From contig OX596340.1 in NCBI GenBank assembly GCA_951394405.1, positions 3,596,001-3,660,000 of the forward strand: a stretch of DNA of 64,000 nucleotides, given 5' to 3'. Shown here piece after piece: positions 1 through 64,000 of the stretch. The DNA is from Coprinellus micaceus. Its lineage: Eukaryota > Basidiomycota > Agaricomycetes > Agaricales > Psathyrellaceae. The translations under genes and the position numbers were made by a program. Each line of letters opens with the position of its first letter. The first letter of the stretch is position 1. The notes under the pieces are model-generated. The model did no database searches and was not told the DNA's origin. It saw nothing but the letters and a program-made list of their open reading frames with translations.

Positions 1-1042
1 CGATATCCCTCCAAGTTGTTTCTGTTTCATTCGTTCCACTCGTCTTGGTTGTCGTTTTCAATGGCGACTCCGAATGGGAGCGTGGCGCTTGACCTCACTC
101 TCCACCGACCCCGTTCATCGATGTTCTCTGCCCATCAGCGTCTCGCGCCCGCGATTTTAGATCGGGGACAGGGCACTGTGAGCTGGGTGACACCTGAGAA
201 CTATGGGTCGGTGGTTGAGGAAGGAATACGCTGCCTTCCCACTCCCATGGCGCGTCCCTCTTAGTTCGTTGTTTTCTTTCACCTGTGGGTGGAGAAGAGA
301 GGAAGATGGGGACGAGCCGAGACGCATGAGGGACCCCGCTCTCGACGTCACGGCGTGCTGGAGATCGTGCATTCACTGAGGCTGGGGATTTACCCCCAGG
401 TGGTGTGGGTGTGTGATCCCAACATTCCCCATGGACGTCGATGGTTGAGGGTGACTCTGGGCAGTTCTCCGGGGTTTCGACTTCCCAGTGTTTCTTTGAC
501 GCATTCTCCTTTTCTTCGTCCCTTTCGTTTCTGTGCGATGTCGAGCGCTCCCCCTTGCCATCGGCCCTTCTCTCACCCGCCTGCGGACCTCGTGGCTTCG
601 TACCTCGAGCTTTACACCGACTCTGAACTACGGATGGTCCAAGGTGGGGCTAGTTTGGGGTCGACGGTTGAGGGAAGTTGAGCGATCGAACGTTCGGTCT
701 GCGTCGTTTTCTACTCTCTTTTTCCTCTATTCCGTTGCGTACTTGGTGAGACGGCCGAGGTTTGGGGCTGGTCAACGTTCTCCGCTCTCGGAGGTATCGT
801 ATTGCTGTGGCCGTTCTGGAGGTGCCTTTCTGCGGCTGTTCAGCGAGTGGAGGGACTCGAGAGCATCCCCTGGCATGCTATATGATCCGACGGACAGGGA
901 CCCGTTGGACCTTGTTTCCCCCATCGGTTTATACGACATTCTAGCTTTCCTATTCAAGTTCTATACCCTTTCCTCTTCCTCAATTCGATCTCACTTCTCT
1001 CTCAAACTGATACTAACACTTTCTCTTCTCCCCCTCATCTAG
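1..1042 (+). repeat. 3' part of a large ATG7 intron, inverted duplicate of 55007-56080
   Basis: No coding content. This stretch ends in a CAG/TAG-type acceptor (ATCTAG at 1037-1042) directly before the ATG7 exon at 1043. It matches, with many point differences and small gaps, the reverse complement of 55007-56080, which is the end of the 2.58-kb intron in the second ATG7 copy. The two ATG7 copies therefore share the same intron-resident sequence. The rest of the intron and the 5' exons of this copy lie beyond the left edge, if they exist. Confidence 0.75.
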
Positions 1043-2607
1043 GGCTGGGGCGTCCGCACTATAACCCTCCTCGATTCCTCGACCGTCTCCTTCTCCAATC
1101 CCGTCAGGCAGCCGCTGTTTGAGTTCGCGGATTGCCTTGAGGGAGGGAAGCCTAAGGCTGAGTGTGCGGCGGAGTCGCTGAAGAGGGTGTACCCCGGGAT
1201 TGTGAGTCCCTTTCTCATGCCCTCCTTCCCCCTCTCCGCCTTCCTCTGGGTCCACCCACATTCAAAGTGATAGGAATGCTGATACAATTGAAAATAGAAC
1301 GCGACAGGCGTGAACCTATCCATCCCGATGCCCGGACACCCTGTACCCAAAGGCCAAGAGGCGAAAGTGAAAGAAGACGTGGAGAAGTTGGAGAAGTTGT
1401 TTGATGAGCATGATGCGGTGTTCCTGTTGATGGATAGTAGGGAGAGTAGGTGGTTGCCGACGGTGCTTGGGGCGAGTAAGGGGAAGGTGAGTGGGGTTCT
1501 TTTTGGTTCATGTCCTTTCGTTTGTGTCGATTCGGTGGGAGTGCATCGAGAGGGACTCTGCGTGTGAGGCCAAGTTGACACGGTTGATCGCCTCTTTTAC
1601 TCCTCTCGCGCGCCGAAACGCCCCTCGCCGTCCGAGGTCGTCGCGGAGGTTGCGTCGAGTTCAGAAGGTGGAATATTTGGTGTCCGCTTCGGCGCGCACT
1701 GCGCTACCTCATGATATCTCCATTCCTTCCCCTCTCAGCCTCTCCACTTCGTCAATCCACATTCCACTCTGCATATTCCCGATACACCAAGCAGATACTG
1801 ACACTCGATATTTTCAATAGATCGTCATCAACGCCGCCCTTGGCTTCGACACCTTCCTCGTCATGCGCCACGGTGTACGGGCGAAGGACGTGAAGGAGGG
1901 TGCGCAGAGATTGGGGTGCTACTATTGTAACGATATCGTTGCACCTGGAGACGTACGTACCCGTTCCCTCTCCGTTTCAAACTAGGTCTAATGAAGGGTA
2001 TGGGCGTAGTCGCTCACCGACAGGACTTTGGACCAAATGTGTACTGTCACCCGACCTGGCCTCGCCCCGATCGCTTCTGCGACGGCTGTTGAGCTTCTTA
2101 CGTCGCTCATTCAGCATCCAGACGGGTACTTTTTCTCTTATTTCCCTCCTCTTCGACCGTCCACTAACCCAGATTACTATCTCTCATTCACCCACTACTA
2201 CACAGCGTCCACGCCGCGGCTCCCCCGCCATCCACTGAACTCGCGCCTACGACTTCGTACGCCGAGCAGGGAGGTAGTGTCCTTGGCGAGGTTCCGCATC
2301 AGATCCGTGGATTCCTCGCGCAGTTTAGGAACTTGAAGTTGGTCGGGCACGGGTATGATAGGTGTACGGGATGTGCGGAGACTGTGAGTTCCGTCTTTTT
2401 CTTTCCTTGTGTATGAAGCTCACTGGTTTCGAACCATAGGTCCTGGAGGCGTACGAGAAGGAAGGCTTCGATATGCTCCTCAAGGTGTTCAATGATCAGA
2501 AGTACCTGGAGACGTTGGCAGGGTTGGATAAGCTCGCGGAGGAGGGCGAGGCGGCGCTTGAGGCGGTTGATTGGGACGAGGATGGGGGGGACGGAGATGA
2601 TTTCTAG
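1043..2607 (+). CDS. ATG7: Autophagy E1-like enzyme Atg7, C-terminal half (partial at left edge)
   Basis: Atg7 is the E1-like enzyme that activates Atg8 and Atg12 in the cytosol during autophagy. Exons read at 1043-1201, 1298-1486, 1821-1952, 2010-2125, 2206-2383 and 2440-2607, all with GT-AG introns and compatible phases. The first exon begins [13 protein letters not shown] and continues through [10 protein letters not shown], the nucleotide-binding part of the E1 fold. [10 protein letters not shown] and [17 protein letters not shown] follow. The catalytic cysteine lies in [13 protein letters not shown], the conserved Atg7 active-site block. The tail [11 protein letters not shown]...VLEAYEKEG and the acidic end DWDEDGG match the family C-terminus. 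The N-terminal domain and the GxGxxG loop are outside the window. A second, truncated copy with the N-terminal half lies at 54872-59590 on the other strand. Identification is firm; whether a full gene exists to the left cannot be seen. Confidence 0.93.
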
Positions 2608-3408
2608 AGTGTGATTGCCTTTTCCTTCTGATTCTTACTTTGTGGAATTCAAATGTACAGTATACGAATCCTAGCTCAATTCGATATGTTCAACCAGAGT
2701 CGACTCAATTTGCGATAATTGTATGCGTTTCCGTCAGTCCTTTCTCGTGCTGCTGTGAGAACGGGCGCTGATAGATATCTCTTTCTAGGAACGTTCACTA
2801 ATATCCGTACCTCATCGTACATAATTTCAGACCAGGGTTCGACAATTCGAACGTAAAGTATTCATTTCTGTGGTGTTACAGGATCTTCACTGCTGAGAAA
2901 GGTGTGCACATACAGAACCGAGATCCTTGTCGGATGGCCCAGGTCTTGAATGGTCTCTAGCATCCGACCCTGACCATCGTAGGGCCTACTTCGGAACCAC
3001 AGTCGACCATGTCCTCAGAACAAAAGAAGGCTTCGCCGTGCCGTGGTTGCCATGGCTTGGCTCAAGGCACACGTTCTGCTTCCCAAATTTTAGGTGTTTA
3101 AGCGGTGAACGGAAGTTCTCATGATTTGCACTCGTCGCGGTCGGCTCGGATGTACCTCGAAGAAACGTCTGGCTTGGCACACTCTCCACTCCTTCATTAC
3201 TCACGTATTGAGGCTAGTGCGGAGGATCTACTCCTCTCCAGACTTGGGAAACCCAATTCGCATTTCTCACTGGATGTCATGGGTGCGTCCGTCTAGCCCA
3301 CTTTCGGTCGAACCTGACATTCATCTACGAGCATTTATAACGGCAGCCAAATTCGCATTCAAATTCCCCAAGCTCCAAAAAAGGCCCCACTGCGAATTCA
3401 TCCCGAAC
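2608..3408. other. Intergenic region
   Basis: No convincing gene. A TATA-like ATTTATAA lies near 3332-3339, about 75 bp before the start of the next gene, and probably belongs to its core promoter. The rest shows nothing I recognise. Confidence 0.5.
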
Positions 3409-4044
3409 ATGCAGTTCAAAACCCTCTTTCCCTTCGTCACCATCCTCACCCTCGCGTTCTTCGCGTACGCTCACCCGGCTGAGAAGCCAGACCTCCCTAC
3501 CATTACTGGCCGCCCAGTCGAAACAATTCCCCTCCCTCCTACCAAACCACCGAGTCCAACTCCTACCACTTGCAGCCCCGTCCCATGCCCCCTCACTATC
3601 TGCGGTGGATGCCCTAAAGGCTCTCACCCCGTCGAAATCCCTCGCCCATGCAATTGCCCGCTTTGCACCTGCGTTCCCGACGAGACTAAGACGCCGGAAC
3701 CTACCCCCACTCCGACCTGCACCCAACAGATCTTCTGCCCGTTGACAATGTGTGCTGGGCCTTGCGCACCTGGATCGACCCCGACAGCCACTCCCGTACC
3801 GTGCAAGTGCTCCATTTGCGGATGTGCGCCTGAGACAACCGTCACAAAGCCGACCCCGACCACCACCAAGCCGCCGGTCATCACTCAACCACCGCAGTGC
3901 TACGACAATCCGTGCATCGCTGCGCTGTGCCCTGTCGGGTCTCTGCCTACTATCACGTCCAGGCCGGGAGATGCGTGTCCCAGTTGCAGCTGCTCGCTGA
4001 CTGCAACATTCACCAAACCCACTCCGTATGTTACACCGTTATGA
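3409..4044 (+). CDS. Secreted proline-rich protein with three cysteine-rich repeats
   Basis: Single-exon gene of 211 residues. I chose the ATG at 3409 because it opens a clear signal peptide (MQFKTLFPFVTILTLAFFAYA) and lies about 75 bp behind a TATA-like box. The longer upstream frame has no such features. After a Pro/Thr-rich linker come three repeats with the pattern C-x4-C-P-L-T-x-C-x-G...P-x-P-C-x-C-x2-C-x-C (about residues 47-85, 100-140 and 165-195), separated by TKPTPT-type linkers. The Cys spacing resembles antistasin-like modules, but I cannot claim homology by eye. The likely location is cell wall or extracellular. It sits between ATG7 and a convergently transcribed small secreted gene. 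Function unknown. Confidence 0.75.
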   Translation: MQFKTLFPFVTILTLAFFAYAHPAEKPDLPTITGRPVETIPLPPTKPPSPTPTTCSPVPCPLTICGGCPKGSHPVEIPRPCNCPLCTCVPDETKTPEPTPTPTCTQQIFCPLTMCAGPCAPGSTPTATPVPCKCSICGCAPETTVTKPTPTTTKPPVITQPPQCYDNPCIAALCPVGSLPTITSRPGDACPSCSCSLTATFTKPTPYVTPL

Positions 4045-4634
4045 GGGCTTGGCGAGTCGTTTTCGTCCACGATGTAACTTTCTACCGATCTACTGGGTGC
4101 TCCCCGAATAAACAAGGTTCAGCGCTGAAGCCTGAAGTGAGGGCTGCCTGGGTATTGAAATGCCCAATGCTTCTAATTTTCCGGCGAGATATTTATCCGC
4201 TTCCAGCTCGATGGGCTTCCGCCCCTGAATCGAATTCACACTCGTTAGCCTTTAAGTTCGAATCACCGAGCAGTCGGCGGTTGCGGCAAATAAGCTTTGC
4301 AAATGGGAATTGATTCGACCTCTCGTTGAAGGAGGATGCAAATGAATCGCCAGCTACATAATTGGGCCTGAAACAACAAGCGTGCATGAGTCCATACGAA
4401 GGGTTTACAGGATAGGAGCAGGAGTGTAATCATACAGGGAATCGGTCACCAAAGTTTAAAGTGTAGAATGCGAGATCGTACAGGCGACCAGTCGCTCCAG
4501 GATCGTGGAAAGCGAGATGTATTTAGCAGTCAGGTGGATCACCCCGGACGCGAGGGAGGGTTACACCGTCGAGCTTCTATAAGGCATTGTTAGTATCCAT
4601 CGAAAGGGAGGCACAAATTATGCTCACGTTGTCT
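4045..4634. other. Convergent intergenic region
   Basis: Lies between two converging genes. A small possible 3' intron or untranslated region of the minus-strand gene runs from 4634 down to about 4578 (GTGAGC ... TTATAG on the minus strand). Nothing else supported. Confidence 0.4.
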
Positions 4635-5159
4635 TCAGGCAGACTCGTATGCGGCGAGAGCCTTCCAGTTCTTGTTCGTGTATTGGTCCGCAATGACTTC
4701 AGTAGCATTCGCGAGCCCGACAGGGACCTTGATAACCCGTGCAACGCCAGATCCATCCTGGTAGCTAAAGCCAGTCGGGGTAGCGCAGTCTGCCCCAGTC
4801 CCATCGCTGACCGCCCTCCTCCCAGCGCTGTGGAACCAGTTGAGGAAGTTGGCACGCGCTCCGCCTCCGTTCCAGCACTTGGTCCCGGAACCAAAGACCG
4901 CGAAGAGGAACGCCGAGCAGGCGTTGGTGTACCCTTGGCCTTGGCTGCCGTTGGGCAGGTTCTCGAATTGAGCGGAGAACCCGAACCCGGCGGGCATGGG
5001 ACCACAGCAAACAGCGCCGCCGTCGCTGCAGAAGAAGTTGGCTCCAGAGCACTGGACGGTGCTGGAGTAGCCTCGGTAGGTGACGGTCTGCGCAACGCTC
5101 TCGCTGGTGACAGCGGCGAGGGTGAGGGCGAGAGCAGAAACGAGCTTGGTGAAGTGCAT
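4635..5159 (-). CDS. Small secreted Cys-rich protein
   Basis: Reads as one exon of 174 residues from ATG at 5159. The start is supported by a signal peptide (MHFTKLVSALALTLAAVTSE) and a TATA-like TATTTAAG around 5233-5242 on the minus strand. The mature part has YRGYSSTVQC, a close CCGP pair, C-x-AFLFAVFGSGTKCW, a Gly/Ala/Asn stretch and a GTGADCATP segment, giving about seven cysteines that could form disulphides. No catalytic motif is visible. It looks like one of the small secreted protein families common in basidiomycetes, probably extracellular. I do not recognise a named family. Confidence 0.72.
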   Translation of the reverse strand: MHFTKLVSALALTLAAVTSESVAQTVTYRGYSSTVQCSGANFFCSDGGAVCCGPMPAGFGFSAQFENLPNGSQGQGYTNACSAFLFAVFGSGTKCWNGGGARANFLNWFHSAGRRAVSDGTGADCATPTGFSYQDGSGVARVIKVPVGLANATEVIADQYTNKNWKALAAYESA

Positions 5160-5790
5160 GGTGAGAAGGCTTGGCGTTAGCTGAGAGAGTGCTCTGGTGC
5201 TTTGCGATGAAGCTACCAAAATGTTATCCCTACTTAAATACTCGTTCAGCCCAGTCACGAGGGAGCGCCGTTCCCTCTATGGGGTTGGGACGTTCCCTTT
5301 GCGCGAATTTGAAAGCCATAGTGTCTTCTATTGTCCGGTGGTGAGCCTCAGCTGAGTGCTCAGCCCTTTCAATTATGGCATTCTATTTCGGACTCACGGC
5401 GGAGCCAGCGTGGGGATTGAACTCGTGCTGTGGGGGCGCACTGGGGTCCGATCCTGTTCGGCTTGACAAACGTTTTGTACGAGCCGATGGATCCGGGCGT
5501 CTCCTCTATTCCACAGCTGAGTTCTTGTTATTGACCGTTCGATAATGGTCACTTTGTATGAATCAACACACCCACGTCGATACTTAGGACACTCCCTCTT
5601 CATTCTGAATTGAACATCCAGCGAAGCAGGTGAAAGGGGCATATGCGTCACAGTTAGACAACCCTGGATATACTGGATGACAGAAGAAGAAAGTACAAGG
5701 CTAAAAACAGAGCGAAGGATAGAAGCCAACCATGCGACTGGACCGGCGATCCTGCTATCTCCGCATTCTTTGACAGTCATCGAGCTCAGT
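5160..5790. other. Intergenic flank up to the nested-element block
   Basis: Promoter side of the 4635-5159 gene and plain sequence after it. It ends in CTCAGTCTCGTA (to 5796), whose last eight bases GTCTCGTA are the left target-site copy of the P-like element. No gene supported. Confidence 0.5.
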
Positions 5791-5796
5791 CTCGTA
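5789..5796. repeat. Left TSD (GTCTCGTA) of the P-like element
   Basis: GTCTCGTA here and at 35429-35436 flank CAAGGGGCCAC termini. The left terminus itself was cut by insertion of KDZ1: its first two bases (CA) remain at 5797-5798, and the whole tip CAAGGGGCCAC is also present at 30700-30710 because the KDZ1 target duplication (CTCGTACA) overlaps it. Confidence 0.8.
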
Positions 5797-5798
5797 CA

Positions 5799-6110
5799 CA
5801 CCTGGGCATCACTAACCCACCGCGTCCTGTGCTTGCGATAGCCCCCGGCTATCGCATGCATGGTGCGCATGGATCGCTTGATTTCCACTACCGGGCGGTA
5901 ATTCCTGGCTCGATCACGAAAAAGGAAACATGGTAGGTTTCCTGAAGGGCAATGGGAGGGCCCAGGTGGTCAAAGGCCCACGAGGGCATATGACCTCACA
6001 CCGTCGGCGAGATACCGACGGTCCCCCGCGCTGCACATGGCCGCTCGGCGTCAGCTCGTCTGCCTCTGATGGCTGCCCCGTAGGTACAAGCTCGCCGTGT
6101 GCCGTTGCTT
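5799..6110 (+). repeat. KDZ1 left TIR
   Basis: About 312 bp, nearly identical to the reverse complement of 30379-30693. Contains self-complementary blocks, for example CGATAGCCCCCGGCTATCG near 5838-5856 and a CCGTCGG...CCGACGG pair near 6002-6025, which may be transposase binding or folding sites. That role is inference. Confidence 0.88.
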
Positions 6111-6386
6111 TGATAGATCCAGTATACAGATACATGCCACCCTGATCTATTTGAGATATGTACAGCTCATAGGTATCTTCTTCAAGTTAGGTAGAGAAGT
6201 CATACGAAATCAAAGCAATTTTAATGCCGAAGTTGAGGTCTCATAGTCCAGCATGACATTTAGGCAGACAAGGGTATTGATTTGGGTAGACTACGAAACA
6301 TAGAAAGTGATAGGTAATTAATGGTGTAGCTACTTAAAACAGGTGAGGTTTGTGAGAGAGGTTGTGGCGCCGGAGGTGCTACAGGG

Positions 6387-6691
6387 CTAGTCTCTAGAGG
6401 AGCTTGCAGGAGCTGAGGGGGCGGGCGTTGCTAGACGTGCATTCTCCTTCCCTTTCCGGGGACCCCTGGACAAACCCTTGTCCTTCCGTGGTTTTTTGGG
6501 AGGTCCCGAGGGGCCAAGGAGCTCGCCGTTGGGGCCTGAGACAGATATGAATGGATCAATGTTGCGTTTGCGAGAACAAGAGGGAGGGGCAATCGGTGAA
6601 GTGGCGACAGGGGCAAGCACGATGGGACCGGTGACACCTGCAGTGGTGGACGGGGCGGTGATGACATTTGTCAGAGGCGGCATGATGGAAG
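6387..6691 (-). pseudogene. Gene G, detached 3' exon portion
   Basis: On the minus strand this reads LPSIMPPLTNVITAP, a Pro/Thr/Ser-rich stretch, a basic KKPRKDKG segment and the stop at 6387-6389. Its codon phase continues exactly that of gene G, which breaks off at 23902: the join over the single target sequence TCTAC gives ...VTPL then PSIMPPL with no shift. The two pieces are separated by copia element 1 and by the inversion. It has no start of its own beyond reading through the LTR. Part of the same gene as 22371-23902. Confidence 0.8.
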
Positions 6692-6696
6692 GTAGA

Positions 6697-7079
6697 TGTT
6701 GGAAGACAATGCTCATGTCAACTCTATCTCTACAAAGAATACCTCTATTTCGAATGTTTTACTTATCTTCTATTGTTCTACAGAGAACAACAACCACCTT
6801 GTATTATTCCCATTATACTCGCACTTATTGTTCTCTTATCTCCACCTTATCTCCATTCACTGCTATTGTTCTCTACTTATGGAACGTCTATTGTTCTTTC
6901 TTATTGTTCCGCATATAGGTTGTCTATTGTTCTCCACAGTATATAGTCCACACTGTAAGTGGGTGAGTCCCCATCGAACTCTCCCCACTTACAGGTGTGT
7001 ATCTTGTATACCCTACTTACTTTCAATCTAATATCGAACTCTCCCCACTTACAGTGGGTCATACTTGCATCGTTCTACA
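6697..7079 (+). repeat. Copia element 1, 5' LTR
   Basis: 383 bp. Carries the T-type diagnostic bases (GGTGTGTATC, TTTCAATCTAATATCG, GGTTGTC, CTTATTGTTCC) shared with the 3' LTR of element 2, not with its own 3' LTR. Contains tandem copies of CTCCCCACTTACAG near its 3' end. Confidence 0.93.
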
Positions 7080-7097
7080 AGTTATGAGCCCCGGGCT
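7080..7097 (+). other. Primer binding site matching the initiator tRNA-Met anticodon arm
   Basis: GTTATGAGCCCCGGGCT follows the 5' LTR after one base. Its complement contains GGGCTCATAAC, the anticodon loop (CAT) and stem of eukaryotic initiator tRNA-Met. This fits half-tRNA (internal) priming as known for Drosophila copia, rather than priming from a tRNA 3' end. Confidence 0.7.
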
Positions 7098-7667
7098 CCT
7101 CTGATCACGCCATCCGTTATCAGACACCGCAGTAACCGCTCCACTGCCCCTCGATCGCCCATAGCCTACGGCCTCTTCTCGTGTGATATCTCCACCTGAA
7201 GCCTATCTCCCTTCACATTCTCACTATCTTCACTTTCGCTATTTACGTTTCGCTACTTACATTCCACTACCCCTCCTGATACTCAGGAGTACGTATCAAC
7301 TTCCATTACCACCTTCTACCCCGCGGCAAGCATTCCCACTACGGGAAAGAAGCTATCAGGAAGTCCACAGACGCTTATCGTCTGCGGAATTAGAGTAGCG
7401 ATCCTTCTTTGAGAGGCCTGATTCGGTTGGACTGGGGAAACGACGCAACAGTAGCGCTCCCTCCATCCAAACACTTTCAGTAACCGGTACTCAAAGTGAC
7501 AGCGGGGTTCCCTCTGCGGATCTTAGTGTAAAACTTCAACTCCTTTTTAGGATATCTACGTATTGGTCTGTTTTACCTACAAAATCACGGGCACTTTACC
7601 TATCACCTATCTCTTATCGTTTCGTACCTATCATTTCATCCTCTCCCATTCTTCATCACCTACCATC

Positions 7668-10600
7668 ATGGACTCTACCACTACGGCCTCACCCATCATG
7701 CTCACGGCTTACACTGTGCAGCAGTGGAAGTTCACTGTCGAGAACAAGGCCTTCGACCTCAACGCCTACGGCATCCTCACTGGGGAAGAGAAAAAACCTG
7801 GGAGCAATACCGACGACAAGGTCAAGTCCGACTATGCCAGTCGCCGCTCCAAGCTCATCGGCTACGTCCGGTCTACTCTCGACCACTCCCAACTCGAGAC
7901 CGTCCTCTCTGGCATCCAAGTCACCGACATCGCTGCTATCTGGGAGAAGCTCTTGGAAACCTACCAGCCCAAGACTTCTGGCTCTCGCATCAGTGTCCTT
8001 CAGGAGATGATGGCACTTCGAATGAGGTCCTCAGGTTTCGAGAAGGAGACCTACTCCGACTTCGGATCGCGTTGCATGGCACACGCCTCACGTCTCACTG
8101 CGCTCCTCCTGCAAGGAGCAGAATACCTTCCAGAGACAACACAGACCGTCACCATCTCCTCCCAAACGACATCGGATGGAGCAACAACGACGATTCAATC
8201 CACCAGTCGGGGAGCACATGAACTCCTTACGCCCTCTGCTTTCGAGGAAGGATACACGGCTGCTCATCTCGCGCGCGATCTTGCGATCAGCATGATCCCC
8301 ATTGGTCTTGGCAAGGATGACACCATCCTCCGCAATACGCTCAACCACATCTCCACTGGGGACGACAATCCCCTTGAAGTCCTCGATCACCTTCGCAAGG
8401 CCGACTCCCTCGCTCGCAACACTCAGCTTGCTGAGGGGACATCCGCCGCTCTTCAGGTAGCCACAGCTGCCCCGAAGAAGAAGGCGAAGTACAGGTGCAA
8501 GGTCCACGGTTGGCAGAACACGCATGAGGACAAGGACTGCCGCGTCCAGAACTCCCAGAAGGCCAAGATCGCGGAGACACCTACCACAGCAGCGACTGCT
8601 GAGGAGAGCGTCATGATGGCCAGTGTTGCCCACATCGCAAGTCCCCTTATCCGTCGAGCTCGTAACAACCCCACTAATACTTCCTGGAACCCAGACTCAG
8701 GTGCAACCTCACATATGACACCCAATCGCAAGTGGATCCGTAACATGGTTGCGGTGAAAATTGCTGTGTCTCTCGCCAACAACGAGATCGTCTGGGCTAC
8801 AGGAAAGGGGGAAGTACGTTTCACGCCTCGTATATACGGAAAGGTTGGCCAAACTGTGATATTCAACCATGTACTATATGTTCCCGCACTTCGCAATAAC
8901 CTATTCTCGATCCTCTCTGTTGTTAAGAAGAGCAAAATGCGCGTCGTAATTGAAGGAGACTCGCTTGACTTCTTCAAGAATGGCGAGCTACTCCTAACAG
9001 CTACCATCGACGGAACTGTTGGCTCTCTCAATGGGACAACGCTCGAAAACACGGAAACGGAGGCAGCCTACATCTCCAAGATCGAGAAGGAACTATTACA
9101 TCAGAGGTTAGGGCACATTGGGAAGGATCGTCTAGAGACGCTTATGCGCCAAGACTTGGCCACTGGCATCCTGGTGAAGGAGGGCACGGAACTCAACGAC
9201 ACCTGCGAACACTGCATTGCAGGGAAGCAACATCGGGATCCATTCCCAAAGCTATCAGCGAATCGCTCAACAGAGCTCCTTGGACGGATTCACTCGGACC
9301 TCCATGGACCCCTCGCTGTACAGACACCAATCGGCTATCGATACTGGATCACATTCATTGATGACCACTCACGGTTCAAGGAGGTCGCCCTCCTGAAACA
9401 CAAGAGTGACGCATTCCAAGCCTTCAAAGACTTTGTTGCCAAGAGTGAGCGAAAGCTCGGCACAAAGGTCAAGGAACTTCGTGATGATAAAGGGGGGGAA
9501 TACATGGGGAACGACTTCATTCAATGGTGCAAGGGACTTGGTATCGCACGGCAACACACAGTTAAAGCCACACCCCAACAGAACGGTGTCAGCGAACGAC
9601 TCAATCGCACACTAACTGAAGGGGTCATTGCCATGCTCAACCAAGCACGCCTTCCCATGATGTTCTGGGGTGCAGCCGTACTCTATTACACAGACATCCT
9701 GAATGCGACCCCATCCTCTACATTATCGAATACTACCTCCTATGAAGTCTGGCATAAAGCAAAGCCCGATCTGTCCATGCACCGAGTATTTGGCTGCCGC
9801 GTATACGTCCATGTATTGCGCAAGGACCGCAAGAACCTCCAGTCACACACGGAGCCTTGTGTCTTTATCGGCTTTGAACCAGGCTACAAAGGCTGGAAAT
9901 GCTACAATCCAGTGACGAAGAAGATCACCATATCCCGGGATGTTATCTTCGCTGAAAGCACCTTCCCTGGTCTCTCAACCGTAGGGAATGAACAGGCATA
10001 CACGCCTATAGGCATTAGGGACATCTGGCCAGACGCCGATCTCGAACCGGAGAATCCACCTCTTGCACCACCTCATGCTCCCATTGCGCCACCACCGCCT
10101 CCCCATGACCATCCAGACGATGGATCAGACGAGAGCGACAATGATGACGATGGAGACCAAGCAGCACCTCGGACTCCCGAGCGACCTCCTAAGACTGAGC
10201 CTAAAACGCCAGCCACACAGCAACCGTCTGTCCATCCGTCAATTCCACCTACTCCTACGAAAAGGGATCCCTCATCTACTCCCTCAACGAAACAGCTGCT
10301 ACCAATACCTGCCTTGTTCCCAGGGCTCCCTGCACCAGCTGAGGACGGACCCATGTTCCCAGAACTACCTCCTCCAGCACCAGTCGCACCTCCAGCACCT
10401 GCCCAGAAACGCACCCGGCCACCTCCCCCTCCCCCTCGCGAATCAATCCCTCGCAAGGCGAAAGTTCCAAAAGCTCCACCGCTAGTAGCACAAAGCTCCC
10501 GGCCTGTACGGAAAACAGCAACGTCCGTCAAGGACTACCAACTCGCGAGTGGAAAAGGGAGACGCGGTACAATTCCAGTGGCCAGGCGTGAAGGGGGTGA

Positions 10601-12500
10601 ACAGGTAGCAGATCGAGGGGGTGCACAGAGAAACAATCAGCTACCCGAAACAGAGGATGAGGATGAGGATGAGGATGAAGACGACGACGACGACGACGAA
10701 CCTGTACAACCCATTGCAGCTGAGGACTTTGACCTTGACGACGAACCTGTAGACATGGAAGATGCACTACGTGCCACCAGTATACTTGATTCTCTCATCA
10801 GTCTATACCACGTCCCCCTGGAAGAGACCCTGACTCTCGACCAAGGCATGGAAATGGCATTCTACATGGCACAGGATAAAGCACTAGGAGCGGCTACACG
10901 CCGTCCAGGAGATGCGCCTCGGACACACTGGGAAGCCTTCGCAGGACCAGATGGCGAACACTGGCAGACTGCAGCACAGGTTGAGATTGACGCCCTAACC
11001 ACCAATGGCACTTGGGAACTAGTTGAACTACCAGAGGGACGAAAAGTTGTTGGATCACGATGGGTCTTCCTCATCAAACGAAAGGCAGATGGCACAATTG
11101 ACCGCTACAAGGCTCGACTTGTTGCCAAGGGATACTCCCAAATGCCTGGAGTAGACTACGATCAGACATGGGCACCTGCATCTCGTCTCACATCAATCCG
11201 CGCGATCTTCGCCCAAGCCGCCATGGAAGGACACTTCATCGAGACCATTGACGTCGACAATGCCTACCTCAACGGAACAATCGAGGAGCAATACGAAGTC
11301 TACATGGAGCAAGCGCCAGGGTTTGAGATCAAGAATCCAGACTCAAAGGGACGGAGATGGGTGTGCCGGCTGAAGAAAGGTTTATATGGCTTGAAACAGA
11401 GCGGACGACTATGGTACCAAAAGCTAGCATCAGAGCTTGAAGCGATCGGATTCACCCAAATAAAATCTGACCCAGCTATCTATGTCTGGGAATTGGATGG
11501 GACCCGTATTGTTGTACCAGTCTTTGTTGACGACATCACCATAACCTCGAAAAGCCAAGAAAAGATCCAATGGCTCAAGGACTCCCTTGCCAAGGTCTTC
11601 AAGATCAAGGATCTTGGACCCACCTCGTACCTACTTGGAATCAAGGTTGACTACGACCGCGAGAACCGAGTCATGCGCCTATCCCAGACTCAATACATCC
11701 TCGACATGCTTGCGCGATTCAAGATGGAGGACTGCTACCCAGTAGGAACTCCAATGGATCCAGGAAGCGGTGCTACTCTCACCAAGTACATTCCAAACAA
11801 GGCTGACGACGAGATGATGAAGAATGTCCCATACATGAATGCCATCGGCGCCCTGATATACCTTATGATTGCGACATGCCCTGACATTGCCTACGCTGTT
11901 GCCAAACTAGCCCAATACAACTCCAACCCCGGACCTATGCATTGGAAAGCAGTCAAGCACCTATTCCGTTACCTCAAGGGAACCAAAGATCTGAAGCTCA
12001 CCTATCGTAACAATGGTAGCAAGATGTCTTCGGAACTCTTTCAAGCATACAGCGACGCAGATCATGCTGGGTGCCTTGACACGCGACGATCCACATCTGG
12101 ATTTGTCATTAAAATGGGATCAGGGGCAGTTAGTTGGTCAGCAAAGAAGCAATCGACGGTGGCAGACTCCTCAACAGAGGCAGAGTACGTCTCTGCGTCG
12201 AGCGCTGGAAGGGACATCATCTGGATGCGCACACTCCTGAAGGAACTTGGTCACGACATCTCTACTCCCTCACCACTCATGGTCGACAACCAATCCGCAC
12301 TCAAGGTTCTCCGGAACCCAGAACTCCATAGCCGAATGAAGCACATCGATATAAAGATGCATTGGATTCGGGATGCTATCAAGCGAGGCGACATTACTGT
12401 TCACTTTTTATCTACTACCGATATGATCGCCGATATATTTACTAAACCTTTACCCAAACCTGCCGTTGAACGTCATCGACTTGCTCTTGGACTCGAGTAA
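7668..12500 (+). CDS. Copia Gag-Pol polyprotein, element 1
   Basis: About 1610 residues from the ATG at 7668 (MDSTTTASPIML). The open frame extends 35 codons upstream without support. Order as in Ty1/copia: Gag region; an atypical CKVHGWQNTHEDKDC motif where a CCHC knuckle is usual; protease DSGATSHM; GAG-pre-integrase HQRLGHIG...CEHCIAGK; integrase with D in HSDLHGPL, D in RDDKGGEY and E in NGVSERLN; a long Pro-rich linker and an acidic run of Glu/Asp (about 10651-10700); reverse transcriptase with WVFLIKRKADG and catalytic FVDDI; RNase H with SDADHAGC and STEAEY. No stop or frameshift, so it may be active. It differs from element 2 by ARQHT/SRQHT, ATCPD/ATRPD and PAVERH/PAIERH. The Cys in ATCPD replaces the commoner Arg (ATRPDI). 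Confidence 0.96.
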   Translation: MDSTTTASPIMLTAYTVQQWKFTVENKAFDLNAYGILTGEEKKPGSNTDDKVKSDYASRRSKLIGYVRSTLDHSQLETVLSGIQVTDIAAIWEKLLETYQPKTSGSRISVLQEMMALRMRSSGFEKETYSDFGSRCMAHASRLTALLLQGAEYLPETTQTVTISSQTTSDGATTTIQSTSRGAHELLTPSAFEEGYTAAHLARDLAISMIPIGLGKDDTILRNTLNHISTGDDNPLEVLDHLRKADSLARNTQLAEGTSAALQVATAAPKKKAKYRCKVHGWQNTHEDKDCRVQNSQKAKIAETPTTAATAEESVMMASVAHIASPLIRRARNNPTNTSWNPDSGATSHMTPNRKWIRNMVAVKIAVSLANNEIVWATGKGEVRFTPRIYGKVGQTVIFNHVLYVPALRNNLFSILSVVKKSKMRVVIEGDSLDFFKNGELLLTATIDGTVGSLNGTTLENTETEAAYISKIEKELLHQRLGHIGKDRLETLMRQDLATGILVKEGTELNDTCEHCIAGKQHRDPFPKLSANRSTELLGRIHSDLHGPLAVQTPIGYRYWITFIDDHSRFKEVALLKHKSDAFQAFKDFVAKSERKLGTKVKELRDDKGGEYMGNDFIQWCKGLGIARQHTVKATPQQNGVSERLNRTLTEGVIAMLNQARLPMMFWGAAVLYYTDILNATPSSTLSNTTSYEVWHKAKPDLSMHRVFGCRVYVHVLRKDRKNLQSHTEPCVFIGFEPGYKGWKCYNPVTKKITISRDVIFAESTFPGLSTVGNEQAYTPIGIRDIWPDADLEPENPPLAPPHAPIAPPPPPHDHPDDGSDESDNDDDGDQAAPRTPERPPKTEPKTPATQQPSVHPSIPPTPTKRDPSSTPSTKQLLPIPALFPGLPAPAEDGPMFPELPPPAPVAPPAPAQKRTRPPPPPPRESIPRKAKVPKAPPLVAQSSRPVRKTATSVKDYQLASGKGRRGTIPVARREGGEQVADRGGAQRNNQLPETEDEDEDEDEDDDDDDEPVQPIAAEDFDLDDEPVDMEDALRATSILDSLISLYHVPLEETLTLDQGMEMAFYMAQDKALGAATRRPGDAPRTHWEAFAGPDGEHWQTAAQVEIDALTTNGTWELVELPEGRKVVGSRWVFLIKRKADGTIDRYKARLVAKGYSQMPGVDYDQTWAPASRLTSIRAIFAQAAMEGHFIETIDVDNAYLNGTIEEQYEVYMEQAPGFEIKNPDSKGRRWVCRLKKGLYGLKQSGRLWYQKLASELEAIGFTQIKSDPAIYVWELDGTRIVVPVFVDDITITSKSQEKIQWLKDSLAKVFKIKDLGPTSYLLGIKVDYDRENRVMRLSQTQYILDMLARFKMEDCYPVGTPMDPGSGATLTKYIPNKADDEMMKNVPYMNAIGALIYLMIATCPDIAYAVAKLAQYNSNPGPMHWKAVKHLFRYLKGTKDLKLTYRNNGSKMSSELFQAYSDADHAGCLDTRRSTSGFVIKMGSGAVSWSAKKQSTVADSSTEAEYVSASSAGRDIIWMRTLLKELGHDISTPSPLMVDNQSALKVLRNPELHSRMKHIDIKMHWIRDAIKRGDITVHFLSTTDMIADIFTKPLPKPAVERHRLALGLE

Positions 12501-12527
12501 ATACAGAGACATTACATTGAGGGGGTG

Positions 12528-12910
12528 TGTTGGAAGACAATGCTCATGTCAACTCTATCTCTACAAAGAATACCTCTATTTCGAACGTTTTACTTATCTT
12601 CTATTGTTCTACAGAGAACAACAACCACCTTGTATTATTCCCATTATACTCGCACTTATTGTTCTCTTATCTCCACCTTATCTCCATTCACTGCTATTGT
12701 TCTCTACTTATGGAACGTCTATTGTTCTTTTCTATTGTTCCGCATATAGGTTATCTATTGTTCTCCACAGTATATAGTCCACACTGTAAGTGGGTGAGTC
12801 CCCATCGAACTCTCCCCACTTACAGGTGCGTATCTTGTATACCCTACTTACTTCCAATCTAACATCGAACTCTCCCCACTTACAGTGGGTCATACTTGCA
12901 TCGTTCTACA
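12528..12910 (+). repeat. Copia element 1, 3' LTR
   Basis: 383 bp, C-type haplotype (GGTGCGTATC, TTCCAATCTAACATCG, GGTTATC, TTTTCTATTG), the same as the 5' LTR of element 2. The following TGTCT (12911-12915) equals the flank beyond the 5' end of element 2. Confidence 0.93.
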
Positions 12911-15900
12911 TGTCTGGCATTGAGCAGATCGCCGCCAATCTCCGAGAGAAGGAACAAGCACGTAAACGTGCTAAAGAGCGTACGTAACAGTCAAAGCAAG
13001 GCTGTGATGGGTTTTCATCATGAGATGCTTAGACCTGGACACAACGACGAAGCGAGCCCTCGAGGACATGCAAGGAGGGCCCAGCCACCAGCCCATACAC
13101 GACGACGACATCATTATGCAAGCTGCCCAAGTTGAGGACGATAACGATTGGGTTAACATAAGCGATGGTATGACTGCGGTGGAACTAGCGTCGGCGGTAG
13201 ATCTGGCTGTGGTGGATCCAAAGTGAGTGAACCTTTTTGTCACAATGCTTGAAACTAATCTGTCAGTAGATATTCACGAAGGCACTACTGTGATGGTCGA
13301 ACCTGGAGGAATCGGAGGGAACGTTCAGATGCCAACTGGATGCCACATTACGACAGCATGACTGAGGCCTACCTCCAATTGCGATATCCCGACCCAAGCC
13401 CACACGCAACAGCATCTGATGCAAGCTTCCAAGCACCAGAACACCCACAAGGGGACCTCGACATCAAGCTGGTAGCTGTCGACCTCTACAGCTTAAGATC
13501 AGAGGTCGTTGTACCCCGCCGAGATGACCAGGTGACAGCAGTAGCCGTCGTCGAGGCGGGGTACTTGGGAAACAGTCCAATAAACCCCAGCATGGCCATA
13601 TCTTTGAAGACATTGGAGCTGTTGAAGATTTTCCGCCAACGGAAACCGTCGTTCAGCACCGAGGCCTTCGCAAAAGTATTGTGTGATTTGTATCAGGTAC
13701 GTTGCCCTCCCTGCTCAATACCCCTGCCAATCACAACTTTTAACTATCTCTCCAGCGGCCATACAGCCGTCAGTGGAGGGTTGCGTTAGCAGATGCGTTC
13801 GATGTCTTTTTGACAATCAAGCGCAAAGTGGATGAGCGGATTGCAGGCGTGCTTGGGCGCCTATCTGAGAACTGACATGTACTCAATGGGTGCCCTCCAT
13901 GTACATACGAGGTGAGCCCCATCCTTTCCATGCGACTGCTGCTATCTAACTCGTTCAGCTCGAGAATGAAGATAGTCTTAAGCATCGGATTCTTATGGCG
14001 CTCGACAGGAATAACTCGGCCAAACGAGTGGACACAGGGTTCCGGCAGGCTGGTGACACCCGTGTCTTCAAAAGCTCACGCTTTCTCGAGCCCGAGGAAG
14101 TTGATAAGTTTAAGCTCGAGGATATTCGAGTCAAGGGACCTGAGGTACTGCCACCTCCGCCTCTATTTGAGGAAGAGGAGGACGGATCAGAGGTACTTGA
14201 CAGTGCTGGTGGATCAGGTTCAGAGAGCAAGTTGGAGGTGGGGGACTGCGTGAAGAATTGGAAGGCAGCGCAGTCCGACAATAAAAAGTGTGTGATGGAC
14301 ATGTTCGATGAGACAGGATGGTTCGCCTGTGGCTGTCGTCACGGGGTAATATTCTGGGTGGCGGACATGGTGCGAACAGGAGAACAGTACGTCGCCGAAT
14401 CGATCGAGTACGATTCCCACTGATACATTCACAAACAGAGCGAAGTATCCCCTGGCAATTATCAGCCGTGCGCTCGAAGTTTTGGGCGAGAAGCTCCTGA
14501 TAGGTTATGACATCGGGTGTGCATTTGACGCAACGATCAAGTCAACAACCTTGGGTAAGAAGTGGCTGGAAAGCGGTTCTCGGTGCTGCATGAATGCATA
14601 TCATGGTTACGCACACAACTGGGCCTGCCAGGTGAAGAATCACCCCAACAATATTGACGGTGCGGGCATCGAGGACTTTGAGACGATGGAGCATCTATTC
14701 TCGGCGTCTAATGCCACCGCTTCCGTCATCCGTTATGCATCGAAGTATCGACGCCGTGCATTCCTCGACCTATTCCTCCAGCAAAACAACAACGACAAGT
14801 ACGCAAATCTCGGTCTGATGATACGGAGCAACTATCGGCAGGCCCTCGACATCATCGAAAAAAACACCCCCCTCCTCGAAATGATGCTCAATGAAATCAA
14901 GGCCACACACACGGATCTCGACCTCTGGCAAGAAGATCAGACAAAGTACTTTTCGACTCTTGGGAAGGAACCAGAAGACGATGTCCACAGGGTTGCATAC
15001 GTTGAGCTCCTTCAGGAGCTTGCTGCTGTGAAGTAGGCATTTAACACCCCTTTAAGTTTCGGAGTTGACACCTGCGGTGCATAGGACTGCCGCTGATGGG
15101 AAGACCGTGAATTTCCTGAACGCCGTGCCAAAGACCTGGGGCCCGAAGGCTGGTTCTCAGACATACCAGTCGGACCTGTCTCAGACACGGAAACTGGAGT
15201 CTCTGAGAAAGTATGCACGTGAGAAGGTTGACCGGATTTCAAGGGAGGTGGTGGAGATGGAGGGAAAGCTGGGAATAGAAAGGTCATGGGATCCCACGAT
15301 GACCGAGTACCTTGACACGCTACAATATATGCGAAGCTGCAAGTATCAGAAAGCCCTTGACAACGTTCAGCGTCTAGTTGTCCAACGGCTGTTTGAACTC
15401 CACTGGTTAGGTCTTAGCGGGGTCGGTGAGTTTTCTTTGCTCTGGGGTCGTTGTGATCCACAATGACAGTTCAATTTTAGGTTATAGAGCAAGAACCCTT
15501 CTGGCTAAGGCCCTCCAGACACGGTCAAAGGCGATCCAAAATGCCGTTGCAAGGTATAATGACGCCGCAAGAGAATTGGATCCGCCGGCACCAGCTCTTG
15601 ATTGGACGAGGATCGCGAAGTACAACTTCGTTGAGGAGTTCGGAGTTCTTCGCGATGCTAGGCGTGACATCCGTCCCGAGCGGTGGGCAGATGGTGAAGT
15701 GCGAGAGGCAATCAAACTGCACCAGAGGATCAAACGGGCTCGGGAGGAGATTCGGCGCCTAAACGTCGAAATGAAGAGGCTCTTCACATTCATTCACGAT
15801 GAACATGCACTATTCGCAAGGGTTCAGCAGGAGTTGGCCCAGCGGCAGCAGACACACCTTATTGGATCTTTGAACGATCATATAACGCCTCGGAAGCGCA

Positions 15901-16101
15901 CCAACCAGGTAATTCTTGAATTTCTCGAGGACATCAAGTCATTTGATGGGTACACAGGAGATAGCAATTTACTTGGACTCCGGCGGGGTGCCCCCCCAAG
16001 GGCTGTGACGGATGCTTCATACACCGATATACCTAGTTGTATGCGCAATGACCTCATAGACAGTGATAGTGATGGTGAAGGTGAAGAGGAGGTGGTACAA
16101 A

Positions 16102-16324
16102 TGTTGGAAGTGGTCAATCGACAGCCTAGACTTGATATTGGTGCAGTGCTATATGTGACTGTATCCCACACGGTGACGAGCCTGTGTATGGGGAATGTTT
16201 AAGGCCCCATAGTATCAACATCTGCACACTGTCTATCCATAGGGTGGTAGCTCAGTGGTAGAGCGTCCAGTCTAGTCAACGGATGGTCCCAGGTTCGATT
16301 CCTGGTCACTCCAATACTTTAACA
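16102..16324 (+). mobile_element. tRNA-carrying LTR-like unit, copy 1
   Basis: 223 bp, TGTTGGAAGTGG ... ACTTTAACA (TG...CA ends), with a perfect 5-bp TSD ACAAA (16097-16101, 16325-16329). Inserted in the last exon of the KDZ1 transposase. The open frame now runs into the unit and stops at 16202. Carries a tRNA-like sequence near its 3' end. No partner LTR or internal region nearby. Confidence 0.88.
16241..16313 (+). tRNA. tRNA-Thr(AGT)-like sequence inside LTR-like unit, copy 1
   Basis: 73 nt with an intact D arm and A box (TAGCTCAGTGG) and an intact T arm and B box (GGTTCGATTCC, stem CCAGG/CCTGG). The anticodon loop CTAGTCA gives AGT. The anticodon stem has one bulged A and the acceptor stem has an A-C mismatch at position 1, so it is likely a relic used as a pol III promoter rather than a working tRNA. 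Confidence 0.55.
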
Positions 16325-16373
16325 ACAAAGGGGAGGTGTCATTGACTTTCTCTCCGAGGTAGCTATGTCTTAA

Positions 16374-17364
16374 TGTACTACTCTGACCTGCAAGGATAAG
16401 ATCAGATCACTTAAAAACTCTCAATTGAAGGTTAATGCATCGGATAACCTATCTATGGGGTGTTAAGCTCAAGAGATAAGTTGAAATGGTTGAGATTTCG
16501 CTACAAGGGTGCTTGGGTCACCCACCAGAGCCACCCAGTCAAATCCGAAGTGGAATATCTCAACAACGGAATGAGATATAAAAGAATGGATTGCTGTTGC
16601 GCGTTCGGATTGAGAACTGCATTAGAATGCATATGTTACGAGACTAGGTTAAGTGGGAGGTTGATCTGGAACGAACCTAAACTTCCAGACAAGAGATCAA
16701 AATTGCGATGATTTCGCATTTTTACGCTCGTTTGAGCTTTATAAATCAATATATCCACAAAACGAACTCAATATTCGAATTCCTCGCCCAAATTTCTTTT
16801 AGGGTCATAGTTTCTGAGAGCAGTTTCTCCAGGTGGTTCAGTTGCATTGAGACAAAAGTTGCAATTTCTGACATCAGATGCACAAAAATCACTCAAAGCT
16901 CACTCAAGTTTCGAACTGAAACTCACCCAATGTCTACCTTCACCTAGACGACATGGAGAGGATCCCAAACTTCGCTGGTATGATGCTCTATATTCCTTAC
17001 CTATCCTAATGGCAGTGTATTTACACTCACCGCACCATATTTCATGGTCCTGAAGGTACGAAATTGCGGTAGATGCTCGTCAAGTTGACAAGCGTCACTT
17101 GCCATCAGTCCCATCAAAACAAACCAAGAGTCACTTGATCTCACTTTGCCTCCTCTTTTTTCCAACCCTCACCCTCACCAGGCCCATGTCTGCCCTCGAG
17201 AGCGATGCTGCAAGAGGCTGGGGCTTTCTTCTCATCGGTGGCCAGGCCCATGGCACGTGGCGCCAAACGATGACAGGCTTGTACATCACATATCGCTTCT
17301 GAATTGAACGGCGCTGATGTGGCATTAACAGCGAGGACCTTGTTGGACCTGTTGGTGGTCCCCT
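16374..17364. other. Non-coding KDZ1 interior
   Basis: AT-richer stretch after the transposase stop. No frame with convincing coding character. Ends at TCCCC (17360-17364), the TSD of the next LTR-like unit. Confidence 0.45.
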
Positions 17365-17586
17365 GTTAAAGTATTGGAGTGACCAGGAATCGAACCTGGG
17401 ACCATCCATTGACTAGACTGGACGCTCTACCACTGAGCTACCACCCTATGGATAGACAGTGTGCAGATGTTGATACTATGGGGCCTTAAACATTCCCCAT
17501 ACACAGGCTCGTCACTGTGTGGGATACAGTCACATATAGCACTGCACCAATATCAAGTCTAGGCTGTCGATTGACCACTTCCAACA
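17365..17586 (-). mobile_element. tRNA-carrying LTR-like unit, copy 2
   Basis: 222 bp on the minus strand, with a perfect 5-bp TSD TCCCC (17360-17364, 17587-17591). Nearly identical to copies 1 and 3, with one base missing in the variable/T-arm junction and one change in the anticodon stem. Confidence 0.88.
17376..17447 (-). tRNA. tRNA-Thr(AGT)-like sequence inside LTR-like unit, copy 2
   Basis: 72 nt, same layout as copy 1, with A box and B box intact. It has lost one C just before the T stem and carries a C-to-T change next to the anticodon loop, so it is further from a working tRNA. Confidence 0.45.
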
Positions 17587-17639
17587 TCCCCCACTCCCTC
17601 TGGCACTGGAGTACAATGAGGATGAGGGTGACCTCCACC

Positions 17640-18372
17640 ACTTGGTGGGGTGCTTGTCAACAAACCACTGCAACAGCAGTAAAGGGGAACTAACAAAACC
17701 ACTGCAACTGGAGGGGGGTTTGTAAACAAATCCCTATAGCTAGCTGCAGCTATCCGGCAGCCATCATAATTGATGTACCCTTCCCAATTTGGTAGGCGCC
17801 ATGTTTGTAATGCAGTCACATATTGCGCGCTACTGCATGTCCACTCAATCAAACAAACCAAATTATATGTTGCGGGCTCTTGAAAATGTTCTCAAACGGG
17901 CTCAAATAAAATTTATTATAGAAGTGCGCCCACCCGGCGTGTGCACCAGCACCCTACGGCTGTTAAATCGAGGCCCTTAGGCCGAGCCCGTGATGAGCGG
18001 CGGCAAGGAACCCGGGGGCCCCACATATGTGACTGACAGTCTCACATCGGGGGCCCTGGGACCCTCCCCGGAGCATGGTGGGGCCCCCCCAGAGGGAGGG
18101 GTGCCATGTGGAGTGGGAGGGAGCAACCCATGTGGGAATGTGGGGGCTGTCGCAAATGAAAAACAACTTGCGTCACATGATCGCATGTTGAACTTGCCTA
18201 ATTGAGACATCAGAAGTTGATCAGAAGAAGCCTCATCAAAGTCCAAGAAGCAGGGAAGCACCAGCAACAGCTTCTCCAGGGGATTGTAAACAAACCATGC
18301 TGCTGTTGCAGTGGTTTTGTAAGTTCCCCTTTGCTGCTATTGCAGGTGGTTTGTTTACAAAATCCCCATCTA
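17640..18372. mobile_element. Small inverted-repeat (MITE-like) element
   Basis: The ends (about 17645-17737 and 18278-18368) are inverted copies of each other, sharing AACAAACCAC, GCAAAGGGGAACT-like and ACAAAACCACTGCAAC blocks, each about 85-90 bp. The interior of about 540 bp has no gene; it includes GC-rich inverted blocks around 18020-18090 (GGGGGCCCC-type). I could not fix exact termini or a TSD. It lies in the 5' part of gene F. Confidence 0.55.
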
Positions 18373-21300
18373 CACCTGTGACCTCATCCCAGTAATCCAG
18401 CCCTATGTCAAGATCCTGAGGGCACTTGAGAAAGAGTGGGTTGAGCTCGGCCATGAGACCCTTGTTAGGGTCGTCATCGAGCTCTTTGCCCCACTTATTT
18501 CCACTCTGTGGGCACACCGCACTGTGGTCTATGCCCTTTTGGAGTCTGATCGTGGTGGACGTCACATCGTGGCAATGCGCTGAGAGTATGTGCTATTGTT
18601 CTTTTTATGTTTGCCTATCTCACCTTGAGATATCACAGAACCGTCAAGCCATACATTCATTACGTTCGGGGTCGTCATCCCAAGCCCAACTACACCCTCT
18701 ATGCCTTCCCCTCCGTCGTCCATTCACTCATCTGGACCATTGCGTGTGGAAATGAGAACCTGGAGGCTTGGGGTTTAAGTGAGTGGGCAGGTGTTCCGGG
18801 GGTTGAGAGAATAGCAAGATTGTTTGCTGCTGCCAGAGCAGCCCATGTTGCGGAGTTACCGGTCATTGAGGTCTCGTCGGACACAGACGATGACCCAGAA
18901 TCTGACCGTGACAACCATGAGTCATTGGATCGTCCTTCTATTCTGAAATCTCACATATACTCCCGCCTTGCTGTCACCTCCTTTGCCTCCCTTCCATCGT
19001 CCTCCACTCCAGCTGCTTCCGTCTTGAAGGCGCGCCACCTTGTCACTACTGAGCCTGCACTGGCTGATGACTCCTCTGAACATGCCTCTGAGGACGACGT
19101 AGCACCTCCCCCGTACTCGGATCCACCATCAGACTCTGAGTCTGAACCAAACCTCAACATTCGGGCGCCTTCACCTAGGTCACCCCAGCTGGCCGGCTCT
19201 AAGCCGGACCCAGCTGGCCCCAGCTCCCCGGCTTAGAGCCGGCCAGCTTGGCAGGCAGCTGGGCTGGGCTGGGCCGGCTGGGTCCGAGCTCAGCTAAAAA
19301 CGCGTCAGCTCAGCTGCGGGCTGGCGCATATCCAGCTGAGCTGAGCTGTTCCCAGCCAAGCTGAGAGTCATCCAGCTGATGCGAGGAGCTGAGCTGCTTG
19401 CACCATGGGGGCTCAGCTTGAGCGTGTGAAGCTCAGCTCCAGTACAAGTTCCTCCCATCGTACCAGGCTATCCAGCTGAGCTGGACCCTACAGCTGAGCT
19501 GACGCCCAGGTGAGCTCAGCTTGGGTGTTACAGTCACACTGTGACAGATGTGACCAGTGTGTGACACAACAAACAATGACAAACATGACAAACAAACAAA
19601 TGATGATGTCATACATACACAAATAGATATGATGTCATGCAGATCTGAGATCGGAAATGACACTCATTTAGATAAGAGTATGCAAAATCGCATGCCTGAT
19701 ATCAGAGTCAATTCTTGGCCGATAAGGATGATTTTGGTATTGTTAGAAAGCCCTTGTCAACCTCTATTTGGGGGTGTTTGTTGCGATGTCAAGTTGGGCT
19801 CCCACGGATGCCATTTGGCGGATTTCAAATTCCAGGCTTTGCGAGGACACTGTTTAGGTTATTTTGGCACACAATGTGATGTGCAAACAGGAGGGCATGT
19901 ACTACTGCATGACTACACATAACATACTGGGCTGCAGGGGTATTTGGATAATTAGAAGACAGGTTTTGGCCATAGGGGCAAGTGGACACATGCAATGTGA
20001 TCACCCTGCCACCTGCTACCACCCATAAATCACACAAGAGCACACCCTTAAATTTCCCTGACCCCATCGGATGGTATGCGAGGGCCAGTACCAGCATGCG
20101 ACAATCCCTTACACACTGAGGTTCAGACGTATTTGGGTTATTAGTGAACCAATTTTGACATTGGGGGCTGGCAAACACATGCAGTGTAATCACCCAGCTA
20201 TTTGCTATCACCAATAAATCACACAAGAACCCCCCATCAAATTTGCCTGACCTCATATGGTGGTGTGTATGGCACATGCGTGCTTGTTCTATTGCATGGG
20301 CTTTCAAACAGATACTTTTGGATCACCCAAAGGCTATTGGGACAGTGATCTCACGTGGTATAAACCACAGCTCCAAGTACCAGACCAGCACCATCCATTG
20401 CAATCAGGTCCCAAGCAAGTTGTGTGAAAACCGATATATTGCGGGTTTGGGGCGCCTGTAATGGTTCCCACGCTTTATGATTTAGGTAATTGGGAGGAGG
20501 TCATCCACAAATACAAATCTCAAAAGACACCTAAGCCAACGGACCACCCATTACCAAGATATTGACCAAACCGCCCACTTGGTACCAGTTGTAACCCAAG
20601 TGCAAAGTTGTTCAGCACAACTGCTCCAAGTCAGCACTGTTCCTCCTATATCTTGGGCATGTGTGGTCCGTTTCCTTTCCGGTCTTTTGTATTCTGCATC
20701 GTTTGGAGGCCTAGTTTTTATGTGCATGGTAGTCAACCTTCTCACGGTCTGCATCATACTGAATGGGCATGAATATAGCTGTTGCTCATCATTTTTGGCA
20801 CTTTGAGCTGAATTCAGCAGGACTGGTGTGGATTTAAGAGGGGAGAGATGATGTAAAAGGTAGTGTAGGACACATGTAACACTTTTCAATATGTAGTGTG
20901 TCGTTCAAAGCTTTATGGGGCCATGAAATGACCTTCGCACATGCAGATCACCAGGATTTTACAGTTTTCAGTTGTTTTACAAAGATCAGGTATAGATAAA
21001 AGGGGTATGAGGGCTATGGCAGAGGCCCTGCACCATTCCCATTCCATCAATACAACAAACATGCATCAGACAGCAGGCATTGAGGTGGAAACTGGGCTCG
21101 CAAGTACTCAAATTATGAGAAATAGACGAAAATGCTGATTTTTGACAGTTGGATTGATGAGGTTCAAGCGGGGTTACTTACATTGAAAAGCCCCGAATGA
21201 GGGCTTTCGAACGATATCAAAATCACCCTTATCGGCCAAGAACTGCATGTGATCGGGCTCATCGCGATCTGTTTGTTTCTTATCTAAATGAGTGTGACAT

Positions 21301-22224
21301 CATCCTGTGCCTGAAAATCATGACATCACAGATAGATCTTATCAGCATGACATCACATTTATTTTTAGCTTACATGATGTCATAATCAAATTTGGTGAGG
21401 TGTGACATGGGCGTGACAAACAAATACAAACATACACAAAGCGTGACAGGAGCGTGACAGGAGCTCAGCTTCACAGCTCAGCTAGGCAGAGCTAGCTGAG
21501 CTGCGTAAGCTCAGCTGGGGCTCTAAAAATGGAATCGGAAATAATTACAAGTGTGGAGCTGGGCTACCCCCAGCCCGAGCTGAGGGCGACCCAGCTCTCC
21601 CCAGCTGGCTCAGCTCAGCTTGCATGACAGCTCAGCCCACTGTCAATGAGCTGAGCTAACCCCACGCTCAGCTCAGCTCCACGCCCAGCTCAGCTATTTT
21701 AGCTGAGCCGGACGCCAGCCGGCCCAGCCCAGCCCAGCTGCCTGCCAAGCTGGCCGGCTCTAAGCCGGGGAGCTGGGGCTAGCTGGGTCCGGCTTAGAGC
21801 CGGCCAGCTGGGGTGACCTAGGTGGGCGCCTTTGACACCCCCCTGGGGCCCAATCATCAATCCGACCATCATGGCTGCACTCAAGAACACCGCTATCTTC
21901 ATGATCAAGCGAATGCCATCTGCAACGTCCGCAGGCGTCTACGAGCAGCGTGTTATCAAGGTGTCTGACACGGGGGATGTTGAGCGTCTCCAGGGTTTAA
22001 TGGAAGAGGCCGTTATGAGGACCACCATTCAGATCGATACATTTTACTACCTGACGACTCACGGCTGGGCCGACACACCACTTATCCCTGCTATTGAGAC
22101 GGCACTCGCCCTCCACACCAACCACAACTCTTTCATCACTCACATAGTCAATGCTGGTATGCCTGCTAGTGAGGCTGACTGGTTCGTCACCTTCGTCCTA
22201 GCTGGTGAGAATGGTCACTGGTGA
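18373..22224 (+). pseudogene. KDZ1 passenger gene F, interrupted
   Basis: No recognised family. Coding-like pieces: 18373-18585 (PIYTCDLIPVIQPYVKIL...LWAHRTVVYALLE), 18630-19171 (YHRTVKPYIHYVRG...LSEWAGVPGVERIARLFAAARAAHV, then an acidic Ser/Asp linker and PPPYSDPPSDSES) and 21833-22224 (TPPWGPIINPTIMAALKN...IQIDTFYYLTTHGW...EADWFVTFVLAGENGHW). The second and third pieces are one exon split by the 2653-bp element. Removing it with one TSD copy restores the frame (RAP-LTPPWGP). A TGA at 18581-18583, just before the intron at 18586-18629, breaks the first join. The 5' end is unclear because the small inverted-repeat element sits there. It lies between the transposase and gene G, on the same strand as both before the inversion. 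Confidence 0.6.
19172..21824. mobile_element. Non-autonomous TIR element rich in AGCTGAGCT/AGCTCAGCT motifs
   Basis: 2653 bp with an exact 8-bp TSD GGCGCCTT (19164-19171, 21825-21832) and TIRs starting CACCTAGGTCACCCCAGC. Inverted similarity extends about 500 bp inward, through GGCCGGCTCTAAGCCGG hairpins, dense AGCTGAGCT/AGCTCAGCT subterminal motifs and a TGTGACA/ATGATGTCAT-rich zone (about 19530-19680 and 21270-21470). The middle holds two diverged tandem units of about 180 bp (about 19926-20102 and 20115-20285). No transposase frame. The CACCT terminus and 8-bp TSD are shared with KDZ1, so it may be mobilised by a KDZ enzyme; a hAT origin (also 8-bp TSD) is the alternative. Confidence 0.85.
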
Positions 22225-22370
22225 GCATCTGCCCTGGTCCCCTTTCTTGAAGATCTCGTGCTCACCCTCTTGTAGAGCCTACGCGACGCATCTTTGTTGA
22301 TCCCCACGTGATACTATCTAGATTATAAATATGTTATGCTGTCTCATACTCCCTCTTTACATTCGTATTT

Positions 22371-23902
22371 ATGGTCGTCTTTCACCCCACCACTATCAAG
22401 AGGAGAAAGTCCAGTGCTCGCCACCCCACTCGAAAGCTCATCTGTCGTCTTCCAATTCGTCGCCACAAGCTCACAAAAGTCGAGAGTGATGCCCGCAAGG
22501 CTCGGAACCTGGAAACCCGGCAGACAATTGCTCGGGTTCTTGAAGAGGAGCGAGCAGCCATCTGGGACCGTGCCGATGCCCTTCGTGGGGAGCATGGCAT
22601 GCACACCCGCCAGTGGTGGCACGACGCCATTATCCAGGCTGCCCCCAAGGCAAAACGAGTCAACCCTCTTGGTCGGTGGAATGCCTTTGTCGCTCAGCGT
22701 GTTCGAGAAATCAATGACGGTGAGTCCACCCTTCTCCTACTGTCTACATCTATTAACATATTTTTGGCTTGTGTAGAGCGCCGGCAGAACGGCGAACCAT
22801 GCGTCAGGCCTTCCGACATGTCAACAACCCTTGCACAAGAGTGGAATGCGATGAGCACACTGAGGCTACCGTGAAGGTTCACAATGTTCCGATCCGCTCC
22901 TTTCATGATGTGAGGGCTCAGGCACAGAAGTGGAAGGCTGAGGTGAGTGTCGTCGGTCTCGTTTCTCATCCTCTTACTCACCCCTCATTCCTCCACCAGT
23001 CTGAAGCTCTTCAAGCACGCAACAATGTTGAAGTTGTTTTCACCATTGTCCGCACCAACTTCACCCAGTACAACAAGCCTATCGTTTGGGCAACCTCTCG
23101 ACGTGTCGATGACTTCTTCAATCACGTACTCAAGGCCGACCTAGCAGAGGTTAGCCTACGCCTTGAATCATATATGCTCTCAGGCATTACTGGTCTGTAG
23201 TCACTTGTTCATTTACTGGTGTTTGGTGTATATTGACCAGCTTGCAGGTGTAACCCAGAACTATACTCAAAGTCTAACCGAGCTCAAGTCCAACGTCGCC
23301 CGCTTGATCCACTCAAAGCTCAGTGAGTTTCCATGCCTCCTCTCATTAGTTGTACCATACTAACATGCCTCTAGATGCAGCTGCTGGATACCCAGTCTCC
23401 CAGATGATCTACACAAACTTCACGCGCCGTATCACCCTCCGCCACCGCCTCGTTATCAAGGGTTGGCCAGTTAAGATCAAGTTTGCAAACCCGAGCGACA
23501 TTGGTGGTAGGGCGGACCTTGAGGTGTTGAGGAAGGCTTGGGAGAGTGCGGAGACACACTTCGAGAGGCTCGACGATGAGGCCTTTGAGAAGCTGTGTGA
23601 AGATCTATCGTCCATCGACGCCGCCGCTGAAGGTGGCGATGAAGATGAGGAGCCCCACCCGACACCAACCCTTGACACCCCCTTACCCTCCACCTCCTCT
23701 CCTGCGCCTATCATCACCGTCCCCACCGCTTCCGAGTCGTTCTCTACGCTTACAACGCCCACCACCATAGCAATGCACCCCGCCACTGCCTCCATCCCCT
23801 CCACCTCCACTCTTGCACCTCTCGGCACCCCCTCTATGCCCTTTGTGTTCGCGCCCATGCCATCCACTATCACCCCCATGTTCTCCAACGTCACTCCTCT
23901 AC
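22371..23902 (+). pseudogene. KDZ1 passenger gene G (5' and middle part)
   Basis: Starts MVVFHPTTIKRRKSS at 22371. Coding continues through LPIRRHKLTKVESDARKARN, EEERAAIWDRADALRGEHG, WHDAIIQ, VNPLGRWNAFVAQRVREIND, then after an intron (acceptor before CGCCGG, about 22778) RRTMRQAFRHVN and KVHNVPIRSFHDVRAQAQKW, then NNVEVVFTIVRTNFTQYNKP, VDDFFNHVLKAD, NYTQSLTELKSNVARLIHSK, AAAGYPVSQMIYTNF and HRLVIKGWPVKIKFANPSDI, ending in an acidic and Pro/Thr/Ser-rich tail. The pattern RWNAF ... HNVPI-x-FHD ... YTNF ... GWP-x-K-x-F-x-NPS belongs, from memory, to a large agaricomycete family without known function. The frame is cut at TCTAC (23898-23902) by the copia LTR; its end is at 6691-6387. Broken, so only a truncated product is possible. 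Confidence 0.75.
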
Positions 23903-24285
23903 TGTAGAACGATGCAAGTATGACCCACTGTAAGTGGGGAGAGTTCGATATTAGATTGAAAGTAAGTAGGGTATACAAGATACACACCTGTAAGTGGGGA
24001 GAGTTCGATGGGGACTCACCCACTTACAGTGTGGACTATATACTGTGGAGAACAATAGACAACCTATATGTGGAACAATAAGAAAGAACAATAGACGTTC
24101 CATAAGTAGAGAACAATAGCAGTGAATGGAGATAAGGTGGAGATAAGAGAACAATAAGTGCGAGTATAATGGGAATAATACAAGGTGGTTGTTGTTCTCT
24201 GTAGAACAATAGAAGATAAGTAAAACGTTCGAAATAGAGGTATTCTTTGTAGAGATAGAGTTGACATGAGCATTGTCTTCCAACA
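23903..24285 (-). repeat. Copia element 2, 3' LTR
   Basis: 383 bp, T-type haplotype, matching the 5' LTR of element 1 at all four diagnostic sites. Polypurine tract (read as CACCCCCTC on the plus strand) at 24286-24294. Confidence 0.93.
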
Positions 24286-24312
24286 CACCCCCTCAATGTA
24301 ATGTCTCTGTAT

Positions 24313-27300
24313 TTACTCGAGTCCAAGAGCAAGTCGATGACGTTCAATGGCAGGTTTGGGTAAAGGTTTAGTAAATATATCGGCGATCATATCAGTAGTA
24401 GATAAAAAGTGAACAGTAATGTCGCCTCGCTTGATAGCATCCCGAATCCAATGCATCTTTATATCAATGTGCTTCATTCGGCTGTGGAGTTCTGGGTTCC
24501 GGAGAACCTTGAGTGCGGATTGGTTGTCGACCATGAGTGGTGAGGGAGTAGAGATGTCGTGACCAAGTTCCTTCAGGAGTGTGCGCATCCAGATGATGTC
24601 CCTTCCAGCGCTCGACGCAGAGACGTACTCTGCCTCTGTTGAGGAGTCTGCCACCGTCGATTGCTTCTTTGCCGACCAACTAACTGCCCCTGATCCCATT
24701 TTAATGACAAATCCAGATGTGGATCGTCGCGTGTCAAGGCACCCAGCATGATCTGCGTCGCTGTATGCTTGAAAGAGTTCCGAAGACATCTTGCTACCAT
24801 TGTTACGATAGGTGAGCTTCAGATCTTTGGTTCCCTTGAGGTAACGGAATAGGTGCTTGACTGCTTTCCAATGCATAGGTCCGGGGTTGGAGTTGTATTG
24901 GGCTAGTTTGGCAACAGCGTAGGCAATGTCAGGGCGTGTCGCAATCATAAGGTATATCAGGGCGCCGATGGCATTCATGTATGGGACATTCTTCATCATC
25001 TCGTCGTCAGCCTTGTTTGGAATGTACTTGGTGAGAGTAGCACCGCTTCCTGGATCCATTGGAGTTCCTACTGGGTAGCAGTCCTCCATCTTGAATCGCG
25101 CAAGCATGTCGAGGATGTATTGAGTCTGGGATAGGCGCATGACTCGGTTCTCGCGGTCGTAGTCAACCTTGATTCCAAGTAGGTACGAGGTGGGTCCAAG
25201 ATCCTTGATCTTGAAGACCTTGGCAAGGGAGTCCTTGAGCCATTGGATCTTTTCTTGGCTTTTCGAGGTTATGGTGATGTCGTCAACAAAGACTGGTACA
25301 ACAATACGGGTCCCATCCAATTCCCAGACATAGATAGCTGGGTCAGATTTTATTTGGGTGAATCCGATCGCTTCAAGCTCTGATGCTAGCTTTTGGTACC
25401 ATAGTCGTCCGCTCTGTTTCAAGCCATATAAACCTTTCTTCAGCCGGCACACCCATCTCCGTCCCTTTGAGTCTGGATTCTTGATCTCAAACCCTGGCGC
25501 TTGCTCCATGTAGACTTCGTATTGCTCCTCGATTGTTCCGTTGAGGTAGGCATTGTCGACGTCAATGGTCTCGATGAAGTGTCCTTCCATGGCGGCTTGG
25601 GCGAAGATCGCGCGGATTGATGTGAGACGAGATGCAGGTGCCCATGTCTGATCGTAGTCTACTCCAGGCATTTGGGAGTATCCCTTGGCAACAAGTCGAG
25701 CCTTGTAGCGGTCAATTGTGCCATCTGCCTTTCGTTTGATGAGGAAGACCCATCGTGATCCAACAACTTTTCGTCCCTCTGGTAGTTCAACTAGTTCCCA
25801 AGTGCCATTGGTGGTTAGGGCGTCAATCTCAACCTGTGCTGCAGTCTGCCAGTGTTCGCCATCTGGTCCTGCGAAGGCTTCCCAGTGTGTCCGAGGCGCA
25901 TCTCCTGGACGGCGTGTAGCCGCTCCTAGTGCTTTATCCTGTGCCATGTAGAATGCCATTTCCATGCCTTGGTCGAGAGTCAGGGTCTCTTCCAGGGGGA
26001 CGTGGTATAGACTGATGAGAGAATCAAGTATACTGGTGGCACGTAGTGCATCTTCCATGTCTACAGGTTCGTCGTCAAGGTCAAAGTCCTCAGCTGCAAT
26101 GGGTTGTACAGGTTCGTCGTCGTCGTCGTCGTCTTCATCCTCATCCTCATCCTCATCCTCTGTTTCGGGTAGCTGATTGTTTCTCTGTGCACCCCCTCGA
26201 TCTGCTACCTGTTCACCCCCTTCACGCCTGGCCACTGGAATTGTACCGCGTCTCCCTTTTCCACTCGCGAGTTGGTAGTCCTTGACGGACGTTGCTGTTT
26301 TCCGTACAGGCCGGGAGCTTTGTGCTACTAGCGGTGGAGCTTTTGGAACTTTCGCCTTGCGAGGGATTGATTCGCGAGGGGGAGGGGGAGGTGGCCGGGT
26401 GCGTTTCTGGGCAGGTGCTGGAGGTGCGACTGGTGCTGGAGGAGGTAGTTCTGGGAACATGGGTCCGTCCTCAGCTGGTGCAGGGAGCCCTGGGAACAAG
26501 GCAGGTATTGGTAGCAGCTGTTTCGTTGAGGGAGTAGATGAGGGATCCCTTTTCGTAGGAGTAGGTGGAATTGACGGATGGACAGACGGTTGCTGTGTGG
26601 CTGGCGTTTTAGGCTCAGTCTTAGGAGGTCGCTCGGGAGTCCGAGGTGCTGCTTGGTCTCCATCGTCATCATTGTCGCTCTCGTCTGATCCATCGTCTGG
26701 ATGGTCATGGGGAGGCGGTGGTGGCGCAATGGGAGCATGAGGTGGTGCAAGAGGTGGATTCTCCGGTTCGAGATCGGCGTCTGGCCAGATGTCCCTAATG
26801 CCTATAGGCGTGTATGCCTGTTCATTCCCTACGGTTGAGAGACCAGGGAAGGTGCTTTCAGCGAAGATAACATCCCGGGATATGGTGATCTTCTTCGTCA
26901 CTGGATTGTAGCATTTCCAGCCTTTGTAGCCTGGTTCAAAGCCGATAAAGACACAAGGCTCCGTGTGTGACTGGAGGTTCTTGCGGTCCTTGCGCAATAC
27001 ATGGACGTATACGCGGCAGCCAAATACTCGGTGCATGGACAGATCGGGCTTTGCTTTATGCCAGACTTCATAGGAGGTAGTATTCGATAATGTAGAGGAT
27101 GGGGTCGCATTCAGGATGTCTGTGTAATAGAGTACGGCTGCACCCCAGAACATCATGGGAAGGCGTGCTTGGTTGAGCATGGCAATGACCCCTTCAGTTA
27201 GTGTGCGATTGAGTCGTTCGCTGACACCGTTCTGTTGGGGTGTGGCTTTAACTGTGTGTTGCCGTGAGATACCAAGTCCCTTGCACCATTGAATGAAGTC

Positions 27301-29145
27301 GTTCCCCATGTATTCCCCCCCTTTATCATCACGAAGTTCCTTGACCTTTGTGCCGAGCTTTCGCTCACTCTTGGCAACAAAGTCTTTGAAGGCTTGGAAT
27401 GCGTCACTCTTGTGTTTCAGGAGGGCGACCTCCTTGAACCGTGAGTGGTCATCAATGAATGTGATCCAGTATCGATAGCCGATTGGTGTCTGTACAGCGA
27501 GGGGTCCATGGAGGTCCGAGTGAATCCGTCCAAGGAGCTCTGTTGAGCGATTCGCTGATAGCTTTGGGAATGGATCCCGATGTTGCTTCCCTGCAATGCA
27601 GTGTTCGCAGGTGTCGTTGAGTTCCGTGCCCTCCTTCACCAGGATGCCAGTGGCCAAGTCTTGGCGCATAAGCGTCTCCAGACGATCCTTCCCAATGTGC
27701 CCTAACCTCTGATGTAATAGTTCCTTCTCGATCTTGGAGATGTAGGCTGCCTCCGTTTCCGTGTTTTCGAGCGTTGTCCCATTGAGAGAGCCAACAGTTC
27801 CGTCGATGGTAGCTGTTAGGAGTAGCTCGCCATTCTTGAAGAAGTCAAGCGAGTCTCCTTCAATTACGACGCGCATTTTGCTCTTCTTAACAACAGAGAG
27901 GATCGAGAATAGGTTATTGCGAAGTGCGGGAACATATAGTACATGGTTGAATATCACAGTTTGGCCAACCTTTCCGTATATACGAGGCGTGAAACGTACT
28001 TCCCCCTTTCCTGTAGCCCAGACGATCTCGTTGTTGGCGAGAGACACAGCAATTTTCACCGCAACCATGTTACGGATCCACTTGCGATTGGGTGTCATAT
28101 GTGAGGTTGCACCTGAGTCTGGGTTCCAGGAAGTATTAGTGGGGTTGTTACGAGCTCGACGGATAAGGGGACTTGCGATGTGGGCAACACTGGCCATCAT
28201 GACGCTCTCCTCAGCAGTCGCTGCTGTGGTAGGTGTCTCCGCGATCTTGGCCTTCTGGGAGTTCTGGACGCGGCAGTCCTTGTCCTCATGCGTGTTCTGC
28301 CAACCGTGGACCTTGCACCTGTACTTCGCCTTCTTCTTCGGGGCAGCTGTGGCTACCTGAAGAGCGGCGGATGTCCCCTCAGCAAGCTGAGTGTTGCGAG
28401 CGAGGGAGTCGGCCTTGCGAAGGTGATCGAGGACTTCAAGGGGATTGTCGTCCCCAGTGGAGATGTGGTTGAGCGTATTGCGGAGGATGGTGTCATCCTT
28501 GCCAAGACCAATGGGGATCATGCTGATCGCAAGATCGCGCGCGAGATGAGCAGCCGTGTATCCTTCCTCGAAAGCAGAGGGCGTAAGGAGTTCATGTGCT
28601 CCCCGACTGGTGGATTGAATCGTCGTTGTTGCTCCATCCGATGTCGTTTGGGAGGAGATGGTGACGGTCTGTGTTGTCTCTGGAAGGTATTCTGCTCCTT
28701 GCAGGAGGAGCGCAGTGAGACGTGAGGCGTGTGCCATGCAACGCGATCCGAAGTCGGAGTAGGTCTCCTTCTCGAAACCTGAGGACCTCATTCGAAGTGC
28801 CATCATCTCCTGAAGGACACTGATGCGAGAGCCAGAAGTCTTGGGCTGGTAGGTTTCCAAGAGCTTCTCCCAGATAGCAGCGATGTCGGTGACTTGGATG
28901 CCAGAGAGGACGGTCTCGAGTTGGGAGTGGTCGAGAGTAGACCGGACGTAGCCGATGAGCTTGGAGCGGCGACTGGCATAGTCGGACTTGACCTTGTCGT
29001 CGGTATTGCTCCCAGGTTTTTTCTCTTCCCCAGTGAGGATGCCGTAGGCGTTGAGGTCGAAGGCCTTGTTCTCGACAGTGAACTTCCACTGCTGCACAGT
29101 GTAAGCCGTGAGCATGATGGGTGAGGCCGTAGTGGTAGAGTCCAT
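24313..29145 (-). CDS. Copia Gag-Pol polyprotein, element 2
   Basis: Same 1610-residue polyprotein as element 1, start at about 29145 (MDSTTTASPIML), no stop or shift. All catalytic blocks are present: DSGATSHM, integrase D-D-E (HSDLHG, RDDKGGEY, NGVSERLN), FVDDI and SDADHAGC/STEAEY. Here the reverse transcriptase/RNase H linker reads LMIATRPDIAYA with the Arg usual for copia, and the integrase reads GLGISRQHT. Since the two elements have exchanged halves, differences inside the coding region could help place the crossover. Confidence 0.96.
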   Translation of the reverse strand: MDSTTTASPIMLTAYTVQQWKFTVENKAFDLNAYGILTGEEKKPGSNTDDKVKSDYASRRSKLIGYVRSTLDHSQLETVLSGIQVTDIAAIWEKLLETYQPKTSGSRISVLQEMMALRMRSSGFEKETYSDFGSRCMAHASRLTALLLQGAEYLPETTQTVTISSQTTSDGATTTIQSTSRGAHELLTPSAFEEGYTAAHLARDLAISMIPIGLGKDDTILRNTLNHISTGDDNPLEVLDHLRKADSLARNTQLAEGTSAALQVATAAPKKKAKYRCKVHGWQNTHEDKDCRVQNSQKAKIAETPTTAATAEESVMMASVAHIASPLIRRARNNPTNTSWNPDSGATSHMTPNRKWIRNMVAVKIAVSLANNEIVWATGKGEVRFTPRIYGKVGQTVIFNHVLYVPALRNNLFSILSVVKKSKMRVVIEGDSLDFFKNGELLLTATIDGTVGSLNGTTLENTETEAAYISKIEKELLHQRLGHIGKDRLETLMRQDLATGILVKEGTELNDTCEHCIAGKQHRDPFPKLSANRSTELLGRIHSDLHGPLAVQTPIGYRYWITFIDDHSRFKEVALLKHKSDAFQAFKDFVAKSERKLGTKVKELRDDKGGEYMGNDFIQWCKGLGISRQHTVKATPQQNGVSERLNRTLTEGVIAMLNQARLPMMFWGAAVLYYTDILNATPSSTLSNTTSYEVWHKAKPDLSMHRVFGCRVYVHVLRKDRKNLQSHTEPCVFIGFEPGYKGWKCYNPVTKKITISRDVIFAESTFPGLSTVGNEQAYTPIGIRDIWPDADLEPENPPLAPPHAPIAPPPPPHDHPDDGSDESDNDDDGDQAAPRTPERPPKTEPKTPATQQPSVHPSIPPTPTKRDPSSTPSTKQLLPIPALFPGLPAPAEDGPMFPELPPPAPVAPPAPAQKRTRPPPPPPRESIPRKAKVPKAPPLVAQSSRPVRKTATSVKDYQLASGKGRRGTIPVARREGGEQVADRGGAQRNNQLPETEDEDEDEDEDDDDDDEPVQPIAAEDFDLDDEPVDMEDALRATSILDSLISLYHVPLEETLTLDQGMEMAFYMAQDKALGAATRRPGDAPRTHWEAFAGPDGEHWQTAAQVEIDALTTNGTWELVELPEGRKVVGSRWVFLIKRKADGTIDRYKARLVAKGYSQMPGVDYDQTWAPASRLTSIRAIFAQAAMEGHFIETIDVDNAYLNGTIEEQYEVYMEQAPGFEIKNPDSKGRRWVCRLKKGLYGLKQSGRLWYQKLASELEAIGFTQIKSDPAIYVWELDGTRIVVPVFVDDITITSKSQEKIQWLKDSLAKVFKIKDLGPTSYLLGIKVDYDRENRVMRLSQTQYILDMLARFKMEDCYPVGTPMDPGSGATLTKYIPNKADDEMMKNVPYMNAIGALIYLMIATRPDIAYAVAKLAQYNSNPGPMHWKAVKHLFRYLKGTKDLKLTYRNNGSKMSSELFQAYSDADHAGCLDTRRSTSGFVIKMGSGAVSWSAKKQSTVADSSTEAEYVSASSAGRDIIWMRTLLKELGHDISTPSPLMVDNQSALKVLRNPELHSRMKHIDIKMHWIRDAIKRGDITVHFLSTTDMIADIFTKPLPKPAIERHRLALGLE

Positions 29146-29715
29146 GATGGTAGGTGATGAAGAATGGGAGAGGATGAAATGATAGGTACGAAACGATAAG
29201 AGATAGGTGATAGGTAAAGTGCCCGTGATTTTGTAGGTAAAACAGACCAATACGTAGATATCCTAAAAAGGAGTTGAAGTTTTACACTAAGATCCGCAGA
29301 GGGAACCCCGCTGTCACTTTGAGTACCGGTTACTGAAAGTGTTTGGATGGAGGGAGCGCTACTGTTGCGTCGTTTCCCCAGTCCAACCGAATCAGGCCTC
29401 TCAAAGAAGGATCGCTACTCTAATTCCGCAGACGATAAGCGTCTGTGGACTTCCTGATAGCTTCTTTCCCGTAGTGGGAATGCTTGCCGCGGGGTAGAAG
29501 GTGGTAATGGAAGTTGATACGTACTCCTGAGTATCAGGAGGGGTAGTGGAATGTAAGTAGCGAAACGTAAATAGCGAAAGTGAAGATAGTGAGAATGTGA
29601 AGGGAGATAGGCTTCAGGTGGAGATATCACACGAGAAGAGGCCGTAGGCTATGGGCGATCGAGGGGCAGTGGAGCGGTTACCGCGGTGTCTGATAACGGA
29701 TGGCGTGATCAGAGG

Positions 29716-29733
29716 AGCCCGGGGCTCATAACT
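29716..29733 (-). other. Primer binding site, element 2
   Basis: Same GTTATGAGCCCCGGGCT as in element 1, complementary to the anticodon arm of initiator tRNA-Met. Confidence 0.7.
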
Positions 29734-30116
29734 TGTAGAACGATGCAAGTATGACCCACTGTAAGTGGGGAGAGTTCGATGTTAGATTGGAAGTAAGTAG
29801 GGTATACAAGATACGCACCTGTAAGTGGGGAGAGTTCGATGGGGACTCACCCACTTACAGTGTGGACTATATACTGTGGAGAACAATAGATAACCTATAT
29901 GCGGAACAATAGAAAAGAACAATAGACGTTCCATAAGTAGAGAACAATAGCAGTGAATGGAGATAAGGTGGAGATAAGAGAACAATAAGTGCGAGTATAA
30001 TGGGAATAATACAAGGTGCTTGTTGTTCTCTGTAGAACAATAGAAGATAAGTAAAATGTTCGAAATAGAGGTATTCTTTGTAGAGATAGAGTTGACATGA
30101 GCATTGTCTTCCAACA
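29734..30116 (-). repeat. Copia element 2, 5' LTR
   Basis: 383 bp, C-type haplotype, matching the 3' LTR of element 1 and not its own partner. Two private changes (CGAACA instead of CGAACG, ACAAGCACC instead of ACAACCACC). Confidence 0.93.
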
Positions 30117-30236
30117 AGACAGGGGTTCTTGGTGTGGGCGCTTGAGTGACTTCCCGACATCCTTGGATCCTTTCCCGTAGGAAGACGATCCAAACGACAC
30201 GGATACGGACCTGGATGAGCCTTTCAACCCCACCAT
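30117..30236 (-). pseudogene. KDZ1 transposase, detached 5' exon
   Basis: Starts MVGLKGSSRSVSVSFGSSS at 30236 and runs to ...RPHQEPLS at 30117. With the single target TGTCT it continues in frame at 12916 as GIEQIAANLREKEQARKRAK. An upstream part of the frame is open, so the start is a best guess: it lies 143 bp inside the TIR and no signal favours the farther Met codons. Confidence 0.75.
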
Positions 30237-30378
30237 ACCCCGTGTTAAATAGCCTAGATTTTTATGTACATGTAGGATGTAGTGGGTGAGCTTTACATTC
30301 ATGTATTCATCGGGGCCGAGGACACATACTATTGAGGAAGACCGGCGGGGGGAATAATGATAAACACGAACACTGTCT

Positions 30379-30693
30379 AAGCAACGGCGCACGGCGAGCT
30401 CGTAATACCTACGGGGCAGCCATCAGAGGCAGACGAGCCGACGCCAAGCGGCCATGTGCAGCGCGGGGGACCGTCGGTATCTCGCCGACAGTGTGAGGTC
30501 ATATGCCCTCGTGGGCCTTTGACCACCTGGGCCCTCCCATTGCCCTTCAGGAAACCTACCATGTTTCCTTTTTCGTGATCGAGCCAGGAATTACCGCCCG
30601 GTAGTGGAAATCAAGCGATCCATGCGCACCATGCATGCGATAGCCCCCAGCTATCGCAAGCACAGGACGCGGTGGATTAGTGATGCCCAGGTG
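30379..30693 (-). repeat. KDZ1 right TIR
   Basis: About 315 bp, inverted copy of 5799-6110 with a few substitutions (for example CCACCGCGTCC preceded by AATCC instead of AACCC). Ends CCCAGGTG, followed by TSD CTCGTACA (30694-30701). Confidence 0.88.
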
Positions 30694-31001
30694 CTCGTAC
30701 AAGGGGCCACAAGGCAAGCAATCCCGGTATGGCAGGTTGACTGGGAGGGTAGTCGCTCCCACGCTCCGGGGTCCAGCTGAGTCATCGACTCGGCAGCGTC
30801 GGCATCATATTTCGCCGAGCGCTGGATGTTACGGTCGCGTACATTTGGAGAAGAGTACCGTACTCGTATCTACATAATGTTAAGCACCCTTTTTGCTGCG
30901 TTTGTTCACCCGAGAGACCGTGTTAGCGACAGAGCCCGACCGAGCTCGCTTCAGCTCCTCTTCAATCCTCTGCTTCTCCAGACTGTGAGGCAACCCCAAC
31001 C

Positions 31002-31224
31002 TGTTAAAGTATTGGAGTGACCAGGAATCGAACCTGGGACCATCCGTTGACTAGACTGGACGCTCTACCACTGAGCTACCACCCTATGGATAGACAGTGT
31101 GCAGATGTTGATACTATGGGGCCTTAAACATTCCCCATACACAGGCTCGTCACCATGTGGGATACAGTCACATATAGCACTGCACCAATATCAAGTCTAG
31201 GCTGTCGATTGACCACTTCCAACA
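31002..31224 (-). mobile_element. tRNA-carrying LTR-like unit, copy 3
   Basis: 223 bp, minus strand, with a perfect 5-bp TSD CAACC (30997-31001, 31225-31229). Inserted in the last exon of the P-like transposase gene, whose frame now ends in the unit at 31168. Confidence 0.88.
31013..31085 (-). tRNA. tRNA-Thr(AGT)-like sequence inside LTR-like unit, copy 3
   Basis: 73 nt, identical in layout to copy 1: same A and B boxes, loop CTAGTCA, same bulged base in the anticodon stem. The identical flaw in independent insertions shows it was copied as part of the mobile unit. Confidence 0.55.
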
Positions 31225-34200
31225 CAACCCCGCTCGGAAAGCCTGAGTTTTACTGAGCTCAATTCCAATCGACTCTTCCTCACCCCGAGTGACATAGGAG
31301 GATACTATCATGTCTGGAGGTAAGGGTGCGACACTTCCGTCTGGTTGCATGTGATGCTGAGCGAGGTGATACCGGAGATTGTACTTCCAAATTGTGGGAA
31401 TTACTTTCGAAGCTGAGGCGTCCTTCGGAAGGCACAGAGAGCACACGATCGGAACATTTGTGCACGGCTGGGGTCTGGATGACTTTGCTGCCTGCAAGTG
31501 GACCATCTTCTCGTAGTGATACTCGCAGTCTGAGAGGATAGAGTACCGTTCTTTTCCCAGTGCCTTGAATTGGGTTTTGCAACCCTCACCGCCGCACCAT
31601 CCACATGGAGCGGGGCCGATCTATTAATTTTATGTATTAGAGACATCGAAAAACATACCCAAATAGAACATACCTGCTTGTTGGCGTAAACTAGAGGGTC
31701 AAGAGACCTTCTGGCAGCACGAAGTACGTGAAGGCCAATGTGATTCCGGAGAAGCTTCAGCTTGCACTGAAATCCACACCACAGGCACTGGACATCGTCA
31801 TCTCCGGTGCGCTTAGGCACAAGAAGCGATGCTGCTGCTTGAATTATGAGCTGAGAGGTGTTGTCTTCGTGATACGGGATACTGTGGGAGGTGATAAGGG
31901 GGAGGGAATCGAGATTTAAGAGTATTCCGTCGGTGTCGGGCTCGAGGAATCTCCAAAGCTCGGCGGCTGCGTGTTTTAGAGCAGATGCCGGAAGAGACCA
32001 GGTATACGAGTTGGATAGTGCTTCAACACCTGGCTTTAGAATAAGGATGTTTGACCCAGCAACCGTGACGACTTGCTGGGCCATCGCCGTTGTGGCACAC
32101 TCGCTCGAAGCCGTGATGTAGTTTCCGCTCCAAACCCAGCGTGAGCCTGTGTCAACGGTTGGATCATTAGACCCGCCGTGATACACCAGATCGATTATCT
32201 GACCGACAACCCTAACCCCAGAACCATCGAGATCCTTCGTTTCGATGTCGAACTTTATCTTCCCCGCGCTCGAAGCCCCAACTTGGAAATGGAGAATCTC
32301 TAACACGGCCAACGCGACCATCTTGCGGCCCTCGCCATCAGTGCAGCGACAAAGAAATGCACCAAGGTCCTTGGATAAGATCACAGATGCGTCATCGCGA
32401 CCTCCAGAGTATTCACTGGCTAGATCGACTGACCCTACGTCAAGGCTGATGCCTTTTGGATACGATGCTGGATTGACGTGATCCTCAGCGCCAGAGCTTG
32501 TAATTGCCCGGCGCTTATGACCCGGATACAGCTCTGGCCGAAGATTATATATCTTGTTGATCTCGGCCCCGATGCTGCTCTTCTGACCAAGCTGCAATAT
32601 GTCACAGTTCCGTGCATGATCCTGGATCCGGACATGCGAGAATACACCTTCCTCCCGGTCTGTCCCAATGTGGATGATGTGGAGGAGGATGTTCGCATCT
32701 GCCTCCTGATAGCGTGCGATGAGCAGCATGACCGCCTTCACAATTGACATCGAGTCTGCATAGAGAGCTCCTTTCATGAACCGCTGACGGTGCCTCCGAT
32801 AAAGGCTGAACACGAGGTGTGCATATGTTGAGAGGCTGTGCACCTGCTCTGCGAGGCTCATTGTGACGTCAGTGAAGGGTCTGACGAAGTAGGAGATGAT
32901 TTCGGCATAGAACCGGACTCTCTTGACGCGTTTTAGGTCACCGGGGGAGGCGGTGTGTGGGTCACGGACATGTGCATTTCGCAACGCCTTCAGGAGGTCC
33001 AGCGCGATCGGAACGTTCTGCTTGTCCTGAGGGTTCAGCATGGCTGTGATGCGTTCGCTTGACACCCCAGAAGCGGAAAGCGCGTATCGGATGTCCTGAT
33101 GGGTGAGGGTAGTGTCGCCAATTTCCAATTTCAGGGTGTATGACCTAAGCGCCTGTGCAAAGCGCTTAATGACATGCTTTGGGTCACAGCACCCAATAAG
33201 GTCGTTGAGGCCAACCCTGGTGTTTAGCCCTACGAGCTTCTCCAAGACAGCCACGCCCTTGGTTGCCGGGTTTGTCAGGCAAAGCAAAAATCGAGCAGCG
33301 CGGAATGATGCTTCTCCGTCGGTGCAGAACATCACCGTGTCCCCGTGCTGAGCACGCCCAGATGGGCTAAGGTTGTAGCGCTCGATCTGTCGATGTGCTG
33401 TGTCTGCGATCATTTCTCCCGTTTCGGTCTTGCACACCCCAAAGAGTGTAGTCGGCGTCGGATAGTAGTTCTCGACAGAGGAAACTGGAGCGATGACGAA
33501 CATAGCGCCGTCCTTCGCAAGGTGAAAGTCGCCAGAGTCTAGCCCTTTTCGAAGCCTCTCAACATCTGCGAAGCTGTTGATAGTCTTATTGACCTTGTCA
33601 GCGTGTTCGCGGCAGAAACCAAGGACCATATTTCGTTCGGCATCCCATCGTGGAACCTGCTCGATGGCAATTCCATCGAGCATGAGAATCACCCCAATTA
33701 AGCGATTCTCAGGGGCCAGACGCACGCCGAGCATGGTGCAGAGATTGACGTCCATCTCCTCATTTGTCGGATCGCCGACAGAGACCAAGAGCTTCGAGAT
33801 CTGCTTTCGGAGCCTCAGTGACGATGCAGATGGGAACCTGTGAGACTGCTGGAGGGTATAGAGAAGGCGAGTGCCACCCAGAGCCTTGACAAGGAATGCT
33901 ATATCGCACTCTCGCTCTGTCCAGCGCCCGTGCGGACGGTAGACGCCAGAAATTGCGGCGTCGAGCTTCTCCAAGATAACAGCTGCCGAGTCCCCTCGCT
34001 CCATTGCCAATTCGAGAATGCGTGAAGCGCCCGGTATGTCATCCGAACCCAGTTTCATGAGAACTCTTCGGAAATCGTCGACTTTGATCTGTAAGCGGAT
34101 TATGCGGCGCCGGAGACTTGTGTTCTACAAGTATAATTAGTCAAACATGAAATCGCCGTAGTGAGGATCTACTTACCTCACTGCGGAGTCGTTTATTTGC

Positions 34201-35137
34201 GTCGCGATGTGCTGTTACAATATCCACCATCTGTTGCATACTTAGGTACTTGTGGGGAGTGTATGGCTTCGCATTCTTCGCCCGTTTCTTGTTGCTATCC
34301 AGGGTTGAGGAGGCCTGGACTGCAGTGCAGGCACTACACGTCCCGAGCTCCGCTTCCTTGCCGGTGGTGAGTGCACCTTTGCACCGCTTGGAACGCACAA
34401 CTAGGGTGTTGTCATCAACAACCCCGATTGGTTTCCAGAGGAATCGGTCATCCTCGTGCTGCATAAATGCATAGGTTGACCAGATGGATCCTGCAGACCA
34501 GAATAGACGTTGTCCTTGGCACGGATTCAGCTGTGCATCTTCGGAGTTCTCGTCCCACCCATCCGAAGAGTCTTCCTCACTGTCGGACCCTACCACGACT
34601 GTGATCCTGCCCATGGATGAACTTGCCGTCTGGAAGCGAAGGTGAACGTCAGTTGATGCATATGGGTCTTCATCGTCATTTGTATTCGAAGGGCCTGGCT
34701 GGGAAGATGCAGGTAGAGCCTCCCCGTCTATCTGAAGCTCCGGTATTGCTCGGTTCGAAGGTCCGGCTGCAAAACACTCAGAGATCAGGTGTAAAAATGC
34801 GAGCGGGGAATGTACCTTGATCCAAGCTTGTGCCATCGTCGTCCACGAAGCCACATTCGATGAGCATAGCCCTAACCTCCCTCTCGTTGATCTTCTCCTT
34901 TAGCTTCTTCTCCGCTTTCTTGCATTCCGCGCTTCTCCTGTGGGTCACGTAGTAGGTAGTTGAGCCATTGGGAGTAGCACAATATTGGCTGCATATCTTG
35001 CAGAGGAGTAGTTCCTTTCCCTGTTTTTCGTTGCACGAAACCATCTCCACCTTTTCCATCCTTCCATTGTCAGTTGGTACCCTGAGGTATTTCGGAGGAT
35101 TGTAGGAGGTGCCGGTCTGGTTCTTGTTCCTGGGCAT
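31168..35137 (-). CDS. P-element-like transposase, C-terminus replaced by LTR-like unit
   Basis: Exon 1 starts MPRNKNQTGTSYNPPKYLRV at 35137 and includes LLLCKICSQYC...THRRSAEC, a C2-x-H-x-C zinc-binding candidate as in a BED/THAP-like DNA-binding head. Exon 2 (about 34788-34190) has an acidic region and KYLSMQQMVDIVTAHRDAN, running into a helical LRRRIIRLQIKVDDFRRVL at the start of exon 3. Exon 3 holds LGGTRLLYTLQ, VILMLDGIAIEQVPRWDAE, LGFCREHADK, VMFCTDGEASFRAARF and GCCDPKHVIKRFAQ. The Asp and Asp-x-x-His pattern recalls P-element/THAP9 transposases; this is by eye. Near the end are zinc ligands CLWCGFQC...HIGLH, CGWCGGEGC and CSLC...HLAQHH. The original end, 37 residues and TAA at 30880-30882, is now cut off by the 223-bp unit. 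Confidence 0.72.
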
Positions 35138-35428
35138 GGTGGACGATTTTCACACACAGGAGGGAGAGAAAAGGATTTATTGCCCAGATACCGAGCGAGA
35201 TATGTCTAGGCTATGTAGTTGGACCCTTAATTCTCCTGCGTGTTCAACGCGTGCTGCATAATTTCTGAATACGCGTTTGGGCGCCTACGGACATAGGAGC
35301 CGTGCCTGGAACCGGCTTGACTCGCCGTTGATGGCCGTTACCATATTTGGGGTGGGACCCCGAAACGCGGTTCCACAACCCTCCCCCCAGACCCTGAACC
35401 CTCGGGCTGCTCGGCCAGTGGCCCCTTG

Positions 35429-36540
35429 GTCTCGTACCTCCACTGAGTCGCCGAGGTGCCCAGGATATGGCATCAGGGCGCCAACGTATCCCCCTTTTGA
35501 GTTTCCGACCTTCCATATTTCAAATTCAGCGTTTTTATGGGTTGGAGACGCTCGTGTATTATGTTACCCACTTCCATCCATATGGGTGCATGACACGCGG
35601 GGAAGGGGGATGGACGGAGGGAAGTCGAATCTGACAAAGGCTGTCATATTGGGAACCATCTGAATTCTACGCTGACACCTCACTGACGACTCTTGCCTGT
35701 AGTTTAGGCATACTCCCACACGAATCGATGGGATGGTCCGCGTTAAAACTCTTGGTCATCGAAAGGCGGACATCCTGATCTCGAGGATGGATATAAACAG
35801 GGTTTGGGAAAGATAATTGGAGAAGCCACCGAAATGAAATCAAGGAGCCGAATCCCAAACGGGAGGGGGTGTTGGAGCAGCGGAAAGGAATGCCCGACTC
35901 ACTCTCAACCCTTCACTGGGTATCCTAATGCCTCTGCTCAAATCCATTATCATCAGCGGAAGACGCCTCGCCTTCACTTTTCGGGCTGAGGGATCGTACT
36001 CTGGGGCACGAGTCCGAAGCGGGTTGTCAATGGCGATCGCGTCTAGGGTAGTAGCGAAAACTGTAAACCGGGGCCCTCCCTGGGATGTCGCCCAGCGATG
36101 CCCATTCTCGACTCGCGCCTTCACCCCATAAACATAGACTAGGAGATGAGACACACGCAGTCCACTGTCCCGATGACGGGTTGGGTCATACCTGAAGCCT
36201 GATCCCTTCGATTCAGACATCGGTGAGTCTATGCGACAAGAAGGACGAGGCAAGGCGCGGAGAAGGGGTGAGCTCCTAGCAGCTGTGGAACTTCGCCCAG
36301 AATCTTGGTGGATCTGGTGGTTAGTATCTTCGGAGAACTGATTAATTTAGGCAGGAGGAGACTCCAAGGTTTTGACTTACCGTGGGGAAGTGATGAGAGT
36401 GCCGGGACAAGGCGACTCTAGGACTCCTGATAATGCCTCCGACAGTTAGATTTTTGGCCAACTTTTCTCTTTTGACGAATATCGACGGATCGGCGGCGAT
36501 TGGCGCCCAAACCTCTTCGCATTTGAGGCCTGTCTGGCAT
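35429..36540. other. Spacer between P-like element and KDZ2
   Basis: Starts with the right TSD GTCTCGTA. No gene or repeat recognised. The true outer limit of KDZ2 may lie here. Confidence 0.4.
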
Positions 36541-36592
36541 TTTTTTCCATAAAACCCTTACAGCTGTCTGCTGGGGGTTTTCCAAAATTCAC
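36541..36592 (+). repeat. KDZ2 left inverted repeat
   Basis: 52 bp identical to the reverse complement of 47896-47947. Contains CAGCTGTCTGCTGGGGG. Confidence 0.85.
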
Positions 36593-36931
36593 CTTTTTGT
36601 CTGCAGGGAGCTTGGAGTGCAGCTTCTTTGCGCATTATCCATAACACATTTCTTTTTGAAAATCGCGTTATGGATAATGCTGTTTTGCCTCACGGCGTAC
36701 GTAGGCAGTAGGCAAGTTCCCATCCATAAAGGGAAGGTGTCACCCGATGTGTTGTAACAACGACTTAATAGACAACGGTGTAATGACAGAACATAAATAC
36801 AACAAAATGACAAAGCGCAGGACAACAAGATCTGCAAGAAGCGGGGGTTTAGACATCGATCAGCCGCTCAATGACATCATGCGGCGGGTGCGCCTACAGC
36901 CGAATTGGGATGGTCAACCATGGGAATTCCA

Positions 36932-39917
36932 TCATTCCTGGAAACACCGGAAAACGCTCTCCACGTCCTCCACTGCCTGCTCCCACCTATCACCCAATCC
37001 TTCGTAACTCCCCCACCAGCGCAACCCAATAAGGACGACGACCATCCCCAACGCCCCGCCCTTCTTCAACGACGATATGTTCATGTCCTTTCCAAGCGGC
37101 TTCGGCAATCGTCCCTCACCGCCCTTCCTGCAGTCGGGCTGCATCGCCTGCCACCATTCGCTCCATTGGTCGGCAAACACGTGGAAGTTGGGGAGCTTCG
37201 GGATGACCTCGTAGTGGCGAGGAGCGGGCAACCAAGCACCGAGTTCTGTGGGACGTTTCGCTGTTGGCATGCGCCCGCTCTGGCTCATGCCCTTGGATGC
37301 CCAGGCTTTCTCAAACGTGTACCATTCGTCGACCAATTTGAGCCACAGTTTGTGGTTCATATCGAGTCTCAGGTGCCCATATGCCAGCTCTATCCACTCC
37401 GGAAATTCTGTGGCGGCGGGGGCATGCCGCAAGCGTTTGGATTTTGGGCTCGGTGCGTTGGTCCCCTGCTTTCGTTTCCCTCCACTCACACTAGCCTCCC
37501 CAGACTTCCCAGCACCAACCTTTGGCTTCGGCCCTCTTCCATCCACCTTCTTGCCCCCGCGTTCAGCATCCTTTCCCCCAACGACGGTCTCTCCATTACC
37601 CTCCGATGTCTTCGAACTCCCGGCGCCCATCCCAACGCCCATCACAACAACATTCCCAGCGCCCGCAGTGATAATCTCTCCCTTCCCACTCTGCTCCTGG
37701 CCCTCTCCCCCTTTCTCTCCGTGCCCGCCTCCCGCGCCCTCGGTACGAAGACTCTGCTGCAACATCGGCACTTGCTGTTGACCGGAGCCCGTCATTAACC
37801 CCTGAGCTGGCGCCGTCGCCACTGCTACATCCCGACTGCCCATTGCTGCCCCCAGGGGGGTCGCCTGAACTATATACCCCCCATTTCCCCCTCCTCCCAC
37901 TCCACCCATCGTCCGCTCGTATTCGAATCGCCCACAACCGACACCTTGGTTTCCATGCGCGAGCCCTGGGGCCTGGGCCTGGCCATTCATCACGTGTGCC
38001 GGCACGTGCCCCAAATCCGTGGACGCGTCGAATCCGGACGCGCCTCCCACCTGACCCCTTCCTGCAACGTTGCCCCAGGCATAAACCTCGCCCATCCCGC
38101 CTCCCACCCAGTCAAGACCAGAGCTGTTTGAACCAAGGTCGTTGTTCCAGCCCCAGCCACCCCATTGCGTTTGACTGTTCGGCCGCTGAAGGCTTCCGGG
38201 GGAGAATTGAGAGTGCGTTTTGTAGCTGGGACTACCGAATTGGTATTCGGTAGTGTAGGACTGGGAGTTGTAGGCCCCGTAGTTGGAAGCTTGGGGCTGG
38301 AGATTGGGAACGTCGAGCTGAAGTGGAGGCTCGACTGGGTCAGTCGCTTGGTTGATCTGGGGCGGAAGGTAGGGTTGGTTCTCGCTTGCGCTGACAGGCA
38401 AGTCGCGAGCTGTGGGGTGTGGGGCGGCTTGTTGGTTATCGGGATCTTTCCCGTTCGAGGGATGATCAGGCGCCCTTGTTGCGGTGGGATCTTTAATGAC
38501 GAAAACGGGCACGGGAACCCCGTTTTCGTCGTGGACCCAGTTCATCTCCTCCTCTCCCTCCTCCTCTCCCTCCTCTCCACCCTCCCCGTCAACCTGCTGC
38601 CCACCTTCGTCGTCGTCGTCGTTGTCCTCCTCCTCGTCAACAGGTGGCCCATCAATTACGCCTTCAGCCACCGTTCCCGCCTCTCGATGATTCTTCTCCG
38701 TCGTCAGCCGGCTCTCCCGTGCCGCGACTTCCTCGGCGGTGTCTGGAGCAAGAACATATGCTAGGTGTCCAGGCCCGCGCCCAGCTTCGGTGAGGGCTTT
38801 AGGATCCCTGACTTTCTTCTCGTCGATGTCTATTGCCCTTCGCAACCGCGTCGATTCAGCTGGAATGGGATTAGTATTGGCGCCAGCGGCGAACGAACGC
38901 CGTACGACTCACCGAAGAACGTGCGACACCAGTCGCGAAATGGCTTGGCATGCTCCTCATCGTAGTTCGGGGTCGCAGTCCAGAATGTATCCTTCCCCTT
39001 CGAATGGCCAACATGGTAAGTCTTGACTGTGATATCTCCATTCACCTTGCTCATATCCGGACCCCCCATATTCAGTGAGACAGCCCAACCTGTCCTCGTG
39101 GCGATGAGATCTAGAATCTCGTCAATAATCTCGTCAACTGATTCCTGGGCGCTGTCGGACAGTGAGTACCTCCGTGATTCAATGGCGGTAGATTACTCAC
39201 AGGAGATACTCCTCCGGTTCCATATCTTCAGGGTTTTGCTCGCCGGAGAAGATACGCTCAATGACCTCCTCCTCCTGCTTCCTCTCCTTCAGAAGTTTCT
39301 TCCGCAGCTCCCGAATCTCGGTCTTGATAGCCAGGGTCTCTGATTTCCACGACTCGTGAAGGCATCGCTTGGTGATCGCGATGCGCATGTCGGCGTCGTC
39401 CACGTCCTTCACCTCTTCATCCACCTTTTTTTTAATGCGAGTAAGGTAGTACTTCTTTGAATACAAGTTTGCCTCCGACAACACGCGTGGTTTGTTTACA
39501 CTCCCCACGCCGATGTTGAGCTTCAGGCGCGCTCTCCCGCCACGACCCTTCGAGGTGTGGTTGTAAAACCAGGACCTAATTTTCTGTGTTGCGGGTCAGT
39601 TCTCTGGGAAGGACTTTTACTCCTCTGAGGCTTACCCTTTCCCGGTCGCGCATCCATAATTCTACCGTCTCGAATTTCTTCATCTCGCGCGGTTCCGCCC
39701 GAGGTTGGCGCTTGCTGACCTTTCCTTTCTTGGTGAGCCTGACTGGCGGAGGGTCATAGATCTCGGAGTCGGGGGTAGGATACAATTCGAAAAAGTCATT
39801 GAAAGTTGTCTTGTAGAATTTTTTCATTCCCTTCCTTGCTCGTTGAGTCGCCTTGAACTCGCCAACCCTGCTTTGTAGAAAGGACAATTGCCCCCTTGCT
39901 TGCCATGGGACCGGCAT
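36932..39917 (-). CDS. KDZ2 gene A, unknown function
   Basis: Four exons; I place the start at 39917 (MPVPWQARGQLSFLQSRVGE). The N-terminal part reads FNDFFELYPTPDSE, VELWMRDRERKIRSWFYNHT and GRGGRARLKLNIG, then a coiled-coil-like Glu/Lys segment (KTEIRELRKKLLKERKQEEE), AQESVDEIIDEILDLIATRTGW and DEEHAKPFRDWCRTFFG. After the third intron come an acidic run, a long Pro/Gln/Gly-rich low-complexity region, and a C-terminal block with WLKLVDEWYTFEKAW, LGAWLPAPRHY, FADQWSEWWQAMQPDCRK and IGLRWWGSYEGLGDRWEQAV. The WFYNHT-type N-terminus and W-rich C-terminus recall a family expanded in agaricomycetes and often near transposons (from memory). No catalytic motif. Divergent from gene B across 367 bp. 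Confidence 0.78.
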
Positions 39918-40284
39918 CTAGAATTGAAATAAGCTCGCCGGCATCAGTCCCGATGAGCTACTTCTGCCACTGTACCTTGTGGGACGGCGTAGCGCTGGTG
40001 GGAGTGAATGAGTGTGCGAAATTATGAATCCTGTTCCTCCGCCTACCCGAACTTTGCCTCCTCTGCTCGGGAGGCCAAAAGACCTGTCTTCTTAGGGGGA
40101 TTTTGCGGATCCCTGCTTCGCTCATTGGACATAGCTGATAAGGCCCCAAGCCCATGTTTCTGACCGACTCGAGGCGCCTCGGCAATTCCCGATTGAACCC
40201 TCATAAAAGACCCGCACCCACTTCCTCGACAACCCAACAGAACCCCACCACCCGTCCCACCGACACTATCACCCACAGCCGAAC

Positions 40285-40815
40285 ATGGACAAAGCCGCCG
40301 CCGCCGCCTTCATTCAACGCCGACATGCCGTCTTCCTGAGGCTCGTCACCATTCGCTCCATTATCAATGTCCTCAAAGCTGAGCTCGACACAACTCTCGC
40401 TGAAGTCAACGACCGTGAGTAGTATCGTTCTGACAGTATTATCACTTTCTGACAATAACACCTAGCTTCTGTCGGCGACGATGCTAAGGACTATCCCGAA
40501 ATCACCGCCCGTGTCGTCGAGGCGTGCCACCATCTCGGCATCGAGATGAACTGTGAGTTTAATACCGCCGTTTGATCCATCTTGGACTGACACAGCCCAG
40601 TGCCTGACCCCACTCCCCTCAATACCACCACGACCACCGCGTCTTCCACGACCACCGTGTCTTCCTCCACCGGACCAGTCCCCTCCACCAGCAACACCAC
40701 TCTCGATGATGACAGCAACGACTCCGATAGCGACGAGTCCATCGAGATCCCCTGGTCGCGCAAGCACCAGATTGAGGTATTAGGAATGACTGAGGCGGAG
40801 TATCACTCCAACTAA
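40285..40815 (+). CDS. KDZ2 gene B, small unknown protein
   Basis: Starts MDKAAAAAFIQRRHAVFLRL at 40285. Two introns of about 50 bp (from 40416 after GACC, and from 40555 after AACT) leave the frame VNDPSVGDDAKDYPEI...EACHHLGIEMNLPDPTPLN, then a Thr/Ser-rich and acidic tail (DDDSNDSDSDESIEIPW) ending EVLGMTEAEYHSN. About 145 residues. The N-terminal helix and acidic tail suggest a nuclear or DNA-associated partner, but that is a guess. It lies head-to-head with gene A. Confidence 0.7.
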
Positions 40816-41079
40816 GCGCGGCGAAGGAACCTGGAGACACCTTTGGGGCACGGTTGGACTTTCTATTGAGTTTTCCTTTCTTGGCGCCGTCGCCCATCCT
40901 CCTTCTGCCATCCCCATACACCTCTCTCTCTCCCAGTGTACTTGTACTTCGTTCATTCTGTTGCATCCATCTTCACCTGTACTCGCTGTCTCTCCGTCGA
41001 CAAAAAATGTGTTCCAAATATCATTTCTTGTGTTCGCAAGCCTGTTGTCTACGATAAGTGCTATGTGGGTGACGCCACG

Positions 41080-41875
41080 CTAAGTACAGAGCAATGAGGC
41101 CAAGGAAGCTCCCTGCTGGAAGTCAAGGCAACCATTTGCGAAGTCGTCGAAGAGATCCCCTGTCATCGCACGGCAGATGATGTCTTCGAAGTAAATTATC
41201 ATTTGGCGTAGGTCTTTCGACATTCGGAGAGATTGCTGGTGTGCTTTGTCGTTTGTGCCGACGAGGTTCAGGAGCCATCCCCCATACTTATCAACTGCAA
41301 GCATGAGCAATGAGAATGGAACACTGCGCTCGTGGACTGCATCGGTAGCTCGGCTCGTATCACCGTTGCAGTCGCGGAGGCGAGTGATGCACTCCTCCGT
41401 GACGGCAGTCAGAAATGACGACACTGTCTTGCCCTCGAGCACTTGCTGAAAGCGTAAGGGAATCGACGCAACCTCGGCAGTGCAGAATCGGATATTATCA
41501 ATCGCTTCCCTATAACGGTCAACAGGTCGGCAGCTTTCAAGCTTCCGTTTCAAGGACACCCACTCTTCCTTTGTTTTCTTCCTTGGTTCTGGCGCCCGTT
41601 GACTGGAGGCAATCCTCCTCTTTCTATTCAGGGAATTATTGGGTAAAACAGGCTCTGGAAATAAGGTAGAAGCGGCCACTCACCTTGGGAATGCCCCTTC
41701 CTTCACTCGGGCCCTCCTTCTTTGCTTGTTGTATTCGTATTTATTGCTGCAGTAGTCGGTTAGCGCCGTTCAAACGAATAAAATCGATTACCTACCATTC
41801 GTACCACTTCTTTGCATTCCTCTGCTTCGCCTCCTTTCTCTCTTCATCTGTGTTGTAGAGCCTTGGGCGCCCCAT
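41080..41875 (-). CDS. KDZ2 gene C, GRPRLY-motif protein
   Basis: Three exons; start 41875. The N-terminus MGRPRLYNTDEERKEAKQRN, followed by KKWYEC-NKYEYNKQRR, is a basic motif seen, from memory, in many agaricomycete proteins linked to transposons. It may bind DNA, since GRP is an AT-hook core. The rest reads PEPRKKTKEEWVSLKRKLES, FCTAEVASIPLRFQQVLEGK, VTEECITRLRDCNG, VPFSLLMLAVDKYGGWLLNL and SKDLRQMIIYFEDIICRAMT, largely helical. About 236 residues. No enzyme motif. Confidence 0.72.
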
Positions 41876-42474
41876 GATGACAGTAAGAGTCAAAGGAATG
41901 ATCAGACGTCTGCGAAGCTGTTAACGTGAACTCGGTTGGACTCCGGTTCCCTTACGGTTAGACTTTTACTCCATGGTGCTACTCCAGCTGAGAAATGGTT
42001 ATGGATCGAAAGCCTGAATATTTCTACGAGTTATGATCATTTTATCTTAATTTTCAATGCACATTTGAACCTCACAAAGGCCAGATATGTCGCAGGTCGG
42101 GCATCACTAACTAGGGTTGATGTCGATGCCCGATGTGCAACCTTCGTCGTCCTCACGTTCCATAGGCTCACCTACTTAGAAAATGCTATCAGACGACGTT
42201 TACTGATACGTCATATCGCTACACAGGTATTATTATCAATGTCATTCATTAGGTCGTAGTTCCACAGGGCGGGCGTGAGGTTGATTGGAACCGACGCACC
42301 CACTGCACAATGGCGGGTGGATGTTTGGCTGCGTCCTTGGGTTGTTTGTGGGCTTGCTCTCACGGTTCAACCGTTTTTATGCCCTAGACCCTGCTTTTTT
42401 ATCTTACCGTCTTACCAAAACCCCACAGTCTTATAAAAACCTTCGCAGCTTTACCGAAACCCACAGGCGCCTAC
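41876..42474. other. Divergent intergenic region between genes C and D
   Basis: AT-rich in part, no gene. It should hold the promoters of C (minus) and D (plus). Confidence 0.4.
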
Positions 42475-43417
42475 AATGCCCAACGTGAGTCCCGCATCAC
42501 CGCATCCCCACCGTTTAAGTTACCGAGCTCGGTGATTTTAGGCGACCATTCCAAACCCGGGCCTCCTTGCGCCTCCCAATTTCAAGCTGGTCTTACGCGG
42601 CTCCGTTCAATTTGAGAATGCCGACCAGCAGCGATTCATAGACCATTGCGGTTTCTTTGCACCTCAAGCCTACACTGAGGGGCGTTTTCTCGAATTCAGA
42701 TCTACGGTTTGTGGCCAGTTCTTGAGCAGGTGGCCTCTGGAATGCGACGGAGACCTTCCGGTGAACACCGCTGTGGTCATCTCTGTGCGTTTTAATACAC
42801 TTTTTTTTTGGATTGCGCTGCAGCTTACAACCGTCCACAGAAAATCCACTCCCAGCTCATGTCATGCATCTTCACCAGGAGGCACATTGAACTTGCCATG
42901 CACTGGCAAAACATGCTCGCTCTCGGTGTTCCCGATTTTAACAACCTCGGGGTAAGAACCATTTGGAAATCCTTTCTCGTTGCTCACATTCTCTCTTTAA
43001 GGCGGTGATCGCACAGCAAGCGAAGCAGGTCCGAGCAGAAGCGCTCAAAAAGACTCCGGTAAGCCATGCCTGCACGTACTTGCCTAATTCTATCTAATAC
43101 GACTGGTGCGGGCACAGGCGCTACGCAACCAGACCCAAGTACCTCGTGGTATGGCTGATAATGCCACGAACTCACCATCCAACGCCACCGACATTGTCGA
43201 GAGTGACGATGGAGAGGGCCCGAGCCAGCTGCGCGCCACACGAGCTGCACGGATGCAGGGACCCAACTATCTTCCGTTTGGCCTCGGAACTTGTTCTTCG
43301 ACCAGGCAGTCCTCATACGATTTTGGAAGCCTAATCAAGGATGAGGAGGAAGGGGAACTCGATGGGGGTGACGGCGACGACCCAAATGATCACGACTATG
43401 TCCCGGAAGCAAATTAA
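42475..43417 (+). CDS. KDZ2 gene D, unknown protein
   Basis: Starts MPN at 42475, followed at once by an intron (GTGAGT ... TTTTAG). Then ATIPNPGLLAPPNFKLVLRG, QQRFIDHCGFFAPQAY, GQFLSRWPLECDGD, VVIS; an intron from 42784 with acceptor CCACAG (42839); KIHSQLMSCIFTRRHIELAM, HWQNMLALGVPDFNNLG; two more short introns with AVIAQQAKQVRAEALKKTP between them; and a C-terminal part with NATNSPSNATDIVES, RATRAARMQGPNYLPFGL and an acidic end (DEEEGELDGGDGDDPND). About 250 residues. No family recognised. The stop lies 225 bp before the KDZ2 transposase start. Confidence 0.7.
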
Positions 43418-43642
43418 GCGCCGGCACTTTCTTGCTGTCCTTCTACTATTTATGCTTGCTAATTTCTAATTCTTGAACCTTTCCTATCTCACTATATCTG
43501 TCTGAATCTGTATTCGTTGTAAATCTGCCATATAATAATGCCTTGTACTCGAAACTGAAGTCCGGGCAATGAGCGTGCACCGTACCGTGAGAGATATTGC
43601 GTGCCCATCAATTCAACAAGTTTCGTTTGCTCTTCCTCTGCC

Positions 43643-46600
43643 ATGGCCCCACAGAAGAAGCGGCAGAAAGTCCAAAGCTACACACTCTCCGACTCTGACT
43701 CTGAGCTAGAAGATGGCTGTACTTTGACACGAAAGGAAACCATCAGTCACTTCAACCGCACCCATGGCAAGCTCGACCGGACGGATTCACAGATCGACGT
43801 CCCCCAGTCTCCCAAGAAAGCAAGGGTACCCCAGAATGCTACCCTTGCTGCGACACCCTCATCAACAGCAGGCCCTGCGAGACCCGCTGGAACCCCCACC
43901 AATCCTTTGAAATTGGACACTCAAGATGGAAATCGAGGCGATTCCATCACGGACACGGCTGCGTGGTTGAATCTCCTCGACCTCAACCGCTCGGAGCCGT
44001 GGAACACAACGGCTTCTGAGAAAGCACGCCACGAATCGGAGAAGAAGGGAGCTGAGGCAAGTGAGGATGCGAAGGAAGGGGATGGGAGGAAGAAGAGGAA
44101 GAGAACAAGCTCGGTGCGTCTCTCTGGTTTCTGGCCAGGATTCAGCTCATGTATTCCTCGTTTAGGACAATCCACTATTCCAGTTCATGGATATGGCGGA
44201 CGTATTTCTGGACGAGATGCTTCGGCGTGAAGGCCTTGGTGACTCGTTGGACAATCCCAGGTGCTTGAGCTGTAGGGAGGCGTTGAGTGTCAAAGGGGAG
44301 GGGAGGAGGGCTGTAAGGTGCCGGGACTGTCGTCCCGGAAGTCTCTGGTGTGAGGAGTGTGTGGTTAGAGACCACCGAAGGATGTACCTTCATCGAATAG
44401 AGGTGTGTTTGCTCATTATTTGAGACAAACACTGTAAACTTACCATATCGAAAGGTCTGGAACGGTGCTCATTTTGAGCGTATCACCCTCAAGTCTCTCG
44501 GCCTCCGCATACAACTTGGCCACCCAGAGGGCGAAGAGTGTAAACGGAAACTCGCTGCCTTCGACGACGCCTTCCTCATCATTGACTCGGACGGATGCCA
44601 TCCAGTTGGCGTCGACTTCTGCGAATGCCAAGCAGCCGATCCCGTCGAACAGCTCCTGCGTGAAGGGCTGTTTCCTGCGACTACGACAGACCCCAGGACC
44701 GCCGCAACGTTCCGCGTCCTGGAAACATTCCAGATGCTTTCCTTCACATCGAAGATATCTGCTTACGAGTTTCTTGTCGCGATCTGGAGGAGGACGGACA
44801 ACACGTGGAACGTCGTGCAGAGAAAAGCGACCCAAGTGGAGAAGCAGCCTGATGGGGGCAAGGTCCCATTTCATGTACGTGGTCCTCTTCTATCTCAAGC
44901 CATAGACTCATTGCTACGCCTTTAGGAGCGGCATAGTGAGTGGATGCGAATCATCCACGAATGGCGCTTCATGCGCATGCTCAAGCGGTTTGCAAGGGCG
45001 TACTATCAGAATGGCATCAAGGAGACAAAGGAGGGTGACTTCGCAGTCAACTGCCCTGCGTGTCCCCGTCCTGGCATCAACATGCCGAAGTGGGAGAACA
45101 TTCCGCGAGCCAAAAGGTACGCCTAAACATCTGGTCCTTTGGGAATCATGCTGATATTCCTAGATGGCTATATGCGCTCTTTCTGGCCATCGATGCGAAC
45201 TTCCGGCTCAGAAGAAAGCAAGTTTCATCTGATGAGCGCGACCCTGGTCTGATTCAAGGGTGGGCTTATATTGTTGCGGAGGCGGCTTATAAGAAGTTCC
45301 TGGAGAACAACGGACCCAAAGGTGACGTCGTCGAGGAAACGACCTGCAGTAACTACGACGCAATCAAATCAGCAAACATTCGGGGTGGACCTGGGGTGGC
45401 TGCGAGTGGGCTGGGTGCCGTCCTCTGTGCACGACACGCCTTCCGTCGTCCTACCTCTGCCGGGGATCTCCAAAAAGGCGAACGGTACGTTCCTAGTGAT
45501 CCTGCCTCGTCTATCACGACTAACTGTTCTATCCATAGATACAAAAATATGGACTACATCTTTCTCAAAGGTCTCCGGCCTCCGTTACCGAGAAAAATTG
45601 TTGTTTCATATGATATTGGGTGCCAGTGGGAGCGGAATCTTCAAGCCCGCTGCGACAGCTACGAGTATAATGTGCTCCAAGGTGAACATGGGTACGAGCT
45701 TACCATTCTCGTTCCGAAATTCCACCTCCCTGCCCATCAAGGCCCCTGCGTCATCACGCATTCTTTCAATCTCGAGCCAGGGGTAGGGAGGACAGACGGC
45801 GAGGCTCCAGAGCGAGGTTGGTCTTCATCCAACCGCCTCGCCGGGAGTACAACAGAGATGGGGCCGGGGAATCGGCGAGATACCGTTGACGATGCCTACG
45901 GTGATGAGAACTGGGAGGGCACCGTGGAGATGCGTACGTGATCTTTCCCCCCGCCTTGTTTTTGCAGCGCTGATGATCCCGTTCTAGCCCATACTTTGGC
46001 CGAGCGTGCCAGCATTGCAGATCCGAAGCGTGAACAACACACACAAGCATTCCGCGAGTTCGCCGGCGGCCTCACATCACAGCAGCGCTCCGAATTCACT
46101 GTGATGGTGCAGGACTTCGAGCGCGATAAGGCGAAAGATAACCCCTACCAGAACGAGATGAGCGGTAGGTTTCACTGTCGATCCGACCGTCGGTGACATT
46201 CCAATTTGATTTTCTTTTAATCTAGTGCTGCACCCGAAAGATATCAAGGAGAAGCTGGGGAAGGAGGACGACGATGCAGTCAAGGAAAAGGAACCAGGGA
46301 TTGTTCACAAGAGCATGACATTGAGCTCGTTCATCCTGCACGGCATCGATATTCAGGAGGCCCAGTAAGTACTCAACGACACTTATGCTTATGTATTCTG
46401 ATGGATATTGTGAGGCGTCGACATGGTTCTCAAGTGAAGGGCATGAGCGCGGGAGCTGGTATGGCAGAGAGAACGAAGGGTGTGGAGCAAGGTGTGGCAC
46501 TGCGGGCACGCGTGAATGGGTGGACGGCCGTTCAGGCCCACTTTGCCCCAGGGACCGTCGCCCTTCGCCAATCCCAATCAGAAGCCTCGGGCGACAGCGA

Positions 46601-47511
46601 CACCAGCGAGATCCCAGCTTGGTCCATCCCTCTGTGCCTCCCTTCCGACCCAGGAGCCATTGGGTGCTACACGCACCGTGCAAGGCGGTACGAGTTCAAG
46701 TATCGCATTGCCCAAGCAGAGACGGCACTCAAAGATCTCCGGAACGCGCTAATCTACGATGCCCACATGCGTCGTTCAAAGGAAAAGTACTCATCGGGGA
46801 CGGAGCAGACCACACGAAGCGTTCAGGTTCTCAAAGATATGTCAGCACGGGTCGACCAGGAGGTGGAAAGATATGGTCATGTTCGTGAGCGCTTGGTGTT
46901 GTTATGGCGACATCTCAAGGATGCCGAAGACATGCAGGAGCATAGTAATTGGTGGGATATATTACAGATTCTTGAGGATGACCACATTACAGGCCCCACA
47001 TGGCTCGACGACGATCGGATCGGCGAGGGCGGGAAGATGTTGTCCTGGATCTGGACTGTTCCCGGAACTGGAAGCAACAGCAAGCAGGTCGCGTTAGCAG
47101 GTATGTATGGATACCCTTACTCTGTGACACAGAACTTATATTTTGAAATGGCCAGCTCTGCGCGTGGAATTCTGTCGGGCGCGGGCACGAGCACACCGGT
47201 GGCACGAGGAGTGCCTTTTGTTGGCAGAAGAAATGCGGCGGACCGAAAGGCACTTCCTCCACGAGGTTTCTCTCTGGGAAGGACGGGCCCGGGACCAGAC
47301 TGTAACCCTGGACACCACCATTGACCCATCCCTCCTGAGCAAGCAGAAGAAGGAGATCTCGGAGCGCCGGAAGATTACGGCGGGCAAAGTGGCGTACGCG
47401 TGGCGCCAGGCGTCAGTACGGCGCTTGTTGCATCAGAAGGCGGTGGAGGTGCACGGTGGGTGGGGGAAGGAGCTTCAGGCCGATACCAAGCTTGTTGAGT
47501 GTGATAAGTGA
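43643..47511 (+). CDS. KDZ2 transposase, CxC2 type
   Basis: Many small exons from ATG 43643 (MAPQKKRQKVQSYTL) to TGA 47511. After a Ser/Pro-rich head comes a cysteine cluster (CLSCREAL...CRDCRPGSLWCEECVVRDHRR) followed by WNGAHFERITLKSLGLRIQLGH, the CxC2 signature associated with KDZ transposases. Then NCPACPRPGINMP, LFLAIDANFRLRRK (first Asp), GWAYIVAEAAYKKFL, CARHAFRRP, YDIGCQWERN (second Asp), PKFHLPAHQGPC and GEAPERGWSSSN (Glu), giving the DDE set. The C-terminal region is helical (FREFAGGLTSQQRSEF, SLLSKQKKEISERRKITAG, YAWRQASVRRLLHQKA). I saw no stop or frameshift, so the enzyme may be active and could mobilise the whole 11.4-kb unit. Confidence 0.88.
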
Positions 47512-50157
47512 GGAACGAACCGCAGGGGAGGGGAGGAGAGGAAAACGGCGGGACAGGGCGGGATTTGATGGGCGGGACAGGGCGGGATTTGATGGGCGGG
47601 GTTCCGTATCGGGATCGAACACTCACGTGCTGCGCCGCTTGAGAGTCCGATCAGACGGGTACTGTCGCTGCCTTCGCGCCTTCTCAAAACATATCACATT
47701 CATTCATTCTGTAGACCGACGATCTATATAAATAGAATATGTTTGACATTTAGAAGATTGGAAGGCTCATCCCTATTCCTAGAAACAAGACTTTTGCAGA
47801 ATTCTCCAAAGCGCATTTTGACCTGTGCTTCTATTCAGAGCTTTTGCAGAATTCTGAAAAGGCACCTGGGGCCAAACCGGCCCTTGGGGCACAAAGTGAA
47901 TTTTGGAAAACCCCCAGCAGACAGCTGTAAGGGTTTTATGGAAAAAACTGTCCACTACTGGTGCGCATTTCGCCCAATCTCACCGCTAGCAAGCTCCCAG
48001 AAGGCTCACAAAATTTACCACAGGCGTGGTTGAGGAGATAGGTCCTCAGAAATGGCCGATTTTATCCGGATTGTTGTCGTTTTTGGGGCGTTTTTATCCG
48101 GATTGTGTACCTAACTTCTGGGCGTATATTCCGGGGTCCTGCGACTCTTGAGTGGAGGCGGAATTGATGCCGAGATCTTATCTTATCTCCCGGGTGCTCG
48201 GAGATTACCGGCGTAGCCGAATCAGGGGCCTCTTTCTATTAGTGTTACGCCACAACGAGCTGCATCATGATCTTGAGCCGATACCACCGCATACCTTCCC
48301 CACCGAGTCACTCTGACTTGCAAAAGTTGGTCCCCTCTCCACCCACGCTGCACGGTCTCTGTCAAAACCTGGTCGCCCCCAACATCTGGCGCCCGTTGCT
48401 AGTCGATAGTCATGCTAGGATTCTCCATGTTCTTCAGATGCGTCCTTGGTCTTGCCCATCTCCCTCTCCCTTAGGCTCTACTGTCTCTCGACACCGGCCC
48501 AGCCCTCGAATTCTGAGAAGACTACGTTCTCTTGGCCCGCCTTTTAACGCCAAATGACTGCTCATAGCTATGTTAGCCTACACCATGACCATGACCCCCG
48601 GTCCCCAAACTTCCCGCCTCCACAAAATCCACCTTCGTTTGGTAGGCTCGATCTCAACGGGAATCTGATGATCCATGTTGTGAACTCCACCACCTGACTA
48701 GCGACCCTCACTCCCGCGGGCGCAAGTTTGCCGATGCACTTACATGGGCTTACGTGGGCCTGCGTGTAGACGGCCATGTTCCCCTGGTGATGGAAACGAA
48801 ACTGGCGTCTAGGATCCTTACAACGAACCTCCTGTAAATCCCCACTCTGATGCTCTGCTCACCGTCGATCTTTTGATGTCGCCCAGGTCGCTCGGAATTC
48901 ATCTAGGTGTTCAGCCATTGTTTCTGCTCGCTACTCAGCGCGAGCACTCAGTTCTGCTTTGTTTCGTCACACTTTGTCTTCGATCCCTGCGATCGAGCGC
49001 GGAGAATCGCTGATACCCCACTTCAACTTCTACTCGTCTGAGGGTTAGAACTTGAAACTTCAGGGTGTCCTTGTCCGGAGTCAACCTCAGGAGACCGCCG
49101 TCATATCCGCACCCCCTTTCAGGTATCCCCGATGGTAGAAAAATGCAGGGAGCTCATATCGACCTTATGCACGTCGCAATCCCTGGTATTGTTGCGACTG
49201 ACGAAATTTACCAATCGGCGCATTGGGGCGGGAGGGAAGGGAGAAGTCTTCGAGGCGTAGCCCATTCATGTCGATACCTGAGGAAATCACTGAGCTGCCC
49301 CAGATGCCATTGTTCACTATATCGTGAAACGATTTCATACTCGGCGTCCCGATACCGACCTAACGAATCTCCACATCCGTATCCCCTGCCAATTACTTCT
49401 GGTTGTCGGGTGGTCGTACAAAGGAAACAAATAAAACTGATCAGCGTCGTTCCTGCTGGCTGCCCTCTCGCGATACGGAGGTACATATGACCCATCCTCC
49501 ACACGTGGAGCGCTCGACCCTTGAAGGCAGTAGGTTTGAAACCTGTCGTGGAGATTCCCTCGGAAGGTGAAAGTCTTCAACCACCAGCCTTTTCCCGGTT
49601 GTGAGGGGGGTATGTGAACCACGCACCCAGACCTCCCCGCTGGGTAGGTGTGAGGTTAGCTAGACGCCCCGCTTCGGGGAGCTTTTCACCCGCGCCATCT
49701 CATATCTCCTAGGTGTAACATTGTCAGATGTGTCAGGCGGCTCACGCGGTTCTTGATCTCCCTTGTGAGTACATGTGAGTGCGGACTCACGCCTACTCGC
49801 CCCCTTACAGATACCCTTCAGTCTTGTTAAGTATCCGCCTTCCCACTCGTTTCCGTTCCCACCCTTCCTTCGTATCCCTTGTTCCAACTCTATTTCAACT
49901 TTCATTGCTATGTACCCACGATATGCAATTAGCTCATGTTCCTAGAGACGGGTATGGCATATATATTGAGTAACTCCATCGTTAAGGTCAATACTACGTC
50001 CTTTGCTTATGGGCGTAGAATACGGATCGGACTTGAGAGATAAGAATCATAAGATAAGATGATCGACCCTTTGATGCAACATAAATACAGGATCGGGAAC
50101 GAGGCGACGTGCCACGTCGCTTGTCCATTTCATTCCATTTCCCTTTCCCTCTTATCC
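47512..50157. other. Gene-poor region after KDZ2
   Basis: Holds two adjacent 24-bp direct copies of GGGCGGGACAGGGCGGGATT-type sequence (47550-47600), the right inverted repeat of KDZ2 (47896-47947) and short repeats of TTTATCCGGATTG (48060-48110). No gene supported. A TATA-like ATAAATA at 50081-50088 belongs to the next gene. Confidence 0.45.
47896..47947 (-). repeat. KDZ2 right inverted repeat
   Basis: 52 bp, perfect reverse complement of 36541-36592. Confidence 0.85.
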
Positions 50158-51918
50158 ATGAACATCGAATCACTCGAACCTCAGAATCTTGACCAAATGC
50201 ATCGCGACCAGCTCATCGCAGAGCCATTGGGCGTGGCCGACGGAGTCGAAATCGATCAGGATAGTGCCCGGGGAGGGGGCTTGGAAGAGCGCAGCATAGA
50301 GAAGGCCAACCTGCCCAAAATACATGATTCCTCCGAAAGCCCCATAGGAGTTCTCCCGGCCGACATTTTGGAAAGCATCTTCACCACGTGCCTACTGCAT
50401 ACCGATCGGCATTCCTCCCCCCACTGGCATCCAGCCGTCACTGCAACCCATGTATGCCGGGAGTGGAGGGCTATCGCCTTGTCGCGTCCCCTCTTATGGA
50501 CGAGAATCGACATATCCTTCGACATGGACGAGTTGTGGGAATCCTGCATCAAGCTGCACAACATCGACACTAGCAGGGCTTGGGGCCCCAACGAAGCATT
50601 CTATCTGTCTTACCTTGCCCTCTGCTCCCAGCGTATCACATCCACGGCTGCCAGAGCCAATGCTTTCATTGAGAGGTCTCTCACATGCCCTCTAGATTTG
50701 TCAGTCATCGCCTGCGACCTCCACTCCGTCCATTTCGCGGGTATGTGCAAGAATAATCGGGTGGACAGCATCTTTACCCCCATTCACGAGGTTCTGCGAC
50801 GTCCATCCCTCCAATGGGGGACTATCGACACCTATGTCAGGGTAGCTTCCGCTTCTGGGCCATTCCCCTCCGCTATGCTCCTATCCAATTCTCCAGCCGC
50901 TGGCCATCGTCATCCAACTTTGCGGAGTTTCTCGCTCGACCTCGCATGCGACGACGGGTCAACGTTGTTGCCCGATCAGTGGTGGAAGTGTGTCGAGGCC
51001 AGTGGGAAGCTCACGATAGCGGAAGGTTCAAATCTTGATTTCCTGAAACTTCGCATGGATCATGTCGACATTTGCAGAATTTGCGCACCCTATTCCAACG
51101 TCACTGTGGTCGACTTCGGTTCACCCCGGCGCCGGGTCTCCTTCCTTCCCCATGAAGCCATTCACTTCCTCCAACGGTTGCCAAATCTCCTCAAGAGCAC
51201 GATCCATCTCTCTACCTCACCTGGGGAACCAGTTCCACCTCTCCCTTCCGTCCGCCTTCCTAAGCTGAAGTCTATGATACTGTTGGGGGACCTGCCACCA
51301 GTCGCCTTCGCCGCCGCGCTCGATCTCCCGTCCCTCATACACGTGTGCACAGCAAACACCTTCGCTTGGCCGATCCAAGAGATCGATACCAGCGTCATGG
51401 GGGAGTGGTGTCGACGATACGGAAAGCAGTTAACCCAGGTCGGAATTGGGACTGGGTCCCTGACTCCCGAGGCCCTCATTGATGCCCTAGAGCAGTTGCC
51501 CAACGTGATGTCTTTGAACCTTGCTCGTAGCCCTTTCCTCCTCCACCCTTCTTACGAAGGATCTTCACACTCTCCAACGATTGCGATCGTAGGATCATGG
51601 ATCTTGCGAAAATTGACTCCTGGGACGGCGGAGGCGTGCCTTTGCCCCAACTTAGAGGCACTTACCTGCGCTCCATACATGGAATTGCGAACAGACACTA
51701 TGGAGTCCCTCCTTCATCTCATTGAAATGCGACGAAAGCCAACTGGAAAAGTCGGTCGTCGCGTTCGCTGGCTTGAAAGAGTCATCGTATCTGCGCACTC
51801 CTGTCCAGTGGACGATTTCATGGTGTGGCTGCAGTCTCGAGGTGTGGATGCACGTGGGATAGAGTTTGAGAATGTTTCTTTGGAAGATGCATACAACACG
51901 ATCGACCACTTACCATAG
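50158..51918 (+). CDS. F-box protein
   Basis: Single exon, 586 residues from ATG 50158 (MNIESLEPQNLDQMHRDQLI). The open frame begins 33 codons earlier, but the TATA-like box at 50081-50088 lies inside that extension, so I prefer the inner ATG. The F-box is seen as LPADILESIFTTCLL...HVCREWRAIALSRPLLWTRI (about residues 65-115); this segment binds Skp1 in SCF ubiquitin ligases. The remainder has leucine-rich-repeat-like stretches (LRSFSLDLACDDGS, LLKSTIHLST, LPKLKSMILLGDLPP, LEQLPNVMSLNLARSPF) that could bind a substrate. F-box genes of this build are expanded in agaricomycetes. Decayed relatives may lie at 53180-53900, 59930-60660 and 62540-63010. Confidence 0.85.
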   Translation: MNIESLEPQNLDQMHRDQLIAEPLGVADGVEIDQDSARGGGLEERSIEKANLPKIHDSSESPIGVLPADILESIFTTCLLHTDRHSSPHWHPAVTATHVCREWRAIALSRPLLWTRIDISFDMDELWESCIKLHNIDTSRAWGPNEAFYLSYLALCSQRITSTAARANAFIERSLTCPLDLSVIACDLHSVHFAGMCKNNRVDSIFTPIHEVLRRPSLQWGTIDTYVRVASASGPFPSAMLLSNSPAAGHRHPTLRSFSLDLACDDGSTLLPDQWWKCVEASGKLTIAEGSNLDFLKLRMDHVDICRICAPYSNVTVVDFGSPRRRVSFLPHEAIHFLQRLPNLLKSTIHLSTSPGEPVPPLPSVRLPKLKSMILLGDLPPVAFAAALDLPSLIHVCTANTFAWPIQEIDTSVMGEWCRRYGKQLTQVGIGTGSLTPEALIDALEQLPNVMSLNLARSPFLLHPSYEGSSHSPTIAIVGSWILRKLTPGTAEACLCPNLEALTCAPYMELRTDTMESLLHLIEMRRKPTGKVGRRVRWLERVIVSAHSCPVDDFMVWLQSRGVDARGIEFENVSLEDAYNTIDHLP

Positions 51919-52649
51919 CTCTCCAGATATAAATGCATACTTTCTACCACTTACTACATGTCAAGGTTTACGGCTGAGATATGATTGAGGCTACTTACAT
52001 ACTCATGTGTTGTGACCTCTGTACTCAGCGAGCAGCGCAGGAGGATGCGTCCACCGTAAAGTGAGGAAGGCAAGAAGTGTAGAGAACAACGAAACGTGAG
52101 GACAACACCCACTTCAGCGAGGAGGCCGTCGTCTCCAGACCGTCAGCTCCTGTTAACCGATCTTGCTCATGACACACACTCTCCGTTCACGATCGGGAGG
52201 GGGGGGACGGCCCAGCGAGAGCTTTGGGAGTCCATGCAGCGAGCCGATGGACGAGGCGCATCTACGCGTGGGCATACCAACAAGACACACCGAAATATCA
52301 AGTAACGAGGGAAGAGCGGAAAGAAGGAAGTACAACACCCACTGCCGCGGAGACGACTCCGCCTTCAGCCCATCTGCGGATGACCCAAAGCTCACAATAG
52401 CCTACTCCGCGTTCGCGATCGGGAAAAAGGCGCAGCGAGAGCGTTCAGGTGCCCATGCAACAAGCCAATGGACGACAGGAGACTCCGTGCTGAACGAATG
52501 GCGCGAAGGGACGAAATACAAACTTGAGAACCCTCAGTAGAAGAACAACGAAGAGAGACACGGAAGAACGACGCCAAACAAAGTAGAAACAATACCAGAA
52601 CCCGGATCTTAAACGAAGGGTAGAGGCGAAACCAAAGAGTCGACGTCGA
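51919..52649. repeat. Non-coding tract with two copies of a dispersed repeat of about 240 bp
   Basis: Copies centred near 52220-52310 (GAGAGCTTTGGGAGTCC, ATGCAGCGAGCCGATGG) and 52437-52490 (GAGAGCGTTC, ATGCAACAAGCCAATGG). The same repeat is found near 54783, 56819 and 57052. No gene. Confidence 0.5.
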
Positions 52650-52896
52650 CATTCACGGTCCCGTCCCCCTCCCCCCCCCCCCCACCCAACGTAACCTTCG
52701 ACAGTCCAACCCTATGCGCCCACCCCAACTCAAAACTATCCCCGCCCACACTGAAGGACGTCCGCAACACGACTTCGACACCAGTTTCAAGGTCAACGAT
52801 GCCTTTGCCTGCGGTGTAGGATCCGGGGATTGGGAGGGCCTCGCCGGAGAGTTTGAGGACGAGTGTGGAGAAGGGGGCGAATTAGAGGGTGGGCAT
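52650..52896 (-). pseudogene. ATG7: ATG7 exon 1 fragment (decayed)
   Basis: On the minus strand from 52896 this reads MPTL-stop-FAPFSTLV, then LKLSGEALPIPGSYTAGKGI, ETGVEVVLRTSFSVGGDSFE and AHRVGLSKVTLGG, paralleling the exon at 59204-59590. It has a stop at codon 5 and has lost about 15 codons after FSTLV. It then runs into a run of G (C14 on the plus strand at 52671-52684). No further ATG7 exons follow. Confidence 0.82.
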
Positions 52897-52912
52897 CGTT
52901 GAGCGTTTGCGT

Positions 52913-53960
52913 TTGGGTCGTTATCCTGCGGAGGTATGGGTCAATTGCTAGTGTTGTATCGACCTGAGCGAGGTTCAGTGGGTTGACGCTGGTGACGTGG
53001 CTCGTCTATATAAATGCATCAGAAGAGCTTGGTATGAGGGTGAAGAGGTGAAAGTATGCCGTATGAGAGATGGTGGAGTTTGGCGCGGTCCATGAATTGA
53101 TATGGGCTCATCGTATCTTATCGAGTCTTCGGAAATCTCCGAAGACTCAGGCGGGACTGTAGGGACGTTAAGCTCTCTTTTTCTTTCTTTTCAGCACGGC
53201 GAGCCCTCTATCTATTTTACTGAAACCCCCCGCCACGTCGATACTCTCCACCCTGGGCCACCATCTCTGGGTTTCTACGAACAAGCGATCTGTGGACCCA
53301 ACATCGGCGTGGCATTTCCATGGATGGCTACGGCGCATCTAGTGCATCTCTCGCTGGATCTACCAGCCCTTCTGGTATTAATACGCGAGGGCTCGTCCGG
53401 GTTTCCCTAAGTTAATCTATGGACGTACATGTACCATCGGCCGAGGTCTCACGTCGCGGTGCTCCTTGCCAGATCTCACCTGCACGCATCCCACACCGAC
53501 AATGCACCACTCAACTATCTGCCCTGGCATCCTGCTCAGAATCAAGTGCTTTCCCCCCTTCGATATGGCGTTGGATCTGACAGGTACTGAGGGTCCCTCG
53601 AAATAGTGCATCGGGGCTTGGGACGTTCGCTTCGCCACCACCCCGATACTTGATTACCTCCCCCGACCTCTCCTAAAGGACGCCCACATCTACGGTCCCG
53701 CGTCTCTGGGGTATCGCTCTCTCCCTATAGCCACCCTCTACCCCAGATGGTCCGCAGAGGAGATTCGATTCCAAAACCTGAGAGCATTATGGATGGGCTT
53801 CGAGTGCACCTCCACTCCTCCGAGTTATAGATGGGAATCGGCGGGTGTCTATGTGCCTGACATCCTTCCCCGCGGGCGTGGCGACTACCCACCAACCCAC
53901 GTTTGATTCGACTACGTGCTCCGGGAACTTGCCACCCGATGTTCGGGAGGTCTTCATGCA
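52913..53960 (+). repeat. Diverged copy of the ATG7 upstream block (copy a)
   Basis: Shares ordered blocks with 59600-60660 and 62211-63010: ATTGATATGGG-(T/A)C-ATCTTAT..., a CTCCGTCGG/TTCGGAAATCTCCGAA hairpin region, and GATATGGCG-TTGGATCTGA. It contains broken open stretches such as WMGFECTSTPPSYRWES that also occur in copy b. Possibly remnants of an F-box/LRR-type gene next to ATG7. Confidence 0.5.
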
Positions 53961-55006
53961 CGTAGTTATACGACTCAGAGACCCGCAGGTCCTCCTCCTC
54001 GCCCCATAATCGAGGGTAGAAAGCGTGGATGGGCAAAGAGCGACATTCCAAGGGGGTCGAGGGCAAGGCTAAGTATTGTGCTCTCGTTCGAATGCATATC
54101 GATAACGGCAACATAGTAAAAAAAAAAAATAAGAGCAAAAACAGAAAGCATCAGTCAGTCGACAGTGGACGATGGATGATGGGGGCGCTCGAACCAAAAC
54201 CATCGACCTCAGTTTCCCAAGACTTGGGCAACGCTCTCAACACGGCGAACCTACAAAGGCAGCAGGAAGGAAGCGCACGGGAGGGGTACCACGCCTGAGT
54301 ATGAAGTCGAAGGCCAGGTAGGGTGCTGTGCGTCGGAGTCACCGCCCAGAGAAAGTAGGAAGTGTGAAGAGAGATAATGGAGAGGATGAAGGAAAATGGG
54401 AAGGTCGGCATGATTACGCTCGGACACAAGGCTCGGACACAAAAATTGAACGCAGGGCACCAAAAGGTGCTACGTAACCCCTCTATCGTCCACCGGCTCG
54501 AGAGATTTGGACGGGCTGTGCCTGCAAGCTGCAATGACGGACTGGGGCCGCGACGCAAGGACTGTACGGGAGTAGACCCGTGAATGCAACGAACCGATGG
54601 TCAAGTGAGGTACTGAGCGTGAATCGACGGAACGAAGAAAACAGAGCGAGGGAAAGCAACTGAAACGCGCACGCCCCCTGCCAGGACTCCGACGTTGTAC
54701 CGTCGGCTCAGAAGGCGATGTTTGGCCCAGACAGCTCGCGGCCCCCCGCCTCCTATTCACAATAGGGGAGGGAGCTATGTCGAGAGTGTTCGGGAGGACA
54801 TGCCGCGAGCCGATGGCGAGACGAGTTCGGGGTCTAGGTTTACAATGAAGAAAGCATAGAAGAGAACTCACGATACCGGGATACACCCTCTTCAGACACC
54901 GCCGCCCCTCAAGACAGTCCGCGAACTCAAACAGCGGCTGCCTGATGGGATTGGAGAAGGAGACGGTCGAGGAATCGAGGAGGGTTATAGTGCGGACGCC
55001 CCAGCC

Positions 55007-57586
55007 CTAGTGAGGGGGAGAAGAGGAAGTGAGACTGAATTGAGGAAGAGGAAAGGGAGAATTGAAGGATAAAGGCGAGGCATAGACCTTGAATGAGAAA
55101 GTTAGAATGTGGTATAAACCGATGAGGGGAACAAGGTCCAACGCGCCCCTGTACTTCCGGCGACATCTCCCATGCTGAATGATCTGGAGTCCCTCCGCAC
55201 GCTGAACAGCCGCGGAAGGCCACCTCCAGAACGGCCACAGCAGTGCGATATCTCCGAGAGCGAAGGAGAACATCAACCAGTCCCAAACCTCGGCCGTCTC
55301 ACCGAGGAGGTATCAGAAAAGGTTCAAAAAATGAGATATAGAAACGACGACGCGGGCTGAGCATTCAATCGCTCAACGTCCCTCAACCATCGACCCCGAT
55401 CCAGTCCCAAGTTGGACCATCCGTAGTTCAGAGTCGGTCTAAAGCTCGAGGTACGAAACCACGAGGTCCGCAGTCGGGTCAGCGAAGGGCCGATGGAGAG
55501 GGGGAGCGCTCGACATCGCACAGAAACGAAAACGAAAGAAGAAAAGGAGAATACGTCAATCAAACGTCACCCTCAACTCTGGACATGGACAGGTTTCACA
55601 GAAACACGTCCACACCAGCTGGGGGTAAATCCCCAGCCTCAGTGAACGTATCATCTCCAGCACGCTGTGACGTCGAGAGCGAGGTCACCCATACGCCTCG
55701 TCTCGTCCCCATCTTCCCCCCTTAAACCGAAGGCGACAGAAAGCAACGAACTAGGAAGGACGCGCCACGGGAGTGGGAACGTAGCGTAATCCTTCCTCAA
55801 CCATCGACCCAGGGCTTTCAGATGTTCCTTAGCCCCCAACGCGCTATCCTCGATTTAAAATCGAGGGTGAGCCACGCCGACGGGCAGAGAACATCGATAG
55901 GCGGAGTCGATGGAGGGTGAGGTCAAGCGCCACGCTCCCATTCGGAGTCCCATCGAAAACGACAAGTGGAACGAATGAAACAGAAACAACTTGGAGGGAT
56001 ATCGGGACGTGACTCCTCTCGTCGGAACCATCGACCTCGTACAGGCAATCACTGTCAAACACTCCCGTCACCACAAACCCACTAAATTGGGGCCTCAGCG
56101 CACGAGAGATGTTGACATGTTGGCTCCGAGGTCGAAAGTCAGACAGAGCATCGCATGCCGTTCCGACCCGAAAGCAATGGACAGGTCATGGGAAGAAGGG
56201 AGAAAGAGGTGTCGAGCACACCCCAGCCATAACCGAAAGACGAAAAGACCCAAGGTCCTATCCAACACACCACCGGCCACTTTACGTGCAGCGCCTTTAG
56301 CGCCCGGAACCACAGACGTTGGATGAACCCCAACGCGCGTGCACGGGAGCACGAAGACGACGACGATCTGGCCGGAAGAGACGGAAAGGTTCCCAAGAGG
56401 GCAGAAATCACTCCTGCGACAAAATACAACGAATGAAAGGAAGCGACGACCCAGGCAAGAACCGGACAATCGCCAGTCCAAGACGCCATAACGTGCGCTG
56501 TACACCAACCCCCAACCCGCCGACCCACAAGATAGTTGGGAAACTTCATAAGCCCGCGTCCTCCACCACCTATACGAAGCTGTGAAGCGGGGTCTACACG
56601 GGCGTGGGTCCCTACTCCAGCGGGCCGGTGACGAGGTTGGGCACACTGGAAACGACAACGAAACGAGGCAAAGGAAAGGAACAGATTCGAGAACAAGCGT
56701 AACCCGCACTCGCCCTGTGCTCGCAACGACGACTCAACCTTCGTACCATCGGCTCAAATGTACCCAAACTCGCAGCTCACGACTCCCATTCCTGTCCACA
56801 GGCAGGAGGAAAGATGCGGCGAGAGCATTGGGTCGCCATGCAGCCGATGGCCGACACGAGTCTACGCCCGGCGTCCCAAGAAGACACACCGAAAGGTCAC
56901 GAAATTAATGAATCAGAAAACTGGAAGCAAGCACACCGCCCACTCCCCCAATCCAAACACAAACTCAACCTCCGCACCATCGGCTCACATGTACCCAAAC
57001 TCGCAGCTCAAGACCACCTCCTCCCGCCCACAACCGGGGAAATGGGAAAGACGAGAGCATTGGGCTTTATGCAGCGAGCCGATGGCCGATGGTCGACGAT
57101 AGGCGAGCCCACACCTGGGCGTCCCCACGACACACTGAAAGGTCAAGAAACGAACGACTAAATCGAGCAACTGGAAGCAAAACGCGGAGCCATGACGAAG
57201 ACTCCACCTTCAGACCACCGGCTCAGTGCTGTTCGACCGCTCCAGCTCAGGTCTCCGCCCCCGTCCTTAAACGGAGGGCGATGGGTAGCGAGGGCGTTGG
57301 CGACGTCGCAGCGTGAGCCGGTGACGAGGCGGGGTTCGTCAGAACCACGAAACGAAAGGGGACTGGAAGACCTGAAAGTAGACCGAAATGACGGAAACGA
57401 AGCGAACGAAATGAAGCGAAAGAAGTGCCCTTTGAGGAGCCCGAAAACCGGAACCGAGACAAAGCGACGACAGCCAGACCTGAAAGGTTCGACCCGAAAA
57501 CCGAAATCGAAAAGAAAGGATAACGGCCAAGGAAAGTGCAACGAAACAAAACCCCCACCCCTCAAACAAAAACGAAACCAACTCAC
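55007..57586 (-). repeat. Giant ATG7 intron filled with repeats
   Basis: 2580 bp. The 3' part (55007-56080) is shared with 1-1042. The 5' part holds at least two copies of the dispersed repeat of about 240 bp (centred near 56830 and 57070: GAGAGCATTGGG...ATGCAGCGAGCCGATGG...GACACACYGAAAGGTCA). A diverged copy is at 54600-54860, beyond the last exon. No protein-coding signal. Confidence 0.6.
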
Positions 57587-58855
57587 CATCAACCCCCTTG
57601 CAACGTAACACCCCAACGTCCCCGCGCCCAGGAGGAGACACCGCGTCTCCTTCACCCGCTCGAGGTCGAGCCCGGGCAGGATCCGCCAGCGCATCAATTT
57701 GAGGTTCAGGTCGACTGCTTGGGCTGCGAGGCTAGGGCGAGCGCGTTAGCGTGAGCTCACGATGCTGGAGGAGTGTAGGAGAAGAGGAGAGGGGAAAGCG
57801 TGAGGTCTTAGTGGAGTGGATGGGGAGCAAGAAGGAATGAGGGTAGGGATGGAAACGAGGAAGAAAGCTCACCGCTCCGGATCCATCATAGGCCCCAAAT
57901 CCGCCATCCGCGCACCCAACTTCCCCTGCGGGTTCCTTTCCCACCCAACCGCGCTCGGCTTGGGCGGGGTCGGGTCTCCACTTATCTCTTTCGCTATCGT
58001 CTCCGTTCCTGTCTGCACCTTTGCTTCTGCAGTCGTCGCTGCGCTCTCATCACTCCCTTCTGGGAGGTACACCTCCCCAACCTGACTCCTCCACACATGC
58101 CCCTCACTCCCACTCACGTAGTCGGTATCCCGCCACCTCACAACCCGCACCCTCCTCGTCGTAGAAGGGTACAGAGCCCGGAGGTACGCGAGGAGGTTCC
58201 GGAGTGGCCACCCGGGGTGGGTGGGCGAGGAGGAGGGGTCTGTGAATGCGATTAGGTGCTGTGGAGGGTTTGGTTAGCTTTTTGATTATGTTGGGGTGAA
58301 GAAGAGAGAAGAAGGGGGAGGGATGGGAGAGGGACGAGAGCGAAGGAATAAGGAGGGACGGAAGGGAAGAAGAAAGAAGGGAGAAAGACGAACAAGCGAA
58401 GGAACGGGTGCCCTAGAGCTAGACCTCGACGGCGTCCTCGACCTCGAATGGAGGAACCGCGAGATCGACGTCCGGATGGACGACGCGCGGGACGCAGGGC
58501 GCGAACCCGGGTTCTATCGGTCGTTGGGTATACGAACCGGGAGGGGAAGGCATGCAGATCGCCCGGCGGGAAACAAAATCGAACGAAGAGAGAACAGCGA
58601 GAAGGGGTATAAAGTAAGAAGGGAGGAAGAATAATGTCAGGGGGGAAGAACGTACATCTTCGTTAGAGGGAGGGGACGTGTCCTTGAAGAACTCCTCATA
58701 ATCCTCCACCCTCCCCACCTCCACCCTCTTCCCGCTCTTCTTGATGAGGAAGAACGCCGGCTGGGTGGGCTGGGAGCGCAGGTGCGCGCTGATCATGTCG
58801 AGCTATGGGGTGTGGGGCTGGTTAGCATTGGGTACGCGGATTGGCGGGGGATGGG

Positions 58856-58882
58856 AAGGGAAGGGAAGGGAAGGGAAGGTGC
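58856..58882. repeat. GGGAA microsatellite
   Basis: About five tandem GGGAA units in an ATG7 intron, with a second short run near 58908. Confidence 0.8.
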
Positions 58883-59599
58883 GAGCAGATAAGGGCGGAG
58901 TGGGAAGGGAAGGGAAGAGAATGGAAAGGAAAGTGGGAGTGAATGGGGATCACGTACCTGCGCCAAATCCAACACACCACCCACAGGCCCCCACCCCTCC
59001 TCACCGATCTCCCAATTCGGCTTCGAGACAAAGGCGGGGAAGGCGAACCAGTAGTAGTACTTGTATTTCTTGAGATCGGCGAATGTGATGAGGAAGAAAC
59101 GGGTGAGGTCCGTGGTGGAGCGGGTTGTGTGGATTGTATGCCAGATCTGTCATCGAAGGTGGTTGGTTTAAAGACTAGAGAAAGTGAGGAGAATGAAACG
59201 CACCTTGGCCGCCTCCTCATCAAAATACCTCGTCTTATCCAACGCCTTAAACTCCTCAACCGTATTAAAATTCTTAAAACTCCCCACAGCCTTCACACCT
59301 CCTCCTCCCTGCCCCTGCCCCTCTCCCTCCCCACCCAAAATAACCTTCGACACCCCCACCCTCTGCGCCCACGCCAACTCAAAACTCTCCCCGCCCACAC
59401 TAAACCCCGTCGGCAGCACCACCTCCACCCCAGTTTCCCTGTCGACGATGCCCTTGCCGGCGGTGTAGGTCCCGGTGATGGGGAGGGCGTCGTCCGAGAG
59501 CTTGAGGACGTCGATCTTGAGATCGGTCAGTTTGTGCCAGAAGGCGGGGGAGACGAGTGTGGAGAAGGGGGCGAATTGGAGGACGGGCATTGGTGGGTG

Positions 59600-60660
59600 C
59601 TGGGGTTTGGTGGGTCGTTATCTGGGGTCGTATCGTAGCTTGGGCCGAGTCCCAGCGACGTGGAATGACGTGGCCGTTCGATATGGATGAACCGGATGAA
59701 TTTCGTCGGCGAAGAGACAAGCGTGAAGCTATATGGTACAACGAGGTGAGGGTACAAGGCAAGACGCGCAGGCGTCATGACTGATCAGGATCGCGACGCG
59801 TGTTTGGCGCGGCCCCTGAGCGGAGATGGATTGATATGGGAGGATCTTATCTTATCTTATCTTATGTACGTATGTTATCTCTCCGTCGGCGGAGATCGCC
59901 GTGCCCCCGTCTCGTCCGCCGGTTCTGCCATCTCTCTCCCTTTCCTCTGTACATCCACGAACCCCCGATCGATGTCTCCCTCCTGACGCTCCCTCCCCTG
60001 CTGCCCCTCTCCACCGCCTCGATTCTTTCCCCTTGCGACCCTCTATCTAAACCGAGAGGCCAACATCGACTGCACACGTCCACGGATACCAGTGGCATCC
60101 TCACCCCATCTCTCACCGTATCCACTCGTTCTACGCGTAAATGCGAGAGCGATGAGTGAGGCTCTTTTAGGTTATTCCGTGTATTGCATCGCATAATCGA
60201 CCCGCGGCTCCCAATATATCTCTCTCAACCCGATCTCCCAGTCGACGCAATCTCCACATCGACGACCTAGCGCACCGACGACGCACCGCTCAACAGTCCA
60301 CCCCGGGATCCTCCTCAGAATATAGCACCGTCTCCGCTTCGAGATGGTGTCAAATCTGAAAAGGTCTTGCGCGAATGTTGATCGGTGCATCGAAGCCAGG
60401 GACGTTGACTTCGCCGCCACCACCACCATTGCCCTCGACGTCGATACCCTCCCACCTCTCCCAACCTCTCCTCCGCACTCAAAAACACCCATATCCACGG
60501 TTCCCCCCTCTGGAGTATCGCCCCCTCCTCGCGACCGACCTCGCTCTCCCGAGTGTCCGCAAAGGAGATTCGATTCCATAAGCAGGGGGAACTATGGATG
60601 GGCTTCGAGTGCACCTCAACTCCCCAAGTTCTAAGTGGGAATCGGCCGTGTACACCTGTC
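59600..60660 (+). repeat. ATG7 upstream block (copy b) with F-box-like remnants
   Basis: Contains a TCTTA microsatellite at 59846-59870 and broken frames on the plus strand (LYLNREANIDCTRPRIPVASS near 60040-60105; MVSNLKRSCANVDRCIEARD at 60344; LWMGFECTSTPQ near 60590). Related segments occur at 52913-53960 and 62211-63010. The layout (short hydrophobic runs, LWxGF) vaguely resembles F-box/LRR genes; family assignment is weak. Confidence 0.45.
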
Positions 60661-62210
60661 TCCTGTCCCCCCCATGAGCTAGAATCGAAACCGCAACGTC
60701 GCCTATGCCCATTGATCTCTCGAAGCGCATCACTGTCAGCGCGTACCCACCCACCCACCGCCACGATCTCCCGAACCTCGTACCTCCTGTATAAGCCCAG
60801 CTCGTAGTTGTGGTCTCCAGAGGACGAGTGGGAGGAAAAGATCAAGGGTGTATGGTGCTGCGCTTCCCGCACAAGGGACGGGTGTCAACTGAATACATCG
60901 TCATCCTGGACGATTAGAAATTCTGCCTGGTGGTATGGTGGCCACGCTCTTAGGAATTCGGTTCTACCACCTGATATCCCATAAATTCACTTATATAGTC
61001 GAATCTAGGTACATATACGAGTACGGAATTAACCCTCGTACTCGTAGAGATAAATCTCCAACGTCACCGGATATAAGGTCCCCAGCCAGTTGTGACGTCG
61101 AGGGCTCTGCCGTCCGTACGTCTCGTCGAGTTAACCCGCTGTCCCATCATCAATTAATTCTCAAGCCCCGACCTGCCCCATTCTCCTCGAAAAACGGGGG
61201 TGAGATCAGGCGGGCCGGGTGGATCTCTGGCAAAGAACACGGGTGGATCTCTGGCAAAGAACGTAGCCTACTCTCTTTGCTCACCCATCGACCTCACTCA
61301 GTACATTGCGAAGCCCACAGGGCCCCATCCTCAATTCACAATCGAGGGCAGAGAATAGTGACGGGCAAGCGATAACGGCCGACTGGGTCGAGAGCTGAGT
61401 CGAGACTTCGACTATCGTGCTTTTGTGCACGGCGACAATCGGAAAGACAACGAGGACAAGAAAAGGGAGGTAAACCCAGCACATCTCTCGATCCACACCC
61501 ATCGACCTCGTATACGCCCGCCCAATGACTCTCCGATTCCCGTTACCCAAAATATTAATGGTGTGTGGAGTACCGGAGCGACCGGGGTGTCTACATCGGA
61601 GGTCGATGGCACGGTTCGAGTTGAGAGCATACCTAGGCTTGTACCAAAGATGAACCAAAAGACGATACCCCCAGAAACCGTATAATTGCGCCATGAAACA
61701 GAGGGGAATAGTATCATTCCACAGACCATCGACCGAGAGCCGCTTGAGCTCCACCACCCACAGCCCCCGCCGACGAGAGGTACCGTCAAGGCGTGGGGGA
61801 TGTGCAGGGGGAGGCGGTGCGGTGCAAAGTCGATGGCGCAGAGCGAACCTCTTCGACCCTCAGGAATACTTGGAGCGAGAATGGAACGAGAGCGCAAGGA
61901 ACCAGAGCAAACAGCGACAGACTGACGAGTAGATGAGCCAACGCCCTATCGACTCGGCGTACCTCTAAAATGACCAATAAGCTCAGAAGCCTGATAAGCC
62001 CCAACGACGGGCTGGGATGCGTATCGACGGGCACCAGGCGAGTAGGCCCACTCGTCCTCAGTGTAAGGTCGAGGGGGTAGGACGCTACTGAGTGGTCTGC
62101 AACATCATGTGGGGTCGAAAGTGACGTTGAAAGGCATATTCCCACTCAAAGGGCAAACGCGACGGGGCGAAAAATAAGAGAGGAAAGGAAGGAACTGTCG
62201 TTAAGCGCTT
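60661..62210. other. Non-coding tract with decayed repeats
   Basis: Includes a 24-bp tandem duplication near 61217-61264 (CGGGTGGATCTCTGGCAAAG twice). A stretch near 61280-61420 is related to 55780-55900 and to the left edge (CCATCGACC...CAATCGAGGGCAGAGA). No gene supported. Confidence 0.4.
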
Positions 62211-63010
62211 TAATTTGGTGTGTCGTTATCGTCGGTCGGTGGCGTGAATCCTGAGCGGCGTGCACGATGGAGAATAGGCGCTGGTGTCTGGTGGCGTGGC
62301 TCGTTCGATATGGATGAACCGGGTGAGTTTCATAGGTGAAGGCGAATGTGTGAGTGGACGTGGTGTAGAGGAGATGAGGGTATCGGGACAAGACGCGTAG
62401 GCGTAATGATTGATCAGGATCGACGCGTGTTTGCCGCGGACCCTAAGCGGAGATGGATTGATTGTATGGGTGGGATCTTATCTTATCTCTCCGTCGGAGG
62501 TTGCCGTGGCCCCCCTCTCGTCCGCCGGTTCTGCCATCTCTCTCCCTTTCCTCTGCACCTCAACTAACCCTCGATCGATGGCTCCCTATTGAAGCTCTCT
62601 TCCCTGCAGATACTCTCCGCTCCTCTGATCCTTTCCCGTTGGGTCCCGCGATCTGAGCCGAGACGCCAACGTCGACTACACACATCCACGGATACCTGCG
62701 GCAGATCCACCCCATCTCTCACCGTATCTACCGGTTCTACACGTGCATGCGCGAGCGATGGTTGGTCCCTCCCTTGCATATACGTGTATGGTATGGTATA
62801 ATCGGCCTGGGGCTCCCACTGTATCTCTCTCGACTCGAGATCTCCCATACCATGCGATCTGCATCGACGACCTAGCGCACCGGCGACGCACCATTCAACG
62901 ATCTGCCCTGGAATCCTGCTCAGAAGCCAGCGCTTTCTCCCCCTCGAAATGGTGTCGGATCTGAAAAGGTCCTTTGTGAATCTTGAACGGTGCATCGTGC
63001 ACTGGGATGC
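62211..63010 (+). repeat. ATG7 upstream block (copy c)
   Basis: Third copy of the block: GTGTGTCGTTATCG, TTCGATATGGATGAACCGG, GCGGAGATGGATTGATTG and a match to MVSNLKRS as MVSDLKRSFVNLERCI at 62949. Lacks an ATG7 exon 1 downstream. Confidence 0.5.
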
Positions 63011-64000
63011 TCGAAGTTCGCTTCATCGACACCACCCTCGGGCCTCTACCTCGGTCATACCGTATCACCCTAGTACTTCCTTGCCACACGAAGATACCGA
63101 GGACGCACAATCCACCCTCAATTCCGACCGTCTACTAGGAACGTATCGATTCGCCCTTCGCCCACCCTCCTCTTGTCTGGGGTGGGAAAGGGTGACCCGA
63201 TTCTGGTTCCCTGAGGCAACAGGGTATGCACTGGACTCCAGCAGCAGGGTTTCTATGGATGTATCTCCTGCGCTGCGAGACCTCAGCCCTGATTTGGCGT
63301 CTACAGCATACGTGCTTCCTGCAGTGCCTCATCAACTCGGTTACAACCTGGACAGGCCTTGCAAAAGAGCTTCGATGTCCTAGCCGACGGGATCCGTGGA
63401 TATGCCCCGGTTCCTTGTCCTAGATAACAAAGCTAGAGCCCATTGAGTCATCCGCTTCCTGGCATAATCTCAAGCCTACACCACCCACTGAATACTTGTC
63501 ACCGCGCACCACGTCCCCGCCTGAAAGGCTTCGCAGCCCATCATCCCCGGTTTTCGATCCTCCACGCACAGGAGACAGCCACCCGAAATCCGGGTGGCCT
63601 CCTCACGCGTGAATGGCCATAACGTGGATGCATGAGTTCAAGGCCATTTGAGGACTGGGCCTGGGTACCACGAGCGACTTCTACGTTCAACTCTTTCTCT
63701 GGATTAGTCGTTTGACCCAACGCGCCATAGGCACTGACCCAATATCATTGTCGCACTCACTAAGCACCGACCTTGGGGTCTTGATTGTTTTCACCCGTCC
63801 TACTGCGTTGCGGACTCGACTTACCTGGTACCCCGTGACTTGCAACCCTGATCTCTTTCGTTAACCTCCGTCCCTCAGCACACCTCAGCATGGACCCATC
63901 CACCTACCGACAGGGCGCTTTCGACCTCGTACCTTATCTACCACCCCAACTCATCGTTGCGGTGGCTGGAAGTGCGAGTAGACATTGTTCCTATCTGTAG
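63011..64000. other. Right edge, no gene supported
   Basis: Short open frames without coding character. A frame starting MDPSTYRQGAFDLVPYLPPQ at 63891 stops after 36 codons and could be a gene fragment, but I cannot support it. Confidence 0.35.

Follow-up and report, generated by a model that had tools for sequence, protein, structure and literature searches.

Several described systems resemble parts of the element reported here. In Drosophila copia and yeast Ty5 the primer binding site (PBS) pairs with the anticodon arm of the initiator tRNA-Met, whereby a tRNA half serves as the primer. Both are coding elements, and we know of no tRNA gene in their LTRs. The short dispersed basidiomycete element megB1, about 500 bp in length, has been reported with pol III boxes. 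To our knowledge a single case of a pol III gene embedded in an LTR has been described, the 5S rRNA of Cassandra, which represents a separate pol III gene. TRIMs of plants and an ant, including Katydid, SMART, Wukong and PbTRIM, are described as non-coding elements of less than 1 kb with target site duplications (TSDs) of 4-6 bp and with tandem (L3I2) and inverted forms, and their large relatives in flowering plants are Ty1-copia elements (Gao et al. 2016, PMC4717578). The main text of that paper does not use the term tRNA and, citing Kalendar et al. 2008 for the 5S rRNA in the LTR of the plant TRIM Cassandra, reports 5S rRNA for no other TRIM family (PMC4717578).

TRIM1 is a complete non-coding TRIM

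The window, a 64-kb stretch of Coprinellus micaceus DNA, contains three copies of a 223-bp unit, referred to as TRIM1 LTR:

16102..16324, plus strand, TRIM1 solo LTR, 223 bp, TG...CA ends, perfect 5-bp TSD ACAAA
17364..17586, minus strand, TRIM1 solo LTR, 223 bp, TSD TCCCC (plus strand)
31002..31224, minus strand, TRIM1 solo LTR, 223 bp, TSD CAACC (plus strand)

The copies show pairwise identities of 98.7-99.6% and terminate in TGTTGGAAG...TTTAACA. All three had been recognised in an earlier note on this DNA, but the second is one base longer than the start at 17365 given there. The TSDs are perfect and all different, as claimed.

The LTR yields 44 matches in the assembly. Four elements are complete, one of them having three LTRs; solo LTRs occupy 29 distinct sites, and there is one inverted dimer. 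L033 is truncated. A complete element consists of LTR (223 bp), internal part (86 bp) and LTR (223 bp), 532 bp in total, flanked by 5-bp TSDs. At all four complete loci the LTRs are spaced by 309 bp from start to start, with the PBS adjoining the 5' LTR and a G-rich polypurine tract (PPT) adjoining the 3' LTR. Outer TSDs are present in each case (L001 GAAAA, L002 AAGCA, L003 GTATC, L004 AAACA); L002 represents the three-LTR form of 841 bp. The guess that the unit is the solo LTR of a miniature retrotransposon is thereby borne out, since direct LTR pairs with PBS and polypurine tract between them exist at four loci. Hence a complete, non-coding Copia-type TRIM exists, and the 223-bp unit forms its LTRs.

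Perfect TSDs were found at 28 of the 29 distinct solo-LTR sites, the remaining one (L013) matching in 4 of 5 bases. Single LTRs of the same orientation that lie kilobases apart (e.g. L008 and L009) have their own TSD each. For one insertion (L011) the empty site was found within a copia-A LTR (75 of 75 bases). When 25-base flanks were compared, only two pairs of loci shared them (L014/L015 and L026/L029). The flanks thus differ between sites, so that the copies do not go back to one segmental duplication. Independent insertion, which would have been contradicted by one flank common to all copies, is accordingly upheld. The other condition that would have spoken against the proposal, membership of this LTR in a described full-length family with an embedded tRNA, did not arise: no coding element with the TRIM1 LTR was found, and this LTR precedes the PBS only in elements with the 86-bp internal part. 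As TRIM1 has no coding capacity, it is not itself a member of the coding Copia superfamily.

A second TRIM, TRIM2, has an LTR of 280 bp with a tRNA-like unit near its 3' end and an internal part of 62 bp. TSDs flank both complete elements and six of eight solo LTRs. Both families exhibit direct terminal repeats with TG...CA ends and TSDs within the range of 4-6 bp; both are non-coding and of TRIM size (TRIM2 621-622 bp), their internal parts being too short for retrotransposon proteins. The LTR bodies of TRIM1 and TRIM2 align no better than shuffled sequences.

Primer binding site and Copia elements

The PBS AGTTATGAGCCCCG directly follows the TRIM1 LTR and is the exact complement of 14 bases (CGGGGCTCATAACT) of the initiator tRNA-Met, pairing over 14 nt with the anticodon arm of the host tRNA. 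The gene sequence of this tRNA occurs at seven places in the genome. The primer motif ACAAGTTATGAGCCC was found at 123 places when at most one mismatch was allowed, about a quarter of which were read, compared to one place for a reversed control. Two coding Copia elements within the window contain it as well:

6697..12910, plus strand, copia-A, coding Copia element and candidate helper, PBS at 7080, 1645-aa ORF at 7563-12500
23903..30116, minus strand, second copy of copia-A, 99.6% identical to the first, same PBS

The 5-mers flanking these two copies are swapped relative to each other. Copia-A and TRIM1 have the same PBS, a similar PPT and identical first nine LTR bases, and RVT_2 is encoded by the Copia elements that have PBS, PPT type and initial LTR bases in common with the TRIMs. 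TRIM1 apparently relies for its copying on the machinery of the larger Copia retrotransposons in this genome. Beyond this, neither the LTR bodies nor the internal parts of the TRIMs show similarity to copia-A or copia-B that exceeds shuffles, and a derivation from either element was rejected on these grounds.

A tRNA-like unit near the 3' end of the LTR

Each window copy contains a tRNA-like unit:

16241..16313, plus strand, tRNA-like unit with Thr (AGT) call, Rfam 45.4 bits
17375..17447, minus strand, tRNA-like unit, CpG changed to TpG in the anticodon arm, Rfam 46.5 bits
31013..31085, minus strand, tRNA-like unit, Rfam 45.4 bits

The earlier note had assigned a tRNA with anticodon AGT to each copy. 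ARAGORN indeed reports a tRNA in all three, but Thr (AGT) in two only, the third being unassigned. The Rfam scores of 45.4-46.5 bits, well above the cut-off of 29, agree with the proposed tRNA fold. The flawed anticodon arm is likewise real (five pairs and one bulged A by eye), and the Rfam alignment indicates an A-C mismatch at the acceptor end; the sound anticodon and acceptor stems of a host tRNA-Thr gene are absent. The minimum-energy fold of this stretch is not a cloverleaf, and equally good folds were obtained for 24 of 200 shuffles.

The A box TAGCTCAGTGG is located at LTR position 147 and the B box GGTTCGATTCC at 191, 44 bases apart from start to start. TRIM2 has the same A box, and in both families the tRNA-like unit lies just before the PBS. 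A genome-wide search for GGTTC 18-48 bases before CAAGTTATGAGC gave five places, all of them TRIM1 or TRIM2, whereby the exact pattern missed L004 and L091. All 40 matches to the 89-base tRNA part of TRIM1 are element copies, and the 42 exact places of the A-box pattern correspond to 40 element copies and two tRNA-Trp genes.

No host donor was found among 24 nuclear tRNA entries compared, one of which (L052) proved to be TRIM2. Given this number, and with 63 of 1686 candidates scored in the Rfam genome search, a donor may have escaped notice. Among the sampled host tRNAs both units come closest to Ile (AAT) (66.2% for TRIM1 and 68.0% for TRIM2, L052 excluded), so the Thr (AGT) label reflects just the anticodon. 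With 65.8% identity the two units resemble each other less than either resembles the host tRNA-Ile; among sampled tRNA pairs 13 of 253 are at least as alike (L052 left in).

Among 33 TRIM1 LTRs, 29 of 68 substitutions fall into the 73-base unit, a per-base rate above that of the remainder. Ten of them are located within or next to the B box (LTR positions 192-202), including eight at the B-box CpG, and none affects the A box. Being more substituted than the rest of the LTR, the unit gives no sign of selection after insertion.

Proposed mechanism

The tRNA-like unit most likely acts as a pol III promoter of the internal type (type 2). Taken together we consider it fairly probable that TRIM1 is a non-coding Copia-type TRIM with a pol III promoter in its LTR, which is copied by Copia machinery. 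RNA synthesis would start just upstream of the unit in the 5' LTR, cross the internal part and enter the 3' LTR. With such a start and end, the tRNA-like stretch would constitute the repeated R region and could serve the first strand transfer. Copia particles would take up this RNA and copy it, with cDNA synthesis primed by the initiator tRNA half, and the Copia integrase would insert the cDNA. Solo LTRs would then arise by LTR-LTR recombination.

The main competing explanation, unlikely to our mind but a serious contender, is that pol II transcribes the TRIM from U3, as in ordinary LTR elements, and that the tRNA-like unit represents a separate pol III gene or a passenger without a role in genomic RNA synthesis. 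The substitution pattern described above fits this explanation, as the unit is conserved no better than the remaining LTR. Moreover, the LTRs of the copia-A elements in the window contain no tRNA according to ARAGORN, and neither do those of the sampled Copia PBS loci except for the TRIM2-bearing L071 and L085; the helpers thus do without one. Terminators point in both directions. TTTT is absent from the window TRIM1 LTR and from the L001 internal part, so pol III could read through, but this is a weak point since 617 of 2000 shuffles and the Copia-B LTR lack TTTT too. In TRIM2 a T4 run follows three bases after the unit and T4 is the first T run in 6 of 27 sampled host tRNA genes; hence pol III might stop there and yield no full-length RNA. 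Against a passenger stands that the unit takes the same position in two families whose LTRs are otherwise unrelated, which would be unexpected. Two fragments considered as transcripts ending near the tRNA start (L099 and L100) were rejected, as both border a poly-A retroposon and are uninformative on start sites.

TRIM2/Copia-B chimeras

For the pol III-driven, Copia-copied TRIM favoured here, a helper is indicated in the case of TRIM2. Two insertions are chimeric and consist of a Copia-B LTR, the TRIM2 internal part and a TRIM2 LTR, joined at the shared PBS. Such a structure would be expected from plus-strand transfer between two cDNAs sharing a particle, and points to Copia-B as helper for TRIM2. 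The chimeras were seen for TRIM2, not for TRIM1. DNA recombination of neighbouring elements, which would be uninformative on shared particles, could draw on the short PBS common to both partners and on TRIM2 copies close to Copia-B LTRs (L091, L095). We regard it as improbable, because each composite lies within one matching 5-bp TSD pair (L085 GGTGA, L087 TTCCT), uninterrupted paralogues of both insertion sites are present in L104, and both composites have their junction at the PBS.

A tRNA-derived SINE, or host tRNA-Thr genes dispersed with their flanks, would account for tRNA scores of 45-49 bits, both boxes and the high copy number, but is extremely improbable and was ruled out by the paired LTRs with PBS and PPT and the fixed 5-bp TSDs, as SINEs have a 5' tRNA head, a 3' A/T-rich or LINE-like tail and variable TSDs, whereas here the tRNA is placed towards the 3' end of a TG...CA unit, an A-rich tail is absent and every match to the tRNA part is an element copy.

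Comparison with known systems

TRIM1 resembles the TRIMs described by Gao et al. (PMC4717578) in its size below 1 kb, the absence of coding capacity, the 5-bp TSD and the occurrence of three-LTR and inverted forms. It differs from them by residing in a fungal genome and by the tRNA-like unit in its LTR. Whereas Ty1-copia relatives are described there for plant TRIMs, no large relative sharing its LTR turned up for TRIM1. The anticodon-arm PBS is shared with copia and Ty5, which are coding, whereas TRIM1 is non-coding and has a tRNA-like unit. MegB1 is likened to TRIM1 by its general description only, and priority of TRIM1 depends on that element.

Cassandra and TRIM1 are alike in holding a gene of pol III type, a tRNA-like one in TRIM1, inside a TRIM LTR. 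No 5S rRNA was found in the LTRs: at the gathering cut-off Rfam lists only tRNA for the window, L071 and L085. The 5S rRNA of Cassandra is a type 1 internal promoter in plants, the tRNA-like unit of TRIM1 a putative type 2 promoter in a fungus. If the pol III reading is true, this unit would be the second kind of LTR-embedded pol III gene after the Cassandra 5S rRNA, doubling as promoter and as R repeat for strand transfer. For copying in Copia particles an LTR would then need to keep only the tRNA-like R region and the terminal bases, along with PBS and PPT. Tentatively, and with somewhat more doubt than confidence, we extend this to a fungal TRIM class whose LTRs exchanged the pol II promoter for a pol III promoter of tRNA origin, either on two or more occasions or once in an ancient ancestor. 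TRIM1 provides a compact case: it offers a candidate promoter and a precise primer site, candidate helpers lie within the window, and the insertion scars of the chimeras name a putative helper for one of the two families. With TRIM1 and TRIM2 the questions of promoter and helper, next to the precedent of Cassandra, become directly testable.

TRIM1 copies in the window and in the genome

TRIM1, a non-coding miniature LTR retrotransposon with a tRNA-like unit in its LTR, is found in the window alongside coding elements of the Copia type (copia-A):

6697-12910, copia-A
16102 (start), TRIM1 LTR
17364 (start), TRIM1 LTR
23903-30116, copia-A, inverted relative to the first copy
31002 (start), TRIM1 LTR
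50059-51918, 619-aa frame of a putative F-box protein, a kind common in mushrooms

The earlier note had placed the LTRs at 16102 and 31002 correctly; the middle copy, which it had starting at 17365, begins at 17364. The tRNA-like unit claimed for each copy was recovered in all three by ARAGORN and by Rfam. The three LTRs are 223 bp each with TG...CA ends, show 98.7-99.6% pairwise identity and are flanked by perfect 5-bp TSDs that differ from copy to copy.

Within the genome (50.3 Mb, 17 contigs) the window occupies C7:3596001-3660000. A genome-wide search gave 44 matches to the LTR, all of which were inspected in the window or in fetched loci; 13 reach 100% and the top score, including the copy at 16102. 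They comprise nine LTRs in four complete elements, 31 single LTRs, two in an inverted dimer, one truncated LTR and one 46-bp fragment. Since two of the singles (L015, L029) share flanks with another locus (L014 and L026, respectively), there are 29 distinct solo sites, of which 28 show a perfect TSD and one (L013) a TSD of 4/5 bases. The empty site of L011 is present in a window copia-A LTR (75/75 bases). The dimer (L028, 975-1374) is a head-to-head inverted pair with ACTCA on either side, whereby LTR 3’ ends form both outer ends. It is an aberrant integration product. At L014 and L015 (C8:237000-249800), separated by about 10.5 kb, two oppositely oriented TRIM1 copies have identical flanks, which may reflect a palindromic duplication of large size.

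Three complete elements (L001, L003, L004) are 532 bp long, with two LTRs around an 86-bp internal part, and the fourth (L002, 841 bp) is a three-LTR form that contains two internal parts. All four are bounded by an outer 5-bp TSD. In L004 the LTRs differ from each other at three sites; in the remaining three elements they show no difference.

The substitution count covers 33 LTRs, namely the 29 distinct solo LTRs plus one LTR (the 5’ one) per complete element. Set aside beforehand were 11 matches: the duplicates with shared flanks, any second or third LTR of a complete element, the dimer, the truncated LTR and the fragment. CpG transitions account for 44 of 68 substitutions although CpGs number only 6. 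This excess fits methylation damage of young copies and suggests CpG methylation of repeats. With 29 of the 68 substitutions in its 73 bases (out of 223), the tRNA-like unit is not better kept than the rest of the LTR.

Primer site and candidate helpers

The TRIM1 internal part starts with AGTTATGAGCCCCG and ends with GGGGG(G/A)GTG directly before the 3’ LTR. The complement of its start, CGGGGCTCATAACT, is present in the host initiator tRNA-Met at positions 27-40 (our own numbering); the gene sequence of this tRNA occurs at seven genome places, three of which were inspected. The PBS motif ACAAGTTATGAGCCC is found at 123 genome places with at most one mismatch (reversed control: 1), a minority of which was inspected.

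RVT_2 has 132 matches in the genome, 130 of them over the cut-off. The 1645-aa frame of the first copia-A element shows RVT_2, SH3_retrovirus, Pol_BBD and gag_pre-integrs above the Pfam cut-offs, and rve and Retrotran_gag_2 below them. The copia-A LTR begins with the same nine bases as that of TRIM1 (TGTTGGAAG), and the two elements also share the PBS and a similar PPT, which ends in GGGGGTG in copia-A; comparison of the LTR bodies revealed no likeness. A second candidate helper is Copia-B (L104), whose open frame of 1544 codons contains an RVT_2 match; it has the same PBS, and its PPT is AAGGGAGTG.

The 5-mers flanking the two copia-A copies are swapped (GTAGA/TGTCT vs TGTCT/GTAGA), a pattern expected after the two copies have recombined with each other. 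Such an event has probably inverted the 11 kb that separate them (12911-23902) and that hold two TRIM1 copies.

TRIM2, a second family

ARAGORN, run on twenty loci that surround PBS places, predicted tRNAs in two (L071, L085). L071 is a complete element of a second family, TRIM2. Its LTRs, 280 bp long, carry a tRNA-like unit; the internal part measures 62 bp, and the TSD is CATGG. The TRIM2 LTR has 16 genome matches, all inspected: four LTRs in two complete elements (L071, L091), both with TSD, eight solo LTRs, of which six (not L092 and L097) have a perfect TSD, two chimeras and two fragments. The fragments (L099, 763-868; L100, 675-730) adjoin the poly-A end of another retroposon.

Without the tRNA part, the TRIM1 and TRIM2 LTRs align no better than shuffles (score reached by 57/300). 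An alignment is obtained between the tRNA parts (0/300), as expected of any two tRNAs. Genome-wide, GGTTC 18-48 bases before CAAGTTATGAGC occurs at five places, all TRIM1 or TRIM2, the pattern being not exhaustive as it misses L004 and L091.

Both chimeras (L085, L087), half of the four loci holding a TRIM2 internal part, consist of a Copia-B LTR followed by the TRIM2 PBS and internal part and a TRIM2 LTR. Their Copia-B LTRs match the LTR of L070 at 99.0% and 98.4%, and their TSDs are GGTGA and TTCCT, respectively; the 3’ LTR of L087 has lost the B box. For both sites an uninterrupted paralogue exists in L104, based on joined-flank alignment (L085) or on block coordinates overlapping by 5 bases (L087).

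In the standard scheme of reverse transcription, a whole U3-R-U5 lies beside the PBS only as plus-strand strong-stop DNA or as a finished LTR. Copia-B plus-strand strong-stop DNA annealing to the PBS end of the TRIM2 minus strand would yield exactly the structure of L085 and L087. We read the chimeras as evidence for synthesis of TRIM2 and Copia-B cDNA in one particle. No Copia chimera was seen for TRIM1, all five internal parts lying between TRIM1 LTRs.

Candidate pol III promoter

The tRNA-like units of both families share the A box TAGCTCAGTGG; the B box is GGTTCGATTCC in TRIM1 and GGTTCAAACCC in TRIM2. From start to start the boxes are 44 bases apart in TRIM1 and likewise in TRIM2 (counted by eye). 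TRIM1 has no T4 run in 309 unique bases, as is also true of nearly a third of shuffles, and TRIM2 has a single one, three bases 3’ of the unit. Each of the 27 host tRNA genes sampled (L052 was dropped as TRIM2) has a run of at least four T within 60 bases, T4 being the first run in six. Judged from these runs, pol III might plausibly read through into the TRIM1 element, and read-through in TRIM2 is doubtful. On this point the model in which the unit acts as pol III promoter is weakest. The genome has nuclear tRNAs with introns and a contig carrying a mitochondrial-looking tRNA set, which mark the host as a eukaryote; it is presumably a fungus, and probably an agaricomycete.

Comparison with known elements

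Gao et al. (2016, PMC4717578) define TRIMs, describe tandem and inverted forms, report 5S for Cassandra only and assign large relatives to 11 of 289 subfamilies. The term tRNA is absent from the main text of the studies on Pleurotus (PMC4905642) and Laccaria (PMC3411680), which is no proof that such elements are undescribed.

The PBS of TRIM1 matches the anticodon arm and not the 3’ end of the initiator tRNA, so that priming by a tRNA half is proposed. Copia and Ty5 are likewise primed by a tRNA half.
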